Shown here: piece by piece, positions 1-64,000 of the stretch | Layout of the letters: every line of letters starts with the position of its first letter | Position numbering within the stretch: the stretch's first letter is position 1 | Assembly: GCA_035274845.1 (NCBI GenBank) | Contig: DATENU010000004.1 | Span: 1 to 64,000 of the forward strand | Source of the DNA: Chthoniobacterales bacterium | GTDB lineage: Bacteria; Verrucomicrobiota; Verrucomicrobiia; Chthoniobacterales; UBA10450 | Direction of reading: 5' to 3' | DNA length: 64,000 nt | Notes under the pieces: model-generated | Told to the model about the DNA's origin: nothing | The model's input: the letters and a program-made list of their open reading frames with translations, nothing else | Database searches by the model: none | Program-made: the position numbers and the translations under genes

Positions 1-3000
1 ATTATTAAATGAGTCACTGACCCATCTTTTTACACAACGCCCCAGCGGATCGTACCCGAAGTACATCCAGTTCGAAGTGTTTTGATAAATCTTGCTCCAG
101 ATCGCCGTCGGCTGATTGAGCGCGTTGAAGCCCGCGGTCACGTACCCATCCTGCATGAGAATCCCGTTGCCCGGGAAAACCCACGGATTTGGAGGGCCTG
201 TGTTAACGTTGTCGTCGTAGAATATGCCGCTTCCCCAATGGAGTGGATCGTAAGGGGGCGGGTGGTCATGGTCGTTGTCCCAGCTCTCGTACTGATTCAG
301 CCCATTGCCATCGCGCCGCTTCATGTTCATCCACGCTGCGCGACTCGCCACATAGTTCAATCCCTTCCGATTTCCCAGCTCATCATACTGGAAACTGTCG
401 GTCCGAACGGCTCCACTAGGCGTACCCTCGGGGTTGGCGGCGCGATAGGAGGCACCGGTCAATTGCCCCTCGTCATCGTACGCAAACCGATCCCCGCGTC
501 CGTCCTCCATTTCGTTGTAATAGTTGTCAGTTCCCCGCTTCCAAGCCGTAATCCGGTCTCGGTTGTCCCGCCAATAATCCCGCTTCGCCAAGTCGTGGCC
601 GGTTGCTACATTTCGATGCTGGACCGAGCCGATCATCCCGCGGCCGTCGTATCCGAAGCTGCTCATCACTCCGTTCGCGTAAACCTGGTAGTCCACTTTC
701 CCATCCGCAAGGTAATAGTAATGAATTGGCTGTTGCCCTGAACTGTCCTGCACGAATTGGAGCTGTCCGCGCGCCGTATAATCACGACGCATCCATGTCC
801 CGTTCGGATATTGCATGTGCGCCACTTCGCCGCTGGGATAGCGCAAATAGTTGATTTGCGCAGGCGCACTCATTCCGACCACGTTGTCATTTTCCCACAA
901 TACCTGGTCCGCGTCGTCGTAGCCGAATTGGATCGTGGAGACACTGTTCGCGATGCTGGTGAGCCGATTTGCGGAATCCCAAACCCGGGCAATTCCGGGG
1001 GCCAAGGGCGTCGAAGGATGGGCCTGTGGCTCCAGGCTGAAACTATTTGATACCTCCCGACCGCGCGCGTCATATTCAATCGTCTTGAGCTGGTACTTGC
1101 GTGTCTTCAACAGGTGCACCTGCCCAAACTCATATGCGGTAGCTTCGTAAGTGTTATCTGGAAAATACGTGCTCTGGGCCCGGCCCGTCAGGTCGTAGTA
1201 AAAACGGGTCTCCTGGTGCTCCACCACCTGATCGTCTTTAGTCCGATGAGTCGTTACCTTCGCTAATTTCTTCATCGGGCCCCAAGGCCAATATTCCAGA
1301 TTGGTGGTTTGCTGGTGCTCATCAACAAACCGCCCGGGCTGGCCAAAAGCATCGTAATCGAGCCACTCTTGATACCGGCCGTCGGGGAACGTTACCTTCT
1401 TCTTATCTCCCGTCGGCCAGTAATCGATCGTGGTTGTGGGATAGACCGTTTGATTCCGCCGCTTCGGTTCGATTGTATCTTTGAGGCGGTTACGAGTGTC
1501 GTAAGTATAGGTAGTCACCCGGCTCAACGGATCGGTATACGTATGTTTCTGCCCGTTCTCGTCGTAGCTAAACCGGTGGGTTTCAATGTCGGCGCTGGCA
1601 TACCAATTCCCGATGGGGAGGGAGCTGGGTTGAATCCACCCTGTCTGTTCGGTGACAATCCGATTCTCTAGATCGTGTTCTCGCGTTGTCGTCCGGCGCT
1701 CCCCAAGCGCGTTGAACACGGGCTCGATCTGAGCGCGCCATTCGTTCTTCGTGTGGGCGGAGGCAGGGTATTGCGGGTTTTGCCCCGGTAGCCCCCCGTC
1801 CTTTATCACGCGGTCGTATACCCAGTCCCACCGACGCGAGTACTGAGTGCCCGAACCATTCCAGTTAGGCGCGAAGAGCCACTCGGTACAAGACGTGCAA
1901 CGCCGGTAGGAATCGTAGGTGTATTCCTTCCGATGTCCCATCTCATCAATGATAGCGGTGCAATTTCCGTCGGCATCGTACTCGTAGTGAACGGTGGGGT
2001 AGGTGCTACCGAGCGAGGCGTACTCGACCGTCATTACTTGCTGACGGCCATTGTACGTCATTCTGGTTGAGAACAGAGCGCCGCTCGCGCGCGCCCGCCC
2101 ATCTTTCATTGTCTTTACCAGACCGGTCCATTCTGGATGGGAGTCACCCGGGCCATAATAGCTGTACTCCTTGAAGTCAGGGCCTGAGCCCGAAGGATTA
2201 TCCACGCTATTGTATTCTCGGACAAGCTGGTGTTGCGCGTCGTAGACGTAGGTGTTGACGGCGTTACTAGGGAGGGTGTGGCTGGTGACCTGATTCCACT
2301 CATTGTAGAGGTAGTGTTCCGAGCTGCCGTCGGGATAAAAAATGTCCGTAACACGCCTTCGCCCGTCCCGAACGTACGTTGTTGGGAAGCCATTTTCATT
2401 CTTGGTGAAAAGAAAGTGGGGGTCCGGGTTGTGCATGATCGGGGCGAGCGGCGAAGTCCCTGCGGAGGGGTGGACCCGGTCGTACTCGTAATGGCCCCCA
2501 TCCATGTAGTCGATCTGAGACGGGCTGCCACTGGCGTCTGCCCAGACGAAGTTGGTGTAATTGTGTCTGCCATCCCACGCCTTCGATGGCTCATTCCCTA
2601 GTTGCTTTCGGGAGATTGGCGACACGGTCCACGGGAAGGTGAAATTTGTCACTTTCATCAGTTCATAGCCCTGACCGGCACCGATTTCAGGATCGTTAGC
2701 GGAATGTCCAAAATAAAACTTCCGCATCCCGCCGATGCCGTTGTAGTCGAAGCGCTCGCCGCCGCAACCGCTCGTCCATTTAGACACCATAGCGCCGCTG
2801 TCGCTTTTCTCTTCGGCGATGGTTTCTGGGGTGTTGAAAAAGACGTTGTCAAAGTAACTTGGCGGAGGCGTCGGCCCTGGCCCATTACTAAAACAATAAC
2901 CGCCGCCGTAATTGTACCTAATCTTCGTCATCGCTCCGGCAAAATGCGGGTCATAGGCCGTTTTCAGATTGGGCCAGGACGACTGTGGTTCGCCGGGACA

Positions 3001-3969
3001 TGGCTCCGTATCGCCCAGGCAGTATCCGTAGGTGTAGACCGCACTCGTGGTTTGGCCTGGGTTTGGCTGATCTGGATAACTCACCGACGTCAGCACTTGA
3101 TAACCGCCGACTGCGTTGTAACCGAAATTGACTTCCTGCCCAGCGGCATCACCGCCCGTCTCCACTTTTGCGATAAACGGCACTGTGTAGTCCGCATAGT
3201 TGTGCCAAGTCAGCGTCAGCCATCGGTTGTCTTGCTTTACTTTCTTGAGGTATCCTTGGTCGTATTCTAGTGTCGTTATTAGGCCATGAGGATCAATAAC
3301 CTCTGTCGCTTGATAGTTTATCGGTCCTCCTGTAAAATGGACCGTGCCGCCGTCACCGCGACGTAGCCAGAAATCATATCCGTTGTAGTCCATCTCTGCC
3401 AGGTGATCGTGAACCGTTCTACCGAGCGCGGGCCAGTCCCTTTCACCACGTGCGGGATCATACGGTGGGCCCATCCGCAAGGGTTGCGCGCCTGGTCCAA
3501 AATTTACGCGGTATATCTTGAATTTGGTGGCGTGGCCATCGGGATAAGTGATGGTGATAGCCGTTATCCAGGTTCGTTGCAGTCCGCTTTCACCGTCGCC
3601 CAAGATTTCTGTGTCGTCGTACACGGCTGTCCATTTCCAGGAGTGCGACCAACCGGATTCCCCAAAGTCCACCGGCCACTCGGCCGCTTCATCGTTGTCG
3701 TCGCAATGAACTGAGTTCCAATAGCGGGTGAAATCGAGTCCGTACGTTCCGAGTGCACCGGGGACGTGCAGATCGTTAACAATGCGGGTGGCGTTGCCGC
3801 TGTGGGCATCATAGCTTCCGCCAGTCGTGACTTGGCCTTTGAGCGCACCGGTATTCCCTTCGGGATTCTGATCAGGCGTAGGCTCGGGCGCCGCTACGGC
3901 CAGAAGGCTTCTGATTCCCGTGGCGAACAAGAATAGGAGGGCCAAAACTGAAATAACGCGCGGTCTCAA
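1..3969 (-). CDS. Rhs/YD-repeat secreted protein, C-terminus beyond the left edge
   Basis: The frame is open from a TTG at 3969 to base 1 (1323 codons, no stop; I checked every line of the frame). The start gives a signal peptide (arginines, then a VLALLFLFATG core ending near AVAAPEP). The middle and end carry many YD repeats such as YEYDADGNC, FSYDENGQKHTY, YTYDTRNRL, FYYDLTGRAQS and FGYDPLGRCVKRW, which is the Rhs-core pattern of a beta-cage shell. The first ~350 residues resemble the N-terminal region of wall-associated YD proteins. The TTG overlaps the stop of the upstream gene as TTGA, so the two are translationally coupled. The variable C-terminal part, which in Rhs proteins is often a toxin, lies outside the window. 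The start codon is inferred from the signal peptide and overlap. Confidence 0.88.
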   Translation of the reverse strand, partial: MRPRVISVLALLFLFATGIRSLLAVAAPEPTPDQNPEGNTGALKGQVTTGGSYDAHSGNATRIVNDLHVPGALGTYGLDFTRYWNSVHCDDNDEAAEWPVDFGESGWSHSWKWTAVYDDTEILGDGESGLQRTWITAITITYPDGHATKFKIYRVNFGPGAQPLRMGPPYDPARGERDWPALGRTVHDHLAEMDYNGYDFWLRRGDGGTVHFTGGPINYQATEVIDPHGLITTLEYDQGYLKKVKQDNRWLTLTWHNYADYTVPFIAKVETGGDAAGQEVNFGYNAVGGYQVLTSVSYPDQPNPGQTTSAVYTYGYCLGDTEPCPGEPQSSWPNLKTAYDPHFAGAMTKIRYNYGGGYCFSNGPGPTPPPSYFDNVFFNTPETIAEEKSDSGAMVSKWTSGCGGERFDYNGIGGMRKFYFGHSANDPEIGAGQGYELMKVTNFTFPWTVSPISRKQLGNEPSKAWDGRHNYTNFVWADASGSPSQIDYMDGGHYEYDRVHPSAGTSPLAPIMHNPDPHFLFTKNENGFPTTYVRDGRRRVTDIFYPDGSSEHYLYNEWNQVTSHTLPSNAVNTYVYDAQHQLVREYNSVDNPSGSGPDFKEYSYYGPGDSHPEWTGLVKTMKDGRARASGALFSTRMTYNGRQQVMTVEYASLGSTYPTVHYEYDADGNCTAIIDEMGHRKEYTYDSYRRCTSCTEWLFAPNWNGSGTQYSRRWDWVYDRVIKDGGLPGQNPQYPASAHTKNEWRAQIEPVFNALGERRTTTREHDLENRIVTEQTGWIQPSSLPIGNWYASADIETHRFSYDENGQKHTYTDPLSRVTTYTYDTRNRLKDTIEPKRRNQTVYPTTTIDYWPTGDKKKVTFPDGRYQEWLDYDAFGQPGRFVDEHQQTTNLEYWPWGPMKKLAKVTTHRTKDDQVVEHQETRFYYDLTGRAQSTYFPDNTYEATAYEFGQVHLLKTRKYQLKTIEYDARGREVSNSFSLEPQAHPSTPLAPGIARVWDSANRLTSIANSVSTIQFGYDDADQVLWENDNVVGMSAPAQINYLRYPSGEVAHMQYPNGTWMRRDYTARGQLQFVQDSSGQQPIHYYYLADGKVDYQVYANGVMSSFGYDGRGMIGSVQHRNVATGHDLAKRDYWRDNRDRITAWKRGTDNYYNEMEDGRGDRFAYDDEGQLTGASYRAANPEGTPSGAVRTDSFQYDELGNRKGLNYVASRAAWMNMKRRDGNGLNQYESWDNDHDHPPPYDPLHWGSGIFYDDNVNTGPPNPWVFPGNGILMQDGYVTAGFNALNQPTAIWSKIYQNTSNWMYFGYDPLGRCVKRWVSDSFNN

Positions 3970-4661
3970 TGTCCACCTCCAGTCTCCTGTTCGGCCTCTA
4001 TTACTGTTTCGATCGACGCTCGCACTACCGGCAGCACTGTCTTCATGCCCTGGCAGTAGAAGATGATGTGACTGCGATTTACTCCGTTCGCCAGTTGGGC
4101 AAGCACCAGGCAATCTCCATTCTCTGAAACCGTCAGAACCGCCCCGGGAGGATTGAGCGTCATCCCTCGGCCCGGCCTAACGTGAACGCTCTTGCCAGCG
4201 GCCCGCGGATCAAATTGCGCCCTCAGCCAGACTGGCTCGGTTCCCGTAACGTAAGCCTGGTCCAACTTGTTGGACCTGCGCTCGGGAATTTGAGGCGATT
4301 CGGATTCTTGTCGCCAGATTTGAACCTCGGGTTTGGACAGCTCAATTTCAGTAGCACTCGGGCCGACGGAAAGCGGAATTTCAATGATTGGCGGTGGGGG
4401 CGGAGGGACCGCTACTTCCGCTTGCGGAGCAGGGGCGTCTATTGGTTCGGCGGGAGTAACCTCTTCTTCGCCCTTGGGATTTAACGATTGCCATTCGACT
4501 TGTGGCGGCGCGGGCAGATTGTCGGGGTCGGGTGGTTCGGGTGGCATCACAGCCGGTATGGGCGGGAGCAACGGCGTCGGTTCTTGCGCTGGAGCATTCG
4601 CCCTCCATACGAAAAGGAAGAGAACGAAAAAACAATATCTAAGGTGAGAGATTCTTAACAT
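3966..4661 (-). CDS. secreted proline-rich protein upstream of the Rhs gene
   Basis: This 231-residue protein of unknown function starts at an ATG that gives a clean signal peptide (LRYCFFVLFLFVW core, AQEP at the likely cleavage site). The frame extends 26 codons further upstream, but that extension would bury the signal peptide. Residues ~25-110 are a proline/glutamate/alanine-rich linker with a run of seven prolines. The C-terminal ~100 residues look globular (GTEPVWLRAQFDP, GAVLTVSENGDCLVLAQLANG). Its stop overlaps the TTG start of the Rhs protein. The coupling suggests it is an exported partner of the Rhs shell, perhaps an anchor or chaperone, but that is inference only. Confidence 0.72.
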   Translation of the reverse strand: MLRISHLRYCFFVLFLFVWRANAPAQEPTPLLPPIPAVMPPEPPDPDNLPAPPQVEWQSLNPKGEEEVTPAEPIDAPAPQAEVAVPPPPPPIIEIPLSVGPSATEIELSKPEVQIWRQESESPQIPERRSNKLDQAYVTGTEPVWLRAQFDPRAAGKSVHVRPGRGMTLNPPGAVLTVSENGDCLVLAQLANGVNRSHIIFYCQGMKTVLPVVRASIETVIEAEQETGGGH

Positions 4662-4918
4662 AAGAGGTGATGGATTATTAGGCTGCGTTTCCGGGAAATT
4701 GCCCAGAGTCCGAAGAAGGAAATGGAGCGAGAGAGACACTCCCGACTGATGGGTCGGGACGGGAAATACGGATGGTCACAAAGGCCAACTTCCTGGGGAA
4801 TTGGGGCTCACTGGCGGAGGGTTAAAGCAGAAGCCGCGTCAAGCTGGCAAGCTATTTCTTTCGGCCGCCGCTCGAATCCCTCCAGGCACGCTCCCGCGCT
4901 ACCCTGCTTACCCGCAGC

Positions 4919-5785
4919 CTACTTCGCAGGGGCCTCGAGCTGTTTGAGACCCTCCGGTGTGAATTGAGCGTCCGCGTAACTGGGACCGCGCTTAATGCTC
5001 GACCCGGTTATGTGGGTGACGGAACCACGGGGCCCGGAAACCTCCAGATCGGCCGGGAGCGAGTCGCCTCCGTCGAGCAACATGCGGGTGATGTTGATGC
5101 GTCGAACGACTTTGCCTGAGCTGTCGTATTTCTCGATCTGGAGCGGCACCATCCGGCTTGGATCAATCCAGCTTTTCACACTCGCGTAAGAGGAGCTGGA
5201 GTCTTTATCGGGTTTCGATTCCAGAATCTGGCAGGCAAAGCGGCCCACGTTTTCCGTGCCGACGATCGTCTGCTGGCTCCAGGCGAAAGGACTATCGATG
5301 ATGTCTTCGTAGGAAAGCTCGCTGCCAAAAAGGGGCTGACTCATCTCCCCCGCCCCAATCGATTTAAGAGTGTCGGGCAGCTTGAGGAGTGTCCCGGTGA
5401 ATTTGTGTCCGGAGCGGTGGAGCAGCACCGATTCACCTTTCCGTTCTTTCGGAAAAAGAATCTGATAAACGATATCGGTGGTAGCGGCGGAAACCCGAGA
5501 CTTGATCTGCACCTGGAGGGTATCGCCGCCGGCCTGCATCCGAATCCGCACGAACGACGAACCGCTCTCCTTGGCCCTGAGCTTGGCCGCCAGCTCCGAG
5601 CCATTTTCGGCCGCGCCGGCCAGGATCGGGAACGCGAGGAAAATTGCGGCGAAAATAAGGGATGTGACCCGCCTTCGCTGTGCTTCGGCGTGGCAGGCGT
5701 GTGAACGGTGACGTGTGACGTGTGACATGTTGTGACGAATGACAGTAACGCTCTGACGAGCCTTTTCTCCTTTTTCTTCAGCCAT
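4919..5785 (-). CDS. LolA-like outer-membrane lipoprotein-sorting protein (PF17131-type)
   Basis: 288 residues. After a hydrophobic signal segment at residues ~41-58 (SLIFAAIFLAFPILAGAA) the mature part reads like the COG2834 LolA-like family: FVRIRMQAGGDTLQVQIKSR, YQILFPKERKGESVLL, a GTLLKLPD stretch and an YSD-like beta-rich C-terminus with SWIDPSRMVPLQIEKYDS. Such proteins bind acyl chains in a half-barrel and commonly sit beside MacB-type transporters. It is the last gene of the PKS operon and its ATG overlaps the permease stop by 8 nt (ATGGCTGA). The ~40 residues before the signal segment are encoded by short TGTGAC-type repeats and look like an in-frame insertion; an internal ATG at residue 20 is an alternative start. 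Confidence 0.8.
   Translation of the reverse strand: MAEEKGEKARQSVTVIRHNMSHVTRHRSHACHAEAQRRRVTSLIFAAIFLAFPILAGAAENGSELAAKLRAKESGSSFVRIRMQAGGDTLQVQIKSRVSAATTDIVYQILFPKERKGESVLLHRSGHKFTGTLLKLPDTLKSIGAGEMSQPLFGSELSYEDIIDSPFAWSQQTIVGTENVGRFACQILESKPDKDSSSSYASVKSWIDPSRMVPLQIEKYDSSGKVVRRINITRMLLDGGDSLPADLEVSGPRGSVTHITGSSIKRGPSYADAQFTPEGLKQLEAPAK
5664..5743. repeat. TGTGAC-type short repeats inside the LolA-like gene's 5' end
   Basis: On the plus strand the units GTGTGAACG, GTGACGTGTGACGTGTGAC and TTGTGACGAATGAC follow one another, next to a GCCTTCGC..GCTTCGGCG palindrome. The segment is in frame and encodes the odd His/Arg-rich stretch ahead of the signal peptide. It is unlike the flanking coding sequence, so a repeat insertion between start codon and signal peptide is likely. 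Confidence 0.5.
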
Positions 5786-6893
5786 GCAAGGCGAGGCTCG
5801 GCGTCAGGCGCGAACTTCGCCAGGCCGGGTAGAAGCCGCTCAGGACGCCGACGCAGACCGAGATGCCAACGGCCATCACGATAAGATTGACGCTGAGGTC
5901 CGGCTCCAGCAGGCCCCGGATGGCGGGCGCGGATTTCATCAGCTGAACACCGACAACGCCCAGGCCCACGCCAATGATCCCACCGAGGAGCCCGAGCATG
6001 GCCGACTCCAACAAGATCATCTTCACGATCCGGGTTCGTCTCCAGCCGAGGGCCAGCAGAACCGCGATCTCCTGTTTTCGTTCAAATACGCTCATCAGCA
6101 TGGTGTTCGTTACGCCCAGCACGCCGACGAGCACCGCCAGAAGCGACGTGCCCCAGCTCATGCCGTTGATCACGCGGTAGCCCTCCGTGTTCACCAGATG
6201 CTCGCTCGCGGGCTCGGCGTGGGCTTCCGGAATTTTTCTCGATATTTCGTCGCAGAGCTTCCGGATTCCCACGTCATCGGTCCCGGGAGCCACCCGCACG
6301 TCAATCGCGCTGATTTGGTCGTGGTTCCCGGTGATCTGCTGGAGCAGCGGCAGAGAAAGAATGATCGAGCCGTTCTCGACAAAGGCCCCGCCCTCGGCGA
6401 TGCCGACCACAGCCAGCTCTTCCGTTTCGATCTGAACGGTGTCCCCCACTTTCTTTTTCAACACGTCCGCCGCGGAAGTGCCCAGAACCACAGCCCGCTC
6501 GTTCTGATCATTCGGCAGGCGGCCGGAAACAAGTTTCAGGTTACCCCAGGTGAACCCACCCCATTCGCGCCCCGATATCACCATCAATTCGGCTTTTTCG
6601 ATGCTCATCAATTCCACCAGGCCCTGGCTCGTTCCGGCCAGGCCCGGCAGGTTCGCAATGCGATCGCGGGTCGAAGCCGGGAACGGCTTCGGAGTCAATG
6701 AACCGCGCATGTTGTGCACGACGATGTCGGTCCCGCGGGACTTCATGCCGGCGGTCCAGCTGGTGAGCAGCCCCCGGGACAAGCCGATCAACGCCACCAC
6801 CGCGGCAATACCCACCGCGATGCCCAAAAGAGTCAATCCGGTCCGGACCGGCCGGCGTTGCAGACCGCGCGTGACTACGTTGAAAAATGTCAT
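5778..6893 (-). CDS. MacB/FtsX-type ABC transporter permease
   Basis: 371 residues with the MacB layout: an N-terminal membrane segment after an RRPVRTGLTLLGIAVG motif (residues ~12-38), a periplasmic MacB_PCD-like domain (residues ~40-240), and three C-terminal FtsX membrane helices starting near GTSLLAVLVGVLGVTNTML and ending with GFYPAWRSSRLTPSLALHG. The cytoplasmic ERKQEIAVLLALGWRR loop is the standard coupling helix. The chosen ATG follows the ATPase stop by one base (TGAAATG); the frame continues 18 codons upstream but that would overlap the ATPase. With the ATPase and LolA-like protein it forms a lipid or lipoprotein export or extraction unit serving the PKS product (inference). Confidence 0.9.
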   Translation of the reverse strand: MTFFNVVTRGLQRRPVRTGLTLLGIAVGIAAVVALIGLSRGLLTSWTAGMKSRGTDIVVHNMRGSLTPKPFPASTRDRIANLPGLAGTSQGLVELMSIEKAELMVISGREWGGFTWGNLKLVSGRLPNDQNERAVVLGTSAADVLKKKVGDTVQIETEELAVVGIAEGGAFVENGSIILSLPLLQQITGNHDQISAIDVRVAPGTDDVGIRKLCDEISRKIPEAHAEPASEHLVNTEGYRVINGMSWGTSLLAVLVGVLGVTNTMLMSVFERKQEIAVLLALGWRRTRIVKMILLESAMLGLLGGIIGVGLGVVGVQLMKSAPAIRGLLEPDLSVNLIVMAVGISVCVGVLSGFYPAWRSSRLTPSLALHG

Positions 6894-6894
6894 T

Positions 6895-7617
6895 TCAGGA
6901 ACGCACGGGAAGATTCGATGGCTCACCGTCGAAAACAACCCGGCCATCTGTCATCTGAACGGCGCGCGAGGCTCGCCGAGCCACAATCCTATCGTGGGTA
7001 ATCAGGATCATCGTCATGCGGCGTTCGCGCTGAAGATTGACCAAAAGATCGAGAATGAGCGCGGCGTTTTCGGTATCCAAATTCCCGGTGGGTTCGTCGG
7101 CCAGAAGGACCGAAGGCGAATTAGCGAGACTTCTGGCAATGGCGACGCGCTGACGTTCTCCACCGGAAAGTTTCGCCGGAAAATGGTCCACTCGCTTCTC
7201 CAATCCGACCGCGTTCAATAGTTCGCGAGCCCGAGCCGTCCGCTTCGCGCGCGACTCGCGACCTTCGAACATCGGAATCTGGACGTTCTCGATCGCGGTA
7301 AACGTGGGGAGCAGATGAAAGGATTGAAAGATGAAGCCGATCTCGCGGGCGCGGTAGGTCGAGGCATCATAATCGTCGAGCAACGACTTTCCCCGGTATC
7401 TCAGGGTTCCGGAACTGGGTCGATCGAGCGAGCCAAGCATCTGGAGCAAAGTAGTCTTCCCGCTGCCGCTTGGGCCAACAATCGCCACAAACTCGCCATC
7501 GCGAATCTGGAAATCCACGCCGCGCAAGGCCTGCACCTGGCCGTCGTCGTAATCCTTGGTGAGCCCGGCCGCTTCGAAGACAAACGGCAAGGCCGCGGGT
7601 GTTTCGTGATTACTCAC
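6895..7617 (-). CDS. MacB/LolD-type ABC transporter ATP-binding protein
   Basis: 240 residues from a GTG that overlaps the desaturase stop as GTGA. The frame extends 12 codons upstream to an ATG, which would overlap the desaturase by 40 nt. Walker A (GPSGSGKTT), Q-loop (FIFQSFHLLP), ABC signature (LSGGERQRVAIARSL), Walker B (VLLADEPTG) and the His switch (LITHD) are all present, so it should hydrolyse ATP. The sequence is of the LolD/MacB family, which powers lipoprotein release or efflux by mechanotransmission rather than classic transport through the membrane domain. Its partner permease follows after one base. Confidence 0.93.
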   Translation of the reverse strand: MSNHETPAALPFVFEAAGLTKDYDDGQVQALRGVDFQIRDGEFVAIVGPSGSGKTTLLQMLGSLDRPSSGTLRYRGKSLLDDYDASTYRAREIGFIFQSFHLLPTFTAIENVQIPMFEGRESRAKRTARARELLNAVGLEKRVDHFPAKLSGGERQRVAIARSLANSPSVLLADEPTGNLDTENAALILDLLVNLQRERRMTMILITHDRIVARRASRAVQMTDGRVVFDGEPSNLPVRS

Positions 7618-8588
7618 GAGACCGGCTGCCCGTTCCGTGAGGCGTCGCGCCATTGAGCGCCGACGCGGGGATTGCCCAGGCTGCGAATCACATCCGGAAG
7701 CGCCTGCCGATAGCTGATGAAGGGAGCCACGTCGCCCGGCTCCTTTGGCTCCAGGATCGCGGTGAACTGCGGCAGGACGCGATGCGGCAGCCCGGCATTT
7801 TCATGATGCACGCCGTGATACGGCTCGTGGAGCAGCGTGTAAGCGAAGATCCGCCCGAGCCAGCTCTTCGGCACGATGCTGCGAGTGGAGCTGTTGACCG
7901 TGTTCCCCATCAGTCCCAGGTGTTCCACGTACTTCCGCCAGGTCTGGAGATTGGCCGCAATCATCGCCGGCGCCAGGTAAATCCAGACAAAATATTTCCA
8001 GACCCCAAAAAGCGCGACCGCCGTGAGGATCGCCGTCCAAGAGACGAAGGAGAGCGCGAGCTCGAACCAAATTCGGCGCCTTACCTTCCGGCTCCGAACC
8101 GGTGAGTTCTGCTCGAAGAAAACGCGAAAGAAGATAATCGGCGAATAGAACAACGCGACGGTCAATTCCAGGAAAGCGGACAGGCCGCGCTTCCAACGGG
8201 ACATTCGGGGCAGGACGAAGGGCCAGAGCTCTGTGTCCTTCTCGGTGCCGAGATACATGTGGTGCCGCTGATGCACCACCCGGTAGAGATTGAACGGGAG
8301 AAAGCTGAAAATTCCGATAAGGACGCCATCGAATTCATTCAATCGCCGGCTCTTTCGCAGGAGGCCGTGGGAGGCTTCATGAAAGCCGATGAGCAATCCG
8401 TGCATGAGATGCGCAGCGACCAGGACCAGCGGTGCAGCTAACCAAAGCCATCCCTTCCAGACTGCCGCCCAGATTGCGATCTCACAGAGGGCAAGGAGGA
8501 AGACCAGCGTCTGAAAATCGACACTGTTAATGGGATGCTCCTCTCGCAGGGTCGGAGCTTTTTCGATCTCGAGGGCCAGGCTAACCAT
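7614..8588 (-). CDS. membrane fatty-acid desaturase
   Basis: 324 residues, PF00487-type integral membrane di-iron desaturase or hydroxylase. The three histidine boxes are intact: HEASH at 70-74, HQRHH at 106-110 and a C-terminal HEPYHGVHH near residue 255-265. Hydrophobic segments at ~26-65, ~145-165 and ~185-215 fit a membrane protein with the boxes on the cytoplasmic side. It follows the condensation-domain gene through a TGAAATG junction and overlaps the ATPase start. In this operon it probably introduces a double bond or hydroxyl into the polyketide or fatty acyl product; the substrate cannot be read from sequence. Confidence 0.92.
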   Translation of the reverse strand: MVSLALEIEKAPTLREEHPINSVDFQTLVFLLALCEIAIWAAVWKGWLWLAAPLVLVAAHLMHGLLIGFHEASHGLLRKSRRLNEFDGVLIGIFSFLPFNLYRVVHQRHHMYLGTEKDTELWPFVLPRMSRWKRGLSAFLELTVALFYSPIIFFRVFFEQNSPVRSRKVRRRIWFELALSFVSWTAILTAVALFGVWKYFVWIYLAPAMIAANLQTWRKYVEHLGLMGNTVNSSTRSIVPKSWLGRIFAYTLLHEPYHGVHHENAGLPHRVLPQFTAILEPKEPGDVAPFISYRQALPDVIRSLGNPRVGAQWRDASRNGQPVS

Positions 8589-8589
8589 T

Positions 8590-9933
8590 TCAGCTCGTCA
8601 GGGCGGCAGTTTGACGTTCGGGAACGTGACAGACGTTTTCGAGCACCGTTCGGAATAAACGTCCCAGTTCTTCAATTTCAGGTTGGGAAAAAAGATTTTC
8701 GCGGAATAGCCAGACGACTTCGAGCTCATCGCCGCGTTCCGTAACTTCGCAGCCCAAATCGAACCGGGGCGTTCCGGTCGAGCGCATTCTTAGCTTCAGA
8801 GAAAGCCCGCGAATCTCGAAATCGGGCACGGGATGATTCTGCAAGGCGAACCGGACCTGAAAAATCGGGTTGTACTTTGGCGACGGACGCTCGTCCAGCG
8901 CGCGGACGAGCTCGGCAAACGGCACCGCGTTGGCAAACGAGTCGACCGTGGATTCGTGAACCGTTCGTAAATGCTCGGAGAACGGGCGGTCTCTTTCGAC
9001 CTGAGCCCGCAGTGGCACAACCCCGGAGAAATATCCCATCGTCTCGCGAACATTCGGTTTCGTTCGATTTGCGACCGGTGTTCCCACGACAATGTCTTCG
9101 GCGCCGGTCCAGCGCGACAGCGTCACCTGAAACGCGGCCAGCAAAGTACTAAAAAGAGTGGCGCCACTGCGGCGAGCCAATTCCTTGACCGCTCCGCTGA
9201 TCTCCACGGGCAGGAGCGCAACCAGGCGGCGCGGCCGAAAAACGACGTCGGATTCCTCCGGTATGCTCCACAGGCGCTTGATTCCGCTGAGGCGGGATTT
9301 CCAGAAAGCGATCCGTGGTTCCAGCTCGGCCGGTTGCCAGAAGGCCCTCTCGGCAGCGCCCCACGCGGAATAAGAAGTCGGAACGGACGGCAGTTTATCT
9401 TCTCCGCCCGCGCGCTGTTGGAGATAAGCGGCGCCCAGATCCTCAACCAAAACGCCCAGGCTCCAGCCATCCGCGATCGCGTGGTGAATCGCGAATACCA
9501 TCAACTGGTCGTCGGGAGCACGGCGCAGAATGTCGAGTCTGTAGAGGGGACCCTGGAGCAGATCGAAGGGCTGGGAAAAGGTTTGGCGCTCGAGCTCTTC
9601 CATCTCGCCCGCGGACGTCTGCGGCGAAATGTCGCGAAACCGGATCACCGGCTGGCTGTGCTTCCGGATCAACTGCACCGGCCCGTTTTTTCCCGGCAAA
9701 AACGAAAGGCGCAAGACTTCCTGCCGATCCACCACTCGCTGAAAGATTGCCAAAGAATCCTCCTGCGAGATCAGCCCGCCAATATGAAGGACGCAGCAAA
9801 TATGGTTCGAAATGTCCGAGGGCGGCGCGGGCGAGGTTTCCCACAGCTCGCGCTGGGAAAATGTCTGGGGATGGAGCTGCGCGTCGCCGCTCTCAATCCA
9901 TTGCTTGAAACGAGCCTGTTTTCCCTCAGACAT
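8590..9933 (-). CDS. free-standing condensation-domain / PapA-like acyltransferase
   Basis: 447 residues, a single condensation domain with no adenylation or carrier domain. The catalytic motif HHAIADG lies at residues 150-156. A second signature, VVGTPVANRTKPNVRETMGYFSG-like, is at ~290-315; the usual late DFGWG motif is replaced by FDLGC. The family joins a carrier-bound acyl chain to an amine or alcohol (NRPS C domains; mycobacterial PapA enzymes use lipid alcohols). The ATG overlaps the PKS stop by 8 nt (ATGTCTGA), so it is made with the PKS. As the PKS has no thioesterase, this protein is the best candidate for releasing its chain. The acceptor is unknown. Confidence 0.9.
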   Translation of the reverse strand: MSEGKQARFKQWIESGDAQLHPQTFSQRELWETSPAPPSDISNHICCVLHIGGLISQEDSLAIFQRVVDRQEVLRLSFLPGKNGPVQLIRKHSQPVIRFRDISPQTSAGEMEELERQTFSQPFDLLQGPLYRLDILRRAPDDQLMVFAIHHAIADGWSLGVLVEDLGAAYLQQRAGGEDKLPSVPTSYSAWGAAERAFWQPAELEPRIAFWKSRLSGIKRLWSIPEESDVVFRPRRLVALLPVEISGAVKELARRSGATLFSTLLAAFQVTLSRWTGAEDIVVGTPVANRTKPNVRETMGYFSGVVPLRAQVERDRPFSEHLRTVHESTVDSFANAVPFAELVRALDERPSPKYNPIFQVRFALQNHPVPDFEIRGLSLKLRMRSTGTPRFDLGCEVTERGDELEVVWLFRENLFSQPEIEELGRLFRTVLENVCHVPERQTAALTS

Positions 9934-12900
9934 GCGAAATCGCCTCCACCGAAGGATCTCCTCCGCGGCCGCCAATCAGGCCGTCGATCTCTTCGTCCGA
10001 AAGAACGTCGAAATCGATCTCGTCCGCAACCCCGTTGACCTCGTTGGCGGTTTGAGGGGCAGCCATTGCGGGCGTGGCTGCGGTCGGCGCGCCACCTCCC
10101 AGGTGCGCCAGCATCAACGCCGCGATCTGTCCGATCGTGCGCGCTCGCATCAGGCTGGTCGGTGGAAGCGCGACGCCGATGGCGGCTTCGAGTGAGTTTT
10201 CAATTTCCACGCCCATCAGTGAGTCGAGACCGAGATCGGTAAGCGGTTGGTCGTCACGCAGCGTGTCCGGTTTCACGCGAAGAACGGAACCGACAACCTC
10301 CCGCACGGCCTGTGCGATCACTGCTTCCTTTTCCGCAGGCGCGGCCGACTCGATCCGGTTTCGCCAGTCACTGGTGACGCCGCCGCTGTCGTCGCCCTCG
10401 ACCGCGGAAAAGATGCGCTCGTAGAGCGGGTTGGCTTGCGAGCCCCGGAAGAAACTTTTCCATTTCGCCCAATCAACGCGGATGGCGGCGACCTGGGTGC
10501 TGGCCGTGCGGAGGGACGATTCGAGAATCGAAATCACTTCGCCAGGGGACAATTCCGTGGTGCCCTGTTTGGCCAGGAACTCAGCGACGCGCTCATTGCG
10601 GGCGACGTATCCCTCACCACCGAGGACGCCCCAGTTGATCGTCAGCGCCGGCAGACCCAGCGCGCGCCGGTGGTGCGCGAGCGAATCGAGAAATGCATTC
10701 GCGGCTCCGTAATTGCCTTGCGCCGGATTCCCGAAAATCGAGGAGATCGACGAAAACATGACGAAGCAATCCAGCGGCATATCGCGCGTGGCTTCGTGGA
10801 GCAACCAGGCGCCGAGCGCCTTCGGGCGAATGACCGTGGCCATTCGATCCCGGTTCAGTTTCGCGAGCACGGCATCGTCTATCGCCATGGCGAGATGAAA
10901 GACACCACGAAGCGGCTGGCCGGCCTGGCGAATTTCAGCGAACAGCCGCGAAATGTCCTCCGTCGATCCGGCATTGGCTTTCACAACCTGCACTTCGATT
11001 CCGCGATCGCGCAGGCTCTGGACAAACGCCTCGGCTTCCGGCGTGGCCGCGCCGCTGCGACTGGAGAGGACGAGATGGCGCGCGCCAGATTGCGCCAGCC
11101 AGTTGGCCAGCACTTTGCCGAACCCGCCAAATCCGCCAGTGATCAGGTAGCAGCCGTCCGATTTGATCTCGAATTTCGGGGCGATTGGCTCGCCGCGCCG
11201 GGGCAGGAACGCTTCGGGGAAAGAGACGATGACCTTCCCGATATGCTTGCCGCCGGCCATGAGCCGAAACGCCGCATCCACATTGAAGGCCGGGAAGGAA
11301 CGGAAGGGCAGAGGACGCAGCGCGCCCTGCTCCACCAGCCCGGAGATTTCTGCGAGCATCTCGCGGGTCAGCGATTCGTCGCCCGCAAAGACCGCGTCCA
11401 TGGCGACGACGTGAAAGGAGGCGTTGCGCCGCAACGGCCGGAGCGGAATGCGCGAGTTCTGGTAAATGTCGCGTTTGCCGATCTCAACGAAGCGGCCGAA
11501 CTCGGCGAGGCAGGACAGGCCCATGGGAATCGCTTCGCCGGCGAGCGCATTCAACACGACGTCGACGCCCCGGCGATCGGTAAGCTCCATGACGGCTTCC
11601 GCAAAATCACCGCGGCGCGAGTCGATGACATGTTTCACGCCGAGAGTTTTCAGGAGCTCGCGTTTCACCGTGCTGCCCGCGCTGGCGATGACTTCGGCCC
11701 CCAAATAATGGGCAATCTGGATCGCCGCCATGCCGACGCCGCCGGCGCCGGCATGAATGAGCACCCGCTCACCTTTGCGGACTCGCGCGACATTTTTCAG
11801 CGCGTGCCACGACGTCATGAACACGACCGGAATTGTCGCCGCTTCGTCAAAGGAAAGGTTGGCCGGAATCTTCCGCACGTTGCCCCCGCGCGCCGTGGTT
11901 TGAGTGGAGAGTCCGAACACGGCCAGGCCAAAGACGCGATCGCCCACCTTGACATGACTCACCTCCGAGCCCACTGCCTTCACCACCCCGCCCACCTCGT
12001 CTCCGAAGATTCGGGCATCCGGTGCTTCCCCCGGATAAAGCGCGAGCGCCTTGAGCACGTCGCGGAAATTCATGGCGGCGGCTTTAACATCGATCAGGAC
12101 TTCGCCCGGAGCGCACTCCGGAGGAGCGAAGGGAACAAATTTCAGGGCGTCGAGATGACCGCGCTCGCGTGATTCCAGGCGCAAAGGGACACCGCGATCG
12201 AGATCGCGTTGGATCGAGGGACGCCCGCGATCGAATCTCTGGACGTAGCGCGCTTCGCCTCGGAGAGCGACTTCGCGATCGGCTTCGGTGCGCAGCAACT
12301 CGTTCCAAACCAGATCCAAATCGGCGGTGGAATTTGCCGGCGGGAGATCGATCCCGCGGCAGGTGCAGTTCGGGTACTCGTTTTGAATGACCCGCAGCAA
12401 ACCAATAGCGGGAGCTTGCGTGACCGCCGTTGGTTTCTCGTCGCGTCCCGCCGGTTGCGCGCCGCGCGTCACCGCGTCGATGCGCAGTTTCGTTGTCGGC
12501 AGAACCGTTTCGAGCGCCTGGGCGAGGTGAAGGAGCGCGTCGGTCCCGAACAGGGCTTCATCATCGAAGCCTTCGTCGAGGTTCCACAGGTAGACGATCC
12601 GTTCCAAGTCGGCGTTGCCGATGAACGTTTCGAAAAGTTGCCGCCAGTCTCCGGGCGTTTCCGGTCGGATCGTGAAGCCGTCGACCTCCGACGAGCTGAA
12701 AGCAGCTCCGCGGCGAACAGTCTGGCAACGAGCGCCGGCCGCGCCCAGCCGGTCGGCCAATGATTTTCCGAAACCGCCCTCGTCCGCAAAGATGAGCCAG
12801 GATTTTTCCGCCGGAACCTGAGCGATGGACTCGGTTACGGCCGGAGCGTCGCCAGGCTTGCGTCCAAGAATTCCAATCTGGCCTTCGCCGTAGCGGCCCA

Positions 12901-15900
12901 TCAGTCCGGGGAGCGAAGCGGTTTCGCTGAAGCCAGCCTCACGGAGAAGAGTCTCCCACTGCGAACGCCCGAGCAGCGGATGGACGCTGCGCAAATCGCG
13001 ATCGGTGAACCGCCACCATCCGCTCGTCAGGCCGAAGACCGCTTCCGTCCAGAGCTGCGGCGTGGCCACGTCCATGAAGAAGAGCGAACCGCCGGGCGCT
13101 AGCAGATCGTAAAGGTTGCGCAGAGCGGCGCGCACATCGGCCGCGGCGTGCAGCACGTTCGTTCCGACCACGAAGTCGAATGAGCCGGGCTCAAAGCCCT
13201 GTTCGGCAGCAGGTTTTTCGAGGTCGAAAACCTTCGTCTCAACCTCGGGGAAGGCGGTAAGTTTTTGCAGCGCTGCCGGGAAGAAACCGGCCGAGACATC
13301 GGTGAAGGTGTAAGAGTGGAGACCGCGTTCGAGCGAAGGCAGAAGTTGGGCGGCCAGGCCGCCGGTCCCCGCGCCGACTTCCAGAATTCGCAACCCTCGG
13401 CCTTCGGGCAGCGCGCGCGCCCCTTCCTGCACTCCCGCGGCGATGGCCGCGAGCCAGTGACTCGTAAGCAGCCCGTCACCGTAAAACTGTTCGAGATGTT
13501 CTGCGCCCGCGCCGGCAAAGAGAACCTGGATCGCATCCTTTTCGCCGCGCAAGATTAAACCCAGCTCGGCGCAGGTCGCGGCGATCAGCAGAACTTCGGG
13601 CAAATGACCGGGATTCCGCTGGATGAAACCACGCTGCATTGCCGATGCGGAATCGGCCGCCTTTCCGAATGCCGCGGTCGGGCGATAGCCGCTTTCAGCT
13701 CGCTCCAGAAGGCCGCGCTCTTCCAGTTTCAAGATCAGCTGTTCGAACACCGGGCGCATTTGCTCGGCGACGCGCAAAGTGCCGGCGGTAATATCTACTC
13801 CTGGTTCCGCGCCCATCTCGCGGAGCCCGGCGCAAAGCAGGAGCGCGGCCAGATCATCCTGGGCAGCAATCACCCCGATCAACCGGTCACGTCCACGGAC
13901 CGCAATCACGTCGTCCAGAGCTGCTTGCGCCACGTCCCGCAGGCGGCGCAGCGGCACAGGCTCCAAGGCGGCCGGTTTCGATGCCGCCGGTGTCCGCTCC
14001 CAATCTATATGGTACAGAACGTCGCGGGTGCCGCCCAAGGTATCGCGCCGCACGCCAGCCACGCTGATCGCGCGGAATCCGTCGATAAGGACGCACGGTT
14101 TTCCGGCGTCATCGTAGAGTCCGATCCGTCCTTCAACGAACTCAGAGTTACATTCGAGCACGCTGGCCCGGACTCGGGTGGATGCTCCGGGCGAGTGCAG
14201 GAAAAGAATGCGACCGAACCGCACCGGCAGCTTGAGCTGCGATCCGCGCGCCTCGACCGTCGCGCGCCCCGCCGAAAATACGTGCAAGGCGCCATCGAGC
14301 AGGACCGGGTGCAGCGGATATTCGCCCGCCCGTGAGGAACTCGCTTCCGAAAGCGTCACCCGCCCCGCCGAAATTCCCTGGGCCGCCGAGAGCTCGCGCA
14401 CGGAACGAAACTCGTCGCCGTAACGCAGGCCGAGATCGTTCATATAACGATAGAACGCGTCGATATCGACCGGCTTCAGATTGTCGGCCGCGCGATTGCT
14501 TTCCGTCTCAAAAGTCGAAGTGGCAAAGCCGGATTCCGTGCGCTCTCCGCGCATTGAGCCCACCACATGCAACGACCAGGACGCGCCTTGATCGAAGCGG
14601 CTCTGAATCGTGAAAGTGCGATCGGCCGGCTCATACGAAATCTCGAGCTGAACCCCGGCGGCTGGGTCGGCGAGGATCAGCGGTTTGCGGATTTCAAAAT
14701 CTTCGACCACGAACGGCTGACCTTCGAAAAGCTGAAGGCCGGCTTCCAGGATCAAATCGACAAATCCCGCCGCGGGAAAAATAACGTGGTTCTCGACCTT
14801 GTGATCTTTAAGGAACGCCATGTGCCGGCTATCGAGCCGGGCGGTCCAGGTGGGAGTCGCGCGCGGCAGGCGCGCGTCGAGCATCCCGCGTCCGCCCGCT
14901 CCGAGCCGGCTTTCGCGCCAGTCGGCAGCTTCGTTCCACCAGCGGCTGCGATCCCACGCGTAGGCGGGCAGTGAAAGGAGACGCCGCGAGGGCGTCATGG
15001 CTTTGAAATCGAGCGCCACTCCGGCGCGATGCAGATCCATTGCCGCCTCAAGCAGCGACTCGTGTTCGCGTTCCCGGCGCACCGAAGAGATCACAACCGG
15101 TTTCGCACCGTTCCGGCCGGCCAGACATTCCGCGATGGAATGAGCGAGGGCCGGATGCGCGCCGAGTTCCAACCAGATGTCTACGCCGAAGTCCGCGATC
15201 GCGTTGATCGCTGGGGCAAACTGCACGGGTTGCCGGACGCCACGAGCCCAATGGGTCGCGTCGCCCGCGTTCCCATTAAGACGGTTGCCGGTGACAGTGC
15301 TGAAGAGCGGAACGGTTTCGGGCTGAGGAGCAAGATCAGTCAGCGCATTTTCGAGCGCGTCCGCCGCCGGCTGCATCATCGCGTGATGAAACGGGTGATC
15401 GACCCGAACGAGCCGGGCGAAGACGCCCTGCGTCTCGAGTTCCGAAAAGATTGCTTCGATGGAATGGCGCGGACCGGCCAGGGTGAGCGAGCGCGGACCG
15501 TTGAAGGCCGCGATCGAAACCGTGGCGTCGTGCTTTTCGATCAGCGACTGAGCTTCCTGTTCGCCCAGTCCCACCGCGAGCATCCTCCCTTCGCCTCGCG
15601 CGCAACCCTCCATGAAGCGCGCGCGCAAAGCCGTGATGCGCGCGCCTTGTTCGAGCGAGAACAGACCCGCAACGCAGGCCGCCGCGATTTCACTGACGCT
15701 ATGGCCGAGGACGGCGGAGGGATGCACGCCCCACGATTTCCACAGCTCGGCCAGGCCGACCTGCATCGCGAAAATGGCAGGCTGCGCAATCTCAGTGCGA
15801 TGCAGTTGTGAAGCTTCTTCGGCGCGGCCGAGTTCTTCCAGAAGCGAAAAGGTCGCGACTCCTTGCAACGCCGCGTCGCATTGCTCGATGACGTGACGGA

Positions 15901-17593
15901 AGACCGGCTCATGCTGCATCAGTTCACGGCCCATGCCCCACCATTGCGGTCCCTGTCCGCTCATGATGAATGCGACGCGCGGCGCGTGCTCTGGCCGCGC
16001 CGTGAACGAAGTCCGGACTTTCACGCTGTCTTCCTTGATCGCGAAGGCATCGAGCTCCTGGATGAGTTCGGCGATGGAGCGCGGGACAAGCGTGAGCCGA
16101 TGCGCATGGTGGTTCCGCCGGTGACCGAGGGTGTAGGCCAAATCGGGCAAGACGGGCGAATCGCCGTTGAGATTCACTCGCTCCGTCAGCCATGAAGCCA
16201 GCTTCATGGCATAACCGCGAAGAGCGTCTTCCGAGCGGGCGGAAAGCACAATCGGCCAGGCGCGGTCGTCCCAGAGATGTGAGTGATCCGCATGGGGAAC
16301 CGGTGGCGGCTCGGTCAGGATAACGTGCGCATTGGCGCCTCCGAATCCGAAAGAGTTGATGCCGGCCAGGCGTTCACCATCCGTTTCCGGGAACGGCTCG
16401 AGGTCGGTCGGGACGCGCAGTTTGAGCTGATCGAAATCGATGTGTGGACTCGGCGAAGAGAAATGAACGCTGCCGGGAATTTCACGATGCTGAAGAACCA
16501 GCATCGCCTTCACCAGACCGGCGACACCGGCAGCCGTTTCAAGATGGCCCATGTTGGTCTTGACCGAACCAATGGGAAGCGGCGTCGAACGCTCCTGGCA
16601 GAGAGCCTCCGCGAGGGCGTGCGCCTCGATCGGATCGCCCACCGCCGTGCCCGTGCCGTGCGCCTCGACAAATCCGATTTGCGCTGGCGAAACCCCGGCA
16701 TCTTTGCACGCGTCCTGGACGAGCCGGGCTTGTGCTTCCGCACTCGGAAGCGAGATGCCGTTCGTGTGACCGTCCTGATTGACCGCGGTTCCGACGATCA
16801 CGCCCAGGATCGGATCGCCATCTGCGATCGCCTGGGAGAGGCGCTTCAGCAGCACCATGCCCGCGCCCTCACCCCGCACAAAACCGTTCGCCGACGCATC
16901 GAACGCCGCGCATCGGCCATCGGGGGAGAGCATCGAAGCCTGCGAAAATCCGATGAATCCGCCGGGCGTAATCATTACCGTTACACCGCCCGCAAGGGCC
17001 GTGTCGCCGCGCCCGGCCCGAATGTGCTCGCACGCGGCGTGAACCGCAGTCAGGGCCGACGAACACGCCGTGTCCATCGCGATACTGGGTCCTCGCAAAT
17101 TCAGGCAGTAGGAAATTCGATTCGCGGCAATCGAGTGCGCGCTGCCGGTGGCGGTGTGGGGCGCGATCCCGAAATGGTCGAACGCCGTGCTTTGGATTCC
17201 CTGGTAATCGTTGTGCGAAATGCCGACGAAGACCGCGATGTCGCTCCCTTTCTCGAAGTCGAGGATAACACCCGCGTTCTCGATGGCTTCCCATGCGGTC
17301 TCGAGCAGCAATCGGTGCTGGGGATCAACGTAAGGCGCTTCCCGCGGCGAGATGCCGAAAAACTGCGGGTCGAACTTGTCGATCTGATCGAGGAACCCGC
17401 CGCGCTTAACAAACGTTTTGCCCGGGATCGCCGGCTCGCGGTCGAAGTAGCGCTCCACATTCCAGCGATCGCCTGGCACCTCGGTGACGGCGTCCCGACG
17501 TTCGACGAGCAGCTTCCAAAAAGATTCTGCGTCGTTAACGCCGCCGGGAAAGCGGCATCCGATTCCGATGATAGCGATGCGATCTTTGTGCAT
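9926..17593 (-). CDS. highly reducing type I polyketide synthase, single module, KS-AT-DH-MT-ER-KR-ACP
   Basis: 2555 residues. KS 1-~430 (catalytic Cys177 in DTACSSA, then HGTGTAVGDPIEA and KTNMGHLE); AT ~535-850 (Ser632 in GHSVSE; HPFHH where malonyl-type enzymes have HAFH); DH ~900-1190 (His931 in DHKVENHVIFP, where the family's Gly is Asn; Asp1100 in LLDGALH); C-methyltransferase ~1370-1600 (LEVGAGTGG); ER ~1810-2115 (HAGAGGVGMAA); KR with structural half before the ER and catalytic half ~2145-2330 (TGGFGGFG; Tyr2295 in GNYGAAN); ACP ~2400-2485 (Ser2458 in GLDSLMG). All active sites are present, so the chain should be fully reducible and alpha-methylated from SAM. One module with no thioesterase suggests iterative use. 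An acidic tail (DFDVLSDEEIDGLIGG) follows the ACP and may dock the condensation protein. First gene of the operon. Confidence 0.96.
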   Translation of the reverse strand: MHKDRIAIIGIGCRFPGGVNDAESFWKLLVERRDAVTEVPGDRWNVERYFDREPAIPGKTFVKRGGFLDQIDKFDPQFFGISPREAPYVDPQHRLLLETAWEAIENAGVILDFEKGSDIAVFVGISHNDYQGIQSTAFDHFGIAPHTATGSAHSIAANRISYCLNLRGPSIAMDTACSSALTAVHAACEHIRAGRGDTALAGGVTVMITPGGFIGFSQASMLSPDGRCAAFDASANGFVRGEGAGMVLLKRLSQAIADGDPILGVIVGTAVNQDGHTNGISLPSAEAQARLVQDACKDAGVSPAQIGFVEAHGTGTAVGDPIEAHALAEALCQERSTPLPIGSVKTNMGHLETAAGVAGLVKAMLVLQHREIPGSVHFSSPSPHIDFDQLKLRVPTDLEPFPETDGERLAGINSFGFGGANAHVILTEPPPVPHADHSHLWDDRAWPIVLSARSEDALRGYAMKLASWLTERVNLNGDSPVLPDLAYTLGHRRNHHAHRLTLVPRSIAELIQELDAFAIKEDSVKVRTSFTARPEHAPRVAFIMSGQGPQWWGMGRELMQHEPVFRHVIEQCDAALQGVATFSLLEELGRAEEASQLHRTEIAQPAIFAMQVGLAELWKSWGVHPSAVLGHSVSEIAAACVAGLFSLEQGARITALRARFMEGCARGEGRMLAVGLGEQEAQSLIEKHDATVSIAAFNGPRSLTLAGPRHSIEAIFSELETQGVFARLVRVDHPFHHAMMQPAADALENALTDLAPQPETVPLFSTVTGNRLNGNAGDATHWARGVRQPVQFAPAINAIADFGVDIWLELGAHPALAHSIAECLAGRNGAKPVVISSVRREREHESLLEAAMDLHRAGVALDFKAMTPSRRLLSLPAYAWDRSRWWNEAADWRESRLGAGGRGMLDARLPRATPTWTARLDSRHMAFLKDHKVENHVIFPAAGFVDLILEAGLQLFEGQPFVVEDFEIRKPLILADPAAGVQLEISYEPADRTFTIQSRFDQGASWSLHVVGSMRGERTESGFATSTFETESNRAADNLKPVDIDAFYRYMNDLGLRYGDEFRSVRELSAAQGISAGRVTLSEASSSRAGEYPLHPVLLDGALHVFSAGRATVEARGSQLKLPVRFGRILFLHSPGASTRVRASVLECNSEFVEGRIGLYDDAGKPCVLIDGFRAISVAGVRRDTLGGTRDVLYHIDWERTPAASKPAALEPVPLRRLRDVAQAALDDVIAVRGRDRLIGVIAAQDDLAALLLCAGLREMGAEPGVDITAGTLRVAEQMRPVFEQLILKLEERGLLERAESGYRPTAAFGKAADSASAMQRGFIQRNPGHLPEVLLIAATCAELGLILRGEKDAIQVLFAGAGAEHLEQFYGDGLLTSHWLAAIAAGVQEGARALPEGRGLRILEVGAGTGGLAAQLLPSLERGLHSYTFTDVSAGFFPAALQKLTAFPEVETKVFDLEKPAAEQGFEPGSFDFVVGTNVLHAAADVRAALRNLYDLLAPGGSLFFMDVATPQLWTEAVFGLTSGWWRFTDRDLRSVHPLLGRSQWETLLREAGFSETASLPGLMGRYGEGQIGILGRKPGDAPAVTESIAQVPAEKSWLIFADEGGFGKSLADRLGAAGARCQTVRRGAAFSSSEVDGFTIRPETPGDWRQLFETFIGNADLERIVYLWNLDEGFDDEALFGTDALLHLAQALETVLPTTKLRIDAVTRGAQPAGRDEKPTAVTQAPAIGLLRVIQNEYPNCTCRGIDLPPANSTADLDLVWNELLRTEADREVALRGEARYVQRFDRGRPSIQRDLDRGVPLRLESRERGHLDALKFVPFAPPECAPGEVLIDVKAAAMNFRDVLKALALYPGEAPDARIFGDEVGGVVKAVGSEVSHVKVGDRVFGLAVFGLSTQTTARGGNVRKIPANLSFDEAATIPVVFMTSWHALKNVARVRKGERVLIHAGAGGVGMAAIQIAHYLGAEVIASAGSTVKRELLKTLGVKHVIDSRRGDFAEAVMELTDRRGVDVVLNALAGEAIPMGLSCLAEFGRFVEIGKRDIYQNSRIPLRPLRRNASFHVVAMDAVFAGDESLTREMLAEISGLVEQGALRPLPFRSFPAFNVDAAFRLMAGGKHIGKVIVSFPEAFLPRRGEPIAPKFEIKSDGCYLITGGFGGFGKVLANWLAQSGARHLVLSSRSGAATPEAEAFVQSLRDRGIEVQVVKANAGSTEDISRLFAEIRQAGQPLRGVFHLAMAIDDAVLAKLNRDRMATVIRPKALGAWLLHEATRDMPLDCFVMFSSISSIFGNPAQGNYGAANAFLDSLAHHRRALGLPALTINWGVLGGEGYVARNERVAEFLAKQGTTELSPGEVISILESSLRTASTQVAAIRVDWAKWKSFFRGSQANPLYERIFSAVEGDDSGGVTSDWRNRIESAAPAEKEAVIAQAVREVVGSVLRVKPDTLRDDQPLTDLGLDSLMGVEIENSLEAAIGVALPPTSLMRARTIGQIAALMLAHLGGGAPTAATPAMAAPQTANEVNGVADEIDFDVLSDEEIDGLIGGRGGDPSVEAISHV

Positions 17594-17809
17594 AAACAGC
17601 CTGCCGCCGTGAAGCCCGATGATATAACCTATTTTCTATGGCAACGAGCGAGAAATGTTCTGGAGCCCGGCCACGAGGCCGGTGGCACTGGCAGCCGATC
17701 CTCACGCGGCTATTGAGTTAACCTGTAGACAGGAAAATTCCATTAATTATTCGGCCCGACAGCGAAAAAACGATTATCGGGCCGGGGAACTTCGAATTAA
17801 GAGAACATT
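17594..17809. promoter_or_regulatory. divergent promoter region between PKS operon and asparagine synthetase
   Basis: This 216-base gap separates two divergent starts, so promoters for both must lie here or further in. A perfect palindrome CCGGCC-ACGA-GGCCGG sits at 17667-17682 and could bind a dimeric regulator, although similar palindromes occur elsewhere as repeats. An AT-rich stretch with TTATAT lies close to the PKS start on the minus strand. No convincing -35/-10 pair was found. Confidence 0.4.
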
Positions 17810-19807
17810 ATGTGCGGCATTGCGGGAATGATCGATCTGGCGGGCCAGCGTCCCGTGCCCGAGGGAAGCATTCAACGGATGTCCCGGGCGCTGTTGCATC
17901 GCGGGCCCGATGAGGAGGGCTTCCTCATTCGGCCGGGACTCGGCCTGGCATCGCGTCGGCTGAGCATCGTCGGGTTGGCGGACGGCCAGCAGCCGATCTT
18001 CAATGAAGACCGGAGCGTCACGGTTGTTTTTAACGGGGAGCTGTTCGATTACGTCGAACGGCGGGACGAGCTCAGGGCGCGCGGACACCGGTTCGTCACT
18101 CATTGCGATACCGAAATCATCCCCCACTCGTGGGAAGATTACGGGGATCACATGTGGGAACACCTGCGGGGGCAATTCGCCATCGCGCTCTGGGATGAGA
18201 AACGACGGCAGCTCCAAATCGGACGCGATCGTTTCGGCATCGCGCCGCTTTTCTGGTCGCGGCAGGACGACTGGCTTCTTTTCGCATCCGAAATCAAGGG
18301 ATTGCTCGCTTCCGGCATGGTCCCGGCCCGGCCCGATCGGCGCGGGATCGATCACGTCTTCACCTTTTCAGCGGTGCCCGGTCCGCGAACCTGTTTCGAG
18401 GGCGTCCAACTTCTCACCGCCGGGCATTGCCTGAGGATTACTCCCGCCAACGGGAACGGCGCGGGTCCGGTGGTGGAAGAGCGGGCGTTTTGGGAGATGG
18501 ATTTTCCGGATCAGGGTTCGGAGGAACGGGGGGACGATCCGAAGCGACTTGTGGACGAATTCGAGAGGATCTTGCTCCAGGCGGTCGAGGAGCGATTGCG
18601 AGCGGATGTTCCAGTGGGCGCCTATCTTTCCGGCGGCGTCGATTCAAGCATGATCGTGGCGCTGGCCTGCCATCTTAAAGGGCCGGCCATCAATACCTAC
18701 ACCGTCCGCGTGCATGAACCCGAGCTCGATGAGCTCGATGCGGCCAGCCTTTCGGCGCGGCACATCGGCGCCAAGCCGCCGATCGTCCAGGATTTTCGCG
18801 ACGAAGACGCGCTGGCAACTTATCCAAAATTGATCACCGCCGCCGAGGCACCGGTGATCGACACCGCCTGCGCCGCCCTTCTCCAGCTCTCCGGACGAGT
18901 CCACAGTTGCGGACAAAAAGTTGTGCTCACCGGCGAAGGTGCGGACGAATGGCTGGTCGGCTATCCCTGGTACAAGGCGGCGAAGCTCCTGGGGTATCTC
19001 GACCTGATTCCCGGTCTTGGGCTTAGTCATGCCGCCCGCAATGCCTATCTCCGCCTGAACAAGGTCCCTCATTTTCCCAACGCCTGGCGACGCGAAGTTG
19101 AGAATTCCGTCGGTGGACAGAACGCCTGGATCGACGCCTACGGAATGCTCGCGATTTCGAAGTTACGGTTCTACAGCGACTCAATGCACGAAGCGATCGG
19201 CCCGACGAATCCGTGGACTGAATTAAATTTCCCGCTGGAGCGCGCCAAGCGATGGGCGCCGCTTCATCGCGGGGTCTGGGTTGCCGCCCGTGTCCTTTTG
19301 GCCGGGCACCTCCTCCAGGCCAAGGGCGACCGCGTCGCAATGCATTCTTCCGTCGAAGTGCGCTACCCGTTCCTCGACGAAGACGTCTTCGATTTTCTGG
19401 CGAAGCTGCACCCAAGCTGGCGGCTGCGCGGGTTCCGGGACAAACACCTGCTGCGTCTGTTGGCGGAACGTTGGGTGCCGAAATCGGTGGCACGCCGCCA
19501 CAAGGTGATCTTCCGGGCGCCTCTGGACAGCTTTCATATGGAACCGGAGCCGCCGTTTGTCGCGCAGCTATTGAGCGAGGAATCGCTGCGTAAGACCGGC
19601 TATTTCGATCCCGCCGCCGTGGCTCGCTGGCGGACCGACTTCCGCAAAATGCGGGCCGGTTCGCTGCCGCGCCTTTCGGTTGAGATGGGTCTGATGGCGG
19701 TCGCGGGGACGCAACTCTGGCACCATCTCTTCATGGGCGGCGGGCTGGCGGATTTGCCGCAGTGGTCCGCGGTGCCAACGCCTGCGGCGGTCGAAGCCGG
19801 CGCGTGA
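17810..19807 (+). CDS. asnB: asparagine synthetase (glutamine-hydrolysing)
   Basis: 665 residues. The N-terminal Ntn glutaminase domain starts MCGIAG with Cys2 as nucleophile once Met is removed, and has the RRLSIVG and NGELFDY motifs (residues 1-~200). The synthetase domain has the ATP pyrophosphatase P-loop SGGVDSSM near residue 275 and VLTGEGADEW near residue 375, and runs to ~630. It amidates a carboxylate, normally aspartate, using glutamine and ATP. It is divergent from the PKS operon with 216 bases between, so it might amidate the PKS product or supply asparagine for it; a housekeeping role is equally possible. Confidence 0.9.
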   Translation: MCGIAGMIDLAGQRPVPEGSIQRMSRALLHRGPDEEGFLIRPGLGLASRRLSIVGLADGQQPIFNEDRSVTVVFNGELFDYVERRDELRARGHRFVTHCDTEIIPHSWEDYGDHMWEHLRGQFAIALWDEKRRQLQIGRDRFGIAPLFWSRQDDWLLFASEIKGLLASGMVPARPDRRGIDHVFTFSAVPGPRTCFEGVQLLTAGHCLRITPANGNGAGPVVEERAFWEMDFPDQGSEERGDDPKRLVDEFERILLQAVEERLRADVPVGAYLSGGVDSSMIVALACHLKGPAINTYTVRVHEPELDELDAASLSARHIGAKPPIVQDFRDEDALATYPKLITAAEAPVIDTACAALLQLSGRVHSCGQKVVLTGEGADEWLVGYPWYKAAKLLGYLDLIPGLGLSHAARNAYLRLNKVPHFPNAWRREVENSVGGQNAWIDAYGMLAISKLRFYSDSMHEAIGPTNPWTELNFPLERAKRWAPLHRGVWVAARVLLAGHLLQAKGDRVAMHSSVEVRYPFLDEDVFDFLAKLHPSWRLRGFRDKHLLRLLAERWVPKSVARRHKVIFRAPLDSFHMEPEPPFVAQLLSEESLRKTGYFDPAAVARWRTDFRKMRAGSLPRLSVEMGLMAVAGTQLWHHLFMGGGLADLPQWSAVPTPAAVEAGA

Positions 19808-19808
19808 C

Positions 19809-20573
19809 CTAGAGTTTCGCCAGGGTCTCCCGCGCGCGTTGTTTTGTTTCGGGATCGTCTTTCTCGGCGTCGGGCATTCCGAGGCCTTTGTTGATCAATT
19901 CCCGCGCTTCGTCTTTTCTGCCCATTTGGCCGTAAATCCGCCCGAGCTCGATGTAGTGCATGAGCCGTTTGGGATTAAGCTCGATCGCTTTTTTCATGTC
20001 TCGCTCGGCTTCCTCGAATGAGCCCTTCGGCAGCTGGCCGTAAACCAGTCCGGCCAGAAATCGCTTTGCTCCGCTGATCTCCGCCAGGACACGGTTCCAT
20101 CGGCCGAGAATATGCCAGGCGTTGTCGTTGCGCGGATCGATCGCCAGCGCCTTGTCTACCGAATCCTTGATGCGGGGAGAGGCAGAGACTTGTTCTTTGG
20201 TGGGCAGGAACGGCAGCATTTTTCCGAGGGTGATCGCGGGCGCGAGCTGCGCGTCGCAGTCCTTTGGTCCGCAGGCCGCGGCTCGCTCGGAATAATCGAG
20301 CGCGAGGTGCCCAAGTCGCAGTTTTTCCTTGGTATCCTCCGCGTCTGTCATCAGATAGCGATATTGCCGGGCAATCCGGACGAGCAGGTCCGGATTCTTC
20401 GGTTCCAGCTTTTCGGCCGCCAGATAGAGCGGCAACGCCTCGCTCGCCTGGAATTTTCGGTCGAACACCCTGCCTTTGTCGATCAGGCTGTCGGCCGATT
20501 CCGCGGCGGAAGCGATCTTGACCAATAAGAGCACGAAAACAACGGCCAGAATGCGGTGGATTAGAGACTTCAT
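19809..20573 (-). CDS. exported TPR protein resembling regulator of microtubule dynamics (RMDN) type
   Basis: 254 residues with an N-terminal signal peptide (LAVVFVLLLVKIASAAE). Helical repeats follow: EALPLYLAAEKLEPKNPDLL, AAACGPKDCDAQL, ALAIDPRNDNAWHILGRWN and AIELNPKRLMHYIELGRIY, the spacing seen in RMDN-type TPR proteins. The WHILGRWN segment is characteristic. Exported and probably a periplasmic scaffold; no enzymatic residues are evident. Transcribed toward asnB with only one base between the stops. A TTG codon precedes the chosen ATG. Confidence 0.75.
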   Translation of the reverse strand: MKSLIHRILAVVFVLLLVKIASAAESADSLIDKGRVFDRKFQASEALPLYLAAEKLEPKNPDLLVRIARQYRYLMTDAEDTKEKLRLGHLALDYSERAAACGPKDCDAQLAPAITLGKMLPFLPTKEQVSASPRIKDSVDKALAIDPRNDNAWHILGRWNRVLAEISGAKRFLAGLVYGQLPKGSFEEAERDMKKAIELNPKRLMHYIELGRIYGQMGRKDEARELINKGLGMPDAEKDDPETKQRARETLAKL

Positions 20574-20743
20574 CAAAGTACCTGCAGCAACAGTAGACGC
20601 TCTTGAGATTCGTTTGTGCGCGAATTCTTGGCCGGTATTCGATCGGGAGCGCTCTTATTCAGACGGTACATCGAGGCGCAATGTTCAATTCCAAATTCCT
20701 GGCCGGACGGGGCCAGCCACCGGCCCGCCCACGAATCACCTGT

Positions 20744-21313
20744 ATGAAGACAAACATTACGAAAATTGGCGCGGCTTTGCTCGCCATTGGACTTTGCCTC
20801 GCGTCGCCCGGGGCCTTCGCGCAGACGACCACGACTGTGACGACATCGAACGGCGCTTTCACAGAATACGTGCCCAATTCGCAGACCGTCGTGGTTAGAA
20901 CCGAAACCAATTCGACTCCGTTGCGCTACACCGTTACCAAGCAAACGACGATTGTGGATGAAGCCGGCGCGCCGGTGGCAATCGAACGGATTTCGCCCGG
21001 TAGCCAGCTCGCCGTCGATTACAGTGGCTCAGGGGAGCGCCTGGTCGCCTCGCGGATCGTGGTCCGTAAACCCGTCGCTGTGACTGCTCCGGTGACGACA
21101 ACTGTCCCGGTGACCACCACCGCGCCGGCAGTGAGTGAAAAGCAAACCACCACGACGACGACAACGACGACAGCTCCCCTGACGCGTGAGGAAAAACACG
21201 CGGTTAAAGAGGCTCGCAAAGAGCGCAAGGAGGAAATGAAAGATGAGATCGAGCGCAAGAAAGACGCCTTGGAGAAGGCCAAGGATAAGCTCGATGATGA
21301 TGACGACGATTAG
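20744..21313 (+). CDS. exported protein with Thr-rich linker and charged, poly-Asp C-terminus
   Basis: 189 residues from an ATG that begins a clean signal peptide (IGAALLAIGLCLASPGAFA). The frame runs 47 codons further upstream, but that part has no sense. The mature part has a beta-like domain (residues ~25-110: VVVRTETNSTPLRYTVTKQ), a threonine/proline linker with nine consecutive threonines, and a highly charged helix (ERKKDALEKAKDKL) ending in six aspartates. Function unknown. The strongly charged C-terminus suggests metal or polycation binding, a guess from composition only. Confidence 0.7.
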   Translation: MKTNITKIGAALLAIGLCLASPGAFAQTTTTVTTSNGAFTEYVPNSQTVVVRTETNSTPLRYTVTKQTTIVDEAGAPVAIERISPGSQLAVDYSGSGERLVASRIVVRKPVAVTAPVTTTVPVTTTAPAVSEKQTTTTTTTTTAPLTREEKHAVKEARKERKEEMKDEIERKKDALEKAKDKLDDDDDD

Positions 21314-21346
21314 TCGCCGTTTCGTTCGCGGATTTTGACAGTCTAG

Positions 21347-21374
21347 AAACCCGCGGATTTACCCCCGCGGGTTT
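21347..21374. terminator. bidirectional intrinsic terminator
   Basis: A perfect 10-bp stem AAACCCGCGG / CCGCGGGTTT with an 8-base loop is followed by TTCTTC on the plus strand, 33 bases after the stop of the exported protein gene. On the minus strand it overlaps the last codons of the amidase gene (Asn-Pro-Arg-Gly), so it can serve both convergent genes. Confidence 0.75.
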
Positions 21375-22726
21375 TTCTTCGTCGTCCCAGGCGGCGCATT
21401 CTTGACCGCCGTACTTTCGCCCGTGCCTCTCGACCCTATCACCGCCTCGCGTCCATTCACCGCTTCTTCCACAATTCTCCCTGCATTCAAGAGCTGCGCT
21501 TCGGATAACCGCGGACCGACCAGTTGCAAACTGGTAAGCGGAACGCGGAATCGGTGGGTGGCCGGAATCGGCATCGCGAGGGCCGGGTTGCCGGCGAAAT
21601 TCACGGCGACGGTGTTCTGGAGCTGAAGGACACGCGCGTCGAGAACGCCTATACCCAGGTTGAGCAAGGGAAGCAGCGGCGGCGCTTTTTGAAGGGTGGG
21701 TAGGGCGACGATATCGACCTTCTGGAAAACGTTATCCAGCGTTTGCTGCCATGCGCTCCGCCTCCTTAACGCCGCAGAGGTGTTCGTGAGTTGGCCAGCC
21801 GTGATGATGTTCTTCGTTCGAGCCGATACTCCGGGCGCCAGGAGAAGCCCCGCATTGGTCGATCCGGCACCGCCCGCGGCAACGGTGTTGCCGTCGGCCT
21901 TCGCCGCGTCCCATTTCTGGCGGAACTGATCGTCCAGTTGCACGATCTGGAATCCGGCCTTGGCCAATGCTTCGTCAATTGCCTTGTCGATCTCGGGATC
22001 AGTTCCTTGCAGCTTCAGGCGTCCAACCCGGATGCTGCTGCCGGTTGGCCTGGCCGCTTTGGCAGATGCATATCGGCCGGAAAACCCGTCCTGGAGAAGG
22101 TCCATTCCCTGCACGGTGCGAGCGATATCCTTTCCCATTGGGCCGACCGTATCCAGGTGTTTGGGCTCCACCGGATAGATGCCCTTGATTGAAATCAGAC
22201 CGAACGTCGTTTTCAGACCGACGACGCCGCAGCAAGCGGCCGGGACCCGGATCGATCCTGCGGTATCGGTCCCGAAGGCTACGTCAGCCTCCCCGTTCGC
22301 CACTGCGACAGCACTTCCCGACGAGGATCCACCGGGAATCAGGATCCGCCTCATCGGATTCCTGGGGGTCCCGTAATATTCATTCATGCCGGAAGGCGCT
22401 ACCGCGAATTCGGTCATGTTCGTCTTCCCAACAATCTGAACATTGCGCCGGTGTGCGATGGCCAGGCAGGCCGCATCCGCTTTCGCGGGCGCGTGGGTTG
22501 AAGCAAAAAAATTCGAGCCGGCAGTCGTCACGACTCCCTGCATGTCGATGTTGTCCTTGATCGCCAGCCGCAGACGTTTGTCATTCGCATCGGCCGGGAA
22601 CCGCTTGATAAAGGCGCGATCGCCAGGGAGGTGGTGGGTAAACAGCGGCACCGCCGAACATCCGCTCAGCCAGCTCGCCAGGAAGACCGCGGTAATTCTA
22701 AGAAAAGGACTGAATTCTCGGACCAT
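21359..22726 (-). CDS. amidase-signature family lipoprotein
   Basis: 455 residues from an internal ATG that gives a lipoprotein signal (FLRITAVFLASWLSGC, lipobox LSGC). The amidase-signature Ser-cisSer-Lys triad is present: Lys in AIKDNIDM, cis-Ser in GGSSSGSA, and the nucleophile Ser in DTAGSIRVPAA. It should hydrolyse an amide in the periplasm at the inner leaflet of the outer membrane or on the inner membrane; the substrate is unknown. GatA-like glutaminyl-tRNA amidotransferase activity is ruled out by export. The upstream 13 codons of the open frame (from 22765) are considered untranslated. Confidence 0.85.
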   Translation of the reverse strand: MVREFSPFLRITAVFLASWLSGCSAVPLFTHHLPGDRAFIKRFPADANDKRLRLAIKDNIDMQGVVTTAGSNFFASTHAPAKADAACLAIAHRRNVQIVGKTNMTEFAVAPSGMNEYYGTPRNPMRRILIPGGSSSGSAVAVANGEADVAFGTDTAGSIRVPAACCGVVGLKTTFGLISIKGIYPVEPKHLDTVGPMGKDIARTVQGMDLLQDGFSGRYASAKAARPTGSSIRVGRLKLQGTDPEIDKAIDEALAKAGFQIVQLDDQFRQKWDAAKADGNTVAAGGAGSTNAGLLLAPGVSARTKNIITAGQLTNTSAALRRRSAWQQTLDNVFQKVDIVALPTLQKAPPLLPLLNLGIGVLDARVLQLQNTVAVNFAGNPALAMPIPATHRFRVPLTSLQLVGPRLSEAQLLNAGRIVEEAVNGREAVIGSRGTGESTAVKNAPPGTTKKNPRG

Positions 22727-22809
22727 GATGCGCGCACTAAACAGCACGCCGTTCGGGCGCGCCACAACGGATTCGGAGCGCTAGCCAACAACGGCCGCCA
22801 GCCACGGCG

Positions 22810-23694
22810 CTATTGGTGATAGGCGCTGGCGATTTTGCCCGGATTATACGGCACCTGGCCCACGGCGGGCGCATAAACAAAGACCTTCCGGTCCTTCTTT
22901 TCGTCGACCGGCTCGAGAAGCAGGCCCTTGTAGCGGGGCTTCGTGCTGTATTCGATCAGGACGCGAGCAGTCCCATTGAATCCCCACATCTTGAGACCAG
23001 TTCCCAAAAAACCGCCCTTTGGAAAAATCTCGTCCAAACCGGCCATGGCGTGAAAGCAACTGATGGCGACTTTATCTTTTTGATACATCCGATCGTCAGC
23101 GCGGTATTGGATGGTTCCGCTTTCGAGCAACTCCTTGCGTTTAACCCCCAGATCGAAACCCGGCTTCCGAATTTCGTACGGGCCCCACATCGCGACCGCA
23201 TTCTTCGCGCCCACCGCGAGTTTGATCGTGTCTTCGAGATTAAAGTTTCGGCCCTCCGAGATCGGACATTGATTTTTCGAGGCGAACAACCGGGCGCCCG
23301 GACCTTTAAAGACGCATAGGTTGGGATTCTCGAGAAAATCAGCCGGGAGCCAGCTGATGGTGAAGGCCTCAAATTCGCGATTCTTGTATTTTCCCTGAAC
23401 CAGGCCCTCGGTTTCCTTGGGTTGTTTGTCGTCCGCGAACACTCGAATGACGGTGATGAAGGAATGCGAGAATTCGGGGTGATTTCCGTCGTCCTGGTAG
23501 GCGAACGGAATCATGAAATAGCGCTCGCTCGTCAGCGTGCCTTCGCCGAGCCGCGGAGCGATTGTGCCCTTGATTCGATCTACGATCTGCTTGTAGAGCG
23601 GCACATCGTAGCGCGAAAAATCGACATCGCGTTGGGCGAAGGCGAACCGCGGTATCAGGACAAGCCCAAGAAAAAGGATGATTCTAAAGTGCAC
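22810..23694 (-). CDS. exported protein of unknown function
   Basis: 294 residues from a GTG that begins a signal peptide (IILFLGLVLIPRFAFAQ); the frame continues to an ATG at 23784, which would leave only 14 bases to the divergent sigma-factor start. The mature protein has few cysteines, many aromatic residues and motifs such as YFMIPFAYQDDGNHPEF, NAVAMWGPYEIRKPGF and FHAMAGLDEIFPKGGF. I recognise no family. It is divergent from the ECF sigma gene, so it may share regulation with it. Confidence 0.65.
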   Translation of the reverse strand: MHFRIILFLGLVLIPRFAFAQRDVDFSRYDVPLYKQIVDRIKGTIAPRLGEGTLTSERYFMIPFAYQDDGNHPEFSHSFITVIRVFADDKQPKETEGLVQGKYKNREFEAFTISWLPADFLENPNLCVFKGPGARLFASKNQCPISEGRNFNLEDTIKLAVGAKNAVAMWGPYEIRKPGFDLGVKRKELLESGTIQYRADDRMYQKDKVAISCFHAMAGLDEIFPKGGFLGTGLKMWGFNGTARVLIEYSTKPRYKGLLLEPVDEKKDRKVFVYAPAVGQVPYNPGKIASAYHQ

Positions 23695-23798
23695 GCCGTC
23701 GAAATTACCAAGCAAACAATTTGATTGGAAGAGCTTACTTAAACGACCGGTAAAATTATTGACGTTCCAGACGCCCGCCCCCATCCTCTTTTTCCTTT

Positions 23799-24479
23799 AT
23801 GCCGGTCGAAGCTGTTTCGCGTCACGAGGAGGATCTCGCTTTTGTCCAGCGCGTCCTGGCGATTGACGCTTCCGCGGCCGCGGAGTTGCGCCGGCGCTAC
23901 CACGGAAAGCTGGTCGGAGTCCTGCGCTCTCGAGGAGCCACCCAAACGGAAGCGGAAGATCTGGTGGCCGACCTTTGGACCGATTGCTTTGCGGCGCGCG
24001 AGAATCGCCCGACGCTGCTGAACAAATACCAGGGTCGTTGCGCGTTGGAATCGTGGCTTCTCACGGTCGCTACTCACCGTCTGGTCGATCTGAAACGACG
24101 ACAGAGCTTTCGAGTCGAGGTTCCGGCCGCGACGCCAGAATCGCCCGAGGACTTCTTTGACCGCAGACCGCAGCCGGAAAAGCCGACTAGTGAAAAGCAT
24201 CTTCTTCAGCTGCTTCGCCAGGCGATTCAGTCCGCTTTTGCGAAACAGGAACCGGAAGCCGTCCTCATGTTGAAGCTGGTCCATCTCCATCAGGTGAGCC
24301 AGCGCGAGCTGGCCCGCATGTGGGGATGGCATGAATCAAAGATTAGCCGCACCCTGGATGTCACTCGCCAGAACGTGGCGCGCATTATCCTCGCTGAAAC
24401 GAAAAAGGTGGATCCATGGCTGGAGCTGCGCTGGGAGGATTTTGTGGAGCTTTGCGCGAGCTCTTCGGATGTTTTTTAG
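23799..24479 (+). CDS. ECF-type RNA polymerase sigma factor
   Basis: 226 residues. Region sigma-2 lies at ~30-100 (YHGKLVGVLRSRGATQTEAEDLVADLW, GRCALESWLLTVATHRLVDLKRR) and sigma-4 at ~140-205 with a helix-turn-helix (VSQRELARMWGWHESKISRTL). Lengths match ECF sigma factors. It is the first gene of a plus-strand cluster (small acidic protein, GAF protein, subtilase). No transmembrane anti-sigma factor is visible; the 79-residue protein that follows may fill that role. Confidence 0.88.
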   Translation: MPVEAVSRHEEDLAFVQRVLAIDASAAAELRRRYHGKLVGVLRSRGATQTEAEDLVADLWTDCFAARENRPTLLNKYQGRCALESWLLTVATHRLVDLKRRQSFRVEVPAATPESPEDFFDRRPQPEKPTSEKHLLQLLRQAIQSAFAKQEPEAVLMLKLVHLHQVSQRELARMWGWHESKISRTLDVTRQNVARIILAETKKVDPWLELRWEDFVELCASSSDVF

Positions 24480-24640
24480 CGACGGAAAGATAATTTCGCA
24501 AAATGCGCCGCCTGATGAGTCTTAAAGGAGAGCTAAAACAACGGGATGCCGCCGGATGAATCTCATCGCGCCGCTCCCGCTCGTGGGCTCCCAATATGAA
24601 CTGACACGTTTTTCCAAACTTATTTTGTTTTGACCGCTCT

Positions 24641-24880
24641 TTGCCTGTGAATGATGATTTCAAAATTCTGTTGGAGTTCTTCGACGGCGACGTCCAGGAA
24701 GTTGCCGGGCGCTCGGCGCCCCCGATTACAGGAGAGCTTCAAGAGAGAATTGCCAGATTTGTCAGCGGGAAGTGCACCGAGGAAGAGCGGACCGAAATGA
24801 AAAAACTGCTTCAGGAAAAACCGCATTTGATTCCGGCCTTGGTCGCTGAAACCAAGGCGCTCAGGCAACCTCCGGAATGA
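24641..24880 (+). CDS. small acidic protein, possible anti-sigma partner
   Basis: 79 residues from a TTG (or a GTG two codons later). It has two helical segments: DDFKILLEFFDGDVQEVAG and ELQERIARFVSGKCTEEERTEMKKLLQEKP. The second resembles the short helical region of anti-sigma domains that precede zinc-finger or export segments, but there is no HXXXCXXC zinc motif and only one cysteine. It lies 160 bases after the sigma gene and overlaps the GAF gene by ATGA, so it belongs to the same cluster. Function unproven. Confidence 0.6.
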   Translation: MPVNDDFKILLEFFDGDVQEVAGRSAPPITGELQERIARFVSGKCTEEERTEMKKLLQEKPHLIPALVAETKALRQPPE

Positions 24881-25503
24881 AGCCTGCCACTCGCGCCAAT
24901 TTTCTGCCCGAGCCCCGCTTCGTTCCTCTGCGGCCCGCCCTCCAGGAACATCTCTCCAAGCTCGGCGCTGCGGTCACGCCGGATAATTTCCTGAGCATCT
25001 GCGACGAGATGCTGCTCAAGATTCTGCAGGAGACCTTTGCGCGAATCTCGGCCGACGAAGGCAGCATTTGGCTGCTGGACCCGGAGAAGGAAAATCTGGT
25101 GGTCGCTTACAATAGCGGGCCGAACTCGGATAAGATCATGGGGTTCAAGCAGCCAACCAGCAAGGGCATCATTAGCCTGGTCGTCGCCAGCGAGCATGCT
25201 TTCGTCGAGAACCAGGTCTATAAGAACGCCAAACATAGCGCCCTGCTCGACAACAAATTGCAAAAGACCACCTACGCGATGGTCGCCGTGCCATTCTATT
25301 TCCTCAATGAAGTGCGTGGAGTAATATCCTGCGTGCAGCTTCTCGACGTGGTGATCAAGGAAGGTGAGGCGTCCGCAACGGGAGAGACTCCAGCCGGCTT
25401 TGGACCGCCCGAGCTCAACGCCATCCAAACGATCGCGGCGGTGGTCAGAGACTTGATAGACTATCGGCTTCTCGGCACTGCTGTAGGATGGAACCGCCTC
25501 TAA
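24877..25503 (+). CDS. GAF-domain sensor protein
   Basis: 208 residues, a single GAF domain at ~40-195: SICDEMLLKILQETFARISA, DEGSIWLLDPEKENLVVAY, then KGIISLVVASEHAFVENQ and ALLDNKLQKTTYAMVAVPFY, the standard order of GAF strands. No output domain is attached. It therefore probably senses a small ligand and acts through a partner. The ATG overlaps the preceding stop (ATGA), and the subtilase start lies 16 bases inside its 3' end, so the three are strongly coupled. Confidence 0.82.
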   Translation: MKPATRANFLPEPRFVPLRPALQEHLSKLGAAVTPDNFLSICDEMLLKILQETFARISADEGSIWLLDPEKENLVVAYNSGPNSDKIMGFKQPTSKGIISLVVASEHAFVENQVYKNAKHSALLDNKLQKTTYAMVAVPFYFLNEVRGVISCVQLLDVVIKEGEASATGETPAGFGPPELNAIQTIAAVVRDLIDYRLLGTAVGWNRL

Positions 25504-26381
25504 CCCCAGATCCAAGTCCCTTCCGTCTGGAGGAAGCGCGGCGTGCCCTGGCAAAAGGCACCGGCAAAGGCGTGCGCGTGGCGGTGATCGACTCCGGAGT
25601 TGAAATTGACCATCCGGCCCTGGCCGGCCTTACCCTGCTCCACGATCTCCAGGTCGTGGACGCGGGCGTTCAAATCGAAGTGAAACCCGGCGATGGCGTG
25701 GATGTCTTCGGGCACGGCACCGCGGTGACAAGCGTGATCAAACGCATCGCCCCGGATGCCGAGATCGGGAGCTTCCGCGTTCTCGGGGCGAATCTCGGTT
25801 CTCGCACGGTAATTATTCGCGAAGGCGTCCGGCAGGCAATCGATCACGGGTATCGCGTTTTGAATTGCAGTTTCGGCTGTGGCTTGGCGGAACACATTTT
25901 TCAATACAAGGAATGGATCGACGAAGCCTATCTCAAGGGGATCCACATTATTTCCGCCTGTAACAATTACGATTTCACCACGCCGGAATGGCCCGGTTAC
26001 TTTCCAAGTGTGGTGACCGTGAACATGGCTCGCTTCGATGAGGATCACACTTTCTTCTATAAGCCGGGCCATCTCGTCGAATTCGCCGCGCGCGGGGTGG
26101 ATGTGACTCTGCCCTGGAACAACCACTCGTCGAAGGAAGTGACTGGCAGCAGTTTTGCCGCGCCGATCATGAGCGGCCTGGTCGCGCGGCTGATTTCGGA
26201 AATGCCGAACCTTGCGCCTCTCGAGGCCAAGTCGATCCTCCATCGTCTCGCGCTTCCGTGGCGCAGCGATGTCATGGCGCCTAACGTTGTCTCAGGCGCC
26301 ACTCCCGCGGCGGGCGGTGCCAAGGCTGGCAAACCTCCCCCTCAGGCGGCCCGGGCCGGCAAGCCTCCTCCATCAAGCTAA
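25488..26381 (+). CDS. cytoplasmic subtilisin-like (S8) serine protease
   Basis: 297 residues. The catalytic triad is intact: Asp35 (VAVIDSGVEIDHP), His76 (FGHGTAV) and Ser222 (GSSFAAP), with the oxyanion Asn in SACNN near 159. There is no signal peptide and no propeptide, unlike secreted subtilases, so it acts in the cytoplasm. It resembles the S8 proteases found with signalling or peptide-modification clusters. The C-terminal 30 residues are Ala/Gly/Pro/Lys-rich. The start overlaps the GAF gene by 16 nt. Plausible jobs are regulated proteolysis of the sigma/anti-sigma pair or of a peptide; both are inference. Confidence 0.9.
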   Translation: MEPPLTPDPSPFRLEEARRALAKGTGKGVRVAVIDSGVEIDHPALAGLTLLHDLQVVDAGVQIEVKPGDGVDVFGHGTAVTSVIKRIAPDAEIGSFRVLGANLGSRTVIIREGVRQAIDHGYRVLNCSFGCGLAEHIFQYKEWIDEAYLKGIHIISACNNYDFTTPEWPGYFPSVVTVNMARFDEDHTFFYKPGHLVEFAARGVDVTLPWNNHSSKEVTGSSFAAPIMSGLVARLISEMPNLAPLEAKSILHRLALPWRSDVMAPNVVSGATPAAGGAKAGKPPPQAARAGKPPPSS

Positions 26382-26417
26382 ACACTCGGAACGCACCCGG
26401 GTCCGTTCCTCTTACTG

Positions 26418-27662
26418 ATGGGAAAATCGCTTCTTTCGGTATCGATTATGTCCGGGCCTGCGGGGCCCGAATTGTTGAGACGGTTGGCGAAAGCTGAGAC
26501 AAACGTTCGATGGGGATTACTCGCATCCCCGAAACAAGGTGAAAGTCCGGCGTCCAATTCAGGGTCAACCAGCCTGTTCGTTGAAGAGCTGGCCCTCCCG
26601 CGCGCGGAAGAGGGTCATGGTCCGGAGCGAATAGCAAAGCAGATCAGGGAAGTCGCTGCCAGAAACGGGGTCGATCATTTGCTGATTGAATGCGACGCCG
26701 ACACTCCGGCAGTAGCTTTTGCCTCCCTCTTTCTACCGCAGGCGGAGCCAGCTCACTCTTTATCCGAGGCAACGAACTTAGCCGCGACTGTTTTTGCCAT
26801 CGCTCCGGATGATTTGCTCGATGCGTTAATCCATCGACGGGACACCCCGGATTCTGTCTCGCCCTGCTTCATCGCCGAGCAGCTGGAGTTTGCCAGCATC
26901 GCTTTCCTCGACGGCGCTGACGATGATCCGGCCTTCAGGCTCGCCCGAGAAATCGTAACGGTCCTCAATCCAGGCGCTCAGGTATTTGAGCCTTCCCAAC
27001 CCAATCTGGAACGAGTGCTCAAAGGCGCTGGCGATGTTTTTGATTTCGCCGCGGCCCTGGACGGTGCGGGATGGCGAAGGCTCATCGAGTCAGATTCTGC
27101 TGATGAAGCGCGCGGGGAGGTCCGGGCGTTTGCTTACCATGCTCGGAAGCCGTTTCATCCCGAGAGATTCTGGAATCTTGTTCAAGGAAGTTTCCCGGGA
27201 GTTTTTCGCGCGAAAGGGTTCTTCTGGCTCGCGAGTCGGATGGACCTTGTGGGTGGACTTAACCTGGCCGGCACCGAGTCTCATTACGCTTCCGCCGGCC
27301 AATGGTGGGCCGCTCGTGACAATCATGCCCGGGAATTCCAGATGCCGGCCCGCACCCGAAAGGAATGGAGGGAACCATTCGGCGATCGCCGCCAGGCAAT
27401 CGCCTTCATGGGAGTTGGGCTCGACGCGGATTCATTACGAACGCAACTCGACTCCTGTCTCCTGACGGAGGCGGAATTGGCGGCGGGAACGGAGAGCTGG
27501 CACGAACTCGTCGATCCTTTCCCCTCCTGGTCATCGCATCACCACCATCATCATGATCACGGCGAGGAGTGCGACCACGAACACGATCACGAGCATGAGC
27601 ATGAGCATGAGCATGAGCACGAGCACGAGCACGAGGACGAGGACGAGCACAGCCATCATTGA
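26418..27662 (+). CDS. CobW-C/ZNG1-like protein lacking a P-loop, with His/Glu metal-binding tail
   Basis: 414 residues. The C-terminal CobW domain is clear at ~235-310 (AFAYHARKPFHPERFW, FRAKGFFWLASR). The N-terminal part keeps the outline of the G domain (LIECDADTPAVAFASLF; AATVFAIAPDDLLDAL) but has no Walker A motif: where GxxxxGK(S/T) should be it reads SGPAGPELLRRLAK. The last ~42 residues are a His/Asp/Glu tail with six histidines in a row and about ten Glu-His pairs. The family delivers zinc or other metals. Without a P-loop, GTP hydrolysis is unlikely, so this may act as a metal buffer or accessory. Confidence 0.8.
   Translation: MGKSLLSVSIMSGPAGPELLRRLAKAETNVRWGLLASPKQGESPASNSGSTSLFVEELALPRAEEGHGPERIAKQIREVAARNGVDHLLIECDADTPAVAFASLFLPQAEPAHSLSEATNLAATVFAIAPDDLLDALIHRRDTPDSVSPCFIAEQLEFASIAFLDGADDDPAFRLAREIVTVLNPGAQVFEPSQPNLERVLKGAGDVFDFAAALDGAGWRRLIESDSADEARGEVRAFAYHARKPFHPERFWNLVQGSFPGVFRAKGFFWLASRMDLVGGLNLAGTESHYASAGQWWAARDNHAREFQMPARTRKEWREPFGDRRQAIAFMGVGLDADSLRTQLDSCLLTEAELAAGTESWHELVDPFPSWSSHHHHHHDHGEECDHEHDHEHEHEHEHEHEHEHEDEDEHSHH
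27591..27632 (+). repeat. hexanucleotide repeat encoding Glu-His pairs
   Basis: Seven uninterrupted units of GAGCAT (x4) and GAGCAC (x3), followed by degenerate GAGGAC/GAGCAC units. Within the tail of the CobW-like gene it encodes alternating Glu and His. Length variation by slippage would add or remove metal-binding pairs in frame. Confidence 0.85.
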
Positions 27663-27778
27663 CGATCACCGGTCGGTTGGCCGGCCTTGATCGTGGAGAA
27701 ATTGCTGGTCAGCCCATTAGCGATCGGTTAATTGCATCGCAGCCGTCTCCCCGGTGAGGCGCACTGCTCGAAAACCTC

Positions 27779-29674
27779 GTGTCGGACCTGCCTGAAGTTA
27801 AGAACGCGCCCAGCGCCACCGTTGCCCTTCACGAACTGTGGCGGCGACGAACGGACTGGATCGAGGATATCCAGGCGGTCCACGCGTTCGTGAAGCGCGC
27901 TCTTTCCGCCGGTGAATTTCTCGCCGCCTACGACGCGGTTCGCGCGGCCCTGGAGGTTCATCCGGGAGACGACTGGCTCGAACAACGAATGGCCCTGTCT
28001 CTTGCCCAAATGGGCTCCTCCGCCCGCGCCCAGGCTATTCTCAACGCGCTGGTCGCCAAGGACCCACAAAATCGGGAGACGCTGAGCATTCTCGGCCGAA
28101 CCTACAAAGACCAATGGTGCGCCAATCCCGCCAACGAGCAGTACCTCAGACAATCGTTCGATTGCTACAATCGCGCCTTCGAGGTGCAACCTGCCGAGTC
28201 GTACCCGGGAATAAATGCGGCCACGATCGCTTTCCTCCTGAAGGAAACGGATAAAGCCAACCGGATAGCCAGGACTGTCCTGGAGATTTGCCGGGAACAA
28301 CCGGACGACTATTGGAAGCACGCCACCGTGGCCGAAGCTTTGGTTGTCCTGGGCGACGAAAAAGGCGCGAGGGAGGCGTATAAGGCAGCCGTCGCCGCGG
28401 AGAGCGACAATCTGCGGGCCTTTTCTTCCACCAGAAAACAAGCGCGGGTTCTCTCGCGGCATCTCTACGACCGGGCGGACGCTTTCGATGATTGTTTTCC
28501 CATTCCGAAGCTGGTCGTTTTTTCCGGCCACATGGTTGACGCGCCCGACAGGCGCACGCCCCGGTTTCCGCAGGCAAAGGAAGCCGAGGTCAAACAGCTC
28601 CTTGAAAAGCAGCTCGCCTCCATGAATGCGGGCATAGGATTCTCGAGCGCGGCTTCCGGCTCGGACATTCTTTTCCTCGAAGCGATGCTGGCGCGCGGTG
28701 GCACGATCCATCTCGTCCTGCCCTGGCCGGCGGAAGAGTTTGTTAAAACGAGTGTTGAAATAGCGGGGGGCGACTGGTCGGAGCGATTCGAAAAGGTCCT
28801 GGCCAAGGCGGCTTCGATCCGGGTCCTGGGAGAACTCTACATGCCGGGCAGTGCGACCGGGTTTGAGTACTGCAATCTCGCCATGAACGGCCTGGCTCGA
28901 GTTTTCGCACGATCCCTCGATTTGGAAATCACTCCGCTCGCGGTGTGGGATGGATTCGCGGGAGCTCCCGGCGGAACCGGCTCGTTTGTTCGTTACTGGC
29001 GCAACCATCGGGTGCCCGTAAAGGTTGTCCCGATAGCTACCCAACCGCCGTCGATGCTGAACAGCACCGAGACCTTCGAGACCGACGCCGCCGATCACGA
29101 TGACGAATTTGAAGTCTGGGTGCGCGCCTCGGGACGGCAGGAGATCAAGGCGATCATGTTCGCCGATGTAGTCGGCTACAGTAAGCTGCCCGAGACCGTG
29201 ATTCCAAGGTATGTCGCGCAATTCAACCAAAGAGTCTCACGGCTCATGGCGGACAGCCCGGCGGCGCCGATAAATGTCAACACCTGGGGCGATGGCCTCT
29301 ACTTCGCCTTCAATGGGGTTGAAGATGCCGGTCGTTTCGCCCTCGACCTTCGAGATCTCGTCACCAAAACCAATTGGGTCGATTTGGGACTGCCGAAAAA
29401 TCTGAGCATTCGCATTGCCCTTCACGCCGGCCCTGTTTACGTGAACTTCGATCCCGTCGTCCGCCAGATTAACTTTACCGGCGCCCATGTCAGCCGCGCG
29501 GCGCGGATCGAGCCGATCACCCACGAAGGCGAAGTGTTCACGAGCGAAGAATTCGCGGCGCTGGCGGCCGCCGATCAATCGAAAGGCTTCACCTGCGACC
29601 TCGTCGGCACCACCGCCCTGGCCAAGAGTTACGGGTTGTTCCGGATCTATAGCCTGGAACGCACGACCGATTAG
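27779..29674 (+). CDS. TPR-S (TRAFs-binding) / SLOG-like / class III nucleotide cyclase fusion
   Basis: 631 residues from a GTG. Residues ~25-220 are TPR-S helices of the TRAFs-binding type (ALSLAQMGSSARAQAIL, LGRTYKDQW, AESYPGINAATIAFLL). Residues ~244-400 form an alpha/beta domain beginning PKLVVFSGHMVDAPDRR with SAASGSDILFLEAMLARGG and HLVLPWPAEEF, a SLOG-like nucleotide-binding fold. Residues ~455-630 are a guanylate/adenylate cyclase domain: metal-binding Asp in IMFADVVGYSKL (~462) and NTWGDGLYFAF (~504). No signal peptide or membrane segment, so cytoplasmic. TPR-S and SLOG domains have been linked to nucleotide-based conflict signalling. The stop overlaps the stop of the convergent SLOG gene (TTAG). 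Confidence 0.85.
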   Translation: MSDLPEVKNAPSATVALHELWRRRTDWIEDIQAVHAFVKRALSAGEFLAAYDAVRAALEVHPGDDWLEQRMALSLAQMGSSARAQAILNALVAKDPQNRETLSILGRTYKDQWCANPANEQYLRQSFDCYNRAFEVQPAESYPGINAATIAFLLKETDKANRIARTVLEICREQPDDYWKHATVAEALVVLGDEKGAREAYKAAVAAESDNLRAFSSTRKQARVLSRHLYDRADAFDDCFPIPKLVVFSGHMVDAPDRRTPRFPQAKEAEVKQLLEKQLASMNAGIGFSSAASGSDILFLEAMLARGGTIHLVLPWPAEEFVKTSVEIAGGDWSERFEKVLAKAASIRVLGELYMPGSATGFEYCNLAMNGLARVFARSLDLEITPLAVWDGFAGAPGGTGSFVRYWRNHRVPVKVVPIATQPPSMLNSTETFETDAADHDDEFEVWVRASGRQEIKAIMFADVVGYSKLPETVIPRYVAQFNQRVSRLMADSPAAPINVNTWGDGLYFAFNGVEDAGRFALDLRDLVTKTNWVDLGLPKNLSIRIALHAGPVYVNFDPVVRQINFTGAHVSRAARIEPITHEGEVFTSEEFAALAAADQSKGFTCDLVGTTALAKSYGLFRIYSLERTTD

Positions 29675-30339
29675 CCCGGCGGCAAATCGCCGATTATTTC
29701 CACGCGTTGCCGGGTTCCGCTCACGGCTTCCGTCGTCGTGCGCGGCGTCACAATCTGAATGGTTCGGCCGTAGCGCGAAGGATCGATTTCGTGGGCTCGC
29801 TCAGTTTTCGTTCCAACCCAATGTTCACGCCGCTTCCGGACCCACGCCGTGCCGCCTTTCTTGTTGTTCTCGCGGCCATCCCAAAGAAGGAGCAGAACGT
29901 CGCTGCGTCGTGCGATGAAATCACCCATCTCAGCATAACGGTCCGCGCGAACCTGCCCGCCGCCTGCCTCGGACGAGCCGGAGGCGCCGGGCACTTCCCA
30001 GCTGGATTCCGCGGCCGCCAGCATTCGCCGAAACTCCTCGAGAGAGTCAGCGTTGGGAAAGTCTTGCTCGTATTCTTTCTGTGCCAGGGGCAGCGGCACC
30101 CGGAGTTTTGCCCCGCACGCCAGGGCAACTTCCGCGACCAAACGATCCGCGCCTTCGGCGAGTGGACTCAACAATTCAAAGGGCGCGTCCGGGTAGGCGG
30201 CACGAAAGCGTGAGAAGATGAATTGAAGTTGGGCGCGGATCTCCGGCACGGCCGCGGGCAGAGGATCGCGGTGTCCACTCACGCCAAAGATCAGCGGGGT
30301 TTTGCCGGCGTCTGTCTGCAAATGCTTCTCCCCGCCCAT
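29671..30339 (-). CDS. SLOG-type predicted nucleotide-sensing protein
   Basis: 222 residues from an ATG; an upstream GTG at 30372 is an alternative. It opens with PLIFGVSGHRDPLP and continues FELLSPLAEGADRLVAEVAL, ACGAKLRVPLPLAQKEYEQDF and ARRSDVLLLLWDGR, the strand-helix order and conserved GHRD and EGADR motifs of a SLOG (LOG/DprA-like) Rossmann fold. Such domains bind or cleave nucleotide derivatives. Convergent with the TPR-S/cyclase gene, whose middle domain appears to be of the same fold, so the pair may act on one signal (inference). Confidence 0.72.
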   Translation of the reverse strand: MGGEKHLQTDAGKTPLIFGVSGHRDPLPAAVPEIRAQLQFIFSRFRAAYPDAPFELLSPLAEGADRLVAEVALACGAKLRVPLPLAQKEYEQDFPNADSLEEFRRMLAAAESSWEVPGASGSSEAGGGQVRADRYAEMGDFIARRSDVLLLLWDGRENNKKGGTAWVRKRREHWVGTKTERAHEIDPSRYGRTIQIVTPRTTTEAVSGTRQRVEIIGDLPPG

Positions 30340-30403
30340 GAGTTGTCTTAACAGATACGCTGACGAACCCACAAGGGGGCGATTGCGCTATTTCTTCGCG
30401 TCG

Positions 30404-30503
30404 AAGGTGCAGCGACGTCGCTCTCATCGAGCGTCGTAGCGCTCGATCCACCATCGAGGGCGAAGAGAGACTGGTGGATCGGCCGCTACGCGGCCGATGA
30501 GTG
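30404..30503. repeat. palindromic intergenic repeat, GGTGGATCG family
   Basis: Inverted arms CGATCCACCA (30443-30452) and TGGTGGATCG (30472-30481), with an inner TCGGCCGC-TAC-GCGGCCGA hairpin at 30479-30497 and AGCGACGTCGCT on the left side. Related copies lie at 48972-49094 and 55512-55606. Confidence 0.75.
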
Positions 30504-30589
30504 CGGCGCGACTTCACGAGGCAGGGTCGAAAGTGCAGCGCCGTCACATTCCCTGCAAACCACCGGTTCCGGCGCGTCATAACGGGTCC

Positions 30590-30868
30590 ATGATCGAATC
30601 GCAAATCTCTCCTGAAATGGCGCAATCGTCGGAAGAGGAGCTCTCTGCTTTACCCATCTGGGCATTTACGCTGGGGATCTTTGCTCTCCTTACCTTTGGC
30701 CTTACCGCCGTCCCTTCGATAATCTGCGGACACCTCGCGCTGGCCAGATCGAGAAATACCGGCAAAACCTCGCTCGCCAAATCTGTGGCGGCGATCGGTC
30801 TTGTTATCGGATACGTCGGCGCGGCGATCCTGGGAACGTGGGTCGTTGTCCTGGGGAAATATATCTGA
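30590..30868 (+). CDS. small membrane protein, DUF4190-like
   Basis: 92 residues. Two membrane helices (WAFTLGIFALLTFGLTAVPSI and VAAIGLVIGYVGAAILGTWV) flank a short loop CGHLALARSRNTGKTSLAK. The GHLAL(A)RS..G motif between two helices is typical of DUF4190 proteins, whose function is unknown. The frame begins earlier at 30497, inside the palindromic repeat; the ATG after it is preferred. It converges on the CHAT-protease gene with 26 bases between. Confidence 0.7.
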   Translation: MIESQISPEMAQSSEEELSALPIWAFTLGIFALLTFGLTAVPSIICGHLALARSRNTGKTSLAKSVAAIGLVIGYVGAAILGTWVVVLGKYI

Positions 30869-30894
30869 GCCTAAACTCCGCCAAGAGCCTGCGG

Positions 30895-33800
30895 CTAGCG
30901 CCAGTCGCCCATCAAAATGAAGGGCGCCCAGTAAAGCGGACGCGAATACTTGGGATTCTTGAGCAGCTTGATCTCAGCACCCTGGAGCGCTTCTGCTTTG
31001 GAGGCGCCGGCGGCAAGCTGGCGGTAGAATTCGACCATTAGTTCTTTCGTGCTTTCGTCGCCAACGCTCCACAAACTGGCGAGGACGGTAGTAGCTCCGG
31101 CGCTCGAAAACGCTTCAGCCAGGGTCGTGATCTCGCCGCCATCGGGTTCCTTGTCACCAAGGGCTGACTCGCAGGCGGACAACGTCACGAGCGTGACTTT
31201 CTTGAATGGCAAATCCCAAACTTCGCCGACCGTGAGATGGGATTGCTCCGTGTTCGGAGAGGCCGCAAGCTGGATATAGCTTTCCGACGGAGTGGTCGCG
31301 TTTAGGATCCCGTGAGTGGCGAAATGCACGATTCGTTTGTTCAACCGTTGCTCGGTGCTCAACGCCACCTTGGTCACGTCGCCACCGGAAAGAACTTCGG
31401 TTGAAGGAAACACCTGGGCGATGGCTTTTACTTCGCTTTCCGCCGCTGGCAGATTGGCGCCCGTCGGGTTGCCAAACGCCACCATCCCGTCGCGCGATTT
31501 TTCTTCATCGGGGAGTTGCACGACTTTCATCACGTCAGCCGCGGTCAGGTAAACGATTTGCTTGTCTTCGACAAAATATCTGGTCGAGCCGTCCGGCATC
31601 TTTTTTGCCAGGGCCTGCATCGGCAGATAGAACAATAATTGATTTGGAATGAAGGCAGCGACCTTCATCGGTTCCAGGTCCGATTCGATCGGAGCGATGA
31701 GGGAATCGTATAGACTCATCAGGTTCTTGGTCAGAGGCGCGCCGGACTCGCCGCTAATTATCTGTTTGCGCAACGTCTTGATTTTCTTCCAAAGCTCCTC
31801 CGGTTTGGCCGGCGCAATGACGATCTTGACGTTCTCCTTGCTGACCAGAAAGACGTAGAGCTGCTCGCCCAGCGGCGCGTATTGGATCAGCATCACGCCG
31901 GCCGGGATGCTCCGCTGGGTTTCCTTGAGCGCCTTCGGATTGACCGTCATGAACTTCTCGTAGTTTGGGTTCGAGGCCTTGATCTGCTCGACGACTTTCC
32001 GGAACTCTCCCTGGGTCGTGGCTACGACCTGTTTCAAATTTTCTATCTTCGCTTTGTCCCGGTCCGCCTCCGGTTTGCTCTGCTCAGCCTGAAGCTGGGC
32101 GTTTGTGGTCTGGAGCCTTGTCTCCAGGCCGTTGGCGCGGTCGAGGAGAGCTTGCAGGCCTTTGTCGCCGCTCTTCATGCTCGAGAGGCGCAGCGATTCC
32201 TGGAGTTTCTTCGATTTCGCCCGGTTAAGGTAATCGAAAGCCTCGTCGACCCGGTTCAGCTTGAGCAAAGCCCGGACGATCCGCTCGTACGGGCGATAGT
32301 TGCGTTTCACGTCGGCAAAGGACGTTTCCGACGCCGCTGTCGCCCGGATGCTCTCGATCAGCTTGACCGCTTCCTTATACTCCGTGAGCGCTTTATCATT
32401 CTCTCCGCGCGCTTCGAAAATCTCGCCGCTGATTCCGAGCGTGCCGATCCGATCGTTTACCGAGCCGGTCTTGGCATCGGCGGCCTGGGCTTCGTCGATC
32501 AGCTTTTTGGCGTCGTCGAGCTTATTCTGTTTCAGGCGAATGGAGGCAAAGGTCCGGACCGAACCGGAGAGCGCTCCCAGATTACTGGTCTTTCGAGCCA
32601 GGACGACGGCTTCATCCGCGTACTTTGCTGCTTCGTCCAGCTTCTCCTGGTCGCGCGCGATAACGGCGAGAAAGTTGGTGGCGTTTACGACGCTATTGAT
32701 TTTGTGAGCGGCGGCGAAGATTTGCCGCGCTTGCTCGATAAGATGCCGGGCGCCATCCAGGTCGCCTTTTTGATAGGCCAGGTCGGCAGCCTGGACAATG
32801 GATTGGGCGGTCCACTCGTCCTGGCCCATGCTGCGCTTGAGCGTGATCGCCTCGTTCAATTCCTTCAGGGCGGTATCGATCTCACCACTGTCCGCATGGA
32901 GCGACGCCATGTCGCCCAGGACGCGAGCGCGAACTCGCGCGCGGAACAGTTCGAAGAGGTTGAGGTAACCGCCCTTGGGAAGATCGTCGGCCACCTTGAA
33001 CGCCTTTTGCCCGAAGGAAAAAGCGGTCTTCAAGTCTCCTTCTTCCTGGCTGATCTCCGCGAGATTCATTAACGCCATGGCCTGGGACATCGCGTCGAGC
33101 GCGATTTTCATGTCGCGAGTCTGCGCCTGCTTTTCCTCGTGCTTGGCCAGCTCCTCTTTCGACATCTTCGGTTTTTGCTCGGCGGAAAAGTATTTGTCTT
33201 CATCGAGCGCCTTTTTCCGCACCGCCGCGGATGACTCAATACTCACGAGGGTTTGTTGAAAGTAATCGCGCGCCTTTTTGAGATCGCCGATGTTGTAGGC
33301 GTACATCCGCGCGAGTGAGCTCAGGCTCTCGTCCAATTTGCGCTCGGCCATTTCGACCGGGAGCGCCTGGCGCAAAGCAAGCGCCTCCAGGCCGTGCTTC
33401 TCCGCCTTTTCAAAGAGCGCCAGCTCGGCTTCCGCGCTGGCCACTCTTTCGAGCGCAGTCGCGATCTGCGCATTTTTTTCATCCAGCTCGTCCTTGGGGG
33501 CGGAGACCTTCTGTAGATAGGCCATTTCCGCGCGTCGGATCTCCAGCTCCTGCTCGCAGTACTTCAGCAGGTTCTCGGAGTCATAATTGTCGCGGGCGAT
33601 CGTCTCGAGCATCGTGATCGCGTTATACCGGTTGAGATAACGGAGCTTTTCCCAGCCGTGCATCAGTTTCTGGAGAATCGCCTTCTTAGCCTCGTCGGCC
33701 GTGGCGAGCTGGGCCCTCTCGTCCTTGATCTGATCGTCCACCTTTCCGTCGAGCTCGACGGCGGTGACGCGCAAATATTCCTCCCAGTACCGCTTCGCGG

Positions 33801-34101
33801 CGAGATGACTCTCGTCCTTGAGCTTCGCGCTGGTCGCGAACCAGGTGGCGGCTTCGTCGAATTTGGAGGCATCGAAGGCAAGCCATCCGATATCGGACGC
33901 GATTTGCATCGCATTCTTGTCAGCCTCGGCCCGTTCCTTGGTGTTCTCCGGCAACGCTGCCCGGTCGGCGTCGGCCTTCTTGAATTGCGCCTCCAAGGTC
34001 GCGCGATCCGGCTTTGGTTTCTCATGCGCGTCCATCGGCCAATGGATCGCCATGATGGCGAGGACAATGGCAATAAACGGAAAGCGAGTGAGACTCTTCA
34101 T
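30895..34101 (-). CDS. TPR-CHAT caspase-like protease, exported
   Basis: 1068 residues from an ATG ten codons inside the frame, chosen because it starts a signal segment (SLTRFPFIAIVLAIMAIHW). Residues ~40-640 are TPR-like helical repeats, including ALKELNEAITLKRSMGQ and AKKLIDEAQAADAKTG. A coiled-coil stretch (~650-720) precedes the CHAT domain at ~760-1068. The His-Cys catalytic pair is present: His930 in HFATHGIL and Cys977 in LSACESALGD, followed by EAFSSAGATTVLASLW. It is a separase/caspase-fold peptidase. Last gene of a three-gene operon with the CHASE2-cyclase 48 bases upstream. Exported CHAT proteases are common in this phylum; substrate unknown. Confidence 0.92.
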   Translation of the reverse strand: MKSLTRFPFIAIVLAIMAIHWPMDAHEKPKPDRATLEAQFKKADADRAALPENTKERAEADKNAMQIASDIGWLAFDASKFDEAATWFATSAKLKDESHLAAKRYWEEYLRVTAVELDGKVDDQIKDERAQLATADEAKKAILQKLMHGWEKLRYLNRYNAITMLETIARDNYDSENLLKYCEQELEIRRAEMAYLQKVSAPKDELDEKNAQIATALERVASAEAELALFEKAEKHGLEALALRQALPVEMAERKLDESLSSLARMYAYNIGDLKKARDYFQQTLVSIESSAAVRKKALDEDKYFSAEQKPKMSKEELAKHEEKQAQTRDMKIALDAMSQAMALMNLAEISQEEGDLKTAFSFGQKAFKVADDLPKGGYLNLFELFRARVRARVLGDMASLHADSGEIDTALKELNEAITLKRSMGQDEWTAQSIVQAADLAYQKGDLDGARHLIEQARQIFAAAHKINSVVNATNFLAVIARDQEKLDEAAKYADEAVVLARKTSNLGALSGSVRTFASIRLKQNKLDDAKKLIDEAQAADAKTGSVNDRIGTLGISGEIFEARGENDKALTEYKEAVKLIESIRATAASETSFADVKRNYRPYERIVRALLKLNRVDEAFDYLNRAKSKKLQESLRLSSMKSGDKGLQALLDRANGLETRLQTTNAQLQAEQSKPEADRDKAKIENLKQVVATTQGEFRKVVEQIKASNPNYEKFMTVNPKALKETQRSIPAGVMLIQYAPLGEQLYVFLVSKENVKIVIAPAKPEELWKKIKTLRKQIISGESGAPLTKNLMSLYDSLIAPIESDLEPMKVAAFIPNQLLFYLPMQALAKKMPDGSTRYFVEDKQIVYLTAADVMKVVQLPDEEKSRDGMVAFGNPTGANLPAAESEVKAIAQVFPSTEVLSGGDVTKVALSTEQRLNKRIVHFATHGILNATTPSESYIQLAASPNTEQSHLTVGEVWDLPFKKVTLVTLSACESALGDKEPDGGEITTLAEAFSSAGATTVLASLWSVGDESTKELMVEFYRQLAAGASKAEALQGAEIKLLKNPKYSRPLYWAPFILMGDWR

Positions 34102-34149
34102 GGCACAACCAACAACGCTGCTCTGGTTCATCTTTGCAGAAGAAGAAAA

Positions 34150-36258
34150 TTATTTTGTGGTGAGGTGATAAATGCCGTTCCAATCCGCCGGCGGATTGCT
34201 GGCCAGTTCCCGGCAGCGTTCGACCATGATGGCGCTTGTTTTGTCCTGCCGGCTATCACGCAAATCCGCAAACATTCCTTCGGCGGTGAGGAAACTGCCT
34301 CGTTCGTATTCGACAAAAGCCTGGTTATACCGTTCAAGCGTCTCATCAAAATGATCCGGGCTGTGGGGATGCTTCACTTCAAGCAATTCCAACGGAGTTG
34401 ATTTTCCCTTCACAATCGCCCGGTCGACCACCCGGACTTGGGGCGGATGGGATAGCTTCACATAAGCTTCGCGCGTTATGAGAAAGAGAACGCCGTAGTA
34501 TTTCGTGAGGGATTCGACGCGCGCCGCGGCGTTGATGAGGTCGCCCACCAGTCCGTAATCGAGGCGTTGGGCGGAACCTTTGTTCCCGATCAGCGCCGTC
34601 CCGCTATGCAGAGCCACCCCGTATCCAAACAGCGCTTTCAACTTTGGCTCGAGATTAGTCCGCAGCTCTTCCATTCCCGCGATGAGACTAAGCGCGGCCC
34701 GAAAAGCACGATCGGCCGCGTCCGGTTGCGCGTTCGGAGCCCCCCAATAGCTGAGAAACTGGTCGCCGAGAAAATGTTCCATGCTGCCGTCCTCGGCCAG
34801 GATCGCATGCGTCTGGGTTTCAAAGACCTGGTTGAGAAGCTTGAACATGCCGCCAGGTCCGAGCAATTCGGCGATCGATGTCGAATTGCGCAGGTCGGTG
34901 AGCAGAACCGTAATCTCGGCCTGTTGCGGCTCCATCGATCCAGGGTTCTTCAGCACCTGCTCCATGATGTGCGGGGAAAAGTAGAGACTCATGGTCGAAC
35001 GAAGCTTGAGGCGCTGGATGAACTCGTGGCTTTGCCTTCGCCCAAGTTCGACAAAGGTGACCAGGCTCCAGACGACGTTCGCGGACATCAACCCCGGAAC
35101 CCATCCCGACTTCAAAATCAGGAATGCGCTCAAGGCGCAAAGGGCCGCCACGCCCGCGATCCAAAACAGAAGAAGGGCCACCGTGCCGCGGAAGAAGGTC
35201 GCGACCGCTCCCAGGATAATCAGGGCAAGCACACCAGCAGCATCGATCCAGGCTGGGGTCCGCCGGAGCCAGGCACGCTGGATAAGATCGTTCAGCGCCG
35301 TGGAATGAAGGACAACCCGCGGCTGGTTTGCTGCGATCGCAGTCGTCCCCATATCACCCAGCCCGGCGCCATAATACGCGACGAGGACGATCGCATTCGC
35401 CAACGGTTGGGCGTTGCTCGGGTGACTTGTTTGATAAAGAGCGTCGAGCTGCTCGACATTGTAATGGCGAAAGGTCCCGGACCCCCTCCCCGTCCAGGGA
35501 CTTCGGTAGTTCAACAGAATCGGCGCCAGCTTCAGCTCCCGCGGCTCAACCGTCGTAAAATCGCTCGATAACTCCTCCCAGCGCAGCGCGCCCGGCTTCA
35601 CGATAGTGACTCCCTCCCAGGCGATGTCGCGCCACGCCAGATAGCAGGCCAGCGCCAGCGACGGTTCATACTTATCCGAGCCGGCCGGATGAGCATAATC
35701 ATAACGACGCAACACGCCGTCGCCGTCAGCCTGCACATTGATCAAGCCGGCCGGCAGCACTCGTTCGCGAAACGGAAAGGACCGGATCCGTTCCTCGCTT
35801 CCGGCTTCGGGCGACGGCAGCAGCGCCTCGGCGAAAACGATCGCTCGGTTTTGCCCTTTGATCCGTTCCACTTCCTTGAGAATCGGATCAGCCATGGCTT
35901 CGTTGCCGCGGCCAAAGACCACGTCGAACGCCACGACCTTCGCCCCCATCTCAAACGCTTGTCGAATAACGTTCGCCGCATTTTGATACTCCAACTCCAG
36001 CGTCGGCACCTTCCGCAAGTCCGCTTGCGTAACGTCGACATGAACAATGCTCGGGTCGGCCGGAGGCGCCTGTCCGCGCTCGTATCTCCAGCGCAGAATC
36101 TGGCCAAACCAGCGCATCTCCAGTCCTTCAAGCGGATTTCCCGCCAGCAGAATCCAGAGAGCAGCCCCGCCGCAAAGGGCGAGGAGAAGAGGCCAGGGCG
36201 ATCTCAGCCAGACCTGCTCACCGGAGGGCTTTTTCCTGGCCGAATTGCCAGGCATCAT
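34150..36258 (-). CDS. CHASE2-domain transmembrane class III adenylate/guanylate cyclase
   Basis: 702 residues. An N-terminal helix (PWPLLLALCGGAALWILLAG) leads to an extracytoplasmic CHASE2 sensor at ~45-330 (IVHVDVTQADLRKV, GAKVVAFDVVFGRGNE), then three membrane helices at ~335-405 and a cytoplasmic cyclase domain at ~440-610 with LLTDLRNST and FLGDQFLSYWG carrying the two metal-binding Asp. A short helical C-terminal segment follows. It should make a cyclic nucleotide in response to a periplasmic signal. The ATG overlaps the stop of the secreted-protein gene (ATGA), and the CHAT protease gene follows, so signal maker and protease are co-expressed. Confidence 0.9.
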   Translation of the reverse strand: MMPGNSARKKPSGEQVWLRSPWPLLLALCGGAALWILLAGNPLEGLEMRWFGQILRWRYERGQAPPADPSIVHVDVTQADLRKVPTLELEYQNAANVIRQAFEMGAKVVAFDVVFGRGNEAMADPILKEVERIKGQNRAIVFAEALLPSPEAGSEERIRSFPFRERVLPAGLINVQADGDGVLRRYDYAHPAGSDKYEPSLALACYLAWRDIAWEGVTIVKPGALRWEELSSDFTTVEPRELKLAPILLNYRSPWTGRGSGTFRHYNVEQLDALYQTSHPSNAQPLANAIVLVAYYGAGLGDMGTTAIAANQPRVVLHSTALNDLIQRAWLRRTPAWIDAAGVLALIILGAVATFFRGTVALLLFWIAGVAALCALSAFLILKSGWVPGLMSANVVWSLVTFVELGRRQSHEFIQRLKLRSTMSLYFSPHIMEQVLKNPGSMEPQQAEITVLLTDLRNSTSIAELLGPGGMFKLLNQVFETQTHAILAEDGSMEHFLGDQFLSYWGAPNAQPDAADRAFRAALSLIAGMEELRTNLEPKLKALFGYGVALHSGTALIGNKGSAQRLDYGLVGDLINAAARVESLTKYYGVLFLITREAYVKLSHPPQVRVVDRAIVKGKSTPLELLEVKHPHSPDHFDETLERYNQAFVEYERGSFLTAEGMFADLRDSRQDKTSAIMVERCRELASNPPADWNGIYHLTTK

Positions 36259-36920
36259 TTTTTGTCTGCGCCTTCGCTGGAAAGAACCAGCACTCCCGGA
36301 CGATCCGCGGCGAAATTTGCGCCCTGCGCAAACTGGCGCCAGGGAAAAGCAGTTCCGCGAAATACGCCGCCCACTTCCGGCTCGCTCACCGGCGCCGGAT
36401 TTACCTTCTCTCTTTCACTCGTGATGCGCCCGATGAGCTCCTTCAGCTTGCCGGTTTGCAGGGCGAGCACACGCTCGTCCAGCTTGGGGTTCTGCATCGC
36501 GTCCACCAGTTTCTTTGCTTCCGCGATTTCTTTCGAATTAGCCGAGAGGAATAGGACATAAAAATCGAAAGGCCCGCTGGCTCCGGACCAATCCCATTTC
36601 ACCGGCCCCGTCGGCAGGAGAATTTCTTCAAAGTCGCCCGGGACCTCCGAAAGTTGTGGCCGCCAACCGTTGGCCAGTTTTCCATCCTTCGTTATAGCCG
36701 CCACGAGCACCGTGCATTTCTCGCTCGCATCGACATAGGCGCGAACGGTCCGGCCGGAACCGGGAGGCGCGGATACTTGGAAAAGCTCTTCTTTCTCCGG
36801 AGGGCCCGGCTCGAACAGGGAAACACAGAACCGCCCATACGGCTTTTCTTCATCGACCGTAACGGCGGCAAAAACGCTTGCCGCCGCCATCAGCGAAAAA
36901 ACGGAAAGAAGAAAACGCAT
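36255..36920 (-). CDS. secreted protein of unknown function, first gene of the CHASE2-CHAT operon
   Basis: 221 residues with a signal peptide (FLLSVFSLMAAASVFAAV). A GTG two codons earlier is an alternative start. A beta-rich region (residues ~30-125: GRFCVSLFEPGPPEKEELFQV, TVRAYVDASEKCTVLVAA, GPFDFYVLFLSAN) resembles DUF4384-type domains often found with CHAT or Ser/Thr-kinase systems, though this match is by eye. A helical segment and a tail with VFRGTAFPWRQFAQG follow. It overlaps the CHASE2-cyclase start and could be its periplasmic ligand or modulator. Confidence 0.68.
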   Translation of the reverse strand: MRFLLSVFSLMAAASVFAAVTVDEEKPYGRFCVSLFEPGPPEKEELFQVSAPPGSGRTVRAYVDASEKCTVLVAAITKDGKLANGWRPQLSEVPGDFEEILLPTGPVKWDWSGASGPFDFYVLFLSANSKEIAEAKKLVDAMQNPKLDERVLALQTGKLKELIGRITSEREKVNPAPVSEPEVGGVFRGTAFPWRQFAQGANFAADRPGVLVLSSEGADKK

Positions 36921-37041
36921 CCTCACAGCCCCAGAATAAACGCCAAAACGCCGAATAATTGCACGCAGAATATCAAAATTCTCCCCTGTGCTCCAAGAAG
37001 ACGCTCAGTGACTTCGGGCGAGCTCATGTTACACTCTCCTG

Positions 37042-37245
37042 ATGAGCGTGAGATACCCGATCGTGCTCCACAAGTCGGAGGAGGGCTACGCCGTCAATTG
37101 TCCGGCCCTCCCCGGCTGCTGGTCGCAAGGCGCAACGGAAGACGAAGCGCTGGACAACATCCGCGACGCGATTCGCGAATATCTCGCTGCGATCAGGGAC
37201 ACCGCTCCCAGCGAAGCGCTTCGTGAAGTTGAAGTGACTGTTTAA
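37042..37245 (+). CDS. hicB: HicB-family antitoxin
   Basis: 67 residues with the HicB partial RNase H-like fold: YPIVLHKSEEGYAVNCPALPG followed by GCWSQGATEDEALDNIRDAI, the signature of the family. There is no C-terminal DNA-binding domain, which makes it the short form. It neutralises HicA. Located two bases before hicA and divergent from the CHASE2-CHAT operon, with a 121-base gap that must hold promoters for both. Confidence 0.9.
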   Translation: MSVRYPIVLHKSEEGYAVNCPALPGCWSQGATEDEALDNIRDAIREYLAAIRDTAPSEALREVEVTV

Positions 37246-37247
37246 TT

Positions 37248-37460
37248 GTGCCGAAGATTCCCGGCGTCAATCACCTCCGCGCCATCCAAGCGCTGGAGAA
37301 AGCCGGCTTCAAAATCGTTCGACAAGGCAAACACGTCGTCATGACCAACGGTCAACGCTTCGTCACGATTCCGCGGCACAATCCAGTGAATGCGCTCACC
37401 ATGGGCGGGATCGTCAAAGACGCGGGTCTCACCGTCGACGAATTTCGTGCGCTGCTGTGA
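37248..37460 (+). CDS. hicA: HicA-family mRNA interferase toxin
   Basis: 70 residues from a GTG. A double-stranded-RNA-binding-like fold: NHLRAIQALEKAGFKIVRQ, GKHVVMTNGQRFVTIPRHNP with the catalytic-region His of the family (the GSH position reads GKH), and TMGGIVKDAGLTVDEF. HicA cleaves mRNA when free of HicB. Directly after hicB and surely co-transcribed. Order antitoxin-toxin is one of the two known layouts. Confidence 0.9.
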   Translation: MPKIPGVNHLRAIQALEKAGFKIVRQGKHVVMTNGQRFVTIPRHNPVNALTMGGIVKDAGLTVDEFRALL

Positions 37461-37541
37461 TTCCTACCGAAAACTCGTCCCGAAAGACGCGGCGTCATTA
37501 ACAAGGTAGCTGCTTATGCAGTCGCGGCGTGGAGAAGCAGG

Positions 37542-37784
37542 ATGCGGGCGTTGATGACCATGGCGTCAGACGAGATGTTCGTATCGCTGTCAACCGACGA
37601 CAACGCGACTGGCCCGAATTTAACTCCGCCAGTCTTGGTATACTTCCGCGTTCCATACAAAGGGCACGAGCGTTTGCCGCTTCTTACTAGCAAGGACCGA
37701 GTTCACGTTCGTGGCGAAATCGAACAAATTAACGGACAAGGAGGTATTCAGCTCAGAAACGTCGTTGTCGACGTGGTGAAATAA
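37542..37784 (+). CDS. small protein with possible OB-like fold
   Basis: 80 residues. The C-terminal half (LVYFRVPYKGHERLPLL, DRVHVRGEIEQINGQGGIQL, RNVVVDVV) has strand spacing like tRNA_anti/OB-fold domains. GGAG lies 9-12 bases before the ATG, one of few visible ribosome binding sites here. It follows hicA after 81 bases and may be a remnant or an independent gene. No family is recognised with confidence. Confidence 0.5.
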   Translation: MRALMTMASDEMFVSLSTDDNATGPNLTPPVLVYFRVPYKGHERLPLLTSKDRVHVRGEIEQINGQGGIQLRNVVVDVVK

Positions 37785-37860
37785 ACAGGTGCAACGATCG
37801 GCGTGACCGCCAGATGCGCAGCCTAGGTGACCACTGACCCAAAACAGTCGCCAGGCAGTT

Positions 37861-40005
37861 CTACGAGTTGTCCGCCTGCTGAATGAGCGCGTCCAACCGG
37901 TTCAGATCCACGGGTTTGATCAGATGGTGATTGAACCCGCCGTCATGGCTGCGCCGGAGATCCTCCTCCATTCCAAAACCGGTCAGGGCGATACCGAAAA
38001 TGGGGTGATCATTCCTGAGTTTCTGCATGAGCTCGATCCCGCTGCCGTCCGGCAAGCCAATGTCGCTCACCAGGACATCGAAATGCTCGTGCGCCGCGGC
38101 CTCCAGAGCCGATTGGACACTGTTCGCCGTCTGGACGTGATATCCGCGACGCCTGAGGAGCTGGGTAAGGGATCGATTGGTGTCCTCATGGTCATCCACC
38201 ACCAAAACGCGCATCGATTTCCGGGCGGGCGGAGTGGCCGCAACGCTGCCGCTGCCCGCGTCTGCGTCCCGCTCGGCGATGGGGAAAAAAGCCGTGAAGG
38301 TAGCGCCCTTGTCTTTGCCCTCGCTTTCCGCGGTGAGCTTTCCGCTGTGGGTCTCAACGAGCGCTTTGCTGATCGCGAGCCCAAGGCCCAGTCCACCCAG
38401 CCGGCTCCGGTCGCCCTGCTCAAAGGCGTTGAAAATCTTCGGCAACGTTTCCGCGTCGATCCCCATTCCGTTATCGGAAATTTCCACGCGCAACTGCCCC
38501 TCCTCGTTCCGCGTCCGAATCTCGAGGCGTCCGCCGGCGGGCGTAAATTTCACCGCGTTCTTGATCAGGTTCCAAAAGATTTGCTGTAACCGGGCCGGAT
38601 CGGCTTTGAGAGAGACTCTCTCCGCCGCGAATTCGGTCCGTAGCGAAAGCCCTTTCTTGTCGATATCCGCCTGGCAAATTTCAAGGGCGCTGCGAAGCAG
38701 GACATGCGCATCGACCATCTCCAGGCTTAATTGCACCTTGCCTTTGCTGATCCGGGTGAGATCGAGCAGGTCGTCGATCAGCCGCGCTTCGAGCTCAACG
38801 TTGCGCCGGATCATCTGGAGCGAGGCGCGCAATTCGTCAGGCAAATCGGCGGTGTGTTCGAGGGCGTAGACGGACGTCAGGACTGGCGTAAGCGGTGTCC
38901 GCAGCTCGTGGCTCAGCATCGCCAGGAACGAATCCTTGGCGCGATTCGCGCGCTCGGATTCGGCACGGGCTTTTTGGGCTGACTTGTAGAGGCGGGCATT
39001 ATCGAGCGCGAGTGCGGCCCGGTGCGCCAGTTCTTCCGCCAGGGAAAGTTCCTCCGGCCCGCAGATTCGGCCCGGACTCGTATTGATCATCACAATCGCG
39101 CCCAGAACGCGGTCCTGCGCCCGTAGCGGGACGGCGATAAAGGACCGGGCAGACAGGGAACGAAGCCAGTCTCGATCGGCCTTTTCCGTAAAGACTTCAC
39201 GCAACTCGCCATTGTGAACGTCGCAGACCATCTGCGATTTCCCGGTACTCAAGACGTGCGCCCCGGTTTTTTGGGCGGCTGCGCTCGGCGGAAATTCCTC
39301 AGCTAATTTCTGCAGGGCCGGCTCATCGGCCGAATCACGATGCGCGACGGCGACGTGATGCATCGCACCGTCTTCTTCGGCGGCCAGAACGACACAAAAA
39401 TCGGCAACCCGTGGCACGACCAGCGCAGCCAGGTTGCGAAAGGTCTCCTCGTAATCGAGCGAGCCGCCGAGGACGTTGCTGGCATCGGCGAGAAAGGCGA
39501 GCCGTTCCTGGCGCGCTTCGGCTTCCGCGCGGGCCGCCTGTTCGCGAATGAGTTTCTCGCGCTCCTCCGCCTGCCGCTTTACCTGCTCGGTTTTTTTGAA
39601 GAGGTCGACGAACACCGCGATCTTCGCCCGCAGGATTTCCGGGACGACCGGGGTGAGAATGTAATCGACCGCCCCGATCGAGTAACCACGCGAGACGTGC
39701 GTTTCGGTGTCGTTCACCGCGCTGATGAAAATGATCGGCGTGGTCTCGGACCGCGGGCGCTGCCGGATCAGCGCGGCGGTTTCGAAGCCGTCCATTACGG
39801 GCATGTTTACGTCGAGCAGGATCACCGCGAAATCCTGTTTGAGCAGGCAACGCAGCGCTTCCTTTCCCGAACGCGCGCAGACGATATTCTCATTCAGCTC
39901 GGCGAGGATCGTCTCATAAGCCAGCATCTTGTCGGGCCGATCGTCGACAATCAGGATGCTGACCCTCTTCTCGGTCGCTTCCTTCGTGCTGGGATCTCCG
40001 GGCAT
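37861..40005 (-). CDS. REC-GAF-HisKA-HATPase-REC hybrid sensor kinase
   Basis: 714 residues. N-terminal receiver at ~15-135 (ILIVDDRPDKM, LLDVNMPVMDG, and the conserved Lys position reads TPVV, so this REC lacks the canonical Lys-Pro pair). A coiled coil leads to GAF (~185-340); HisKA has His366 (LSHELRTPL); HATPase has N and G boxes (NLIKNAVKF, DNGMGID, GLGLGLAIS); a C-terminal receiver at ~600-710 has VSDIGLPDG and KPVD. Cytoplasmic, with no membrane segments. The ATG follows the stop of the HAMP-array kinase by two bases (TGACCATG), so the two kinases are co-translated. Confidence 0.92.
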   Translation of the reverse strand: MPGDPSTKEATEKRVSILIVDDRPDKMLAYETILAELNENIVCARSGKEALRCLLKQDFAVILLDVNMPVMDGFETAALIRQRPRSETTPIIFISAVNDTETHVSRGYSIGAVDYILTPVVPEILRAKIAVFVDLFKKTEQVKRQAEEREKLIREQAARAEAEARQERLAFLADASNVLGGSLDYEETFRNLAALVVPRVADFCVVLAAEEDGAMHHVAVAHRDSADEPALQKLAEEFPPSAAAQKTGAHVLSTGKSQMVCDVHNGELREVFTEKADRDWLRSLSARSFIAVPLRAQDRVLGAIVMINTSPGRICGPEELSLAEELAHRAALALDNARLYKSAQKARAESERANRAKDSFLAMLSHELRTPLTPVLTSVYALEHTADLPDELRASLQMIRRNVELEARLIDDLLDLTRISKGKVQLSLEMVDAHVLLRSALEICQADIDKKGLSLRTEFAAERVSLKADPARLQQIFWNLIKNAVKFTPAGGRLEIRTRNEEGQLRVEISDNGMGIDAETLPKIFNAFEQGDRSRLGGLGLGLAISKALVETHSGKLTAESEGKDKGATFTAFFPIAERDADAGSGSVAATPPARKSMRVLVVDDHEDTNRSLTQLLRRRGYHVQTANSVQSALEAAAHEHFDVLVSDIGLPDGSGIELMQKLRNDHPIFGIALTGFGMEEDLRRSHDGGFNHHLIKPVDLNRLDALIQQADNS

Positions 40006-40007
40006 GG

Positions 40008-43000
40008 TCAGCGGTGCAGCCAATTGCGCAGCAGTGTGAGGAGACGTTCGCTATCCACGGGCTTGGAGATGTAATCGCTCGCTCCGGCGTCGATGCATTT
40101 CTCGCGGTCCCCCTTCATTGCTTTCGCGGTGAGGGCGATGATCGGCAATTGCTCAAACCCGTACATCTTCCGGACCGCGCGAATGGTTTCGTAACCGTCC
40201 ATCTCCGGCAGCATGATGTCCATCAGCACCAGGTCAGTCTCCGGCTCGGCCTTCAACAATTCCAGCGCGGCCTTCCCGGTCTCAGCCGAATGCACCTCCA
40301 TCTTGTAGCGCTCGAGCATGCTCGTCATCGCGAAGATATTCCGAATGTCGTCATCCACGATCAGGACTTTCTTGCGGGCCAGGATTTCGTTCGGATCGTT
40401 CAAGCGCCGGAGCATTTCCTGTTTGTCCTCCGGCAACGTCGCCGCGTCGCGATGGAGCCAGAGCGCCGTCTGGTCGAAAAGCCGCTCGGGACTGCGGACC
40501 GTTTTCACGATCGTCGTCTGGGCGATTCGATTGAGTTTCTCTTCCTCTTCCTGCGACAGATCTTTGGCGGTGTAAACGATGATGGGCAGATGCTCATGTT
40601 CGTCACGAATCTTCTCGATCAACTCGAAGCCCGACATGTCGGGCAGCATTAGATCGAGCACCACGCAATCGACCGGTTCGCTCCGCAACATCTGGAGCGC
40701 CGCGCTCCCGTCCGAGGCTTCCACCACTTTGGCCGTCGAATTTCCGACCAGTTCCCGAATACTGGTGCGCTGGCTTTCATCGTCTTCGATGACGAGCAGC
40801 TTCTTCGCCTTCGTCTGGTCCAATTCATTGGCCTTCTCGAAGATCTCCCGGATCTGACCTTCGTCGATCGGCTTGGTGAGAAATCGCAGAGCGCCCATCC
40901 GCAGCACATTCTTCGGCTCTTCCCGCGCCGAAATCACGAAGACTGGAATGTGACGGGTCGCCAAGTCGGATTTCAGCCGGTTCAAAATGTGCCAGCCGTC
41001 CATGTCCGGCAGGCTCAAATCAAGCGTGATCGCGGCCGGCGAAAATTCGCGCACCAGATTGAGCGCTGATTTTCCCCGCGGCGTGACCACGGCCTTGAAG
41101 CCGTTCTGCCGCGCGACGTCGAGCAGCCATTGCGCGAAATCGCGGTCGTCCTCGATGATCAGGACTGATTTTTCGTGCGGCAGAATATTGGCCCGGTCGT
41201 CATCGAGCGTAAATTCCATCGGGGGCGGCTCCGCGATTTCGTGTGGCTCCTCCTCCGCCGCCGCCGCCGGCATGACTTTCGCCGCCGCGCGATCCATTGG
41301 TGAGACGCTGTAATTCTGCGGCAGGAACAGCGTGAAGGTGCTGCCGCGGCCCTCGGAACTTTCCACGCGGATTTCGCCGCCGAGCACGCGCGCCAGTTCC
41401 CGGCTGATCGCGAGACCGAGTCCCGTCCCGCCGTATTTCCGGCTCGTGCTCCCGTCCGCCTGGAGGAACGGCTCAAAGATCGTTGTCTGTTTATCCATCG
41501 GGATGCCGATGCCGCTGTCGCTGACCGCAAAGGCCAGGACCGATTCGGCGCGGTTGAGGCTCTGGTTATCCGGCGACCAGCCACCGTTGGCCGGCGCGAG
41601 CCGCAGATTCACGTAACCGCGCTCGGTGAACTTGAACGCATTCGAGAGCAGGTTCTTCAACACCTGGTCGAGCCGCTGAGCGTCGGTCTGCACCGCGCGA
41701 GGCACGCGTGGATCGACCTCGATGTTGAAATTCACTCCCTTGCCTTCCGCGACATGACGGAACGTGCGCTCCATCGTCTGGCGCATTTCCTCGAATCGCA
41801 CTTCGCCGACGTCGAGCGTGACCGTGCCCGATTCGATCTTCGACAAATCGAGAATGTCGTTGATGAGCCGGAGCAGGTCTTTGCCCGAGCCGCGAATCGT
41901 CCGGGCAAATTCCACCTGCTTCGGAGTCAGGTTGCCGTCCGGATTCGAGGAGAGCTGCTCGGCCAGAATCAGCAGGCTGTTGAGCGGCGTGCGCAACTCG
42001 TGGGACATGTTCGCGAGGAACTCGCTCTTGTAACGCGACGTAATCGAGAGCTGCTGCGCCTTGCCTTCGAGCGCCTGGCGCGCCTGCTCGACCTCGCGGT
42101 TCTTCCGCTCCACTTCTTCGTTCTGCTCGAACAACTGGCGCGCCTTTTCTTCCAGCTCCTGGTTGGTCTGCTGCAATTCCTCCTGACGGCTTTGCAATTC
42201 GGAAGCGAGCGACTGCGATTGCTTGAGCAGATCTTCCGTGCGCGTGTTCGCTTCGATCGTGTTCAAGACGATCCCGATACTTTCCGTAAGCTGATCGAGA
42301 AACGCGTGGTGCGTCGGGTTGAACTGCTCCAGCGATGACAATTCCATGACCGCTTTCACCTGGCCTTCGAACAGGATCGGCAGCACCACGATGTTCATCG
42401 GCGCGGTTTCGCCCAGGCCCGAGCTGATCTGCACGTAATCGGGCGGGACGCGGGTGAGAAGAATGCGTTCTTTCTCGAGAGCGGCCTGGCCGACGAGGCC
42501 TTCGCCGAGCTTGAACCGCGTGTTCACCCCTTTGCGTTCGCGATAGGCGTAGCTCGCGAGAAGCTGGAGCTCCGGCTCTTCGATCGACCCGTTCATCATG
42601 TAGAACACGCCTTGTTGCGCGGAGACGACCGGCGCCAGCTCGGACAAAATTAGCCGGCCGACCGTCAGCAGGTCGCGCTGGCCTTGCAGCATCCGGGTGA
42701 ATTTCGCGAGGTTGGTCTTGAGCCAGTCCTGCTCGTCGTTCCGCAACGTCGTGTCCTTCAGGTTGCGAATCATCTCGTTGATGTTGTCCTTCACGAACGC
42801 GACTTCGCCCTGGGCATCGACCTGGATCGATCGCGTCAGGTCGCCTTTCGTCACCGCCGTCGCCACGTCGGCGATCGCGCGCAGCTGTGAGGTCAGATTG
42901 CCGGCGAGCTGATTCACGTTGTCGGTGAGATCGCGCCATGTTCCCGCGGCACCCGGCACGTTCGCCTGGCCGCCGAGTTTTCCTTCGACGCCCACTTCGC

Positions 43001-46000
43001 GCGCCACGCTCGTGACCTGGTCGGCGAAAATGGCGAGCGTGTCGGTCATGCCGTTAATCGTGTCGGCCAACGCGGCGATCTCGCCTTTCGCTTCCACGAG
43101 CAGCTTTTGTTTCAGGTCGCCGTTCGCGACCGCCGTCACAACTTTCGCGATACCGCGCACCTGGTTGGTCAGGTTGCCGGCCATGAAGTTCACCGAGTCG
43201 GTCAAATCTTTCCACGTGCCGGCGACGCCCTTCACAACGGCCTGGCCACCGAGACGTCCTTCCGTGCCCACTTCGCGCGCCACGCGGGTCACTTCCGACG
43301 CGAACGAGTTCAGCTGATCCACCATCGTGTTGACGGTGTTCTTCAGCTCAAGAATTTCGCCTTTAACGTCGACGGTGATTTTCTTCGAAAGGTCGCCCGT
43401 CGCGACCGCCGTCGTCACCGCCGCGATGTTTCGGACCTGCGTCGTGAGGTTCGACGCCATGAAATTCACCGAGTCGGTCAAATCTTTCCACGTTCCGGAA
43501 ACGCCTTCCACGCGCGCCTGGCCACCGAGCGCGCCTTCCGAACCCACTTCGCGCGCCACGCGCGTCACTTCCGACGCGAACGAACGAAGCTGGTCCACCA
43601 TCGTGTTGATCGTGTCCTTCAGTTCGAGAATTTCTCCGCGGACGTCGACGGTGATCTTCTTGGACAAGTCTCCGTTCGCGACCGCGGTCGTAACCTCGGC
43701 AATGTTTCGCACCTGGCCGGTCAGGTTACCGGCCATCGAATTCACCGAATCGGTCAAATCTTTCCACGTCCCGGCGACGCCCTTCACATCCGCCTGACCA
43801 CCCAGCCGTCCTTCCGTTCCCACTTCGCGCGCCACGCGGGTCACTTCCGAAGCGAACGAGCTGAGCTGGTCCACCATCGTGTTGATAGTGTTCTTCAGCT
43901 CCAGGATTTCTCCCTTCACGTCGACGGTGATCTTCTTCGACAAGTCGCCGTTCGCGACCGCCGTCGTGACTTCGGCAATGTTACGCACCTGGCCAGTCAG
44001 GTTACCGGCCATGAAATTCACCGAGTCGGTCAAATCCTTCCACGTGCCGGCGACACCCCGCACGTCGGCCTGACCGCCGAGTTTTCCTTCCGAACCCACT
44101 TCGCGGGCCACCCGCGTTACTTCCGAAGCAAACGAACGCAGCTGGTCCACCATCGTGTTGATCGTGTCCTTGAGCTGCAAGATTTCGCCGCGGACATCGA
44201 CGGTGATCTTCTTGGACAAGTCGCCGTTCGCGACCGCGGTCGTGACCTCGGCAATGTTTCGCACCTGGCCGGTCAGATTGCCCGCCATCGAGTTCACCGA
44301 GTCGGTCAAATCTTTCCACGTGCCGGCGACGCCCTTCACGTCCGCCTGGCCGCCCAGTCGTCCTTCCGTTCCTACTTCGCGCGCCACCCGTGTTACTTCC
44401 GCCGCGAACGAGCTGAGCTGGTCCACCATCGTATTGATCGTGTTCTTCAGCTCCAGAATTTCGCCCTTAACGTCGACCGTGATCTTCTTCGACAAGTCGC
44501 CGTTCGCGACGGCCGTCGTGACCTCGGCGATGTTACGCACCTGACCGGTCAGGTTACCGGCCATGAAATTCACCGAGTCGGTCAAATCCTTCCACGTGCC
44601 GGCGACACCGCGCACGTCGGCCTGGCCACCGAGCCGTCCTTCCGTGCCCACTTCGCGCGCCACGCGCGTCACTTCCGCCGCGAACGAGGAAAGCTGATCG
44701 ACCATCGTATTGATGGTGTTCTTCAGCTCCAGGATTTCGCCCTTCACATCGACGGTGATCTTCTTGGACAAGTCGCCGTTCGCGACCGCTGTCGTCACTT
44801 CCGCGATGTTGCGCACCTGGCCGGTCAGGTTACCGGCCATCGAGTTCACCGAGTCGGTCAAATCTTTCCACGTGCCGGCGACGCCCTTGACTTCGGCCTG
44901 GCCGCCCAGGATTCCTTCCGAACCCACTTCGCGAGCAACGCGCGTCACTTCCGAGGCGAACGAGCTCAGCTGGTCCACCATGATGTTGACCGTGTTCTTC
45001 AGCTCGGCGATTTCGCCCTTCACATCGACGGTGATTTTCTTGGACAGATCGCCGTTCGCGACCGCCGTCGTGACGAGGGCGATGTTGCGCACCTGCGCGG
45101 TGAGGTTGCCGGCCATGAAATTCACCGAGTCGGTGAGATCTTTCCACGTCCCCGAAACACCACGCACTTCGGCCTGGCCGCCCAGGATTCCCTCGGAACC
45201 CACTTCGCGCGCGACACGCGTCACTTCCGATGCAAAGGAGCTCAGTCGATCAACCAACGTGTTGATCGTGTTTTTCATTTCCAGAATCTCGCCTTTAACG
45301 TCGACCGTGATCTTCCGAGACAAATCGCCATTCGCGATTGCCGTCGTCACCTCGGCGATATTTCGCACCTGCGCGGTGAGGTTACCCGCCATCATGTTCA
45401 CGTTGTCGGTCAAATCTTTCCAGGTGCCGGCCACGCCACGCACGTCGGCCTGACCGCCGAGCGCACCTTCCGAACCCACCTCGCGGGCCACGCGGGTCAC
45501 TTCCGAGGCAAACGAGCGGAGCTGGTCCACCATCGTGTTGATGGTGTCTTTCAGTTCCAAAATTTCTCCGCGCACATCGACGGTGATTTTCTTCGACAAG
45601 TCGCCGTTCGCGACCGCTGTCGTCACCTCCGCGATGTTTCGCACCTGGCCGGTCAGGTTACCGGCCATCGAGTTCACCGAGTCGGTCAAATCCTTCCACG
45701 TGCCGGCTACGCCCTTCACGTCCGCCTGGCCGCCCAGTTTTCCTTCCGTGCCTACTTCGCGGGCCACGCGGGTCACCTCCGACGCGAACGAGCTGAGCTG
45801 ATCCACCATCGTGTTGATCGTGTTCTTCAGCTCGAGAATCTCGCCCTTCACATCCACGGTGATCTTCTTCGACAAATCGCCGCGCGCGACCGCTGTCGTC
45901 ACGTCCGCGATGTTACGGACCTGGCCGGTCAGGTTTCGCGCCATGAAATTCACGGAGTCCGTCAAATCCTTCCACGTGCCGGAAACGCCTTCGACGCGCG

Positions 46001-46892
46001 CCTGGCCGCCTAGAATTCCTTCCGAACCCACTTCTCGCGCCACACGGGTCACTTCCGAGGCGAACGAGCGGAGCTGGTCCACCATGACGTTGACCGTGTC
46101 CTTCAGCTCGAGGAACTCGCCCTTAACGTCGACCGTGATCTTCTTGGTCAAGTCGCCGTTCGCCACCGCCGTGGTGACGGTTGCAATGTTACGGACCTGC
46201 GCCGTCAGGTTGCCGGCCATCAGGTTGACGTTCTCGGTCAGATCCTTCCAGGTGCCGGCCACGCCTTTCACCTTCGCCTGACCGCCGAGCTTTCCTTCCG
46301 TGCCCACCTCGCGCGCCACACGTGTTACTTCCGAGGCGAACGCGCCCAGCTGGTCCACCATCGTGTTCACCGTCTTCGCTGTGCGCAGGAATTCACCCTG
46401 CAACGGCCGGCCTTCGATCTCGGTCGCCATGGTCTTCGACAGGTCACCCTTGGCCACCGCGCCGATGACGCGCGCCATTTCGCTCGTCGGATGCACCAGG
46501 TCGCCGATCAGGCCGTTGACCGACCCGATCGCCTCCGCCCAGCTCTCCGAGACATCGCCGATCGACGCCCGCTGCGAAATCCGGCCTTCCTTGCCGACTA
46601 CCTGCCCGATCCGGTCCAGCTCCCGCGCCAGCCGTTGGTTCAATCCAATCACGTCATTGAACGTGTCCGCAATCTTGCCGGCCATGCCGACCCAGGCGTC
46701 CGGCAGCCGGACGGAAAAATCGCCGCGCTTGAAGGCGGTCAACGCGCTGAGCAGTTGCTTTTGGTCGAGGCCCTCACCGTTGAGGGTAGAGCCATTACCT
46801 GCTTTCGCGGGCGGTGCGGCTGGGGTTTTCGGCTTCGATTTCTCGAGGTCGACCGCCGGGCGCGGCGGTGGAGATTTTTGTTTCGTTTTCAT
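40008..46892 (-). CDS. giant HAMP-array hybrid histidine kinase (HAMP x~13, GAF, HisKA, HATPase, REC x3)
   Basis: 2294 residues, no membrane segment. Low-complexity N-terminus, a divergent HAMP pair (~60-140), then HAMP units in register to ~1370. The core twelve are each exactly 92 residues, with motifs such as [26 protein letters not shown] and [17 protein letters not shown] domain (~1400-1560), a Glu/Gln-rich coiled coil (~1570-1625), HisKA with His1631 ([10 protein letters not shown]), HATPase (~1740-1870) and three receivers (~1920-2290: [30 protein letters not shown]) follow. The tandem 92-residue HAMP type is known from fungal group III kinases (Nik1/Os-1), which carry 5-6 units and sense osmotic stress. 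A soluble multi-HAMP kinase is implied. Downstream of it the second hybrid kinase is coupled. Confidence 0.95.
42885..46196 (-). repeat. tandem 276-bp HAMP repeats, 12 units in perfect register
   Basis: Counted by position, the valine opening unit 2 is encoded at 46196 and that opening unit 13 at 43160, exactly 11 x 276 bases apart, with unit 13 ending at 42885. Units alternate between two types ([14 protein letters not shown] and [14 protein letters not shown]), so pairs of about 552 bases look duplicated (units 3-4, 8-9, 10-11). Confidence 0.93.
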
Positions 46893-47290
46893 AGGCGTTC
46901 AGGCTTGAAAAGGATCACGGGAAAATGGGACCCCGTCGCGGGGCAGCTTCGGAAGGTAAATAGAGCAGCAAAAACGGTGCTGGCGACAACCTGACGTTGC
47001 CTCCGCCGAAGTTCGTAGAGCAGGGCCGGTCACAAAATTCCGGGCCTTATCGAGGGCCGTTGTTGAGATTCGATTTTGGTAGGGTGAAAAGGTGTAAGAT
47101 TTTACGGAATTCTCTCGGGAAGTATAGCTTGCGTTTCGGGGAAAGCCGCCGAGAGTCCCCGACTATTGGATTAAGTTCTGTTTTGTTCGTTGCGTGGTAG
47201 ATCGTCAGCTGAGATTTCCTCAGGGGTGATTTGAAACCCGGTTCCCGGGAACGGCTCTGTAGCTGGCAGGTATGGCTCCAAAAAATCACA
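46893..47290. promoter_or_regulatory. 398-base intergenic region with likely long leader of the RRM gene
   Basis: No gene seen. It must hold the promoter of the minus-strand kinase operon and of the plus-strand RNA-binding gene. Near 47115-47160 short complementary segments (TCTCGGG..CCGAGAG; GGGGA..TCCCC) could fold into a hairpin in the leader of the RRM gene. RRM proteins of this type are often cold-induced through their leader, but this is inference. Confidence 0.35.
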
Positions 47291-47569
47291 ATGAAACTGT
47301 ACGTAGGTAATCTCTCTTTTGAGACCACTGAAAACGATCTCCAGGATCTTTTCGAACAACATGGCAAAGTCACGGACGTCGCCCTCATGATGGATCGCGC
47401 AACCGGCCGCTCCCGCGGCTTTGCGTTCGTCTCCATGGCTGACTCGACCGAAGCCAACGCGGCGGTCGGCGCCCTCAACGGCAAGGAAGTCCAGGGACGC
47501 ACCCTCACCGTCAACGAAGCCCGGCCTCGGGAAGAGCGTCCGCGCCAATTTTCGGGAGCACGTCGCTAA
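47291..47569 (+). CDS. single-RRM RNA-binding protein
   Basis: 92 residues from ATG at 47291. One RRM fills residues 1-78: RNP2 is LYVGNL (residues 3-8) and RNP1 is RGFAFVSM (about 42-49), with the aromatic residues needed for RNA stacking. The C-terminal tail is Arg/Glu-rich ([12 protein letters not shown]). Bacterial Rbp proteins of this size bind single-stranded RNA and are linked to cold or stress adaptation. Immediately followed by infA. An earlier in-frame start at 47231 was not used, since it would add residues ahead of the RRM fold. Confidence 0.92.
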
Positions 47570-47627
47570 CCCGGCAATTTGAACCGGCTGGCCGGTGCTC
47601 TAAACGGGCGCCGGCCTGCCACTCTCC

Positions 47628-47846
47628 ATGGACTCCAAAAAAGCAATCGAACTCGAGGGTAAGATCATTTCCGTCCTGGCGGGGACCATGTTCCGCGTCC
47701 AGCTGGCCAATGACCATCTTGTCCTGGCGCATATCTCTGGAAAAATGCGCAAACGTTTTATTCGCCTAACCACCGGCGATCGGGTAAAACTTCAAATGTC
47801 CCCCTACGACGTCGATAAAGCGCGGATCGTTTACCGGCTCGGTTAA
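47628..47846 (+). CDS. infA: translation initiation factor IF-1
   Basis: 72 residues, the normal length. The S1/OB fold is obvious: IELEGKIISVLAGTMFRVQL, VLAHISGKMRKRFIRLTTGD and VKLQMSPYDVDKARIVYRL. It binds the A site of the 30S subunit during initiation. It lies 58 bases after the RRM gene and 30 before the zinc-ribbon gene. No Shine-Dalgarno site precedes its ATG. Confidence 0.96.
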   Translation: MDSKKAIELEGKIISVLAGTMFRVQLANDHLVLAHISGKMRKRFIRLTTGDRVKLQMSPYDVDKARIVYRLG

Positions 47847-47876
47847 GTAGTCGTAAGGGGTAACGTCGGCGGCCAC

Positions 47877-48065
47877 GTGAAAAAAACAGCTATGATCAAA
47901 CGAATCCTGGTCCGATGTCCCGCCACGGCGAAGCTCACCGCCACTGGCCTCACGATCGATGAAGAGCTCTACGCGGACACGCCGCTCAAAAATCACAAGT
48001 TGAGCTGCCCGCATTGTCAGCAGGTCCACGCCTGGACCAAAAAAGACGTCGTCCTCGCGCGGTAG
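47877..48065 (+). CDS. small zinc-ribbon-like protein
   Basis: 62 residues from a GTG (or 57 from an ATG at 47892). Cysteines at VRCPATAK and CPHCQQVHAW suggest a compact zinc site. The layout CP..(~28)..CPHC resembles small regulators or ribosome-associated proteins of unknown role. It follows infA after 30 bases. Its stop is followed at once by a palindromic repeat. Confidence 0.62.
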   Translation: MKKTAMIKRILVRCPATAKLTATGLTIDEELYADTPLKNHKLSCPHCQQVHAWTKKDVVLAR

Positions 48066-48067
48066 TT

Positions 48068-48231
48068 TTTGGAGACGGCTCTTCCTTGGAGACGGCCTGC
48101 CCTCAGGCCGTACCGTTAAGTGCAGCGGCGCTCCATCCCCCCGGCCCCTCCTTGGAGACGGCCCGCCCTCGGGCCGTTGAATGCAGCCGCGCTCCCTCCC
48201 CCCGGCCTGATGGCAGGCCGGCTCCAAGGAA
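48068..48231. repeat. tandem palindromic repeat, CTTGGAGACGGC family
   Basis: Two copies of CCTTGGAGACGGC followed by a GGCC-type hairpin begin at 48084 and 48150, a 66-base period, each trailed by a GCAGC(C/G)GCGCTCC segment. The right end (48215-48231) is the inverse, GCCGGCTCCAAGG, so the whole block is an inverted repeat. Confidence 0.8.
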
Positions 48232-48281
48232 CATCGCGGCGCGCTTGACATTCCGCACGCTGGCTCGTTACCACTCGCGTC

Positions 48282-49007
48282 GTGACTTCCCCTGGTGGTA
48301 ATCGCCGAGAACTCGACTCGATGGTCGTCGAGATCGAGCTGACCCTTTGCAGCATCATCCAAGGCGTTGCCCTTTACTTTCTCGTCGAGAACGCCCGGAT
48401 GGTCCTCTCGAGCAATAATTCAGCGGCCTGGCCCTACGTCGCCACCGGCCTTCTCATCATCCTCCTCTTTTGGTCGCGCTCCCTCATTCACACTCTCACC
48501 CTGATCCGATGGCCGCTCGAGTTCGTGCACAACTTTTTCTACATCACCTGCACCCTCATCGAAGCGATCGCCTTCACTCACCTGAACGACCCTTACCTTT
48601 GGTTCGTTCTCACGGCCGTTTACGCGTTCGTGGTCTGGTCGCTGTTTGTTTACGATCTGCGCATCGTCAGGCTTCGCCGGAAAGACAGCGCGGGACCCGT
48701 CGGCAGCCGGCTCTATGCCTTGGTCAGCAAAGATCAGCGCCTCAACATCACCATCATCATCCCGGTGATCTTTCTCTTTAACGCCGGCAGCGCCTTCGCC
48801 ATTCACGCGAACCCGGAATTCTTCCTTAACCATCAGGGACACCTGATTCTGATCGGCCTCCAGGGGATCGGGCTCCTCTTTTATCTGGCCTCCGTGATTC
48901 GCGCCTTCATTCAATGGGTGCCGTTGATCTCGGACACCCGCCAGGAATGGCGCGCCAGCACCGCCACCGAAGGTGGATCGAGCGCTCCGCCGCTCGATGC
49001 GAGCTAA
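48282..49007 (+). CDS. polytopic membrane protein of unknown function
   Basis: 241 residues from a GTG; an ATG at 48321 is an alternative. Six hydrophobic helices: CSIIQGVALYFLV, PYVATGLLIILLFW, FYITCTLIEAIAF, WFVLTAVYAFVVWSLFV, ITIIIPVIFLFNAGSAF and LILIGLQGIGLLFYLASVI. No transporter or enzyme motif stands out. The last dozen codons fall inside a palindromic repeat, so the C-terminal tail (EGGSSAPPLDAS) was probably created by a repeat insertion. Confidence 0.72.
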   Translation: MTSPGGNRRELDSMVVEIELTLCSIIQGVALYFLVENARMVLSSNNSAAWPYVATGLLIILLFWSRSLIHTLTLIRWPLEFVHNFFYITCTLIEAIAFTHLNDPYLWFVLTAVYAFVVWSLFVYDLRIVRLRRKDSAGPVGSRLYALVSKDQRLNITIIIPVIFLFNAGSAFAIHANPEFFLNHQGHLILIGLQGIGLLFYLASVIRAFIQWVPLISDTRQEWRASTATEGGSSAPPLDAS

Positions 49008-49094
49008 TCCCCGCTTGGCCAACCCGACGAAACATCGCGCGACGGAGCGCCCGATCCACCAAACGCATCGCGCGACGGAGCGCCCGATCCACCA
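48972..49094. repeat. GGTGGATCG-family palindromic repeat at two gene ends
   Basis: Left arm GGTGGATCGAGCGCTCCGC (48972-48990); the right arm GCGCGACGGAGCGCCCGATCCACC occurs twice in tandem (49037-49060 and 49070-49093, period 33). It covers the stop of the membrane-protein gene and lies just past the stop of the racemase-like gene. Confidence 0.85.
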
Positions 49095-49097
49095 AAC

Positions 49098-49793
49098 TTA
49101 CGAGAACATCCGGTCGATCGCCGCCTGGGCGTGAATCCTCGTCGTATTAAGAAACGGGATGCCGTTATAAGCTTCTTCCCGCAGGATGAGCGGCAATTCC
49201 GTTCCGCCGAGAATCAGGCCTTCAATCCCCGCCTCCCGCGCCAGGCGATCGACAATTGCGAGCAAGCCGGCCCGGGTTTCCGGCAGAAAAATTCCGGGCA
49301 CCAGTTCGTTCATGTATCTGTCGTGAATATAATCCTGCTCCGCTGGGTCCGGGGCGATAATCGTCAGGCCTTGCCTGGAAAAGACGTCGGAATAAAACCC
49401 GGCGCGCACCGTGAATCGGGTCGCGAAAAGACCGACACGTTTTAGCCTTCGCGCCTTCGCTGCCTCGCAGGTGGCGGACACGATGCTGATTAACGGGAGC
49501 GGCGATTGCCGCTCCAGTTCGTCGAAAACGATATGGGGCGTGTTCGCGCTCACAATTGCAAAATCCGCACCCGCGCGCTGGAGCTTCTGAAGCGCCGCGA
49601 GGAGATAATCGGCCAGCGCCTTGAGGTCGCCCGCCTCGAGGGCCTTTACGGCCCGGCGCATGTCGATGCTGTTGATCAGGATCGGCGGGTAGCTGCCATC
49701 CGGCTGTCGCTCCCGATAGAGCGCGATCAGGGTCTCGTAGTAATCGATCGTCGATTCAGGCCCCAGCCCGCCAATGATTCCCAGCTGCTTCAT
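49098..49793 (-). CDS. Asp/Glu racemase-family protein lacking the catalytic cysteine of GCTE
   Basis: 231 residues, full family length. It starts KQLGIIGGLGPESTIDYYE, carries the VSANTPH motif at ~84-90, VGLFATRFTV at ~120 and QDYIHDRYMNEL. In YgeA-type enzymes one catalytic residue lies just before NT(M/P)H and the second is the Cys of GCTE. Here the first position is Ala and GCTE reads GGTEL (codons GGC GGA ACG GAA). Racemisation by the usual two-base route is therefore doubtful. Overlaps the GNAT start as ATGA. Confidence 0.85.
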   Translation of the reverse strand: MKQLGIIGGLGPESTIDYYETLIALYRERQPDGSYPPILINSIDMRRAVKALEAGDLKALADYLLAALQKLQRAGADFAIVSANTPHIVFDELERQSPLPLISIVSATCEAAKARRLKRVGLFATRFTVRAGFYSDVFSRQGLTIIAPDPAEQDYIHDRYMNELVPGIFLPETRAGLLAIVDRLAREAGIEGLILGGTELPLILREEAYNGIPFLNTTRIHAQAAIDRMFS

Positions 49794-50365
49794 GGTTCGT
49801 CGAACGTACCTTCATACCGCATCTCGTTCGTCGGCACGAACCCCATGCGCTCATAGAGAACCCGCGCTTCGTCCGACGCATGCAGTACGAGCCGATCGAG
49901 CCGTTCGCTTCCCGCCCAGCGAACAATCTCCTCCATCAACAACCGGGCCAGTCCGCGCCGTCGCCACTCAGGCTCGGTAAAAACATTGATCACGATCGCT
50001 TGCCGTCCCTTCGCGAATCCGCGCTCGCGCGACCAAGGAGCGGCGGTGTCTACACCGCCGACCAAACCAACGGCGGTTTCAAACCGCCGGTCCGTGAAGG
50101 GGTGCGGCGCCACCTGCCGTCGCTGCACTCCTACCCCGCCGGCGATTATCTCCGGCTTGTCTCTTGGAACTCCCAGCCAACCGACGTATTCCCCGCTCGC
50201 CAGCCCGCGTTCCAGCCAGCCTCGCGCCTCCTCGACAAAATCCTCGAAGACTGCTGCCGAAAGCTCTCCCATATCCTGGAACATCCGCGCCCGATGCCGA
50301 GCGATGATGGCGGCATCTTTTACCCGCGCCTGCCGGACAAGAAATGAGACGCCGTCGTCTGTCAT
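49790..50365 (-). CDS. GNAT-family N-acetyltransferase with an in-frame repeat insertion
   Basis: 191 residues. The acetyl-CoA loop (EPEWRRRGLARLLM) and the C-terminal ASDEARVLYERMGF motif are typical of GNAT enzymes. Between GVGVQRRQVAPHP and GRQAIVINV there is an extra stretch of about 25 residues (RRFETAVGLVGGVDTAAP core) that the family normally lacks and that is encoded by a palindromic repeat. The substrate is unknown. First gene of a pair with the racemase-like gene (ATGA overlap). Confidence 0.85.
   Translation of the reverse strand: MTDDGVSFLVRQARVKDAAIIARHRARMFQDMGELSAAVFEDFVEEARGWLERGLASGEYVGWLGVPRDKPEIIAGGVGVQRRQVAPHPFTDRRFETAVGLVGGVDTAAPWSRERGFAKGRQAIVINVFTEPEWRRRGLARLLMEEIVRWAGSERLDRLVLHASDEARVLYERMGFVPTNEMRYEGTFDEP
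50036..50096. repeat. palindromic repeat in frame inside the GNAT gene
   Basis: Two adjacent hairpins: CGGCGGTGTCTACACCGCCG (50041-50060) and CGGCGGTTTCAAACCGCCG (50071-50089), separated by ACCAAACCAA. The reading frame passes through without a stop, adding about 20 residues to the acetyltransferase. Confidence 0.85.
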
Positions 50366-50371
50366 GCAACA

Positions 50372-51739
50372 TTACTTTTCGCTGATGGCGTCCCGCTCCT
50401 TCTCGGCTTTCACGGCCTCGATGATTTGCCGAAAATGCTGCTTCTGTTCAGTCGAGAGTGGCGCCTCGCCAATCGCAGTCATCGCTTCATCAAAATCGAG
50501 GCTCTCATTCTTCAAGAGGGCCCTGAACAAATGATCGCGAAGTCCAACGTCAGCTTCCTGCAGAACCGGCATAACTTTTTCGGAAGGCGAATTCGAAAAA
50601 GGCGCCTCGTAATCGGCAGCCAACGGCTCGCGGATGGAAGGCGCCTGCTCCTGAATCCAAGAGAGCATCTCTTCCGCGTTCGCCCAGCTAAAGCGAAATA
50701 AGCGTCCTAGCGCTTCGTGCCAATACTTTGGTGGAAACTGAATGATCCAGGAGGCTATGGCCCGCGGCGTAAAGACTGTGTCGCCTGTTTCCTTTTCGTC
50801 TCCAAGGGTGAGATTATGAAACGCTTCCGCCAAGGCCTCCGCCCTTTTGTTCTCGGGCAAACTCTCGATGAACTTCGCTGCTTCTTCTTTTGAATCAGAG
50901 TACAGGTTGCAAACGATCGAGCCGACCGCGGGACCCATATCTTCATCTTCAACATGAGCCAGTGCGTAGGAAATCGCAGCGGCGCGGTCGTTCTCATACC
51001 ATCCCTCCATAAAAAACTTACGAATCTCCCAACCACCCCATCTTTGTGCCCGATCAATCCATTCTTTTGCCGCTTTGGGATCGGCTGTTGCCCAGATTGA
51101 AACCACCTCGTCAACGTGGAGGTATCTGCCGCGGCCGAATTCATCGATTGCCTCTTTATGATCGTCGATGAAATGGGCGACCGCGGGAGCGTCGATCAAC
51201 GCCCATTCGATCAAGACGTCCGGAACATAATCGCGTTTGCCAGTCAACCGATCCTGCAAACTAAGAGTCAGTTCTGCCATTAACGGCATGGCAAAGCCAG
51301 GGGCGGAATCGACGGCCGCGCCGAGCGCCAGTCTGAGGGATGCCTCGTCTCTTATCGCACTGATTGCTTTGGCGGCGGCTTCGGGATCAAACTGAACCAA
51401 AAGTTTGTAGAACCCAGAAACCGCTGCCCTCCGCCGCGGGCCGTCCGGCATCGCCGCCAGTTCAGCTACCCATTTTTCCCGGGCAGCGCCGGGCGCGGAC
51501 CGCAAGGCCTCATAAAACTCAGCGAACGGCAGGGCGAAGATATCGGCAACGACCGGTTGCTGATGGGAAACCAGAGGAGCGCCGCTCGGTGTCGGTGACG
51601 GAGCAAGCGTCGAAGCACCGGAATTGGCGCGCATCTTCTCAGCAAACGCTCTTTCTTCGACGGCGCGTCCGGAGAAAAAGGCTGCTACGACGATGAGTAA
51701 CAGCGCCAGGGCCGCGAATAGCCGAGATCTAGTCGCCAT
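50372..51739 (-). CDS. exported helical-repeat protein, paralogue of the next gene
   Basis: 455 residues from an internal ATG that starts a membrane anchor (RLFAALALLLIVVAAFFSG). The rest is helical with degenerate repeats containing DP.AA or W.DPKAAKEW patterns (FDPEAAAKAISAIRDEA, ATADPKAAKEWIDRAQRWGG, NDRAAAISYALAHVEDED). Same architecture as the upstream protein (spacer, SELYD/AEFYEAL-type motif, PRRRAAVSGFYKLLVQ versus PRQHAAVTAYYKSLVQ). Function unknown; such repeats are common in this phylum. It overlaps the upstream gene by 11 nt. Confidence 0.78.
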   Translation of the reverse strand: MATRSRLFAALALLLIVVAAFFSGRAVEERAFAEKMRANSGASTLAPSPTPSGAPLVSHQQPVVADIFALPFAEFYEALRSAPGAAREKWVAELAAMPDGPRRRAAVSGFYKLLVQFDPEAAAKAISAIRDEASLRLALGAAVDSAPGFAMPLMAELTLSLQDRLTGKRDYVPDVLIEWALIDAPAVAHFIDDHKEAIDEFGRGRYLHVDEVVSIWATADPKAAKEWIDRAQRWGGWEIRKFFMEGWYENDRAAAISYALAHVEDEDMGPAVGSIVCNLYSDSKEEAAKFIESLPENKRAEALAEAFHNLTLGDEKETGDTVFTPRAIASWIIQFPPKYWHEALGRLFRFSWANAEEMLSWIQEQAPSIREPLAADYEAPFSNSPSEKVMPVLQEADVGLRDHLFRALLKNESLDFDEAMTAIGEAPLSTEQKQHFRQIIEAVKAEKERDAISEK

Positions 51740-53117
51740 TGTCACCCTCCAACAATACTTTTCGCAAATACGCCTTTTGCTCGTTTGAGATCGAAAAATC
51801 ATCTACGGCTTCGATTGGGTCCGAGTAATCCCTTCGAAGAGTTCGGACGACCTTTCCAAGCGTCTTCTCCCGCAGCTCTGGATTACCGATCGTCCAGGCG
51901 AGCTTGAATACGTCGTCGCGTGGGGCCGACATCCTGGCGTTGCACAAGCTCACGATGGCAATTTCCCGACTGTTCCGGTCGAGCTGATCGAACCAGGCTG
52001 TCGCGGAAATGGTATCGTCCGCCAGCCACCGTTGCGCGACTGGGCCAATGCTTTCTTTCCAGAGTTCCGCAGGCAAACTCACCATCCAACGCGCTACTTC
52101 ATCGGGAGGACGTTGATAATCTGGCGGCCGATCGAGATTCGGATTGATAACTTCCGGGTTCGTAATGTCCGCGACGTTTTTCAATGCAGCCTTCGCCTGT
52201 TCGGGTGGTAACAACAAAATCAACTTGCTCGCGTCCTCTTTGGCTGGGCGGACAAAGTCATAGACCAGCTCATTGATCGCTGGCTCGAAGTTTGGTTTTC
52301 GTTGATTCGCAACTGCATAATCAATTGCCGCCGCGTGATCGACATGCCCCCAACTTGTGAGAAATGCGCGGAAAGCTTCTTTAGTCTGACGCGACGTGTC
52401 TGCTTCAAGCCAGATCTTGGCAGCGGTTGGGTCGATCTCGCCCCAATTCTTCAGCAGCGAAGACACCCGCGGATCTTCTTCGTCGGGGGGCTTTTGCTCT
52501 GCCCTGATAGGATGCCCTTCGATAAACTTGCTTGCTGCTACCGGATCGACCCGACTCCAGTTCAAGATCACATCTTCTCGCCCCCACCCCCGCGCGGGGT
52601 AGCGCATTTGGGCCAGCGCCACCGCGACGTCCTGCCAGATGGATTCTGGTGCCGCTCTTAGTAAGGCGTCCTCGCCCACGTCTCGCATGAATAGATTGGT
52701 CGCTTGAGAAAGCGCCTCGAGAGCAGCGTGATGATCAACTTGAACCAGGCTCTTGTAGTACGCAGTGACGGCGGCGTGCTGGCGCGGACCGCGCGGCATT
52801 TGTTCCAGATCGCGGGCCCAAGCCAGAAGCTGTTCGTGCGACGCCGCTTTGAAGACATCGTAGAGTTCGGAAAACGGAACCGTCGCGATGTCGCGGATGA
52901 TGATGCGATTTTGTTCCGATGTAGGGGGCGGTTTGGATTGCGATGAAGAATCGGGCGAAGACTGACTCGATTGGGACGCGATGGAATCTGCGAGTGCGGC
53001 GTCATCGACGGAGCGCCGGCCGGTTTCAAATCCGCCAATCGCCAGGATGACAGCCGCGGCGGCGAAGATCACGAGCTGTGCGCGCTTTGAAATCGGGAGG
53101 GTTGCGGCGTGGGGCAT
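51729..53117 (-). CDS. exported helical-repeat protein, paralogue of the previous gene
   Basis: 462 residues with an N-terminal anchor (LVIFAAAAVILAIGGF) and a Ser/Pro linker (~40-68), then the same helical repeats as its neighbour (VDPVAASKFIEGHP, IDPTAAKIWLEADTS, VDHAAAIDYAVANQR). The pair is a tandem duplication that has diverged strongly but kept the order of segments. They probably act together as periplasmic scaffold proteins. No catalytic motif was seen. Confidence 0.78.
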   Translation of the reverse strand: MPHAATLPISKRAQLVIFAAAAVILAIGGFETGRRSVDDAALADSIASQSSQSSPDSSSQSKPPPTSEQNRIIIRDIATVPFSELYDVFKAASHEQLLAWARDLEQMPRGPRQHAAVTAYYKSLVQVDHHAALEALSQATNLFMRDVGEDALLRAAPESIWQDVAVALAQMRYPARGWGREDVILNWSRVDPVAASKFIEGHPIRAEQKPPDEEDPRVSSLLKNWGEIDPTAAKIWLEADTSRQTKEAFRAFLTSWGHVDHAAAIDYAVANQRKPNFEPAINELVYDFVRPAKEDASKLILLLPPEQAKAALKNVADITNPEVINPNLDRPPDYQRPPDEVARWMVSLPAELWKESIGPVAQRWLADDTISATAWFDQLDRNSREIAIVSLCNARMSAPRDDVFKLAWTIGNPELREKTLGKVVRTLRRDYSDPIEAVDDFSISNEQKAYLRKVLLEGDNGD

Positions 53118-53215
53118 GGCGGTTCGGAATTATCCTCCAAGTCGCTAATCGCGTCGACAATTACGGCGTGCCCCGGCCAAGGCGGGCGGAATTACGTCCC
53201 TCCCTGAATGGGGTA

Positions 53216-53240
53216 CGGCGACTGAGCGCCGTCGCTACAG
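53216..53240 (-). repeat. TGTAGCGACGGCGCTC-type repeat end supplying a stop codon
   Basis: Read on the minus strand it is CTGTAGCGACGGCGCTCAGT then CGCCG. The TAG at 53237-53235 is the stop codon of the GYF-domain gene. The same sequence, with one base changed, ends birA at 58641. Confidence 0.85.
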
Positions 53241-54374
53241 GCGCGAGCTGATTTCTTTGTTGTCCCGCCGGCCCAGCCGCGCCTTGGCGTCGTAAAAAAG
53301 AACGATAAACGATGTCGTGAGGAGTGGCCGTACGAGAAGATTGATGACGGCCGACACCACATCGGACGCGATCATAAGGGCGTCGGGTGTTTTCGCCTGC
53401 GACAACGATTCCATGAGGGCCATGGCCTGTTCCGGGCTGGTGGCGCCGCTGAGGCGAATGAGCGCGAAAGGAAATTGGACCACCATGAGGGCTACCAGGA
53501 GCAACAGCAGCCAGAGCGAAAGGACGATCAGGCCGCGATACATCGGCCGGTCGAAGCGGGGCGCACCCAGGTCACAACGCGCGAGTTCCTTGCTTTCGCG
53601 CAAGGCAAGGAAAACGCCTTCGTCGCCGAGCGCCGCGGTTTGCTCCCAAAAGAGAAAGTTAATGATGAGCCGCACGTTCATGTAAACCATGAAAGCGCCG
53701 ATCATCAGGTAAACGGTCACGCTGACGAGCGAGAGCCCGGTGTTGAGCACCGCGAGCATCGCGGTCAGCGGGATGAAGAACCAAAAGAAATAGCTAAAAT
53801 ATACCAGTAGACCGGCGCCGAGCATGCGGCCGTAGCGCTCGATCGCGGCCGCGAATTGGGCGGCAATCGAGCGGCGCCGGCCGCGAACGACGTCGTCGGC
53901 CACGAATTGAAAGCCGGCGGTCGAGAGGGGCCAGAGCAGGATCACGAGCAGAAACATGAACCAGCACAGCGGCGGAATCGTCACCGTGGGCAACGGTTCA
54001 CCCGAAGTAAGGTCCGGCAGCGGGACTCTCGGAAAGTTCCATTGCAGAATGAACATCGGCACCGCCGTGAACAGGCCAAAGAGGAGGAAACGCCAGAAAC
54101 CGCCGCGATAGATGCGGAACGTTTCGCGAAAGATCTCCCGCCCGGTCCGGCGGCGCACAATCAGGTCGGGCGGCGCTGCCGACTCAGACAGCAGCGGCGT
54201 GTCGGCGGCAAAGAACTCGGGAAATTCGCCGGCGGGAATCCAGCGCTCTTCGCCCACGCGCCGGAGTTCGTTTGAGCGGATCAGACGCCCTTCGCGGCGC
54301 CAATCCCGCAACTCGTCTTCATCGACGGGGCCGTACTCCTTTCCCTCCACCCGCACCATCCATTGGTCTGGCAT
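53235..54374 (-). CDS. GYF_2-domain polytopic membrane protein
   Basis: 379 residues. Residues 1-~50 form a GYF_2 domain (WMVRVEGKEYGPVDEDEL, RREGRLIRSNELRR, ERWIPAGEFPEF), which binds proline-rich or other linear peptides. Six membrane helices follow from ~95 (FWRFLLFGLFTAVPMFILQW) to ~365 (VINLLVRPLLTTSFIVLFY), with a DUF975/glycerophosphodiesterase-membrane-like layout. It probably is an inner-membrane scaffold. The frame opens 13 codons earlier; the ATG before PDQWMV is preferred. The stop codon is provided by a palindromic repeat. Confidence 0.78.
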   Translation of the reverse strand: MPDQWMVRVEGKEYGPVDEDELRDWRREGRLIRSNELRRVGEERWIPAGEFPEFFAADTPLLSESAAPPDLIVRRRTGREIFRETFRIYRGGFWRFLLFGLFTAVPMFILQWNFPRVPLPDLTSGEPLPTVTIPPLCWFMFLLVILLWPLSTAGFQFVADDVVRGRRRSIAAQFAAAIERYGRMLGAGLLVYFSYFFWFFIPLTAMLAVLNTGLSLVSVTVYLMIGAFMVYMNVRLIINFLFWEQTAALGDEGVFLALRESKELARCDLGAPRFDRPMYRGLIVLSLWLLLLLVALMVVQFPFALIRLSGATSPEQAMALMESLSQAKTPDALMIASDVVSAVINLLVRPLLTTSFIVLFYDAKARLGRRDNKEISSRL

Positions 54375-54435
54375 TGGGCAATTGATAAACGTGAATCGAT
54401 TTGCTCGCCACACCCAGTGTTACCCGTGCTGATTG

Positions 54436-54516
54436 ACCGCGGATTACGCGGACGGCACGGATAAAGGCAACTTCTTCCCATTTCTTCGATCCGCGGCATC
54501 CGCGTAATCCGCGGTT
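54436..54516. repeat. GCGGATTACGCGGA-type inverted repeat
   Basis: Arms ACCGCGGATTACGCGGA at 54436 and TCCGCGTAATCCGCGGTT ending at 54516, about 30 bases of complementarity around a 26-base loop. It fills the gap between the GYF-protein start and the exonuclease gene and could act as a transcription barrier. Nothing else was seen in this 226-base gap. Confidence 0.85.
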
Positions 54517-54600
54517 ATTTCCTTCTCATTCCAATCGTCACGTTCGGAAAGCGCGAGACCCCGGCTCGACAGCGTCTCGCCCTACCATAAGATTCACCGC

Positions 54601-55515
54601 GTGAAGCTTCTTCTCGTCGACGGGCATTACTACGTTTACCGCTCATTTTTCGCGATCCAGAACCTGTCGAACTCCCGGGGCGAACCGACGAACGCGATCT
54701 TCGGATTCACGAAGACGCTCCGGTTGATGGTCAAACATCTCCAGCCGGAATTGGGCGCGGTCTTTTGGGACGAAGGTTTGCCCGAAAAGCGGATGAAGCT
54801 CCAGCCGGCCTACAAGGAAACGCGGAAAGAAATGCCGCAGCCGATGGTGCCCCAACTCGATTACATCCAGAGTGAGTTGACGGCGCTGCTCGGGTTCAAA
54901 AATATCTCGCTGCCCAACACGGAAGCGGACGATCTGATGGGCTGCTACGCCATGGCGGCCTGCAAACAGAACATCGAGGTCGTGCTGGCGACCAACGACA
55001 AGGACCTCTACCAGCTTGTCGGGCCGTGCGTGAAAGTTTACTCAACGGCGAAAGCCGACCTCGTTTCGCCCAAGGACGCGTTTGCGCTCCTGGGCGAGCC
55101 GGAAGTGACCACGAAATGGGGCGTCCCGCCGGCTTTGATCGGTGATGTCCTCGCGCTTTCGGGCGACTCGGTGGACAACATTCCCAGCGCCGGCTTCGGC
55201 CGAAAGACCGCCGCTAAATTGCTGATGGAGCACGGCAACCTTGACCGGCTCCTGGCGAATCTCGACAGCATAAAAAGCGACAAAACCAGGGAGAAGCTGA
55301 TCACCGGCCGGGAGCAAATCGGGCAAAACCGGAAGATGGTGGAGCTGGACTGCGACACGCCGCTCCCGGTCCCAATCGATGACCTGCGGATCAAACCGGA
55401 CTACCCGGCGCTGCTTGCCGCGCTGGAGAAGTGCGAGTTCAAATCGCTGATCCAGGAGGTTCGGGACGAAGCGGCCAGAGTGGGGACCGTGAAGCAGGGG
55501 GAGCTGCTACTGTAG
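54601..55515 (+). CDS. free-standing 5'-3' exonuclease / flap endonuclease (Pol I N-domain type)
   Basis: 304 residues from a GTG. The FEN-type metal ligands are present: LLVDGHYYVYRSFF at the N-terminus, TEADDLMG near 108, LATNDKDLYQLV near 137, and the helix-hairpin-helix SVDNIPSAGFGRKTAAKLL near 195. There is no polymerase domain, so it is a separate exonuclease like phage or ExoIX proteins, acting on flaps and RNA primers. Upstream 226 bases hold a palindromic repeat. Its TAG stop lies inside another palindromic repeat. Confidence 0.92.
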   Translation: MKLLLVDGHYYVYRSFFAIQNLSNSRGEPTNAIFGFTKTLRLMVKHLQPELGAVFWDEGLPEKRMKLQPAYKETRKEMPQPMVPQLDYIQSELTALLGFKNISLPNTEADDLMGCYAMAACKQNIEVVLATNDKDLYQLVGPCVKVYSTAKADLVSPKDAFALLGEPEVTTKWGVPPALIGDVLALSGDSVDNIPSAGFGRKTAAKLLMEHGNLDRLLANLDSIKSDKTREKLITGREQIGQNRKMVELDCDTPLPVPIDDLRIKPDYPALLAALEKCEFKSLIQEVRDEAARVGTVKQGELLL

Positions 55516-55606
55516 GTGGATCGTGCGCTCCGCCGCGCGATGGGAGGTGGCTTTCCTCGCAGCAACCGTCGCCCTCACCGAGCGACGGAGCGCTCGGTCC
55601 ACCTAC
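55512..55606. repeat. GTAGGTGGATCG inverted repeat supplying a stop codon
   Basis: Left arm GTAGGTGGATCGTGCGCTCC (55512-55531) and right arm GAGCGCTCGGTCCACCTAC (55588-55606), with CGACGGAGCG inside. The TAG at 55513-55515 ends the exonuclease gene. Confidence 0.85.
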
Positions 55607-55838
55607 CGCCAAGAGTGACGTCGATTCCCAAAGCGGCCCACAGGGCCGCTGCTACAGAAAAAGCGGGAAAATCTCATAATTGGCCATAAAAATTTCGAAC
55701 GGCAGCGGTGCGCCGGTGTCAAAATAGACAGGTTAAGGCGATTCGGGCGGCGGCACGTTTCTCGTATTTGTTGTTTCTCCTGCGTGCGCTGCCCGAATCC
55801 TTTTTTGGCTTCCTTCTCCCCTCCCAAGCTGGTGAGTT
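55607..55838. other. rest of the gap before guaD
   Basis: Together with the repeat above this makes a 323-base gap without a gene. A separate hairpin AGCGGCCC-ACA-GGGCCGCT lies at 55632-55650 followed by GCTACAG, the end motif of the repeat family. An AT-rich stretch (55670-55700) may contain the guaD promoter. No coding sequence was seen. Confidence 0.5.
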
Positions 55839-57203
55839 ATGGCTAAGCTTCCGGCTGTGATCGAACAGGAACTTAACGCCTTCGGAATCCGCGGCTTCCT
55901 CATTGACGCCCCGGATTACGGCTCCCTGCGCAGCCATCGGGACGGGGCGATCATTGTGGCCAACGGCCGGATCGTGGAAGTCGGCGCCTATGACGATCTG
56001 CGCAAACGGCAGCGGCCGGTTACGGTACGGTGGCTCGAACGCCCCAACGTGGTCATTTTGCCGGGATTGATCGACTGCCACACTCACCTTCCCCAATACT
56101 CGGCCGTGGCGCGCGGTGAGAGCCAGTTGCTACCGTGGCTGCGCGAAAACATTTTTCCGGTCGAGCACGATTTCACGGGCCCGAAAGCGCGCCGGGAAGC
56201 GCCGCTCTTTTTCCGCGAGCTGGCCCGAAACGGCACCACGACCGCGATGGTTTACGCCGCCATCTACGAGGACAGTTGCGAAGTCGGATTCGAGGCGGCG
56301 GAACAAAGCGGTCTGCGCGTGATCCTCGGCAAAACGATGATGGACCTGGGTTCCTACGGGCAGTTACAACCCAAGAAGATTCTCTCTGTCTCGTTGATCG
56401 AGAGCGAACGGCTTTGCCGGAAATGGCACGGCGCGGCGAATGGGCGGCTCGAATACGCTTTCAGCCCCCGGTTCGCCGTTACCTGCTCGGAGAAACTGAT
56501 GCGGAGCGCCGCGGAGCTCGCCCAGCGATTTGGCGCCTACCTCCAAACCCACCTGGCTGAGAACCGGGAGGAGATTGAAAAAGTGCACCACCTCCACATG
56601 GCGGCGCGCGATTATACTGATGTCTACGAAAAGTGCGGGCTCCTCACGCCAAAAACCATGCTCGGCCATTGCATTCATCTCAACGCGCGCGAAATCGATG
56701 CGATTGCCGCCGCGCGGTCCGCCGTCGCCCATTGTCCCACCTCGAATCTCTTTCTCGGAAGCGGCCTGCTCAAGCTCGATGAGCTTTTGAACGCGGGCCT
56801 GGCGATCGGGCTCGGTTCCGATGTGGCAGCCGGGCCGGAGCTCAACATGTGGCAGGTCATGCGCGGCGCAATCGACGTGCAGAAAGCGAGATGTATTGCC
56901 GAACCTCACCTTCCCCGGCTCCGCCCCAGCGAAGCCTTTTATCTCGCCACGAACGGCGGCGCGCGAGCGCTGGGGAAATCCGCGGCGATCGGCACCCTCG
57001 ATGTCGGCAAGGAAGCTGATGTGCTGGTGGTCGATCTGGCCGCGCTTCTTCCTTACGGAACCACTGAGGTTCCTCTCGCCGACTTGTCGACCGAGGACAT
57101 TCTGGCGCTTTGCATTTACCGGGGCGGACCGCATGTGACCCTGGAAACCTTTGTGCGCGGCAAGCGCGTTTACCAGGCGGCGAATTCCGCCGCAGCAATA
57201 TGA
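55839..57203 (+). CDS. guaD: guanine deaminase
   Basis: 454 residues, amidohydrolase fold. Metal ligands and family motifs are intact: GLIDCHTHLPQYS (HxH), SPRFAVTCSEKL, QTHLAENREEIE, LGHCIHL and GLGSDVAAGPELNMW. It converts guanine to xanthine, feeding purine salvage or breakdown. First gene of a tightly packed trio with nadC and birA; its stop overlaps the nadC ATG (ATGA). Confidence 0.92.
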   Translation: MAKLPAVIEQELNAFGIRGFLIDAPDYGSLRSHRDGAIIVANGRIVEVGAYDDLRKRQRPVTVRWLERPNVVILPGLIDCHTHLPQYSAVARGESQLLPWLRENIFPVEHDFTGPKARREAPLFFRELARNGTTTAMVYAAIYEDSCEVGFEAAEQSGLRVILGKTMMDLGSYGQLQPKKILSVSLIESERLCRKWHGAANGRLEYAFSPRFAVTCSEKLMRSAAELAQRFGAYLQTHLAENREEIEKVHHLHMAARDYTDVYEKCGLLTPKTMLGHCIHLNAREIDAIAAARSAVAHCPTSNLFLGSGLLKLDELLNAGLAIGLGSDVAAGPELNMWQVMRGAIDVQKARCIAEPHLPRLRPSEAFYLATNGGARALGKSAAIGTLDVGKEADVLVVDLAALLPYGTTEVPLADLSTEDILALCIYRGGPHVTLETFVRGKRVYQAANSAAAI

Positions 57204-58048
57204 TGGACGCGACGCCAGACCCTATCTCAATCGCGCTGCGTGAGGACGTGGCGGATGGCGATACGACGACGGAGTTCTTTGTTCCGGAAGGTTTGGCCGC
57301 GCTCGGCCGAATCGTCGCGCGGGAACGGGCGATCGTGGCCGGAGTGGAAACTGCGGCCGAGGTTTTTCGACGGGTGGATCCGAAATTGACTGTCGAGGTA
57401 AAGCAGCCGGACGGGACTCCGCTGAACGGTGGTGAGACAATCCTCGAAGTGCGCGGCGCCGCCCGCTCCATCCTGACCGGAGAACGGGTCGCGCTGAATT
57501 TCCTCCAGCGTCTCAGCGGCATCGCCACCCTGACTCGGCAATTCGTCGAAGCCATTGGCAAATCCCGGGCGAAGATCCTCGACACGCGCAAGACAACCCC
57601 CGGCTTGCGCGCCCTCGAAAAGGCCGCGGTCGTGGCCGGCGGTGGCGCCAATCATCGTTTCAACCTCAGCGACATGGTCCTGGTGAAAGACAATCATTTG
57701 AGCGCCGCGGCGGGATCGGGCGGTTTCGCCGATGCAATCCGCCGCTTACGCGAGAAACACCCGGGCATCCGGGTCGAAGTGGAAGCCGAACGACTCGAAC
57801 AAGTCCGATCGTTTCTCGAGATCGAAGGCATCGACATTATCCTGCTCGACAACATGGAGCCTCCCGAAATGCGGGAAGCAGTCGCGGCCGGCAAAGGGAA
57901 AGTAAAATTCGAAGCCAGCGGAGGCATTACCGTAAAAAATGTGCGGCGGATCGCGGCGACCGGCGTGGATTACATTTCCGTCGGCGCGCTCACTCACTCC
58001 GCGCGCGCGATCGATTTCTCGCTGGAACTGACGCATGTCGGAAGTTGA
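57200..58048 (+). CDS. nadC: nicotinate-nucleotide pyrophosphorylase (carboxylating)
   Basis: 282 residues from the ATG that overlaps the guaD stop; an open frame extends upstream but lies inside guaD. Family motifs are clear: EDVADGDTT near the start, LTGERVALNFLQRLSGIAT, DTRKTTPGLR with the substrate-binding Arg/Lys, KDNHL, VEVEAERLEQ and EASGGITVKNV. It makes NaMN from quinolinate and PRPP in NAD synthesis. birA overlaps its 3' end by 14 nt. Confidence 0.96.
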   Translation: MMDATPDPISIALREDVADGDTTTEFFVPEGLAALGRIVARERAIVAGVETAAEVFRRVDPKLTVEVKQPDGTPLNGGETILEVRGAARSILTGERVALNFLQRLSGIATLTRQFVEAIGKSRAKILDTRKTTPGLRALEKAAVVAGGGANHRFNLSDMVLVKDNHLSAAAGSGGFADAIRRLREKHPGIRVEVEAERLEQVRSFLEIEGIDIILLDNMEPPEMREAVAAGKGKVKFEASGGITVKNVRRIAATGVDYISVGALTHSARAIDFSLELTHVGS

Positions 58049-58643
58049 TCGCGGCGATCGCCTGATCGCGGCCGAACTTCGGGCGAAGCTGGCAGATTGC
58101 CGGATCGGAGGAGAGATCGTGGTCGTGGAGGAAACGCGCTCCACCAACGATCTCGCCTGGGCGGCGGCGGACCGCGGCGCGGCGGAGGGTTTCGTGGTTT
58201 TTGCTGAGCGCCAAACTGCGGGGCGCGGCCAGTATGGCCGGCGCTGGGAATCGGCCCCGTATCAGGCTATCGCGATGTCGGTTCTGCTCCGGCCGGCGAT
58301 GACTTTGCGCGAGTCCCCCCGGCTAACTTCACTCCTGGCAGAGGTGATCGCGGCCACGGTCACGCAAGCGACCGGTTACCCTGCTGTCATCAAGCCGCCT
58401 AACGACGTCTATGTGGAGGGGCGCAAGGTGGCCGGCGTGCTCGTCGAAGGCCGAACGGCCGGCGACGGAGGTTATGTGGCCGTGGCCGGTATCGGAATAA
58501 ATGTAAACCAGGACATCGACGATTTTCCGCCCGAGTTGCGCGCGACCGCGGCATCGCTCGCAATGATAACTGGAAAGAAAATTTCGCGCGCAAGACTTGC
58601 CATCGCATTACTTCAACGGCTCGCGGCGCGAGCCCAACTGTAG
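58035..58643 (+). CDS. birA: biotin-[acetyl-CoA-carboxylase] ligase, catalytic domain only
   Basis: 202 residues. The ligase core is complete: RSTNDLAW, the adenylate-binding GRGQYGRRWES loop (RGRxGR/GW type), KPPNDVYVEGRKVAGVLVE where most families have KWPND, and AGIGINVNQ. There is no N-terminal winged helix, so it is a class I ligase without repressor function. It biotinylates carboxylase carrier proteins. Its stop codon TAG is the first three bases of a palindromic repeat. Confidence 0.94.
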   Translation: MSEVDRGDRLIAAELRAKLADCRIGGEIVVVEETRSTNDLAWAAADRGAAEGFVVFAERQTAGRGQYGRRWESAPYQAIAMSVLLRPAMTLRESPRLTSLLAEVIAATVTQATGYPAVIKPPNDVYVEGRKVAGVLVEGRTAGDGGYVAVAGIGINVNQDIDDFPPELRATAASLAMITGKKISRARLAIALLQRLAARAQL

Positions 58644-58720
58644 CGACGGCGCTCTGTCGCCGTGGAATGGCGTAAATTGCAATTCACGACTGTTTACGCC
58701 GACAGAGCGGCGTCGCTACA
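58639..58720. repeat. TGTAGCGACGGCGCTC inverted repeat between convergent birA and trpD
   Basis: Left arm TGTAGCGACGGCGCTCTGTC and right arm GACAGAGCGGCGTCGCTACA, plus inner GGCGTAAA/TTTACGCC arms. The whole block is one long cruciform-capable palindrome between convergent genes and may act as bidirectional terminator. The TAG at 58641-58643 is the birA stop. Confidence 0.9.
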
Positions 58721-58728
58721 ACAGAATT

Positions 58729-59772
58729 TCAATTCGCGCCGAACTGCTGAAGAGCGCGCAATTTCTCCAAGGCGCGGCCGCTGTCGATCGCTTCCCGCGC
58801 GCGAACCAATCCCTGGCTCATGTCATTGCAAAGGCCCGCCACCACGAACCCGCCGGCTGCGTTTACCAAAGCCAAATCGCGCTTCGCACCCTGAATTTCG
58901 CCAGACAAAATGCCCTCCAGGTATCCGGCATTTTCCGTCGCGTCGCCCCCGCGAAGCTCATCGATGGAGGCCGCGGGAATGTTGAGCCAGCGCGGATCAA
59001 TTAACCCCGAAACGACCTTGCCATTCGCCAACTCGGCCCTCGTCGTGACCCCGCTCGTCGAAATATCATCCATCCCCTCGCCCGTGTCGGTCACCCCATG
59101 CACGATCCAGGCGCGTTCGCGCCCGAGACGGCGAAGCACGTCCGCGAAGACACTGGTCAGGCGCGGAGAAAAAACCCCGATGAGCTGCCGAGCGGGCCGG
59201 GCTGGATTCAAGAGCGGGCCGAGCAGATTGAAAACGGTCCGGATATTTTCCCGGGCGAGCCGCTTTCGCATTTCCGCGATGGCCCGGTAGGCCGGGTGAT
59301 ATTCGCGCGCAAAAACAAAACAGAGTCCCAGCTTCTCAGCGCATTCCCTGAGCCTGGCGGGCGGCAGGGCAATCTGGACCCCGAGCGCCTCGAGCACATC
59401 CGCGCTCCCGGAACGCGAGGTGACCGCGCGATTGCCATGTTTGACGACCGCCGCTCCGCCCGCGGCGAGGACGAACATGATCGTGGTTGAGACATTGAAA
59501 AGATCGAGGCCATCGCCCCCGGTGCCGCAGACGTCGATCATTGGGCCGCAAAGATTCTTCGGGTCGATCAGCGGATCGATCGCCCGATCGATCAACTGCT
59601 GCACGAACGCGACGATCTCCTCGACGCTCTCGCCTTTGCGATGAAGCGCGATCAGGAAATCCGCCTTGCTGGCGTCGTCCGTCGAATCCGAAAGCAGCAG
59701 CGACATCGCATAGTTGATGTCACTCGCGCTCAAATCGAGCCCGCTCCGCAATTTCCCGATGAGCGCTTTCAT
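58729..59772 (-). CDS. trpD: anthranilate phosphoribosyltransferase
   Basis: 347 residues. Hallmarks: DVCGTGGDG (PRPP binding), NVSTTIMFVLAAGGAAVVKHG, HGNRAVTSRSGSADVLEALG, and FNLLGPLLNPA. It adds phosphoribose to anthranilate in tryptophan synthesis. It stands apart from other trp genes here. Its ATG directly abuts a palindromic repeat and has no Shine-Dalgarno site. Confidence 0.96.
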   Translation of the reverse strand: MKALIGKLRSGLDLSASDINYAMSLLLSDSTDDASKADFLIALHRKGESVEEIVAFVQQLIDRAIDPLIDPKNLCGPMIDVCGTGGDGLDLFNVSTTIMFVLAAGGAAVVKHGNRAVTSRSGSADVLEALGVQIALPPARLRECAEKLGLCFVFAREYHPAYRAIAEMRKRLARENIRTVFNLLGPLLNPARPARQLIGVFSPRLTSVFADVLRRLGRERAWIVHGVTDTGEGMDDISTSGVTTRAELANGKVVSGLIDPRWLNIPAASIDELRGGDATENAGYLEGILSGEIQGAKRDLALVNAAGGFVVAGLCNDMSQGLVRAREAIDSGRALEKLRALQQFGAN

Positions 59773-59856
59773 TGGTAGGGACGCCGCGCTGCGGCGTCCG
59801 CATTATGATGCAGCAACGCGCCGGAAGCTGGACGCCGCAGCGCGGCGTCCCTACCA
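59773..59856. repeat. GGTAGGGACGCCGCGCTGCGGCGTCC inverted repeat
   Basis: Arms TGGTAGGGACGCCGCGCTGC (from 59773) and GCAGCGCGGCGTCCCTACCA (to 59856), each arm self-complementary inside. It starts on the base next to the trpD start codon and ends 8 bases from the stop of the AsnC-type gene. Confidence 0.92.
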
Positions 59857-59863
59857 AAGGCGC

Positions 59864-60970
59864 TCACCCCGCTTTCTCCTCCATCTCGCGCAACCAGCTG
59901 CGATAAATCTCCGGGGAAATTTCCGAGGGCTTAATCTCGCTTCGTCCTCCCCAGAAAACGTTCGTGTAGGAAACCGGAATCCCGCACGACTCCAGGTGGC
60001 GGTCGATCGCCCGCTTGTGTTCGAGAAGCAGTTCCTTGTCGGTCCCGTGCGCGACCGCCATGATGTTGACGTTCCGAAATTCCGGCCCCGCCTCGCGCCA
60101 ATAGCAGTGAGTGAGAATGTGATGCCGCCCAACTTCGCCGCCCGCTTCAACCTCCCGCCCAACTGGCACCGCCCAATGAAAAAGCGCGTTGAAACGCGTG
60201 ACGCGAATACCGCCGGCTGACGGCTTCACATGCTCGAGGAACGTCGAGAACCGCCCGACAACCTTCCGCCCCTGGAGCGATTCGGCGATCTGGAAAAATT
60301 CATCCAAAGCAACATCGGCTTCCGCGGCGCGCCCTTTCCAGGGCGACGGCGCAATCTCCGCTGGCTCCAACTCCCGTTTCAGCGCGACGAGCACTTTCCA
60401 ATCGAGATCGCTGAGTTCAGCCACATAAACCGGCGCCATCGTCGCCGGCACATCGGCCTTGCTCCCCGGCTCAATCGTCTTGCGCCGGACATGCCCCACC
60501 CCCAGGGTGAAAATCCCTTTGGCCGGCATCAACCGGAAATGGTCCGCGCCCACGATCTTCGCCAGCAACTCGCCGTGACGTTGCAGCGAAAACTGCCTCG
60601 GAACCTTCAAGGTCGTCCAAAGCTTATATTCCGAACCCGCGGTAACGGTGTCGGTCGAACGCAAGACCACGTGGCCGGAAAACGGATCACATTGCGACAT
60701 GTAATCGAAAGCCGCGTCGACTCTCTCGGGGCCGACTTTCCACGCGACCAGGGCGCCATCCGCCAGATTGGTCGCGAGGAGCGTCTGCCTTACCCGGCGC
60801 ACTGTCCCCGCCTCCAGCATGGCCCTGATTCGCGCCATGACGGTTTCGACTGGAACACCGGAGCGCCGCGCAATTTCCTCAAACGGTTCGCGAACGAACC
60901 CGTCGATCTTGTCTTCCGAGATCGCGAGAATTTTGGCGTTAATCGGATCGTTGTGTTCGACCGGTAGCAT
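59864..60970 (-). CDS. fused Lrp/AsnC-type, siroheme-decarboxylase (AhbA/B)-like protein
   Basis: 368 residues made of two AsnC-like halves. The first (1-~180) begins with a helix-turn-helix (FEEIARRSGVPVETVMARIRAM) and an effector-type domain. The second (~185-345) contains RFSTFLEHVKPSAGGIRVTRFNAL-like sequence; the VGRFS..H.....RFNAL..W pattern is that of AhbA/NirD-NirH siroheme decarboxylases, in which the partners are usually separate subunits. It could make heme by the alternative siroheme pathway or be a regulator. No neighbouring haem genes are in view, so the role is undecided. Confidence 0.7.
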   Translation of the reverse strand: MLPVEHNDPINAKILAISEDKIDGFVREPFEEIARRSGVPVETVMARIRAMLEAGTVRRVRQTLLATNLADGALVAWKVGPERVDAAFDYMSQCDPFSGHVVLRSTDTVTAGSEYKLWTTLKVPRQFSLQRHGELLAKIVGADHFRLMPAKGIFTLGVGHVRRKTIEPGSKADVPATMAPVYVAELSDLDWKVLVALKRELEPAEIAPSPWKGRAAEADVALDEFFQIAESLQGRKVVGRFSTFLEHVKPSAGGIRVTRFNALFHWAVPVGREVEAGGEVGRHHILTHCYWREAGPEFRNVNIMAVAHGTDKELLLEHKRAIDRHLESCGIPVSYTNVFWGGRSEIKPSEISPEIYRSWLREMEEKAG

Positions 60971-61035
60971 CTGCTGCTAGATAGCCATCAGCCGATGCCC
61001 TTGTCCATTCTTGGAGAGGCGATTCAGCGGGCCGC

Positions 61036-61866
61036 CTAGTTGATCTTGATCAACTCGACGTCAAAGACGAGATCGCCGCTGACCGGTCCCTGCCCGGCGT
61101 AAGCAAGCGATTCGGGAATCCACAACCGGCGCTTCTCGCCTTCGACCATCAGCTGCAAACCTTCGGTCCATCCGGGAATGACGCGATTGAGCGGGAAGGT
61201 TGCCGGCTCGTGGCGGGCATAAGAGCTGTCGAAGAGTTTTCCATCAGTGGTCCAACCGGAATAATTCACTGTTACTGAACTCGTTCTTGCCGGGTGCTCC
61301 TTGCCCGTGCCGGTTTTGAGAATCTTGTAGCTGAGGCCGCTCGCGGTGCGCTTTGCATCGTCCGGCGGGCGCTGGACGTCATCGGGGGCTTTGGTTGGAT
61401 CGGAGGAGACCTCTTTGGCCCCCGGCGCCTTGAATGAAATCAATTCGACATCGAAAACCAGCATGCCAGCGGGCCGGCCCTCCTTGCCCTTGTAGGCCAG
61501 GTTTTCGGGAATCCAAAACCGGCGGTTTTCTCCCGCGACCATGAGCTGAACGCCCTCGGTCCATCCCGGGATCACTTTATCGAGCGCAAAGGTGGCCGGC
61601 TTCCCTCGCGAGACGGAGCTGTCGAAGCTTTTACCGTCCGTTGTCCAGCCGGTGTAATGGACCGTGACGACATCACTCTTCGCCGGATGGGCGGCGCCTT
61701 TGCCTGGCCGCAAAACCTTCGATGCCAGACCGGAATCGGTCTTTTGCGCGTCATTCGGTGGTGCTGCCACATCGTCCGGCGGCGAAATCGGCCAGGCCGA
61801 GGGAGCGAGAGAAACACTCAGCAGGAAAGCAAGCGCAGCGATCCCCGATCTCCTTTTCATTTTCAA
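61036..61866 (-). CDS. exported double FKBP-type peptidyl-prolyl isomerase
   Basis: 276 residues with a signal peptide (IAALAFLLSVSLAPSAW). Two FKBP domains in tandem at ~45-145 and ~170-275; each contains VTVHYTGWTTDGKSFDSS or VTVNYSGWTTDGKLFDSS, and VIPGWTEGVQLM followed by RRFWIPENLAY or RRLWIPESLAY. Aromatic residues of the active site are retained in both. It should assist folding in the periplasm. The ATG overlaps the hpf stop (ATGA). Confidence 0.93.
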   Translation of the reverse strand: MKMKRRSGIAALAFLLSVSLAPSAWPISPPDDVAAPPNDAQKTDSGLASKVLRPGKGAAHPAKSDVVTVHYTGWTTDGKSFDSSVSRGKPATFALDKVIPGWTEGVQLMVAGENRRFWIPENLAYKGKEGRPAGMLVFDVELISFKAPGAKEVSSDPTKAPDDVQRPPDDAKRTASGLSYKILKTGTGKEHPARTSSVTVNYSGWTTDGKLFDSSYARHEPATFPLNRVIPGWTEGLQLMVEGEKRRLWIPESLAYAGQGPVSGDLVFDVELIKIN

Positions 61867-62438
61867 TTTGCCGTCGGCTCGATCAGTCCGAAATCACCGC
61901 TCCGGCGGCGGTAGAGCACGTTGACCCGCGCGCTCCGCGCATTCAGGAAAACCAGAAATTGCCGGTGCGACATTTCCAACTGAAGCACGGCCTCATCCAC
62001 AAACATTGGCTTCACCGGCAGGCGTTCCGTGCGGACGACAGCATGCTCGTGGTGTTCCTCCTCTTCGACCGGCTCGGGATGGAGAACGTGCTCCTCGAGA
62101 TGCTGCACGATGTCCTTGCGCGGCCGGTGTTTTCGCATCAACCGCGTCTTATACTTGCGCATCTGCCGCGCGACTTTGTCCGTGACCGCATCGATCGCGG
62201 CATACATGTCGTCGGTTTCCTCGCAGGCTTCGATGGTGATGTGATTCGAGCAGACCAGGACGACCTCGGCGGAATGCCGGTACTTTTCCACCTCGAGGAT
62301 GACATGCGCTTCGATGATCTTGGGATAATCGAGGTGCAGGCCCTCGATCTTCCGCGTGCAATAATCATTGATCGCGTCGGTGATGTGGAGATGACGTCCG
62401 GTGACTTTGACGTCGGGGTGAGCGTTGGTCGTTATCAT
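61863..62438 (-). CDS. hpf: ribosome hibernation-promoting factor, long form
   Basis: 191 residues. The N-terminal beta-alpha domain (VKVTGRHLHITDAINDYCTRKI, then EVVLVCSNHITIEACEETDD and DKVARQMRKYKTRL) binds the 30S decoding centre. An acidic His/Glu linker leads to the C-terminal dimerisation domain (VKPMFVDEAVLQLEMSHRQFLVFLNA), so it can form 100S ribosomes. A good ribosome binding site AAAGGAG lies 5 bases before the ATG. Follows lptB as in many Gram-negatives, but without the rpoN often found between. Confidence 0.94.
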   Translation of the reverse strand: MITTNAHPDVKVTGRHLHITDAINDYCTRKIEGLHLDYPKIIEAHVILEVEKYRHSAEVVLVCSNHITIEACEETDDMYAAIDAVTDKVARQMRKYKTRLMRKHRPRKDIVQHLEEHVLHPEPVEEEEHHEHAVVRTERLPVKPMFVDEAVLQLEMSHRQFLVFLNARSARVNVLYRRRSGDFGLIEPTAN

Positions 62439-62451
62439 GGGGCTCCTTTCG

Positions 62452-63237
62452 TTACATTTGGAAACGCTCGCCGAGATATAACTGGCGGCTGATCGGGTCG
62501 TTGATGAGAAAATCCTTCGTGCCTTCGCTCTCGACGCGGCCTTCGTAAATGAGATAGGCGCGGTCGACGATGGAAAGCGTTTCGCGCACGTTGTGGTCCG
62601 TAATCAAAATGGCGAGACCGGATTTGCGGAGATTGACCACGATCTGCTGAACATCATAGACCGCAATCGGGTCCACGCCGCTGAAAGGTTCGTCCAGCAT
62701 GAGCAAACTCGGTTCGGTCACGAGCGAGCGCGCGATAGTCAGGCGCCGTTTTTCACCGCCGCTGAGGGTGATCGCGGTGTTTTTCGCGATCCGTTCGATG
62801 CCAAATTGATGGAGTAATTCATCGCACCGCTGGCGCCGCTCGTATTTGCTCAGCGGCAGGGTCTCGAGGATCGCCAGGATGTTTTGCTCCACCGTCATCT
62901 TGCGGAAGATCGATTCCTCCTGCGGGAGATAACCCATGCCGAGCCGGGCGCGTTTATACATCGGATATTTCGTGACATCCGTTCCGGAAAAAATCACCCG
63001 CCCGTTGTTCGGCCGGACCAGCCCGACAATCATGTAAAAGCTGGTCGTCTTTCCTGCTCCGTTTGGACCGAGCAGACCGACAATTTCGCCCGCGCGCACC
63101 TTGATATCGATTCCGTTAACCACGGCGCGGCCGCCATAGATTTTCACCAGCTGCTCCGTGGAAAGAACAAACTCCTGCGCCCCCGGTTCGATGGAGGCCG
63201 CGGCGGGCGGGGAGAGGGCTTCAGTTTGGCCGATCAT
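62452..63237 (-). CDS. lptB: LPS export ABC transporter ATP-binding protein
   Basis: 261 residues. Walker A GPNGAGKTT, Q-loop GYLPQEESIFRKMTVEQN, signature LSGGEKRRLTIARSL, Walker B LLMLDEPFSGVDP and the switch His in ITDHNVRETL. The LPQE..IFR...V..N segment is specific to LptB, which powers LptFG extraction of lipopolysaccharide from the inner membrane. It overlaps the lptA stop (ATGA). Confidence 0.96.
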   Translation of the reverse strand: MIGQTEALSPPAAASIEPGAQEFVLSTEQLVKIYGGRAVVNGIDIKVRAGEIVGLLGPNGAGKTTSFYMIVGLVRPNNGRVIFSGTDVTKYPMYKRARLGMGYLPQEESIFRKMTVEQNILAILETLPLSKYERRQRCDELLHQFGIERIAKNTAITLSGGEKRRLTIARSLVTEPSLLMLDEPFSGVDPIAVYDVQQIVVNLRKSGLAILITDHNVRETLSIVDRAYLIYEGRVESEGTKDFLINDPISRQLYLGERFQM

Positions 63238-63908
63238 GGCTTGGGCGTCGCTTCGGCTTTCGGCGCCTGGCGAATCTCCGTCCGGCTGGGGCCGTTGGTC
63301 TGTAATTGACCGGTTTCGTTCAAAATCATGACCGTTTCCGGGCTGGTCGCCACGTGGATGTTGAGGCCTTGTTGCACCCGCGGATTGCCCGTCAGCTCAA
63401 AGTTGCCGTTCTTCGCCGTGTAAACCGCCTTGTCGGAACGGCCCACCATCCGGCTTGGTTCACCGCCTTCGGTGGCTGGCCTCTCTCGCACCACGCCCAC
63501 ATTCCCTTCCACAATGGCCCGATCGAGCCCTTCGCTTTGTTTGCTGCTGAGAAAAATTGTCAGCTTGTCTCCCTGGATCTGGAAACGCGGATCGGTCACG
63601 ACAATATGTCCGGTAAAAACACCAGTCGATTTGGCCGAATCGAATACGACTTTATCCGCGTAAATCTCGGTCACGATCGGCTCCTGGCTGGCCGGAGGCG
63701 CCTTTGTTTCCTTCGCCTTCTCCTCCGGACTTTTCTCAGGACTCTCTTTTACCTCTTTCGGTTTCGCGGCGGGAGTCTTTTCCGCGGTTTTTTCCGGCAC
63801 CTTTGCCGGAGTGCGGGTTGAAAGCGTCGCGGGCGCGGAGCCTTGCCCGGAGACAACCCCGGCAAGCGCTCCGAAGCAGAGCACTGAAACAAGGCCGAGT
63901 TTTCTCAT
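63234..63908 (-). CDS. lptA: LptA/OstA-like periplasmic LPS transport protein
   Basis: 224 residues with a signal peptide (GLVSVLCFGALAGVVSG). Residues ~25-75 are a Lys/Pro/Glu/Ala-rich linker. The OstA jellyroll follows: EIYADKVVFDSAKSTGVFTG, RFQIQGDKLTIFLSS, AIVEGNVGVVRERP and SDKAVYTAKNGNFELTGNPRV. It forms the periplasmic bridge for lipopolysaccharide. Overlaps lptB (ATGA) and the gene upstream (ATGA). Confidence 0.88.
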   Translation of the reverse strand: MRKLGLVSVLCFGALAGVVSGQGSAPATLSTRTPAKVPEKTAEKTPAAKPKEVKESPEKSPEEKAKETKAPPASQEPIVTEIYADKVVFDSAKSTGVFTGHIVVTDPRFQIQGDKLTIFLSSKQSEGLDRAIVEGNVGVVRERPATEGGEPSRMVGRSDKAVYTAKNGNFELTGNPRVQQGLNIHVATSPETVMILNETGQLQTNGPSRTEIRQAPKAEATPKP

Positions 63909-64000
63909 TCGTGTTCTTCCCGCGGCGTTCGGGCCTTTCCGCGGACTACCATCTTCACATTTCCCGCCAGGGTTCCCTGCCGGGTCAGCATTTCAAACTC
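63905..64000 (-). CDS. C-terminal end of an LptC/OstA-like protein, continuing past the right edge
   Basis: The last 31 codons are open to the window edge and end at a TGA that overlaps the lptA ATG. The fragment contains EMLTRQGTLAGNVKMVVRG, the beta-strand pattern of LptC or OstA domains (QG.L.GNV). Position just before lptA supports lptC or a second OstA protein. Too short to decide. Confidence 0.6.
   Translation of the reverse strand, partial: EFEMLTRQGTLAGNVKMVVRGKARTPREEHE

Follow-up and report, generated by a model that had tools for sequence, protein, structure and literature searches.

A conserved Verrucomicrobiota locus joining a polyketide synthase to a condensation enzyme and a Lol-like transporter, with a possible role in a methyl-branched envelope lipid

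A lone polyketide synthase (PKS) module packed against genes for an ABC transporter and a LolA-like protein raises the question of what chain is made, how it leaves the enzyme and where it is sent. In the window, by which we mean the whole 64,000-nucleotide stretch of Chthoniobacterales DNA analysed here, six such genes lie tightly packed on the minus strand at positions 4919–17593. With somewhat more confidence than doubt, we read them as a pathway devoted to an envelope lipid, a reduced and methyl-branched polyketide, in which a condensation enzyme would release the chain and a Lol-like route would take the product to the outer membrane.

The six genes had been reported in a preliminary description as joined by overlaps or 1-base gaps, and this is what the sequence contains, the joint to the LolA-like gene being less certain than the others. 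With the condensation gene begun at its conserved start (aa 15 of the annotated frame, likely start 9933), its overlap with the PKS gene is 8 bases. One base separates it from the desaturase gene, the desaturase and ATPase reading frames overlap, and permease homologs begin at aa 19 (likely start 6893), leaving a 1-base gap to the ATPase gene. In its annotated 5' part, within the first ~45 codons, the LolA-like frame carries a dispersed genomic repeat (about 40–55 bp, at 5660–5732), copies of which occur on at least 5 other contigs at 81%–91% identity, so the true start of this gene may lie further in. On its other side, the PKS gene is separated from a divergent amidotransferase gene by 216 bp (17594–17809), a probable promoter region in which a scan found no sigma-70-like consensus match. 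Predicted topology divides the products of the set into cytosolic, membrane and secreted proteins.

The PKS (9926–17593, minus strand; 2,555 aa) has the Pfam domain order KS-AT-DH-MT-ER-KR-ACP. It had been described as a single fully reducing module with a C-methyltransferase (C-MT) and with neither a loading module nor a thioesterase (TE), and both the domain assignments and the motifs of 28 full-length orthologs (62%–80% identity) bear this out. Its PS-DH domain is the only one found in the genome. Kept in the 28 orthologs are the KS motifs DTACSSAL, EAHGTGT and NxGHxET, the DH motifs HxVxxxxxFP and DGxLH/Q, the MT motifs LEVGAGTGG and NVLHA, the ER motif GAGGVG, the KR motifs GGFGGFG with IDD and NYxxANAF, and the ACP motif LGLDSLM. 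The AT motif GHSVxE is likewise kept, and nearly all of the orthologs have xPFHH, which we take to be the malonyl-type motif. Divergence from the PKS of genome G010 is 0.16, 0.10 and 0.52 at codon positions 1, 2 and 3, a pattern typical of purifying selection; together with 28 full-length orthologs in the same order, it argues that the PKS set is not a product of chance. The C-MT core (12926–13420, minus strand; aa 1392–1556) has the C-MT of CurJ as its best solved match (167 bits). Because the catalytic His of NVLHA is kept but Asp replaces the Glu of the CurJ YEATT position in nearly all members of the family, C-MT activity is likely, not certain, and we count the substitution against the envelope-lipid reading.

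Such a module would load malonyl-CoA and extend an acetyl or fatty-acyl starter, probably iteratively over several rounds since it stands alone. The C-MT would methylate at the alpha position, and full reduction would leave a saturated methyl-branched acyl chain on the ACP. Neither an acyl-AMP ligase nor a sugar or glycerol enzyme that would name the starter or the acceptor is found in the set. Alternatively, though this strikes us as improbable, the enzyme could work only once, extending a preformed fatty acyl chain a single time and then C-methylating and reducing it, so that the condensation enzyme would attach a 2-methyl fatty acyl group to some component of the envelope. A single round has to be considered because modular CurL (475 bits) outscores both MAS (407 to 426 bits) and LovB (335 bits) as a match to the KS, a relation that also counts against the envelope-lipid reading and that is a ranking of phmmer scores, not a tree; the similarity of the C-MT to modular CurJ agrees with it. 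Against a single round, the upstream module, the docking partner and the acyl-AMP ligase are all absent from the cluster.

Taken as a whole, the PKS has MAS as its best solved match (1,021 bits), and against the NCBIfam equivalog for Pks2 (NF041183) it scores 1240.7 bits, below the cut-off of 2400. The locus shares with the mycobacterial MAS/Pks2-PapA-MmpL systems a fully reducing single-module PKS without a TE, a separate condensation-fold acyltransferase and dedicated export. It differs from them in its embedded C-MT and malonyl-type AT motif, whereas MAS/Pks2 draw their branches from methylmalonyl-CoA; in having no FadD/FAAL and no MmpL among the conserved genes, an ABC transporter and a LolA-fold protein being present instead; and in the amidotransferase and amidase that it has in addition. 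Fungal highly reducing PKSs of the LovB type have the same order of KS-AT-DH-MT-ER-KR-ACP followed by a condensation (C) domain, but here the C enzyme is a separate protein, export genes are present, and the KS and MT are closer to those of bacterial modular enzymes.

How the chain would leave a module that lacks a TE is suggested by the stand-alone condensation enzyme (8590–9975, minus strand; 461 aa; PF00668, 1.2e-69). Its active site reads HHAIADGW, and HHxxxDGW is kept in 34 of 34 orthologs examined. It had been called a condensation or PapA-type acyltransferase; the condensation type stands, and on its model matches, which were to PF00668 and NRPS models only, the protein is best called NRPS-C-like and not specifically PapA. 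We suggest that this enzyme, possibly recruited by the PKS tail, would stand in for the missing TE by transferring the chain onto an acceptor with an amine or hydroxyl group. The tail in question is acidic, follows the ACP (9971–10024, minus strand), has the form (V/I)D(L/F)xALSDEEIxxLLG in most of the 28 orthologs and is, from its sequence, a possible docking motif. In enacyloxin biosynthesis, the stand-alone C domain Bamb_5915 releases the chain (PMC9113145), and the two systems are alike in their free-standing C enzyme with HHxxxDG and in a carrier with a C-terminal tail. The enzyme described here lacks the N-terminal beta-hairpin docking domain of Bamb_5915; such a domain is ruled out, because the roughly 15 to 20 residues that precede the C fold leave no room for it.

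The condensation enzyme is also where the main rival explanation takes hold, namely that the product, instead of being a structural lipid, is an acyl amide or acyl amino acid that serves as a diffusible specialised metabolite. We regard this as possible but unlikely. The condensation enzyme would then join the polyketide to an amine, consistent with its NRPS-like character, its HHxxxDGW motif and its best matches, which are amide-forming C domains. The cluster, however, has neither an adenylation domain nor an amino-acid carrier, and the next gene in the set is better suited to a membrane-bound lipid. This gene (7614–8588, minus strand; 324 aa; PF00487, 3.9e-32, 112.4 bits) encodes a member of the membrane di-iron desaturase/hydroxylase family, in line with the desaturase of the preliminary description, with three histidine boxes that are invariant in the orthologs and a matching predicted fold: its AF2 model matches the desaturase-like chain 8xks_K (Z 22) and AlkB (Z 14), while a sequence search of the PDB returned no match. 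In the envelope-lipid pathway, this enzyme would desaturate or hydroxylate the chain.

A pointer to the cell envelope comes from the last three genes, in which a LolA-fold protein and a LolD-like ATPase are packed with the PKS. The ATPase (6895–7653, minus strand; PF00005), of LolD/MacB type, has LolD as its best NCBIfam model, at 246.1 bits and below the cut-off of 307.75. The permease (5778–6947, minus strand), with MacB_PCD and FtsX domains in Pfam, reaches 36.4 bits against the lolCE model, whose cut-off is 362; other permease paralogs in the same genome match it partially, at 27%–37% identity. The last protein (4919–5785, minus strand), which carries a signal peptide, exceeds the PF17131 threshold of 30 bits with 79.2 bits (3.9e-22), and its AF2 model (pLDDT 85) matches 4z48 at Z 27.4 and Porphyromonas gingivalis LolA3 at Z 26.7, with classical LolA and LolB at Z 9 to 13. 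The LolA-like carrier of the preliminary description is thus confirmed by its fold. The MacB-type pump named alongside it holds as a dedicated ABC transporter of the Lol/MacB superfamily; the label "MacB pump" itself gives way to "Lol-like", which fits better because the ATPase is LolD-like, a LolA partner is present and there is no MacA or TolC. A MacB drug pump working with MacA and TolC is ruled out on the same ground, neither protein being in the set.

For export, the LolD-like ATPase and the permease would lift the product out of the inner membrane and hand it to the LolA-fold carrier for delivery to the outer membrane, and this partner too is better suited to a membrane-bound lipid than to a diffusible metabolite, for which the ABC transporter would be one possible exporter among several. 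The LolCDE-LolA system is similar in its LolD-like ATPase, FtsX/MacB-type permease and LolA-fold periplasmic protein, and different in that the present proteins score below the LolD and LolC/E cut-offs, are encoded in a PKS operon and have no LolB identified among the set genes. LolA-like parts also occur in the clusters for aryl polyene envelope lipids, which resemble this locus in combining a polyketide-like acyl chain with a LolA-like protein that serves the outer membrane (PMC8253772). Their enzymes, however, are discrete and of type II and their transporter is of the RND class, where this locus pairs a type I PKS with an ABC transporter. Judged from its sequence, with an embedded C-MT, an ABC transporter and a type I PKS, the cluster belongs with neither the MAS/PapA/MmpL nor the aryl polyene systems. 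No description of this gene set was found in the literature, in agreement with the earlier impression that none exists; "undescribed" refers here to the literature searched and to nothing wider. A survey of soil biosynthetic gene clusters names ladderane-type clusters in Verrucomicrobia (PMC7298704), and a review treats biosynthetic gene clusters in general terms (PMC12714770).

Three further genes, left out of the preliminary description, belong to the same conserved set and point, from their sequences, to nitrogen chemistry. Divergent from the PKS is an asparagine-synthetase-like glutamine amidotransferase (17810–19807, plus strand; 665 aa; PF00733/PF13537), which scores 397 bits against TIGR01536 (cut-off 267) and whose N-terminal MCG and SGGVDSS loop are kept in orthologs. 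It is followed within the conserved neighborhood by a TPR protein with a signal peptide (19809–20576, minus strand), whose ortholog adjoins the amidotransferase in 20 loci, and by an amidase-signature enzyme (21359–22765, minus strand; PF01425, 3.9e-61) with a lipobox, found in nearly all intact orthologs, that would make it a periplasmic or outer-membrane lipoprotein. Most carriers of the cluster have all three, arranged in one of two ways, the variant being that of G003 and G029, where the amidase gene comes downstream of the LolA-like gene. G110 has three consecutive amidase paralogs (L084:1–3709), all of them downstream of its amidotransferase gene. Amidotransferase orthologs (at least 71% identity) occur in 10 of 12 cluster carriers and, among the same relatives, in 0 of 46 non-carriers, where the best matches do not exceed 40% identity, an association of about 1e-9 by counting with relatedness ignored. 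Since the ortholog is missing from all 46 non-carriers searched, this is probably not a general housekeeping enzyme.

An amidotransferase together with a secreted amidase suggests that amide bonds are formed or cleaved on one face of the inner membrane or the other. For an envelope lipid, the amidotransferase would make or install an amide on the acceptor or the product, and the amidase would act on that bond after export. For a diffusible metabolite, the amidotransferase would provide a carboxamide and the amidase lipoprotein would serve in periplasmic activation or resistance. That the amidase is secreted favors the metabolite, as does the best solved match of the amidotransferase, the hydroxyamidotransferase 7ylz; enzymes of this kind work within biosynthetic cassettes, an example being a TsnB-like cassette (PMC13418202). 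The likeness to these (hydroxy)amidotransferases lies in a two-domain glutamine amidotransferase beside biosynthetic genes, while their amine-oxidation partner is not seen here. A bolder proposal, to which we give little credence, is that the outer membrane receives a polyketide lipid of a new class, one that bears a carboxamide. A bacterial equivalent of the fungal PKS-C architecture, divided between two proteins, would make it, a Lol-like route of its own would move it, and cytosolic amidation followed by periplasmic deamidation by the amidase lipoprotein would mask and then unmask the product.

Whether these genes function together can be asked of their distribution. Condensation orthologs (42%–78% identity, against a background near 30%) occur in 35 genomes of a single Verrucomicrobiota class, comprising 28 of 213 genomes of the window's order and 7 others, from families f35 and f15; there were none in 388 genomes across the phylum outside this class. 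A contig scan with a single condensation sequence returned only AV42 (the same as G179, and counted once) and a cyanobacterial background match, and a tblastn search of plasmids with the condensation protein gave only NRPS background at about 30%. Synteny of the PKS with the transporter and LolA-like genes, on which the preliminary description had made its proposal depend, is conserved in relatives: the order PKS, condensation enzyme, desaturase, ATPase, permease and LolA-like gene, with the divergent amidotransferase, is found in most loci long enough to show it, over many genera and in at least three family-level lineages besides the window's own. Each of the 36 gene pairs shows correlated ortholog distance matrices, with none of 500 permutations per pair reaching the observed value. 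Along with the TE-less module and the LolA-fold and LolD-like pair, this synteny and co-inheritance are what tilt us, modestly, toward an envelope lipid, and a locus kept with few changes over distant families speaks against a diffusible metabolite. That the genes are unrelated and adjacent by chance could find encouragement in the loss of the transporter part from three genomes and of the amidotransferase part from family f12; given the conserved order, the correlated distances and the co-occurrence of the amidotransferase, we consider it vanishingly improbable, and for the six-gene core conserved synteny rules it out.

The exceptions to this conservation count against the envelope-lipid reading. 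G002, G007 and G025 keep the genes for the PKS, condensation enzyme, desaturase and asparagine-synthetase-like enzyme without ABC or LolA-like genes beside the desaturase, so export by this ABC transporter is not strictly required, and the loss is a point in favor of a diffusible metabolite. In G002, a broken ABC ATPase remnant lies directly after the desaturase (L041:3245–3644); no close permease ortholog was found elsewhere in G002 or G025, and G007 has only paralogs at 39%–41% identity. A remnant at the transporter's place, with no close permease elsewhere, implies that a transporter part once present was later lost. The amidotransferase, TPR and amidase genes are missing from three f12 genomes, and in G119 the condensation-desaturase pair lies apart from the PKS, which is on another contig. 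Patchiness among close relatives, with 28 of 213 genomes of the order carrying the cluster and no PKS at all in the same-genus genomes G005 and G006, also favors a metabolite. Horizontal transfer or differential loss is likely, because the PKS tree departs from family labels and the nearest relatives of G000 belong to other genera. In f12, a glycosidase-like lipoprotein, GH1-like by eye, stands upstream of the PKS at the amidotransferase's place (L090:14159–15499 and L050:14164–15594).

The carriers in genus g106 of family f35 bring the cluster within reach of experiment. Five of them hold tandem tubulin pairs, with two pairs in G319 and a tandem btubA/btubB at L109:104–2775, and one g106 tubulin is nearly identical to the solved BtubB along all 426 residues. 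As we take BtubAB to mark the genus Prosthecobacter, the cluster occurs in a cultured genus, and its product should be directly testable by lipid extraction. The lipids and specialised metabolites of Verrucomicrobiota are little known. If the envelope-lipid reading is correct, a class of this phylum that includes soil lineages and Prosthecobacter would have its own methyl-branched envelope lipid system, built from parts unlike the mycobacterial ones, and a PKS product would ride a Lol-type carrier.

Elsewhere in the window, the large PKS-like reading frames at 40008–46892 were considered as a second PKS and ruled out, the product being a HAMP-repeat histidine kinase. This 2,294-aa hybrid kinase (minus strand) has at least 13 HAMP and three receiver domains, and a second hybrid kinase (37861–40023) adjoins it. 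Nearby, at 30895–36926 (minus strand), are genes for a TPR-CHAT protein (1,078 aa), a CHASE2-adenylate/guanylate cyclase (702 aa) and a 223-aa protein without a family match, and these three possibly form one operon.

What the first reader, a model, noticed from the sequence alone, without database searches (positions are those of the whole stretch)
27779..30339. TPR-S / SLOG-like / cyclase fusion facing a second SLOG protein: candidate nucleotide-signalling conflict system
One protein joins a TRAFs-binding TPR module, a SLOG-like nucleotide-binding domain and a class III cyclase, so it may both make and sense a nucleotide. The neighbour is a stand-alone SLOG protein with which it shares overlapping stop codons (TTAG). 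TPR-S and SLOG domains were predicted to act in nucleotide-based immunity, but a cyclase in the same chain is unusual.
Basis: partly seen in the sequence, partly recalled or inferred. Interest (0 to 1): 0.78.

Follow-up and report, generated by a model that had tools for sequence, protein, structure and literature searches.

The report
Nucleotide sensor fused to nucleotide cyclase
A bacterial protein joins a scaffold, a nucleotide-binding sensor and a cyclic-nucleotide-making enzyme in one chain, and its relatives often sit next to immune-type genes, which suggests that it turns one alarm molecule into another.

Summary
Window 27779-29674 ("TSC") is TPR-S + SLOG + class III-type cyclase. The middle domain, modelled alone at pLDDT 93, matches YpsA at Z 18.0, then DprA, LOG and TRPM2. 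The facing gene is its homologue (hhalign E 3.8e-17).
The fusion is a conserved, patchy family: 42 proteins compared. 28 of 42 keep both metal aspartates, with an unusual base pocket; 14 of 42 lack one or both.
The facing SLOG gene is a genus-level partner only: in the same 5 of 8 genomes as the window-type TSC, adjacent in 4. More telling neighbours are TIR genes (12 of 41 other loci) or a sigma/GAF/subtilase set (8 of 41), not both in any flank seen; the window has the latter. RyR domains, reported to bind and cleave cADPR, recur in relatives.
Best reading: a relay that senses an NAD-derived alarm nucleotide and makes a cyclic mononucleotide for a protease or TIR output. Ligand, product and immunity are inferred. 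New variant of TPR-S conflict systems.

The parts
27779..29674 (+). TSC protein, 631 aa: TPR-S scaffold + SLOG + class III-type cyclase
   Evidence: ORF; Pfam; AF2 model pLDDT 85.2, pTM 0.83
27806..28483 (+). TPR-S / TRAFs-binding TPR part (residues about 10-235)
   Evidence: Pfam TPR-S 1.9e-20, MAP3K_TRAF_bd 1.8e-11; ASK1 central regulatory region 5ulm Z 20.9 (232 aligned, rmsd 2.8) and E 7.9e-6 by profile, among generic TPR proteins
28484..29041 (+). SLOG domain, YpsA-like (residues 236-421)
   Evidence: own model pLDDT 93.4; YpsA 2nx2 Z 18.0; motifs G250-H251, G294-x-D296, W390-D391-G392
29108..29671 (+). class III-type cyclase domain (residues 444-631); metal Asp D463 and D505, N501 at the adenine-lysine position, N565 at the partner-Asp position, S572 at the transition-state Asn position, R576
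   Evidence: Pfam; CyaB 3r5g Z 21.2; profile alignments to solved cyclases; residue table
29671..30339 (-). stand-alone SLOG protein (SLOG2), 222 aa, convergent, 4-base overlap with TSC
   Evidence: hhalign to the TSC SLOG domain E 3.8e-17; weak YAcAr/DprA/YpsA hits among family members
25488..26381 (+). small subtilase (S8); Asp, His and Ser motifs kept in all 10 rows aligned; no signal peptide by eye
   Evidence: Pfam 1.1e-24; alignment; neighbour of TSC in relatives
24877..25503 (+). GAF-like protein; the start of S8 overlaps its end
   Evidence: Pfam GAF_2 9.6e-5, under the curated cut-off; neighbour of TSC in relatives
23799..24479 (+). sigma-70-type factor
   Evidence: Pfam Sigma70_r2 7.9e-7; neighbour of TSC in relatives
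26418..27662 (+). CobW-like protein with CobW C-terminal domain, no recognisable P-loop at its N-terminus (by eye), His-rich tail; genus-level neighbour
   Evidence: Pfam CobW_C 1.3e-20
30895..34131 (-). TPR-CHAT protein, genus-level neighbour (membership of the system doubtful)
   Evidence: Pfam CHAT 2.9e-62
34150..36258 (-). CHASE2-cyclase protein, genus-level neighbour (membership of the system doubtful)
   Evidence: Pfam CHASE2 1.6e-28, Guanylate_cyc 1.1e-10; PADLOC PycC 1.7e-16

Best explanation
TSC is a signal relay. Its N-terminal half (TPR-S scaffold plus YpsA-like SLOG domain) receives a nucleotide-derived alarm ligand, most likely an NAD+-derived one of the ADP-ribose/cyclic-ADP-ribose kind. 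Ligand binding pairs the C-terminal class III-type cyclase domains, which then make a 3',5'-cyclic mononucleotide. The second messenger switches on an output encoded nearby: in the window, the GAF-like protein and the co-encoded intracellular subtilase (with a sigma factor); in other lineages, TIR proteins. SLOG2 would be an accessory binder of the same ligand (tuner or sink). Shown: architecture, SLOG and cyclase folds (on models), homology of the two SLOG parts, retained catalytic Asp/Asp/Arg, conserved contexts. Inferred: ligand, product, direction of signalling, GAF as receiver, role of SLOG2, role in immunity.
For: SLOG fold of the YpsA type, the clade said to include cADPR-sensing members (PMC9503650, passages). 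TPR part is TPR-S and like ASK1's central regulatory region. Both metal Asp and the Arg are kept in the window and in 28 of 42 proteins in all, window included. A TIR gene lies within 2 kb of TSC in 12 of 41 other loci, five of them one clade; within 5 kb in 5 of 11 genomes against 0.28 expected, or 3 of 9 with one genus counted once (P about 0.001); in one genome (89% complete) the only TIR_2 match is the TSC neighbour. C-terminal RyR domains in relatives (Pfam in the three RyR-type proteins scanned, L058, L065, L066; H-x-x-W pattern in six by alignment); phage RyR proteins were reported to cleave or bind 2'/3'cADPR (PMC13232231, preprint, abstract and passages). Sigma/GAF/S8 context makes 3 changes on the tree, although the GAF family is rare (5 of 288 genomes). 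A plasmid operon joins PycTM, a TPR-S/cyclase fusion of the same NTWGD type and a RyR protein.
Against: No TIR lies near the window's TSC although its genome has 26 TIR_2 matches. 21 of 41 other loci show neither a TIR within 2 kb nor the sigma/GAF/S8 set in the flank held (L066, with a TIR at 4.7 kb, is among the 21, and some flanks are short). GAF+S8 also occur without TSC in 2 genomes. 14 of 42, 13 of them one clade, lack one or both metal aspartates, so cyclase output is not needed there. The RyR and PycTM links come from relatives, not from the window. TSC itself has no PADLOC match better than PycC E 0.016. No phage or viral-contig relatives were found. No diagnostic cyclic-nucleotide-binding motif was recognised in the GAF-like protein.
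Confidence: 0.4

Rival explanations
1. The TPR-S/SLOG half is the working part (a nucleotide-processing enzyme or sensor that acts on partner proteins) and the cyclase domain is mainly a nucleotide-binding regulator, whose catalysis is dispensable.
For: A clade of 13 relatives (support 100/99) lacks one or both metal aspartates but kept SLOG motifs; the non-canonical base pocket fits reduced or altered catalysis.
Against: 28 of 42 keep Asp, Asp and Arg, and the cyclase domain of the window's lineage is under strong constraint (pN 0.057-0.062 against three relatives). L063 shows the reverse: SLOG motifs lost, cyclase intact.
Confidence: 0.2
2. An ordinary chromosomal stress or developmental signalling protein, not immunity: nucleotide state is read and passed to a sigma factor and a protease.
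For: Window-type TSC in 5 of 8 genomes of the genus, with the same upstream neighbours; GC like the rest of the window (0.590 v. 0.596); a sigma factor in the set; no TIR, SLATT or PycTM gene among the eight window proteins scanned with Pfam. The rest of the window was not scanned for defence families.
Against: Patchy in the phylum (10 of 288 genomes), also in Acidobacteria and Proteobacteria, whose rows branch among Verrucomicrobiota; a relative on a Caballeronia plasmid near TIR and DUF4231 genes; TIR neighbours elsewhere; the window's S8 matches the PADLOC models 'subtilase' (1.9e-23) and IetS (9.1e-7), which may only reflect the common fold.
Confidence: 0.3
3. A Pycsar-like system: the cyclase makes cCMP or cUMP for a membrane or TIR effector.
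For: One operon joins a TPR-S/cyclase fusion of the same NTWGD type with a PycTM effector; weak PADLOC PycC matches (window 0.016; L047 0.0042, L062 1.2e-6); adenylate and guanylate base-pair residues absent.
Against: No PycTM match in any of the 8 genomes of the genus; of 6 others searched, 2 have one, both far from or on another contig than TSC. N501/W503 of the window differ from the published base-contacting residues of EaPycC (F100, R142, Q144), BcPycC (Y50, D94, R97) and AnPycC (F60, K104, F109) (PMC11224242, passages). PADLOC gave no match for 3 other TSC proteins scanned (L063, L066, L114) and none for the Priestia fusion.
Confidence: 0.1
4. The facing SLOG gene is an incidental convergent neighbour and the two genes are not a two-gene system (this can hold together with the best explanation).
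For: Found next to TSC only in the genus; on another contig than TSC in one genome, where 1.3 kb past the TSC stop hold no SLOG2; protein changes 2.6-4.9 times as frequent as in TSC (pN 0.25-0.29 v. 0.05-0.11); convergent, so not one operon.
Against: Present in exactly the 5 of 8 genus genomes that hold the window-type TSC, adjacent and overlapping in 4, and homologous to the TSC SLOG domain.
Confidence: 0.4

Closest known systems
TPR-S conflict systems (Pfam PF20308; source paper recalled as Burroughs and Aravind 2020, J Bacteriol, not held in the library)
   Same: TPR-S at the N-terminus; TIR neighbours in relatives, as with a TRAFs-binding/TPR-S gene beside SLATT and TIR genes on a Rhizobium plasmid
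   Different: Here TPR-S is fused to a SLOG domain and a class III-type cyclase. Whether that paper lists this architecture could not be checked
Pycsar (PycC cyclase with PycTM or PycTIR effector)
   Same: Class III-type cyclase linked to TIR genes in relatives or, in one relative's operon, to PycTM
   Different: Extra sensor half in the same chain; different base-pocket residues; no PycTM in the genus; no cyclic-nucleotide-binding domain among the window proteins scanned
Thoeris (ThsB TIR plus SIR2-SLOG ThsA)
   Same: SLOG domain as predicted receiver of a TIR-made signal; TIR neighbours in relatives
   Different: Fused to a cyclase, not to a SIR2 NADase; no TIR next to the window's gene
ASK1 (MAP3K5) central regulatory region
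   Same: TPR part: Z 20.9 over 232 residues, profile E 7.9e-6, Pfam MAP3K TRAFs-binding
   Different: ASK1 has thioredoxin-binding, PH and kinase domains (PMC10972558, passages) instead of SLOG and cyclase
SLOG-SLATT effector proteins
   Same: SLOG part homologous to SLOG2; of five such longer relatives, SLATT_1 matches one over the cut-off and two below it
   Different: SLOG2 has no membrane domain

Membership tests
TPR-S (Pfam PF20308) | Score over the curated cut-off | tested here: met
   73.8 bits v. 27.6
SLOG superfamily | Rossmann-like SLOG fold | tested here: met
   YpsA Z 18.0, DprA 12.4, LOG 10.5 on a pLDDT 93.4 model
SLOG superfamily | Match to a curated SLOG sequence family (not a strict requirement: the superfamily is wider than its Pfam models) | tested here: inconclusive
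   Middle domain: no Pfam SLOG hit at E <= 1 in 32 members; SLOG2 family: only weak YAcAr 0.011, DprA 0.003, YpsA 0.063 in 13 members, none for the window protein
SLOG superfamily | Binds or processes a nucleotide | not testable with these tools
   needs protein
Class III nucleotidyl cyclase | Cyclase homology domain fold | tested here: met
   Pfam 2e-7; CyaB Z 21.2
Class III nucleotidyl cyclase | Two metal-binding aspartates | tested here: met
   D463, D505 in the window; 28 of 42 in the family
Class III nucleotidyl cyclase | Canonical adenylate pair Lys/Asp or guanylate pair Glu/Cys (specificity, not membership) | tested here: not met
   N501 and N565; 27 of 28 intact members have Asn at the first place, none has Asp at the second; pairs as described in PMC4886424 (passages)
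Class III nucleotidyl cyclase | Catalytic activity | not testable with these tools
   needs protein
Pycsar | PycC cyclase by PADLOC model | tested here: inconclusive
   E 0.016 for the window, 1.2e-6 for L062, 0.0042 for L047, none for L063, L066, L114
Pycsar | PycTM effector encoded nearby | tested here: not met
   PF18967: 0 of 8 genomes of the genus; met in the Priestia plasmid operon of a relative
Thoeris | TIR gene (ThsB) next to the SLOG protein | tested here: not met
   None of 26 TIR_2 matches of the genome is on the window's contig; met in 12 of 41 relatives' loci
Thoeris | SIR2 or other ThsA-type effector fused to SLOG | tested here: not met
   No SIR2 match in TSC or SLOG2
Anti-phage defence system | Protects cells against phage | not testable with these tools
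   needs phage challenge

The most novel reading that the evidence does not exclude
A two-messenger immune relay: an enzyme that reads an NAD-derived cyclic-ADP-ribose-type alarm (the Thoeris currency) through TPR-S/SLOG and converts it into a cyclic mononucleotide of non-canonical base made by a new Asn/Trp-pocket cyclase subtype, driving a GAF-gated protease in the window's lineage and TIR or PycTM effectors elsewhere. It would bridge Thoeris-like and Pycsar-like signalling and share its scaffold with the animal ASK signalosome.
Probability: 0.28. Interest if true: 0.88.

Novelty: new variant of a known kind. Interest (0 to 1): 0.62.

Why it matters
The bacterial nucleotide-immunity systems that I know of (recalled) are mostly one messenger deep: a synthase makes a signal and an effector reads it. 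A protein that reads one alarm nucleotide and makes another would be a second tier (amplifier, integrator or checkpoint). The family also gives testable material: intact, pseudo-cyclase, SLOG-dead and split natural variants, a cyclase subtype with an unusual base pocket, and an operon that ties TPR-S to a PycTM effector.

Tried and rejected
Phage origin: P0001 and P0014 have no match in 50,697 phage records; SLOG2 and the cyclase profile find no relative in viral contigs. Simple Pycsar membership: rejected for the window (no PycTM in the genus; PADLOC E 0.016). Thoeris membership: rejected (no TIR neighbour, no SIR2). "SLOG2 is the core partner": not supported beyond the genus. Cyclic-nucleotide-binding motif in the GAF-like protein: I recognised none in the alignment, so GAF as receiver is a guess from context. 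PADLOC matches of neighbours, told for completeness: S8 'subtilase' 1.9e-23 and IetS 9.1e-7, CHASE2-cyclase PycC 1.7e-16; such models may only see the common fold.

Literature: TPR-S with SLOG and cyclase together gave no paper. In the listings of the further searches I saw no title or abstract start that describes this architecture, but I saw listings only, and the likely source paper is not held, nor the paper whose DOI I tried from memory for the 2015 SLOG survey. Two eLife conflict-system papers were searched for terms (passages only, 12 of 23 places): cNMP cyclases (both papers) and SLOG (the first) occur there in other systems.

Counts: of 48 TSC ORFs, 6 that are identical to another in their last 400 residues were dropped; with the window and with the split L039 counted once this leaves 42 proteins, 41 outside the window. 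Fragments L077 and L078 were left out. The GTDB scan used one peptide pattern, so 39 loci is a lower bound. The middle-domain model used 32 of the 42; the cyclase profile used 18, chosen among members with both aspartates, so favours intact TSC members. The tree used TPR-S and SLOG columns only, so that cyclase loss could be mapped on it; it has several long branches (L040, L063, L039, L073, L052, L033 and others) and a weak root. My notebook gives 40 for the loci outside the window; 41 is right. The chance estimate for TIR adjacency assumes even placement of TIR genes and covers only 11 genomes.
Full report
What is there. Window 27779-29674 (+) encodes a 631-residue protein, here TSC, and 29671-30339 (-) a 222-residue protein, here SLOG2; they converge and share TTAG at their stops. 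Pfam finds TPR-S (1.9e-20), the MAP3K TRAFs-binding domain (1.8e-11) and the class III cyclase domain (2e-7) in TSC, and nothing in its middle or in SLOG2. A ten-sequence AlphaFold model of TSC has mean pLDDT 85.2 and pTM 0.83. In the second-look alignment the cyclase part matches CyaB at Z 21.2, and the TPR part matches the ASK1 central regulatory region at Z 20.9 over 232 residues; repeats can inflate such scores, but a profile search also finds ASK1 (E 7.9e-6), among generic TPR proteins.

The middle domain. Modelled alone from 32 relatives (pLDDT 93.4), it matches B. subtilis YpsA at Z 18.0 (rmsd 2.5, 153 aligned), then DprA 12.4, ShosA 11.8, LOG 10.5, and the TRPM2 N-terminal region about 10. 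PMC9503650 (passages) states that the YpsA-like clade includes members that sense cADPR. SLOG2 is homologous to this domain (hhalign 98.9%, E 3.8e-17). Five longer relatives of SLOG2 were scanned: SLATT_1 matches L091 over the cut-off and L087 and L088 below it; L085 and L086 gave no SLATT match.

A family, not a freak. A scan of GTDB contigs with one peptide pattern gave 39 loci, and a scan of 288 genomes of the phylum gave matches in 25, about ten of them over most of the length. After removing duplicates, 42 proteins could be compared. By record title most named ones are Verrucomicrobiota, with one Acidobacterium, one Lysobacterales, two Arenicella, one Betaproteobacterium and one Glacieibacterium; the closest, L041 (91%), is a Chthoniobacterales bacterium, so the window is probably of that order. 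A profile of the cyclase domain finds, at E <= 1e-20, only TSC proteins in the phylum: 10 of 288 genomes, one each, one of them (G097) with the cyclase as a separate ORF. At most 11 first-look candidates per genome were scored and the profile was made from TSC rows, so this shows that the subtype is rare and usually in TSC, not that it never occurs elsewhere.

The cyclase. D463, D505 and R576 are in place in the window. The adenine-specifying lysine position holds N501 (in an NTWGD motif), the partner aspartate position N565, the transition-state asparagine position S572 (positions by alignment to solved cyclases; table). Among 42, 28 keep both metal aspartates and all 28 the arginine; 27 of the 28 have Asn at the lysine position and none has Asp at the partner position. 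PMC4886424 (passages) notes that the asparagine is replaced in the active cyclase Rv1900c and missing in several others. The pocket is neither the adenylate nor the guanylate type and differs from the published PycC residues (PMC11224242, passages). I therefore predict activity but not the base. In 14 of 42 one or both aspartates are lost: 13 form one clade (100/99) and one (L040) is a long, uncertain row. SLOG motifs mostly stay over the whole set (GH in 40 of 42, GxD in 39 of 42, WDG in 31 of 42). L063 shows the reverse, with SLOG motifs lost and cyclase intact.

Neighbours. In 41 loci outside the window, a TIR gene lies within 2 kb of TSC in 12, and two or three members of a sigma-factor/GAF/subtilase set lie beside it in 8; no locus has both in the flank held; 21 have neither, among them L066 with a TIR at 4.7 kb. 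In L032 and L039 the TIR gene is on the same strand within 20 bp; in L047 22 bp downstream. Five of the 12 (L036, L037, L038, L069, L070) are one clade. TIR_2 genes are not so common as to explain this: in one genome (89% complete) the only TIR_2 match is the neighbour of TSC, and over 11 genomes 5 adjacencies were seen where 0.28 were expected, or 3 of 9 with one genus counted once (P about 0.001). On the tree TIR context changes at least 7 times and the sigma/GAF/S8 context at least 3 times. The window has the second context: sigma factor, GAF-like protein, S8, a CobW-like protein and TSC on one strand, conserved in four other loci, L041-L044, at 77-91% TSC identity. S8 and GAF also occur together without TSC in 2 genomes, so they are a module of their own that TSC joins. 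The subtilase keeps its Asp, His and Ser motifs in all 10 rows aligned and has no signal peptide by eye.

SLOG2 as partner. SLOG2 occurs in exactly those 5 of 8 genus genomes that hold the window-type TSC (a sixth, G294, has only a weak match to a longer SLOG-SLATT protein). It is adjacent and overlapping in 4 and lies on another contig in the fifth (G291), where 1.3 kb past the TSC stop show no SLOG2. Its pN is 2.6-4.9 times that of TSC (0.25-0.29 against 0.05-0.11). It is best seen as a genus-level accessory.

What the ligand and output may be. Four features point to an NAD-derived input: TPR-S (recalled as predicted to recognise such signals), the YpsA-type SLOG fold, TIR neighbours, and RyR domains. 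RyR domains form the C-terminus of six relatives (Pfam in the three scanned, 2e-16 to 5e-21; the other three by alignment), and a 2026 preprint reports that phage RyR-domain proteins cleave or bind 2' and 3'cADPR and names H75, W78, H100 and D117 as ligand-contacting residues (PMC13232231, abstract and passages). The H-x-x-W pattern is present in 7 of 7 RyR sequences here. For the output, a Priestia plasmid operon contains a PycTM effector, two genes of unknown function, a TPR-S/cyclase fusion with the same NTWGD motif but no SLOG, and a RyR protein, with a TIR gene about 1.4 kb further on the other strand. A Rhizobium plasmid has an NTWGD cyclase fused to NUDIX. A Caballeronia plasmid has a TSC relative (26.5% identical) near TIR and DUF4231 genes, with AETAGDG in place of NTWGDG. 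PycTM was found in 2 of 14 searched TSC-bearing or genus genomes, in both away from TSC and in neither case in the genus. None of these outputs lies in the window itself.

Mechanism and limits. The most likely mechanism is a relay: NAD-derived alarm in, cyclic mononucleotide out, protease (window) or TIR (elsewhere) as executor. Architecture, folds (on models), homology and contexts are shown; ligand, product, direction and immunity are inferred. The pseudo-cyclase clade is the strongest result against a universal cyclase output, and the window's genome, with 26 TIR_2 matches and none near TSC, does not itself show the TIR link. A plain stress-signalling role cannot be excluded.

Noticed in passing
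window 26418-27662: CobW-like protein with CobW C-terminal domain and His-rich tail but no recognisable P-loop at the N-terminus (by eye); 44-56% identical in four close loci beside more conserved neighbours.
   Followed up: partly
genome G000: 26 TIR_2 matches in a 4.5 Mb genome, none near the TSC locus.
   Followed up: partly
L119 (Priestia aryabhattai plasmid NZ_CP128553.1), 1118-5744: Operon of PycTM, two genes of unknown function, cyclase/TPR-S fusion and RyR protein: a candidate Pycsar-like variant with a built-in TPR-S sensor.
   Followed up: partly
L118:3980-5053 (Rhizobium beringeri plasmid): NTWGD-type cyclase fused to a NUDIX domain, next to another gene annotated NUDIX hydrolase.
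   Followed up: no
L036, L037, L069, L075: Two or three TIR genes in a row next to TSC in Opitutaceae-type genomes.
   Followed up: partly
L038:10815-12254, L066:1702-3099, L070:1109-2575: Proteins with a C-terminal TIR near TSC; a SIR2_2 domain was confirmed by Pfam in L038 only, the other two were not scanned.
   Followed up: no
L106, L107: GAF-like + small subtilase pair (with a sigma factor in L107) without TSC: a separate small module in the same phylum.
   Followed up: partly
window 40008-46892 and 37861-40023: A 2294-residue ORF followed by an ORF that starts like a response regulator (by eye), downstream of the CHASE2-cyclase gene.
   Followed up: no
L114:5565-6956: 463-residue protein without Pfam match, overlapping the start of the Caballeronia TSC relative by 4 bases.
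   Followed up: no
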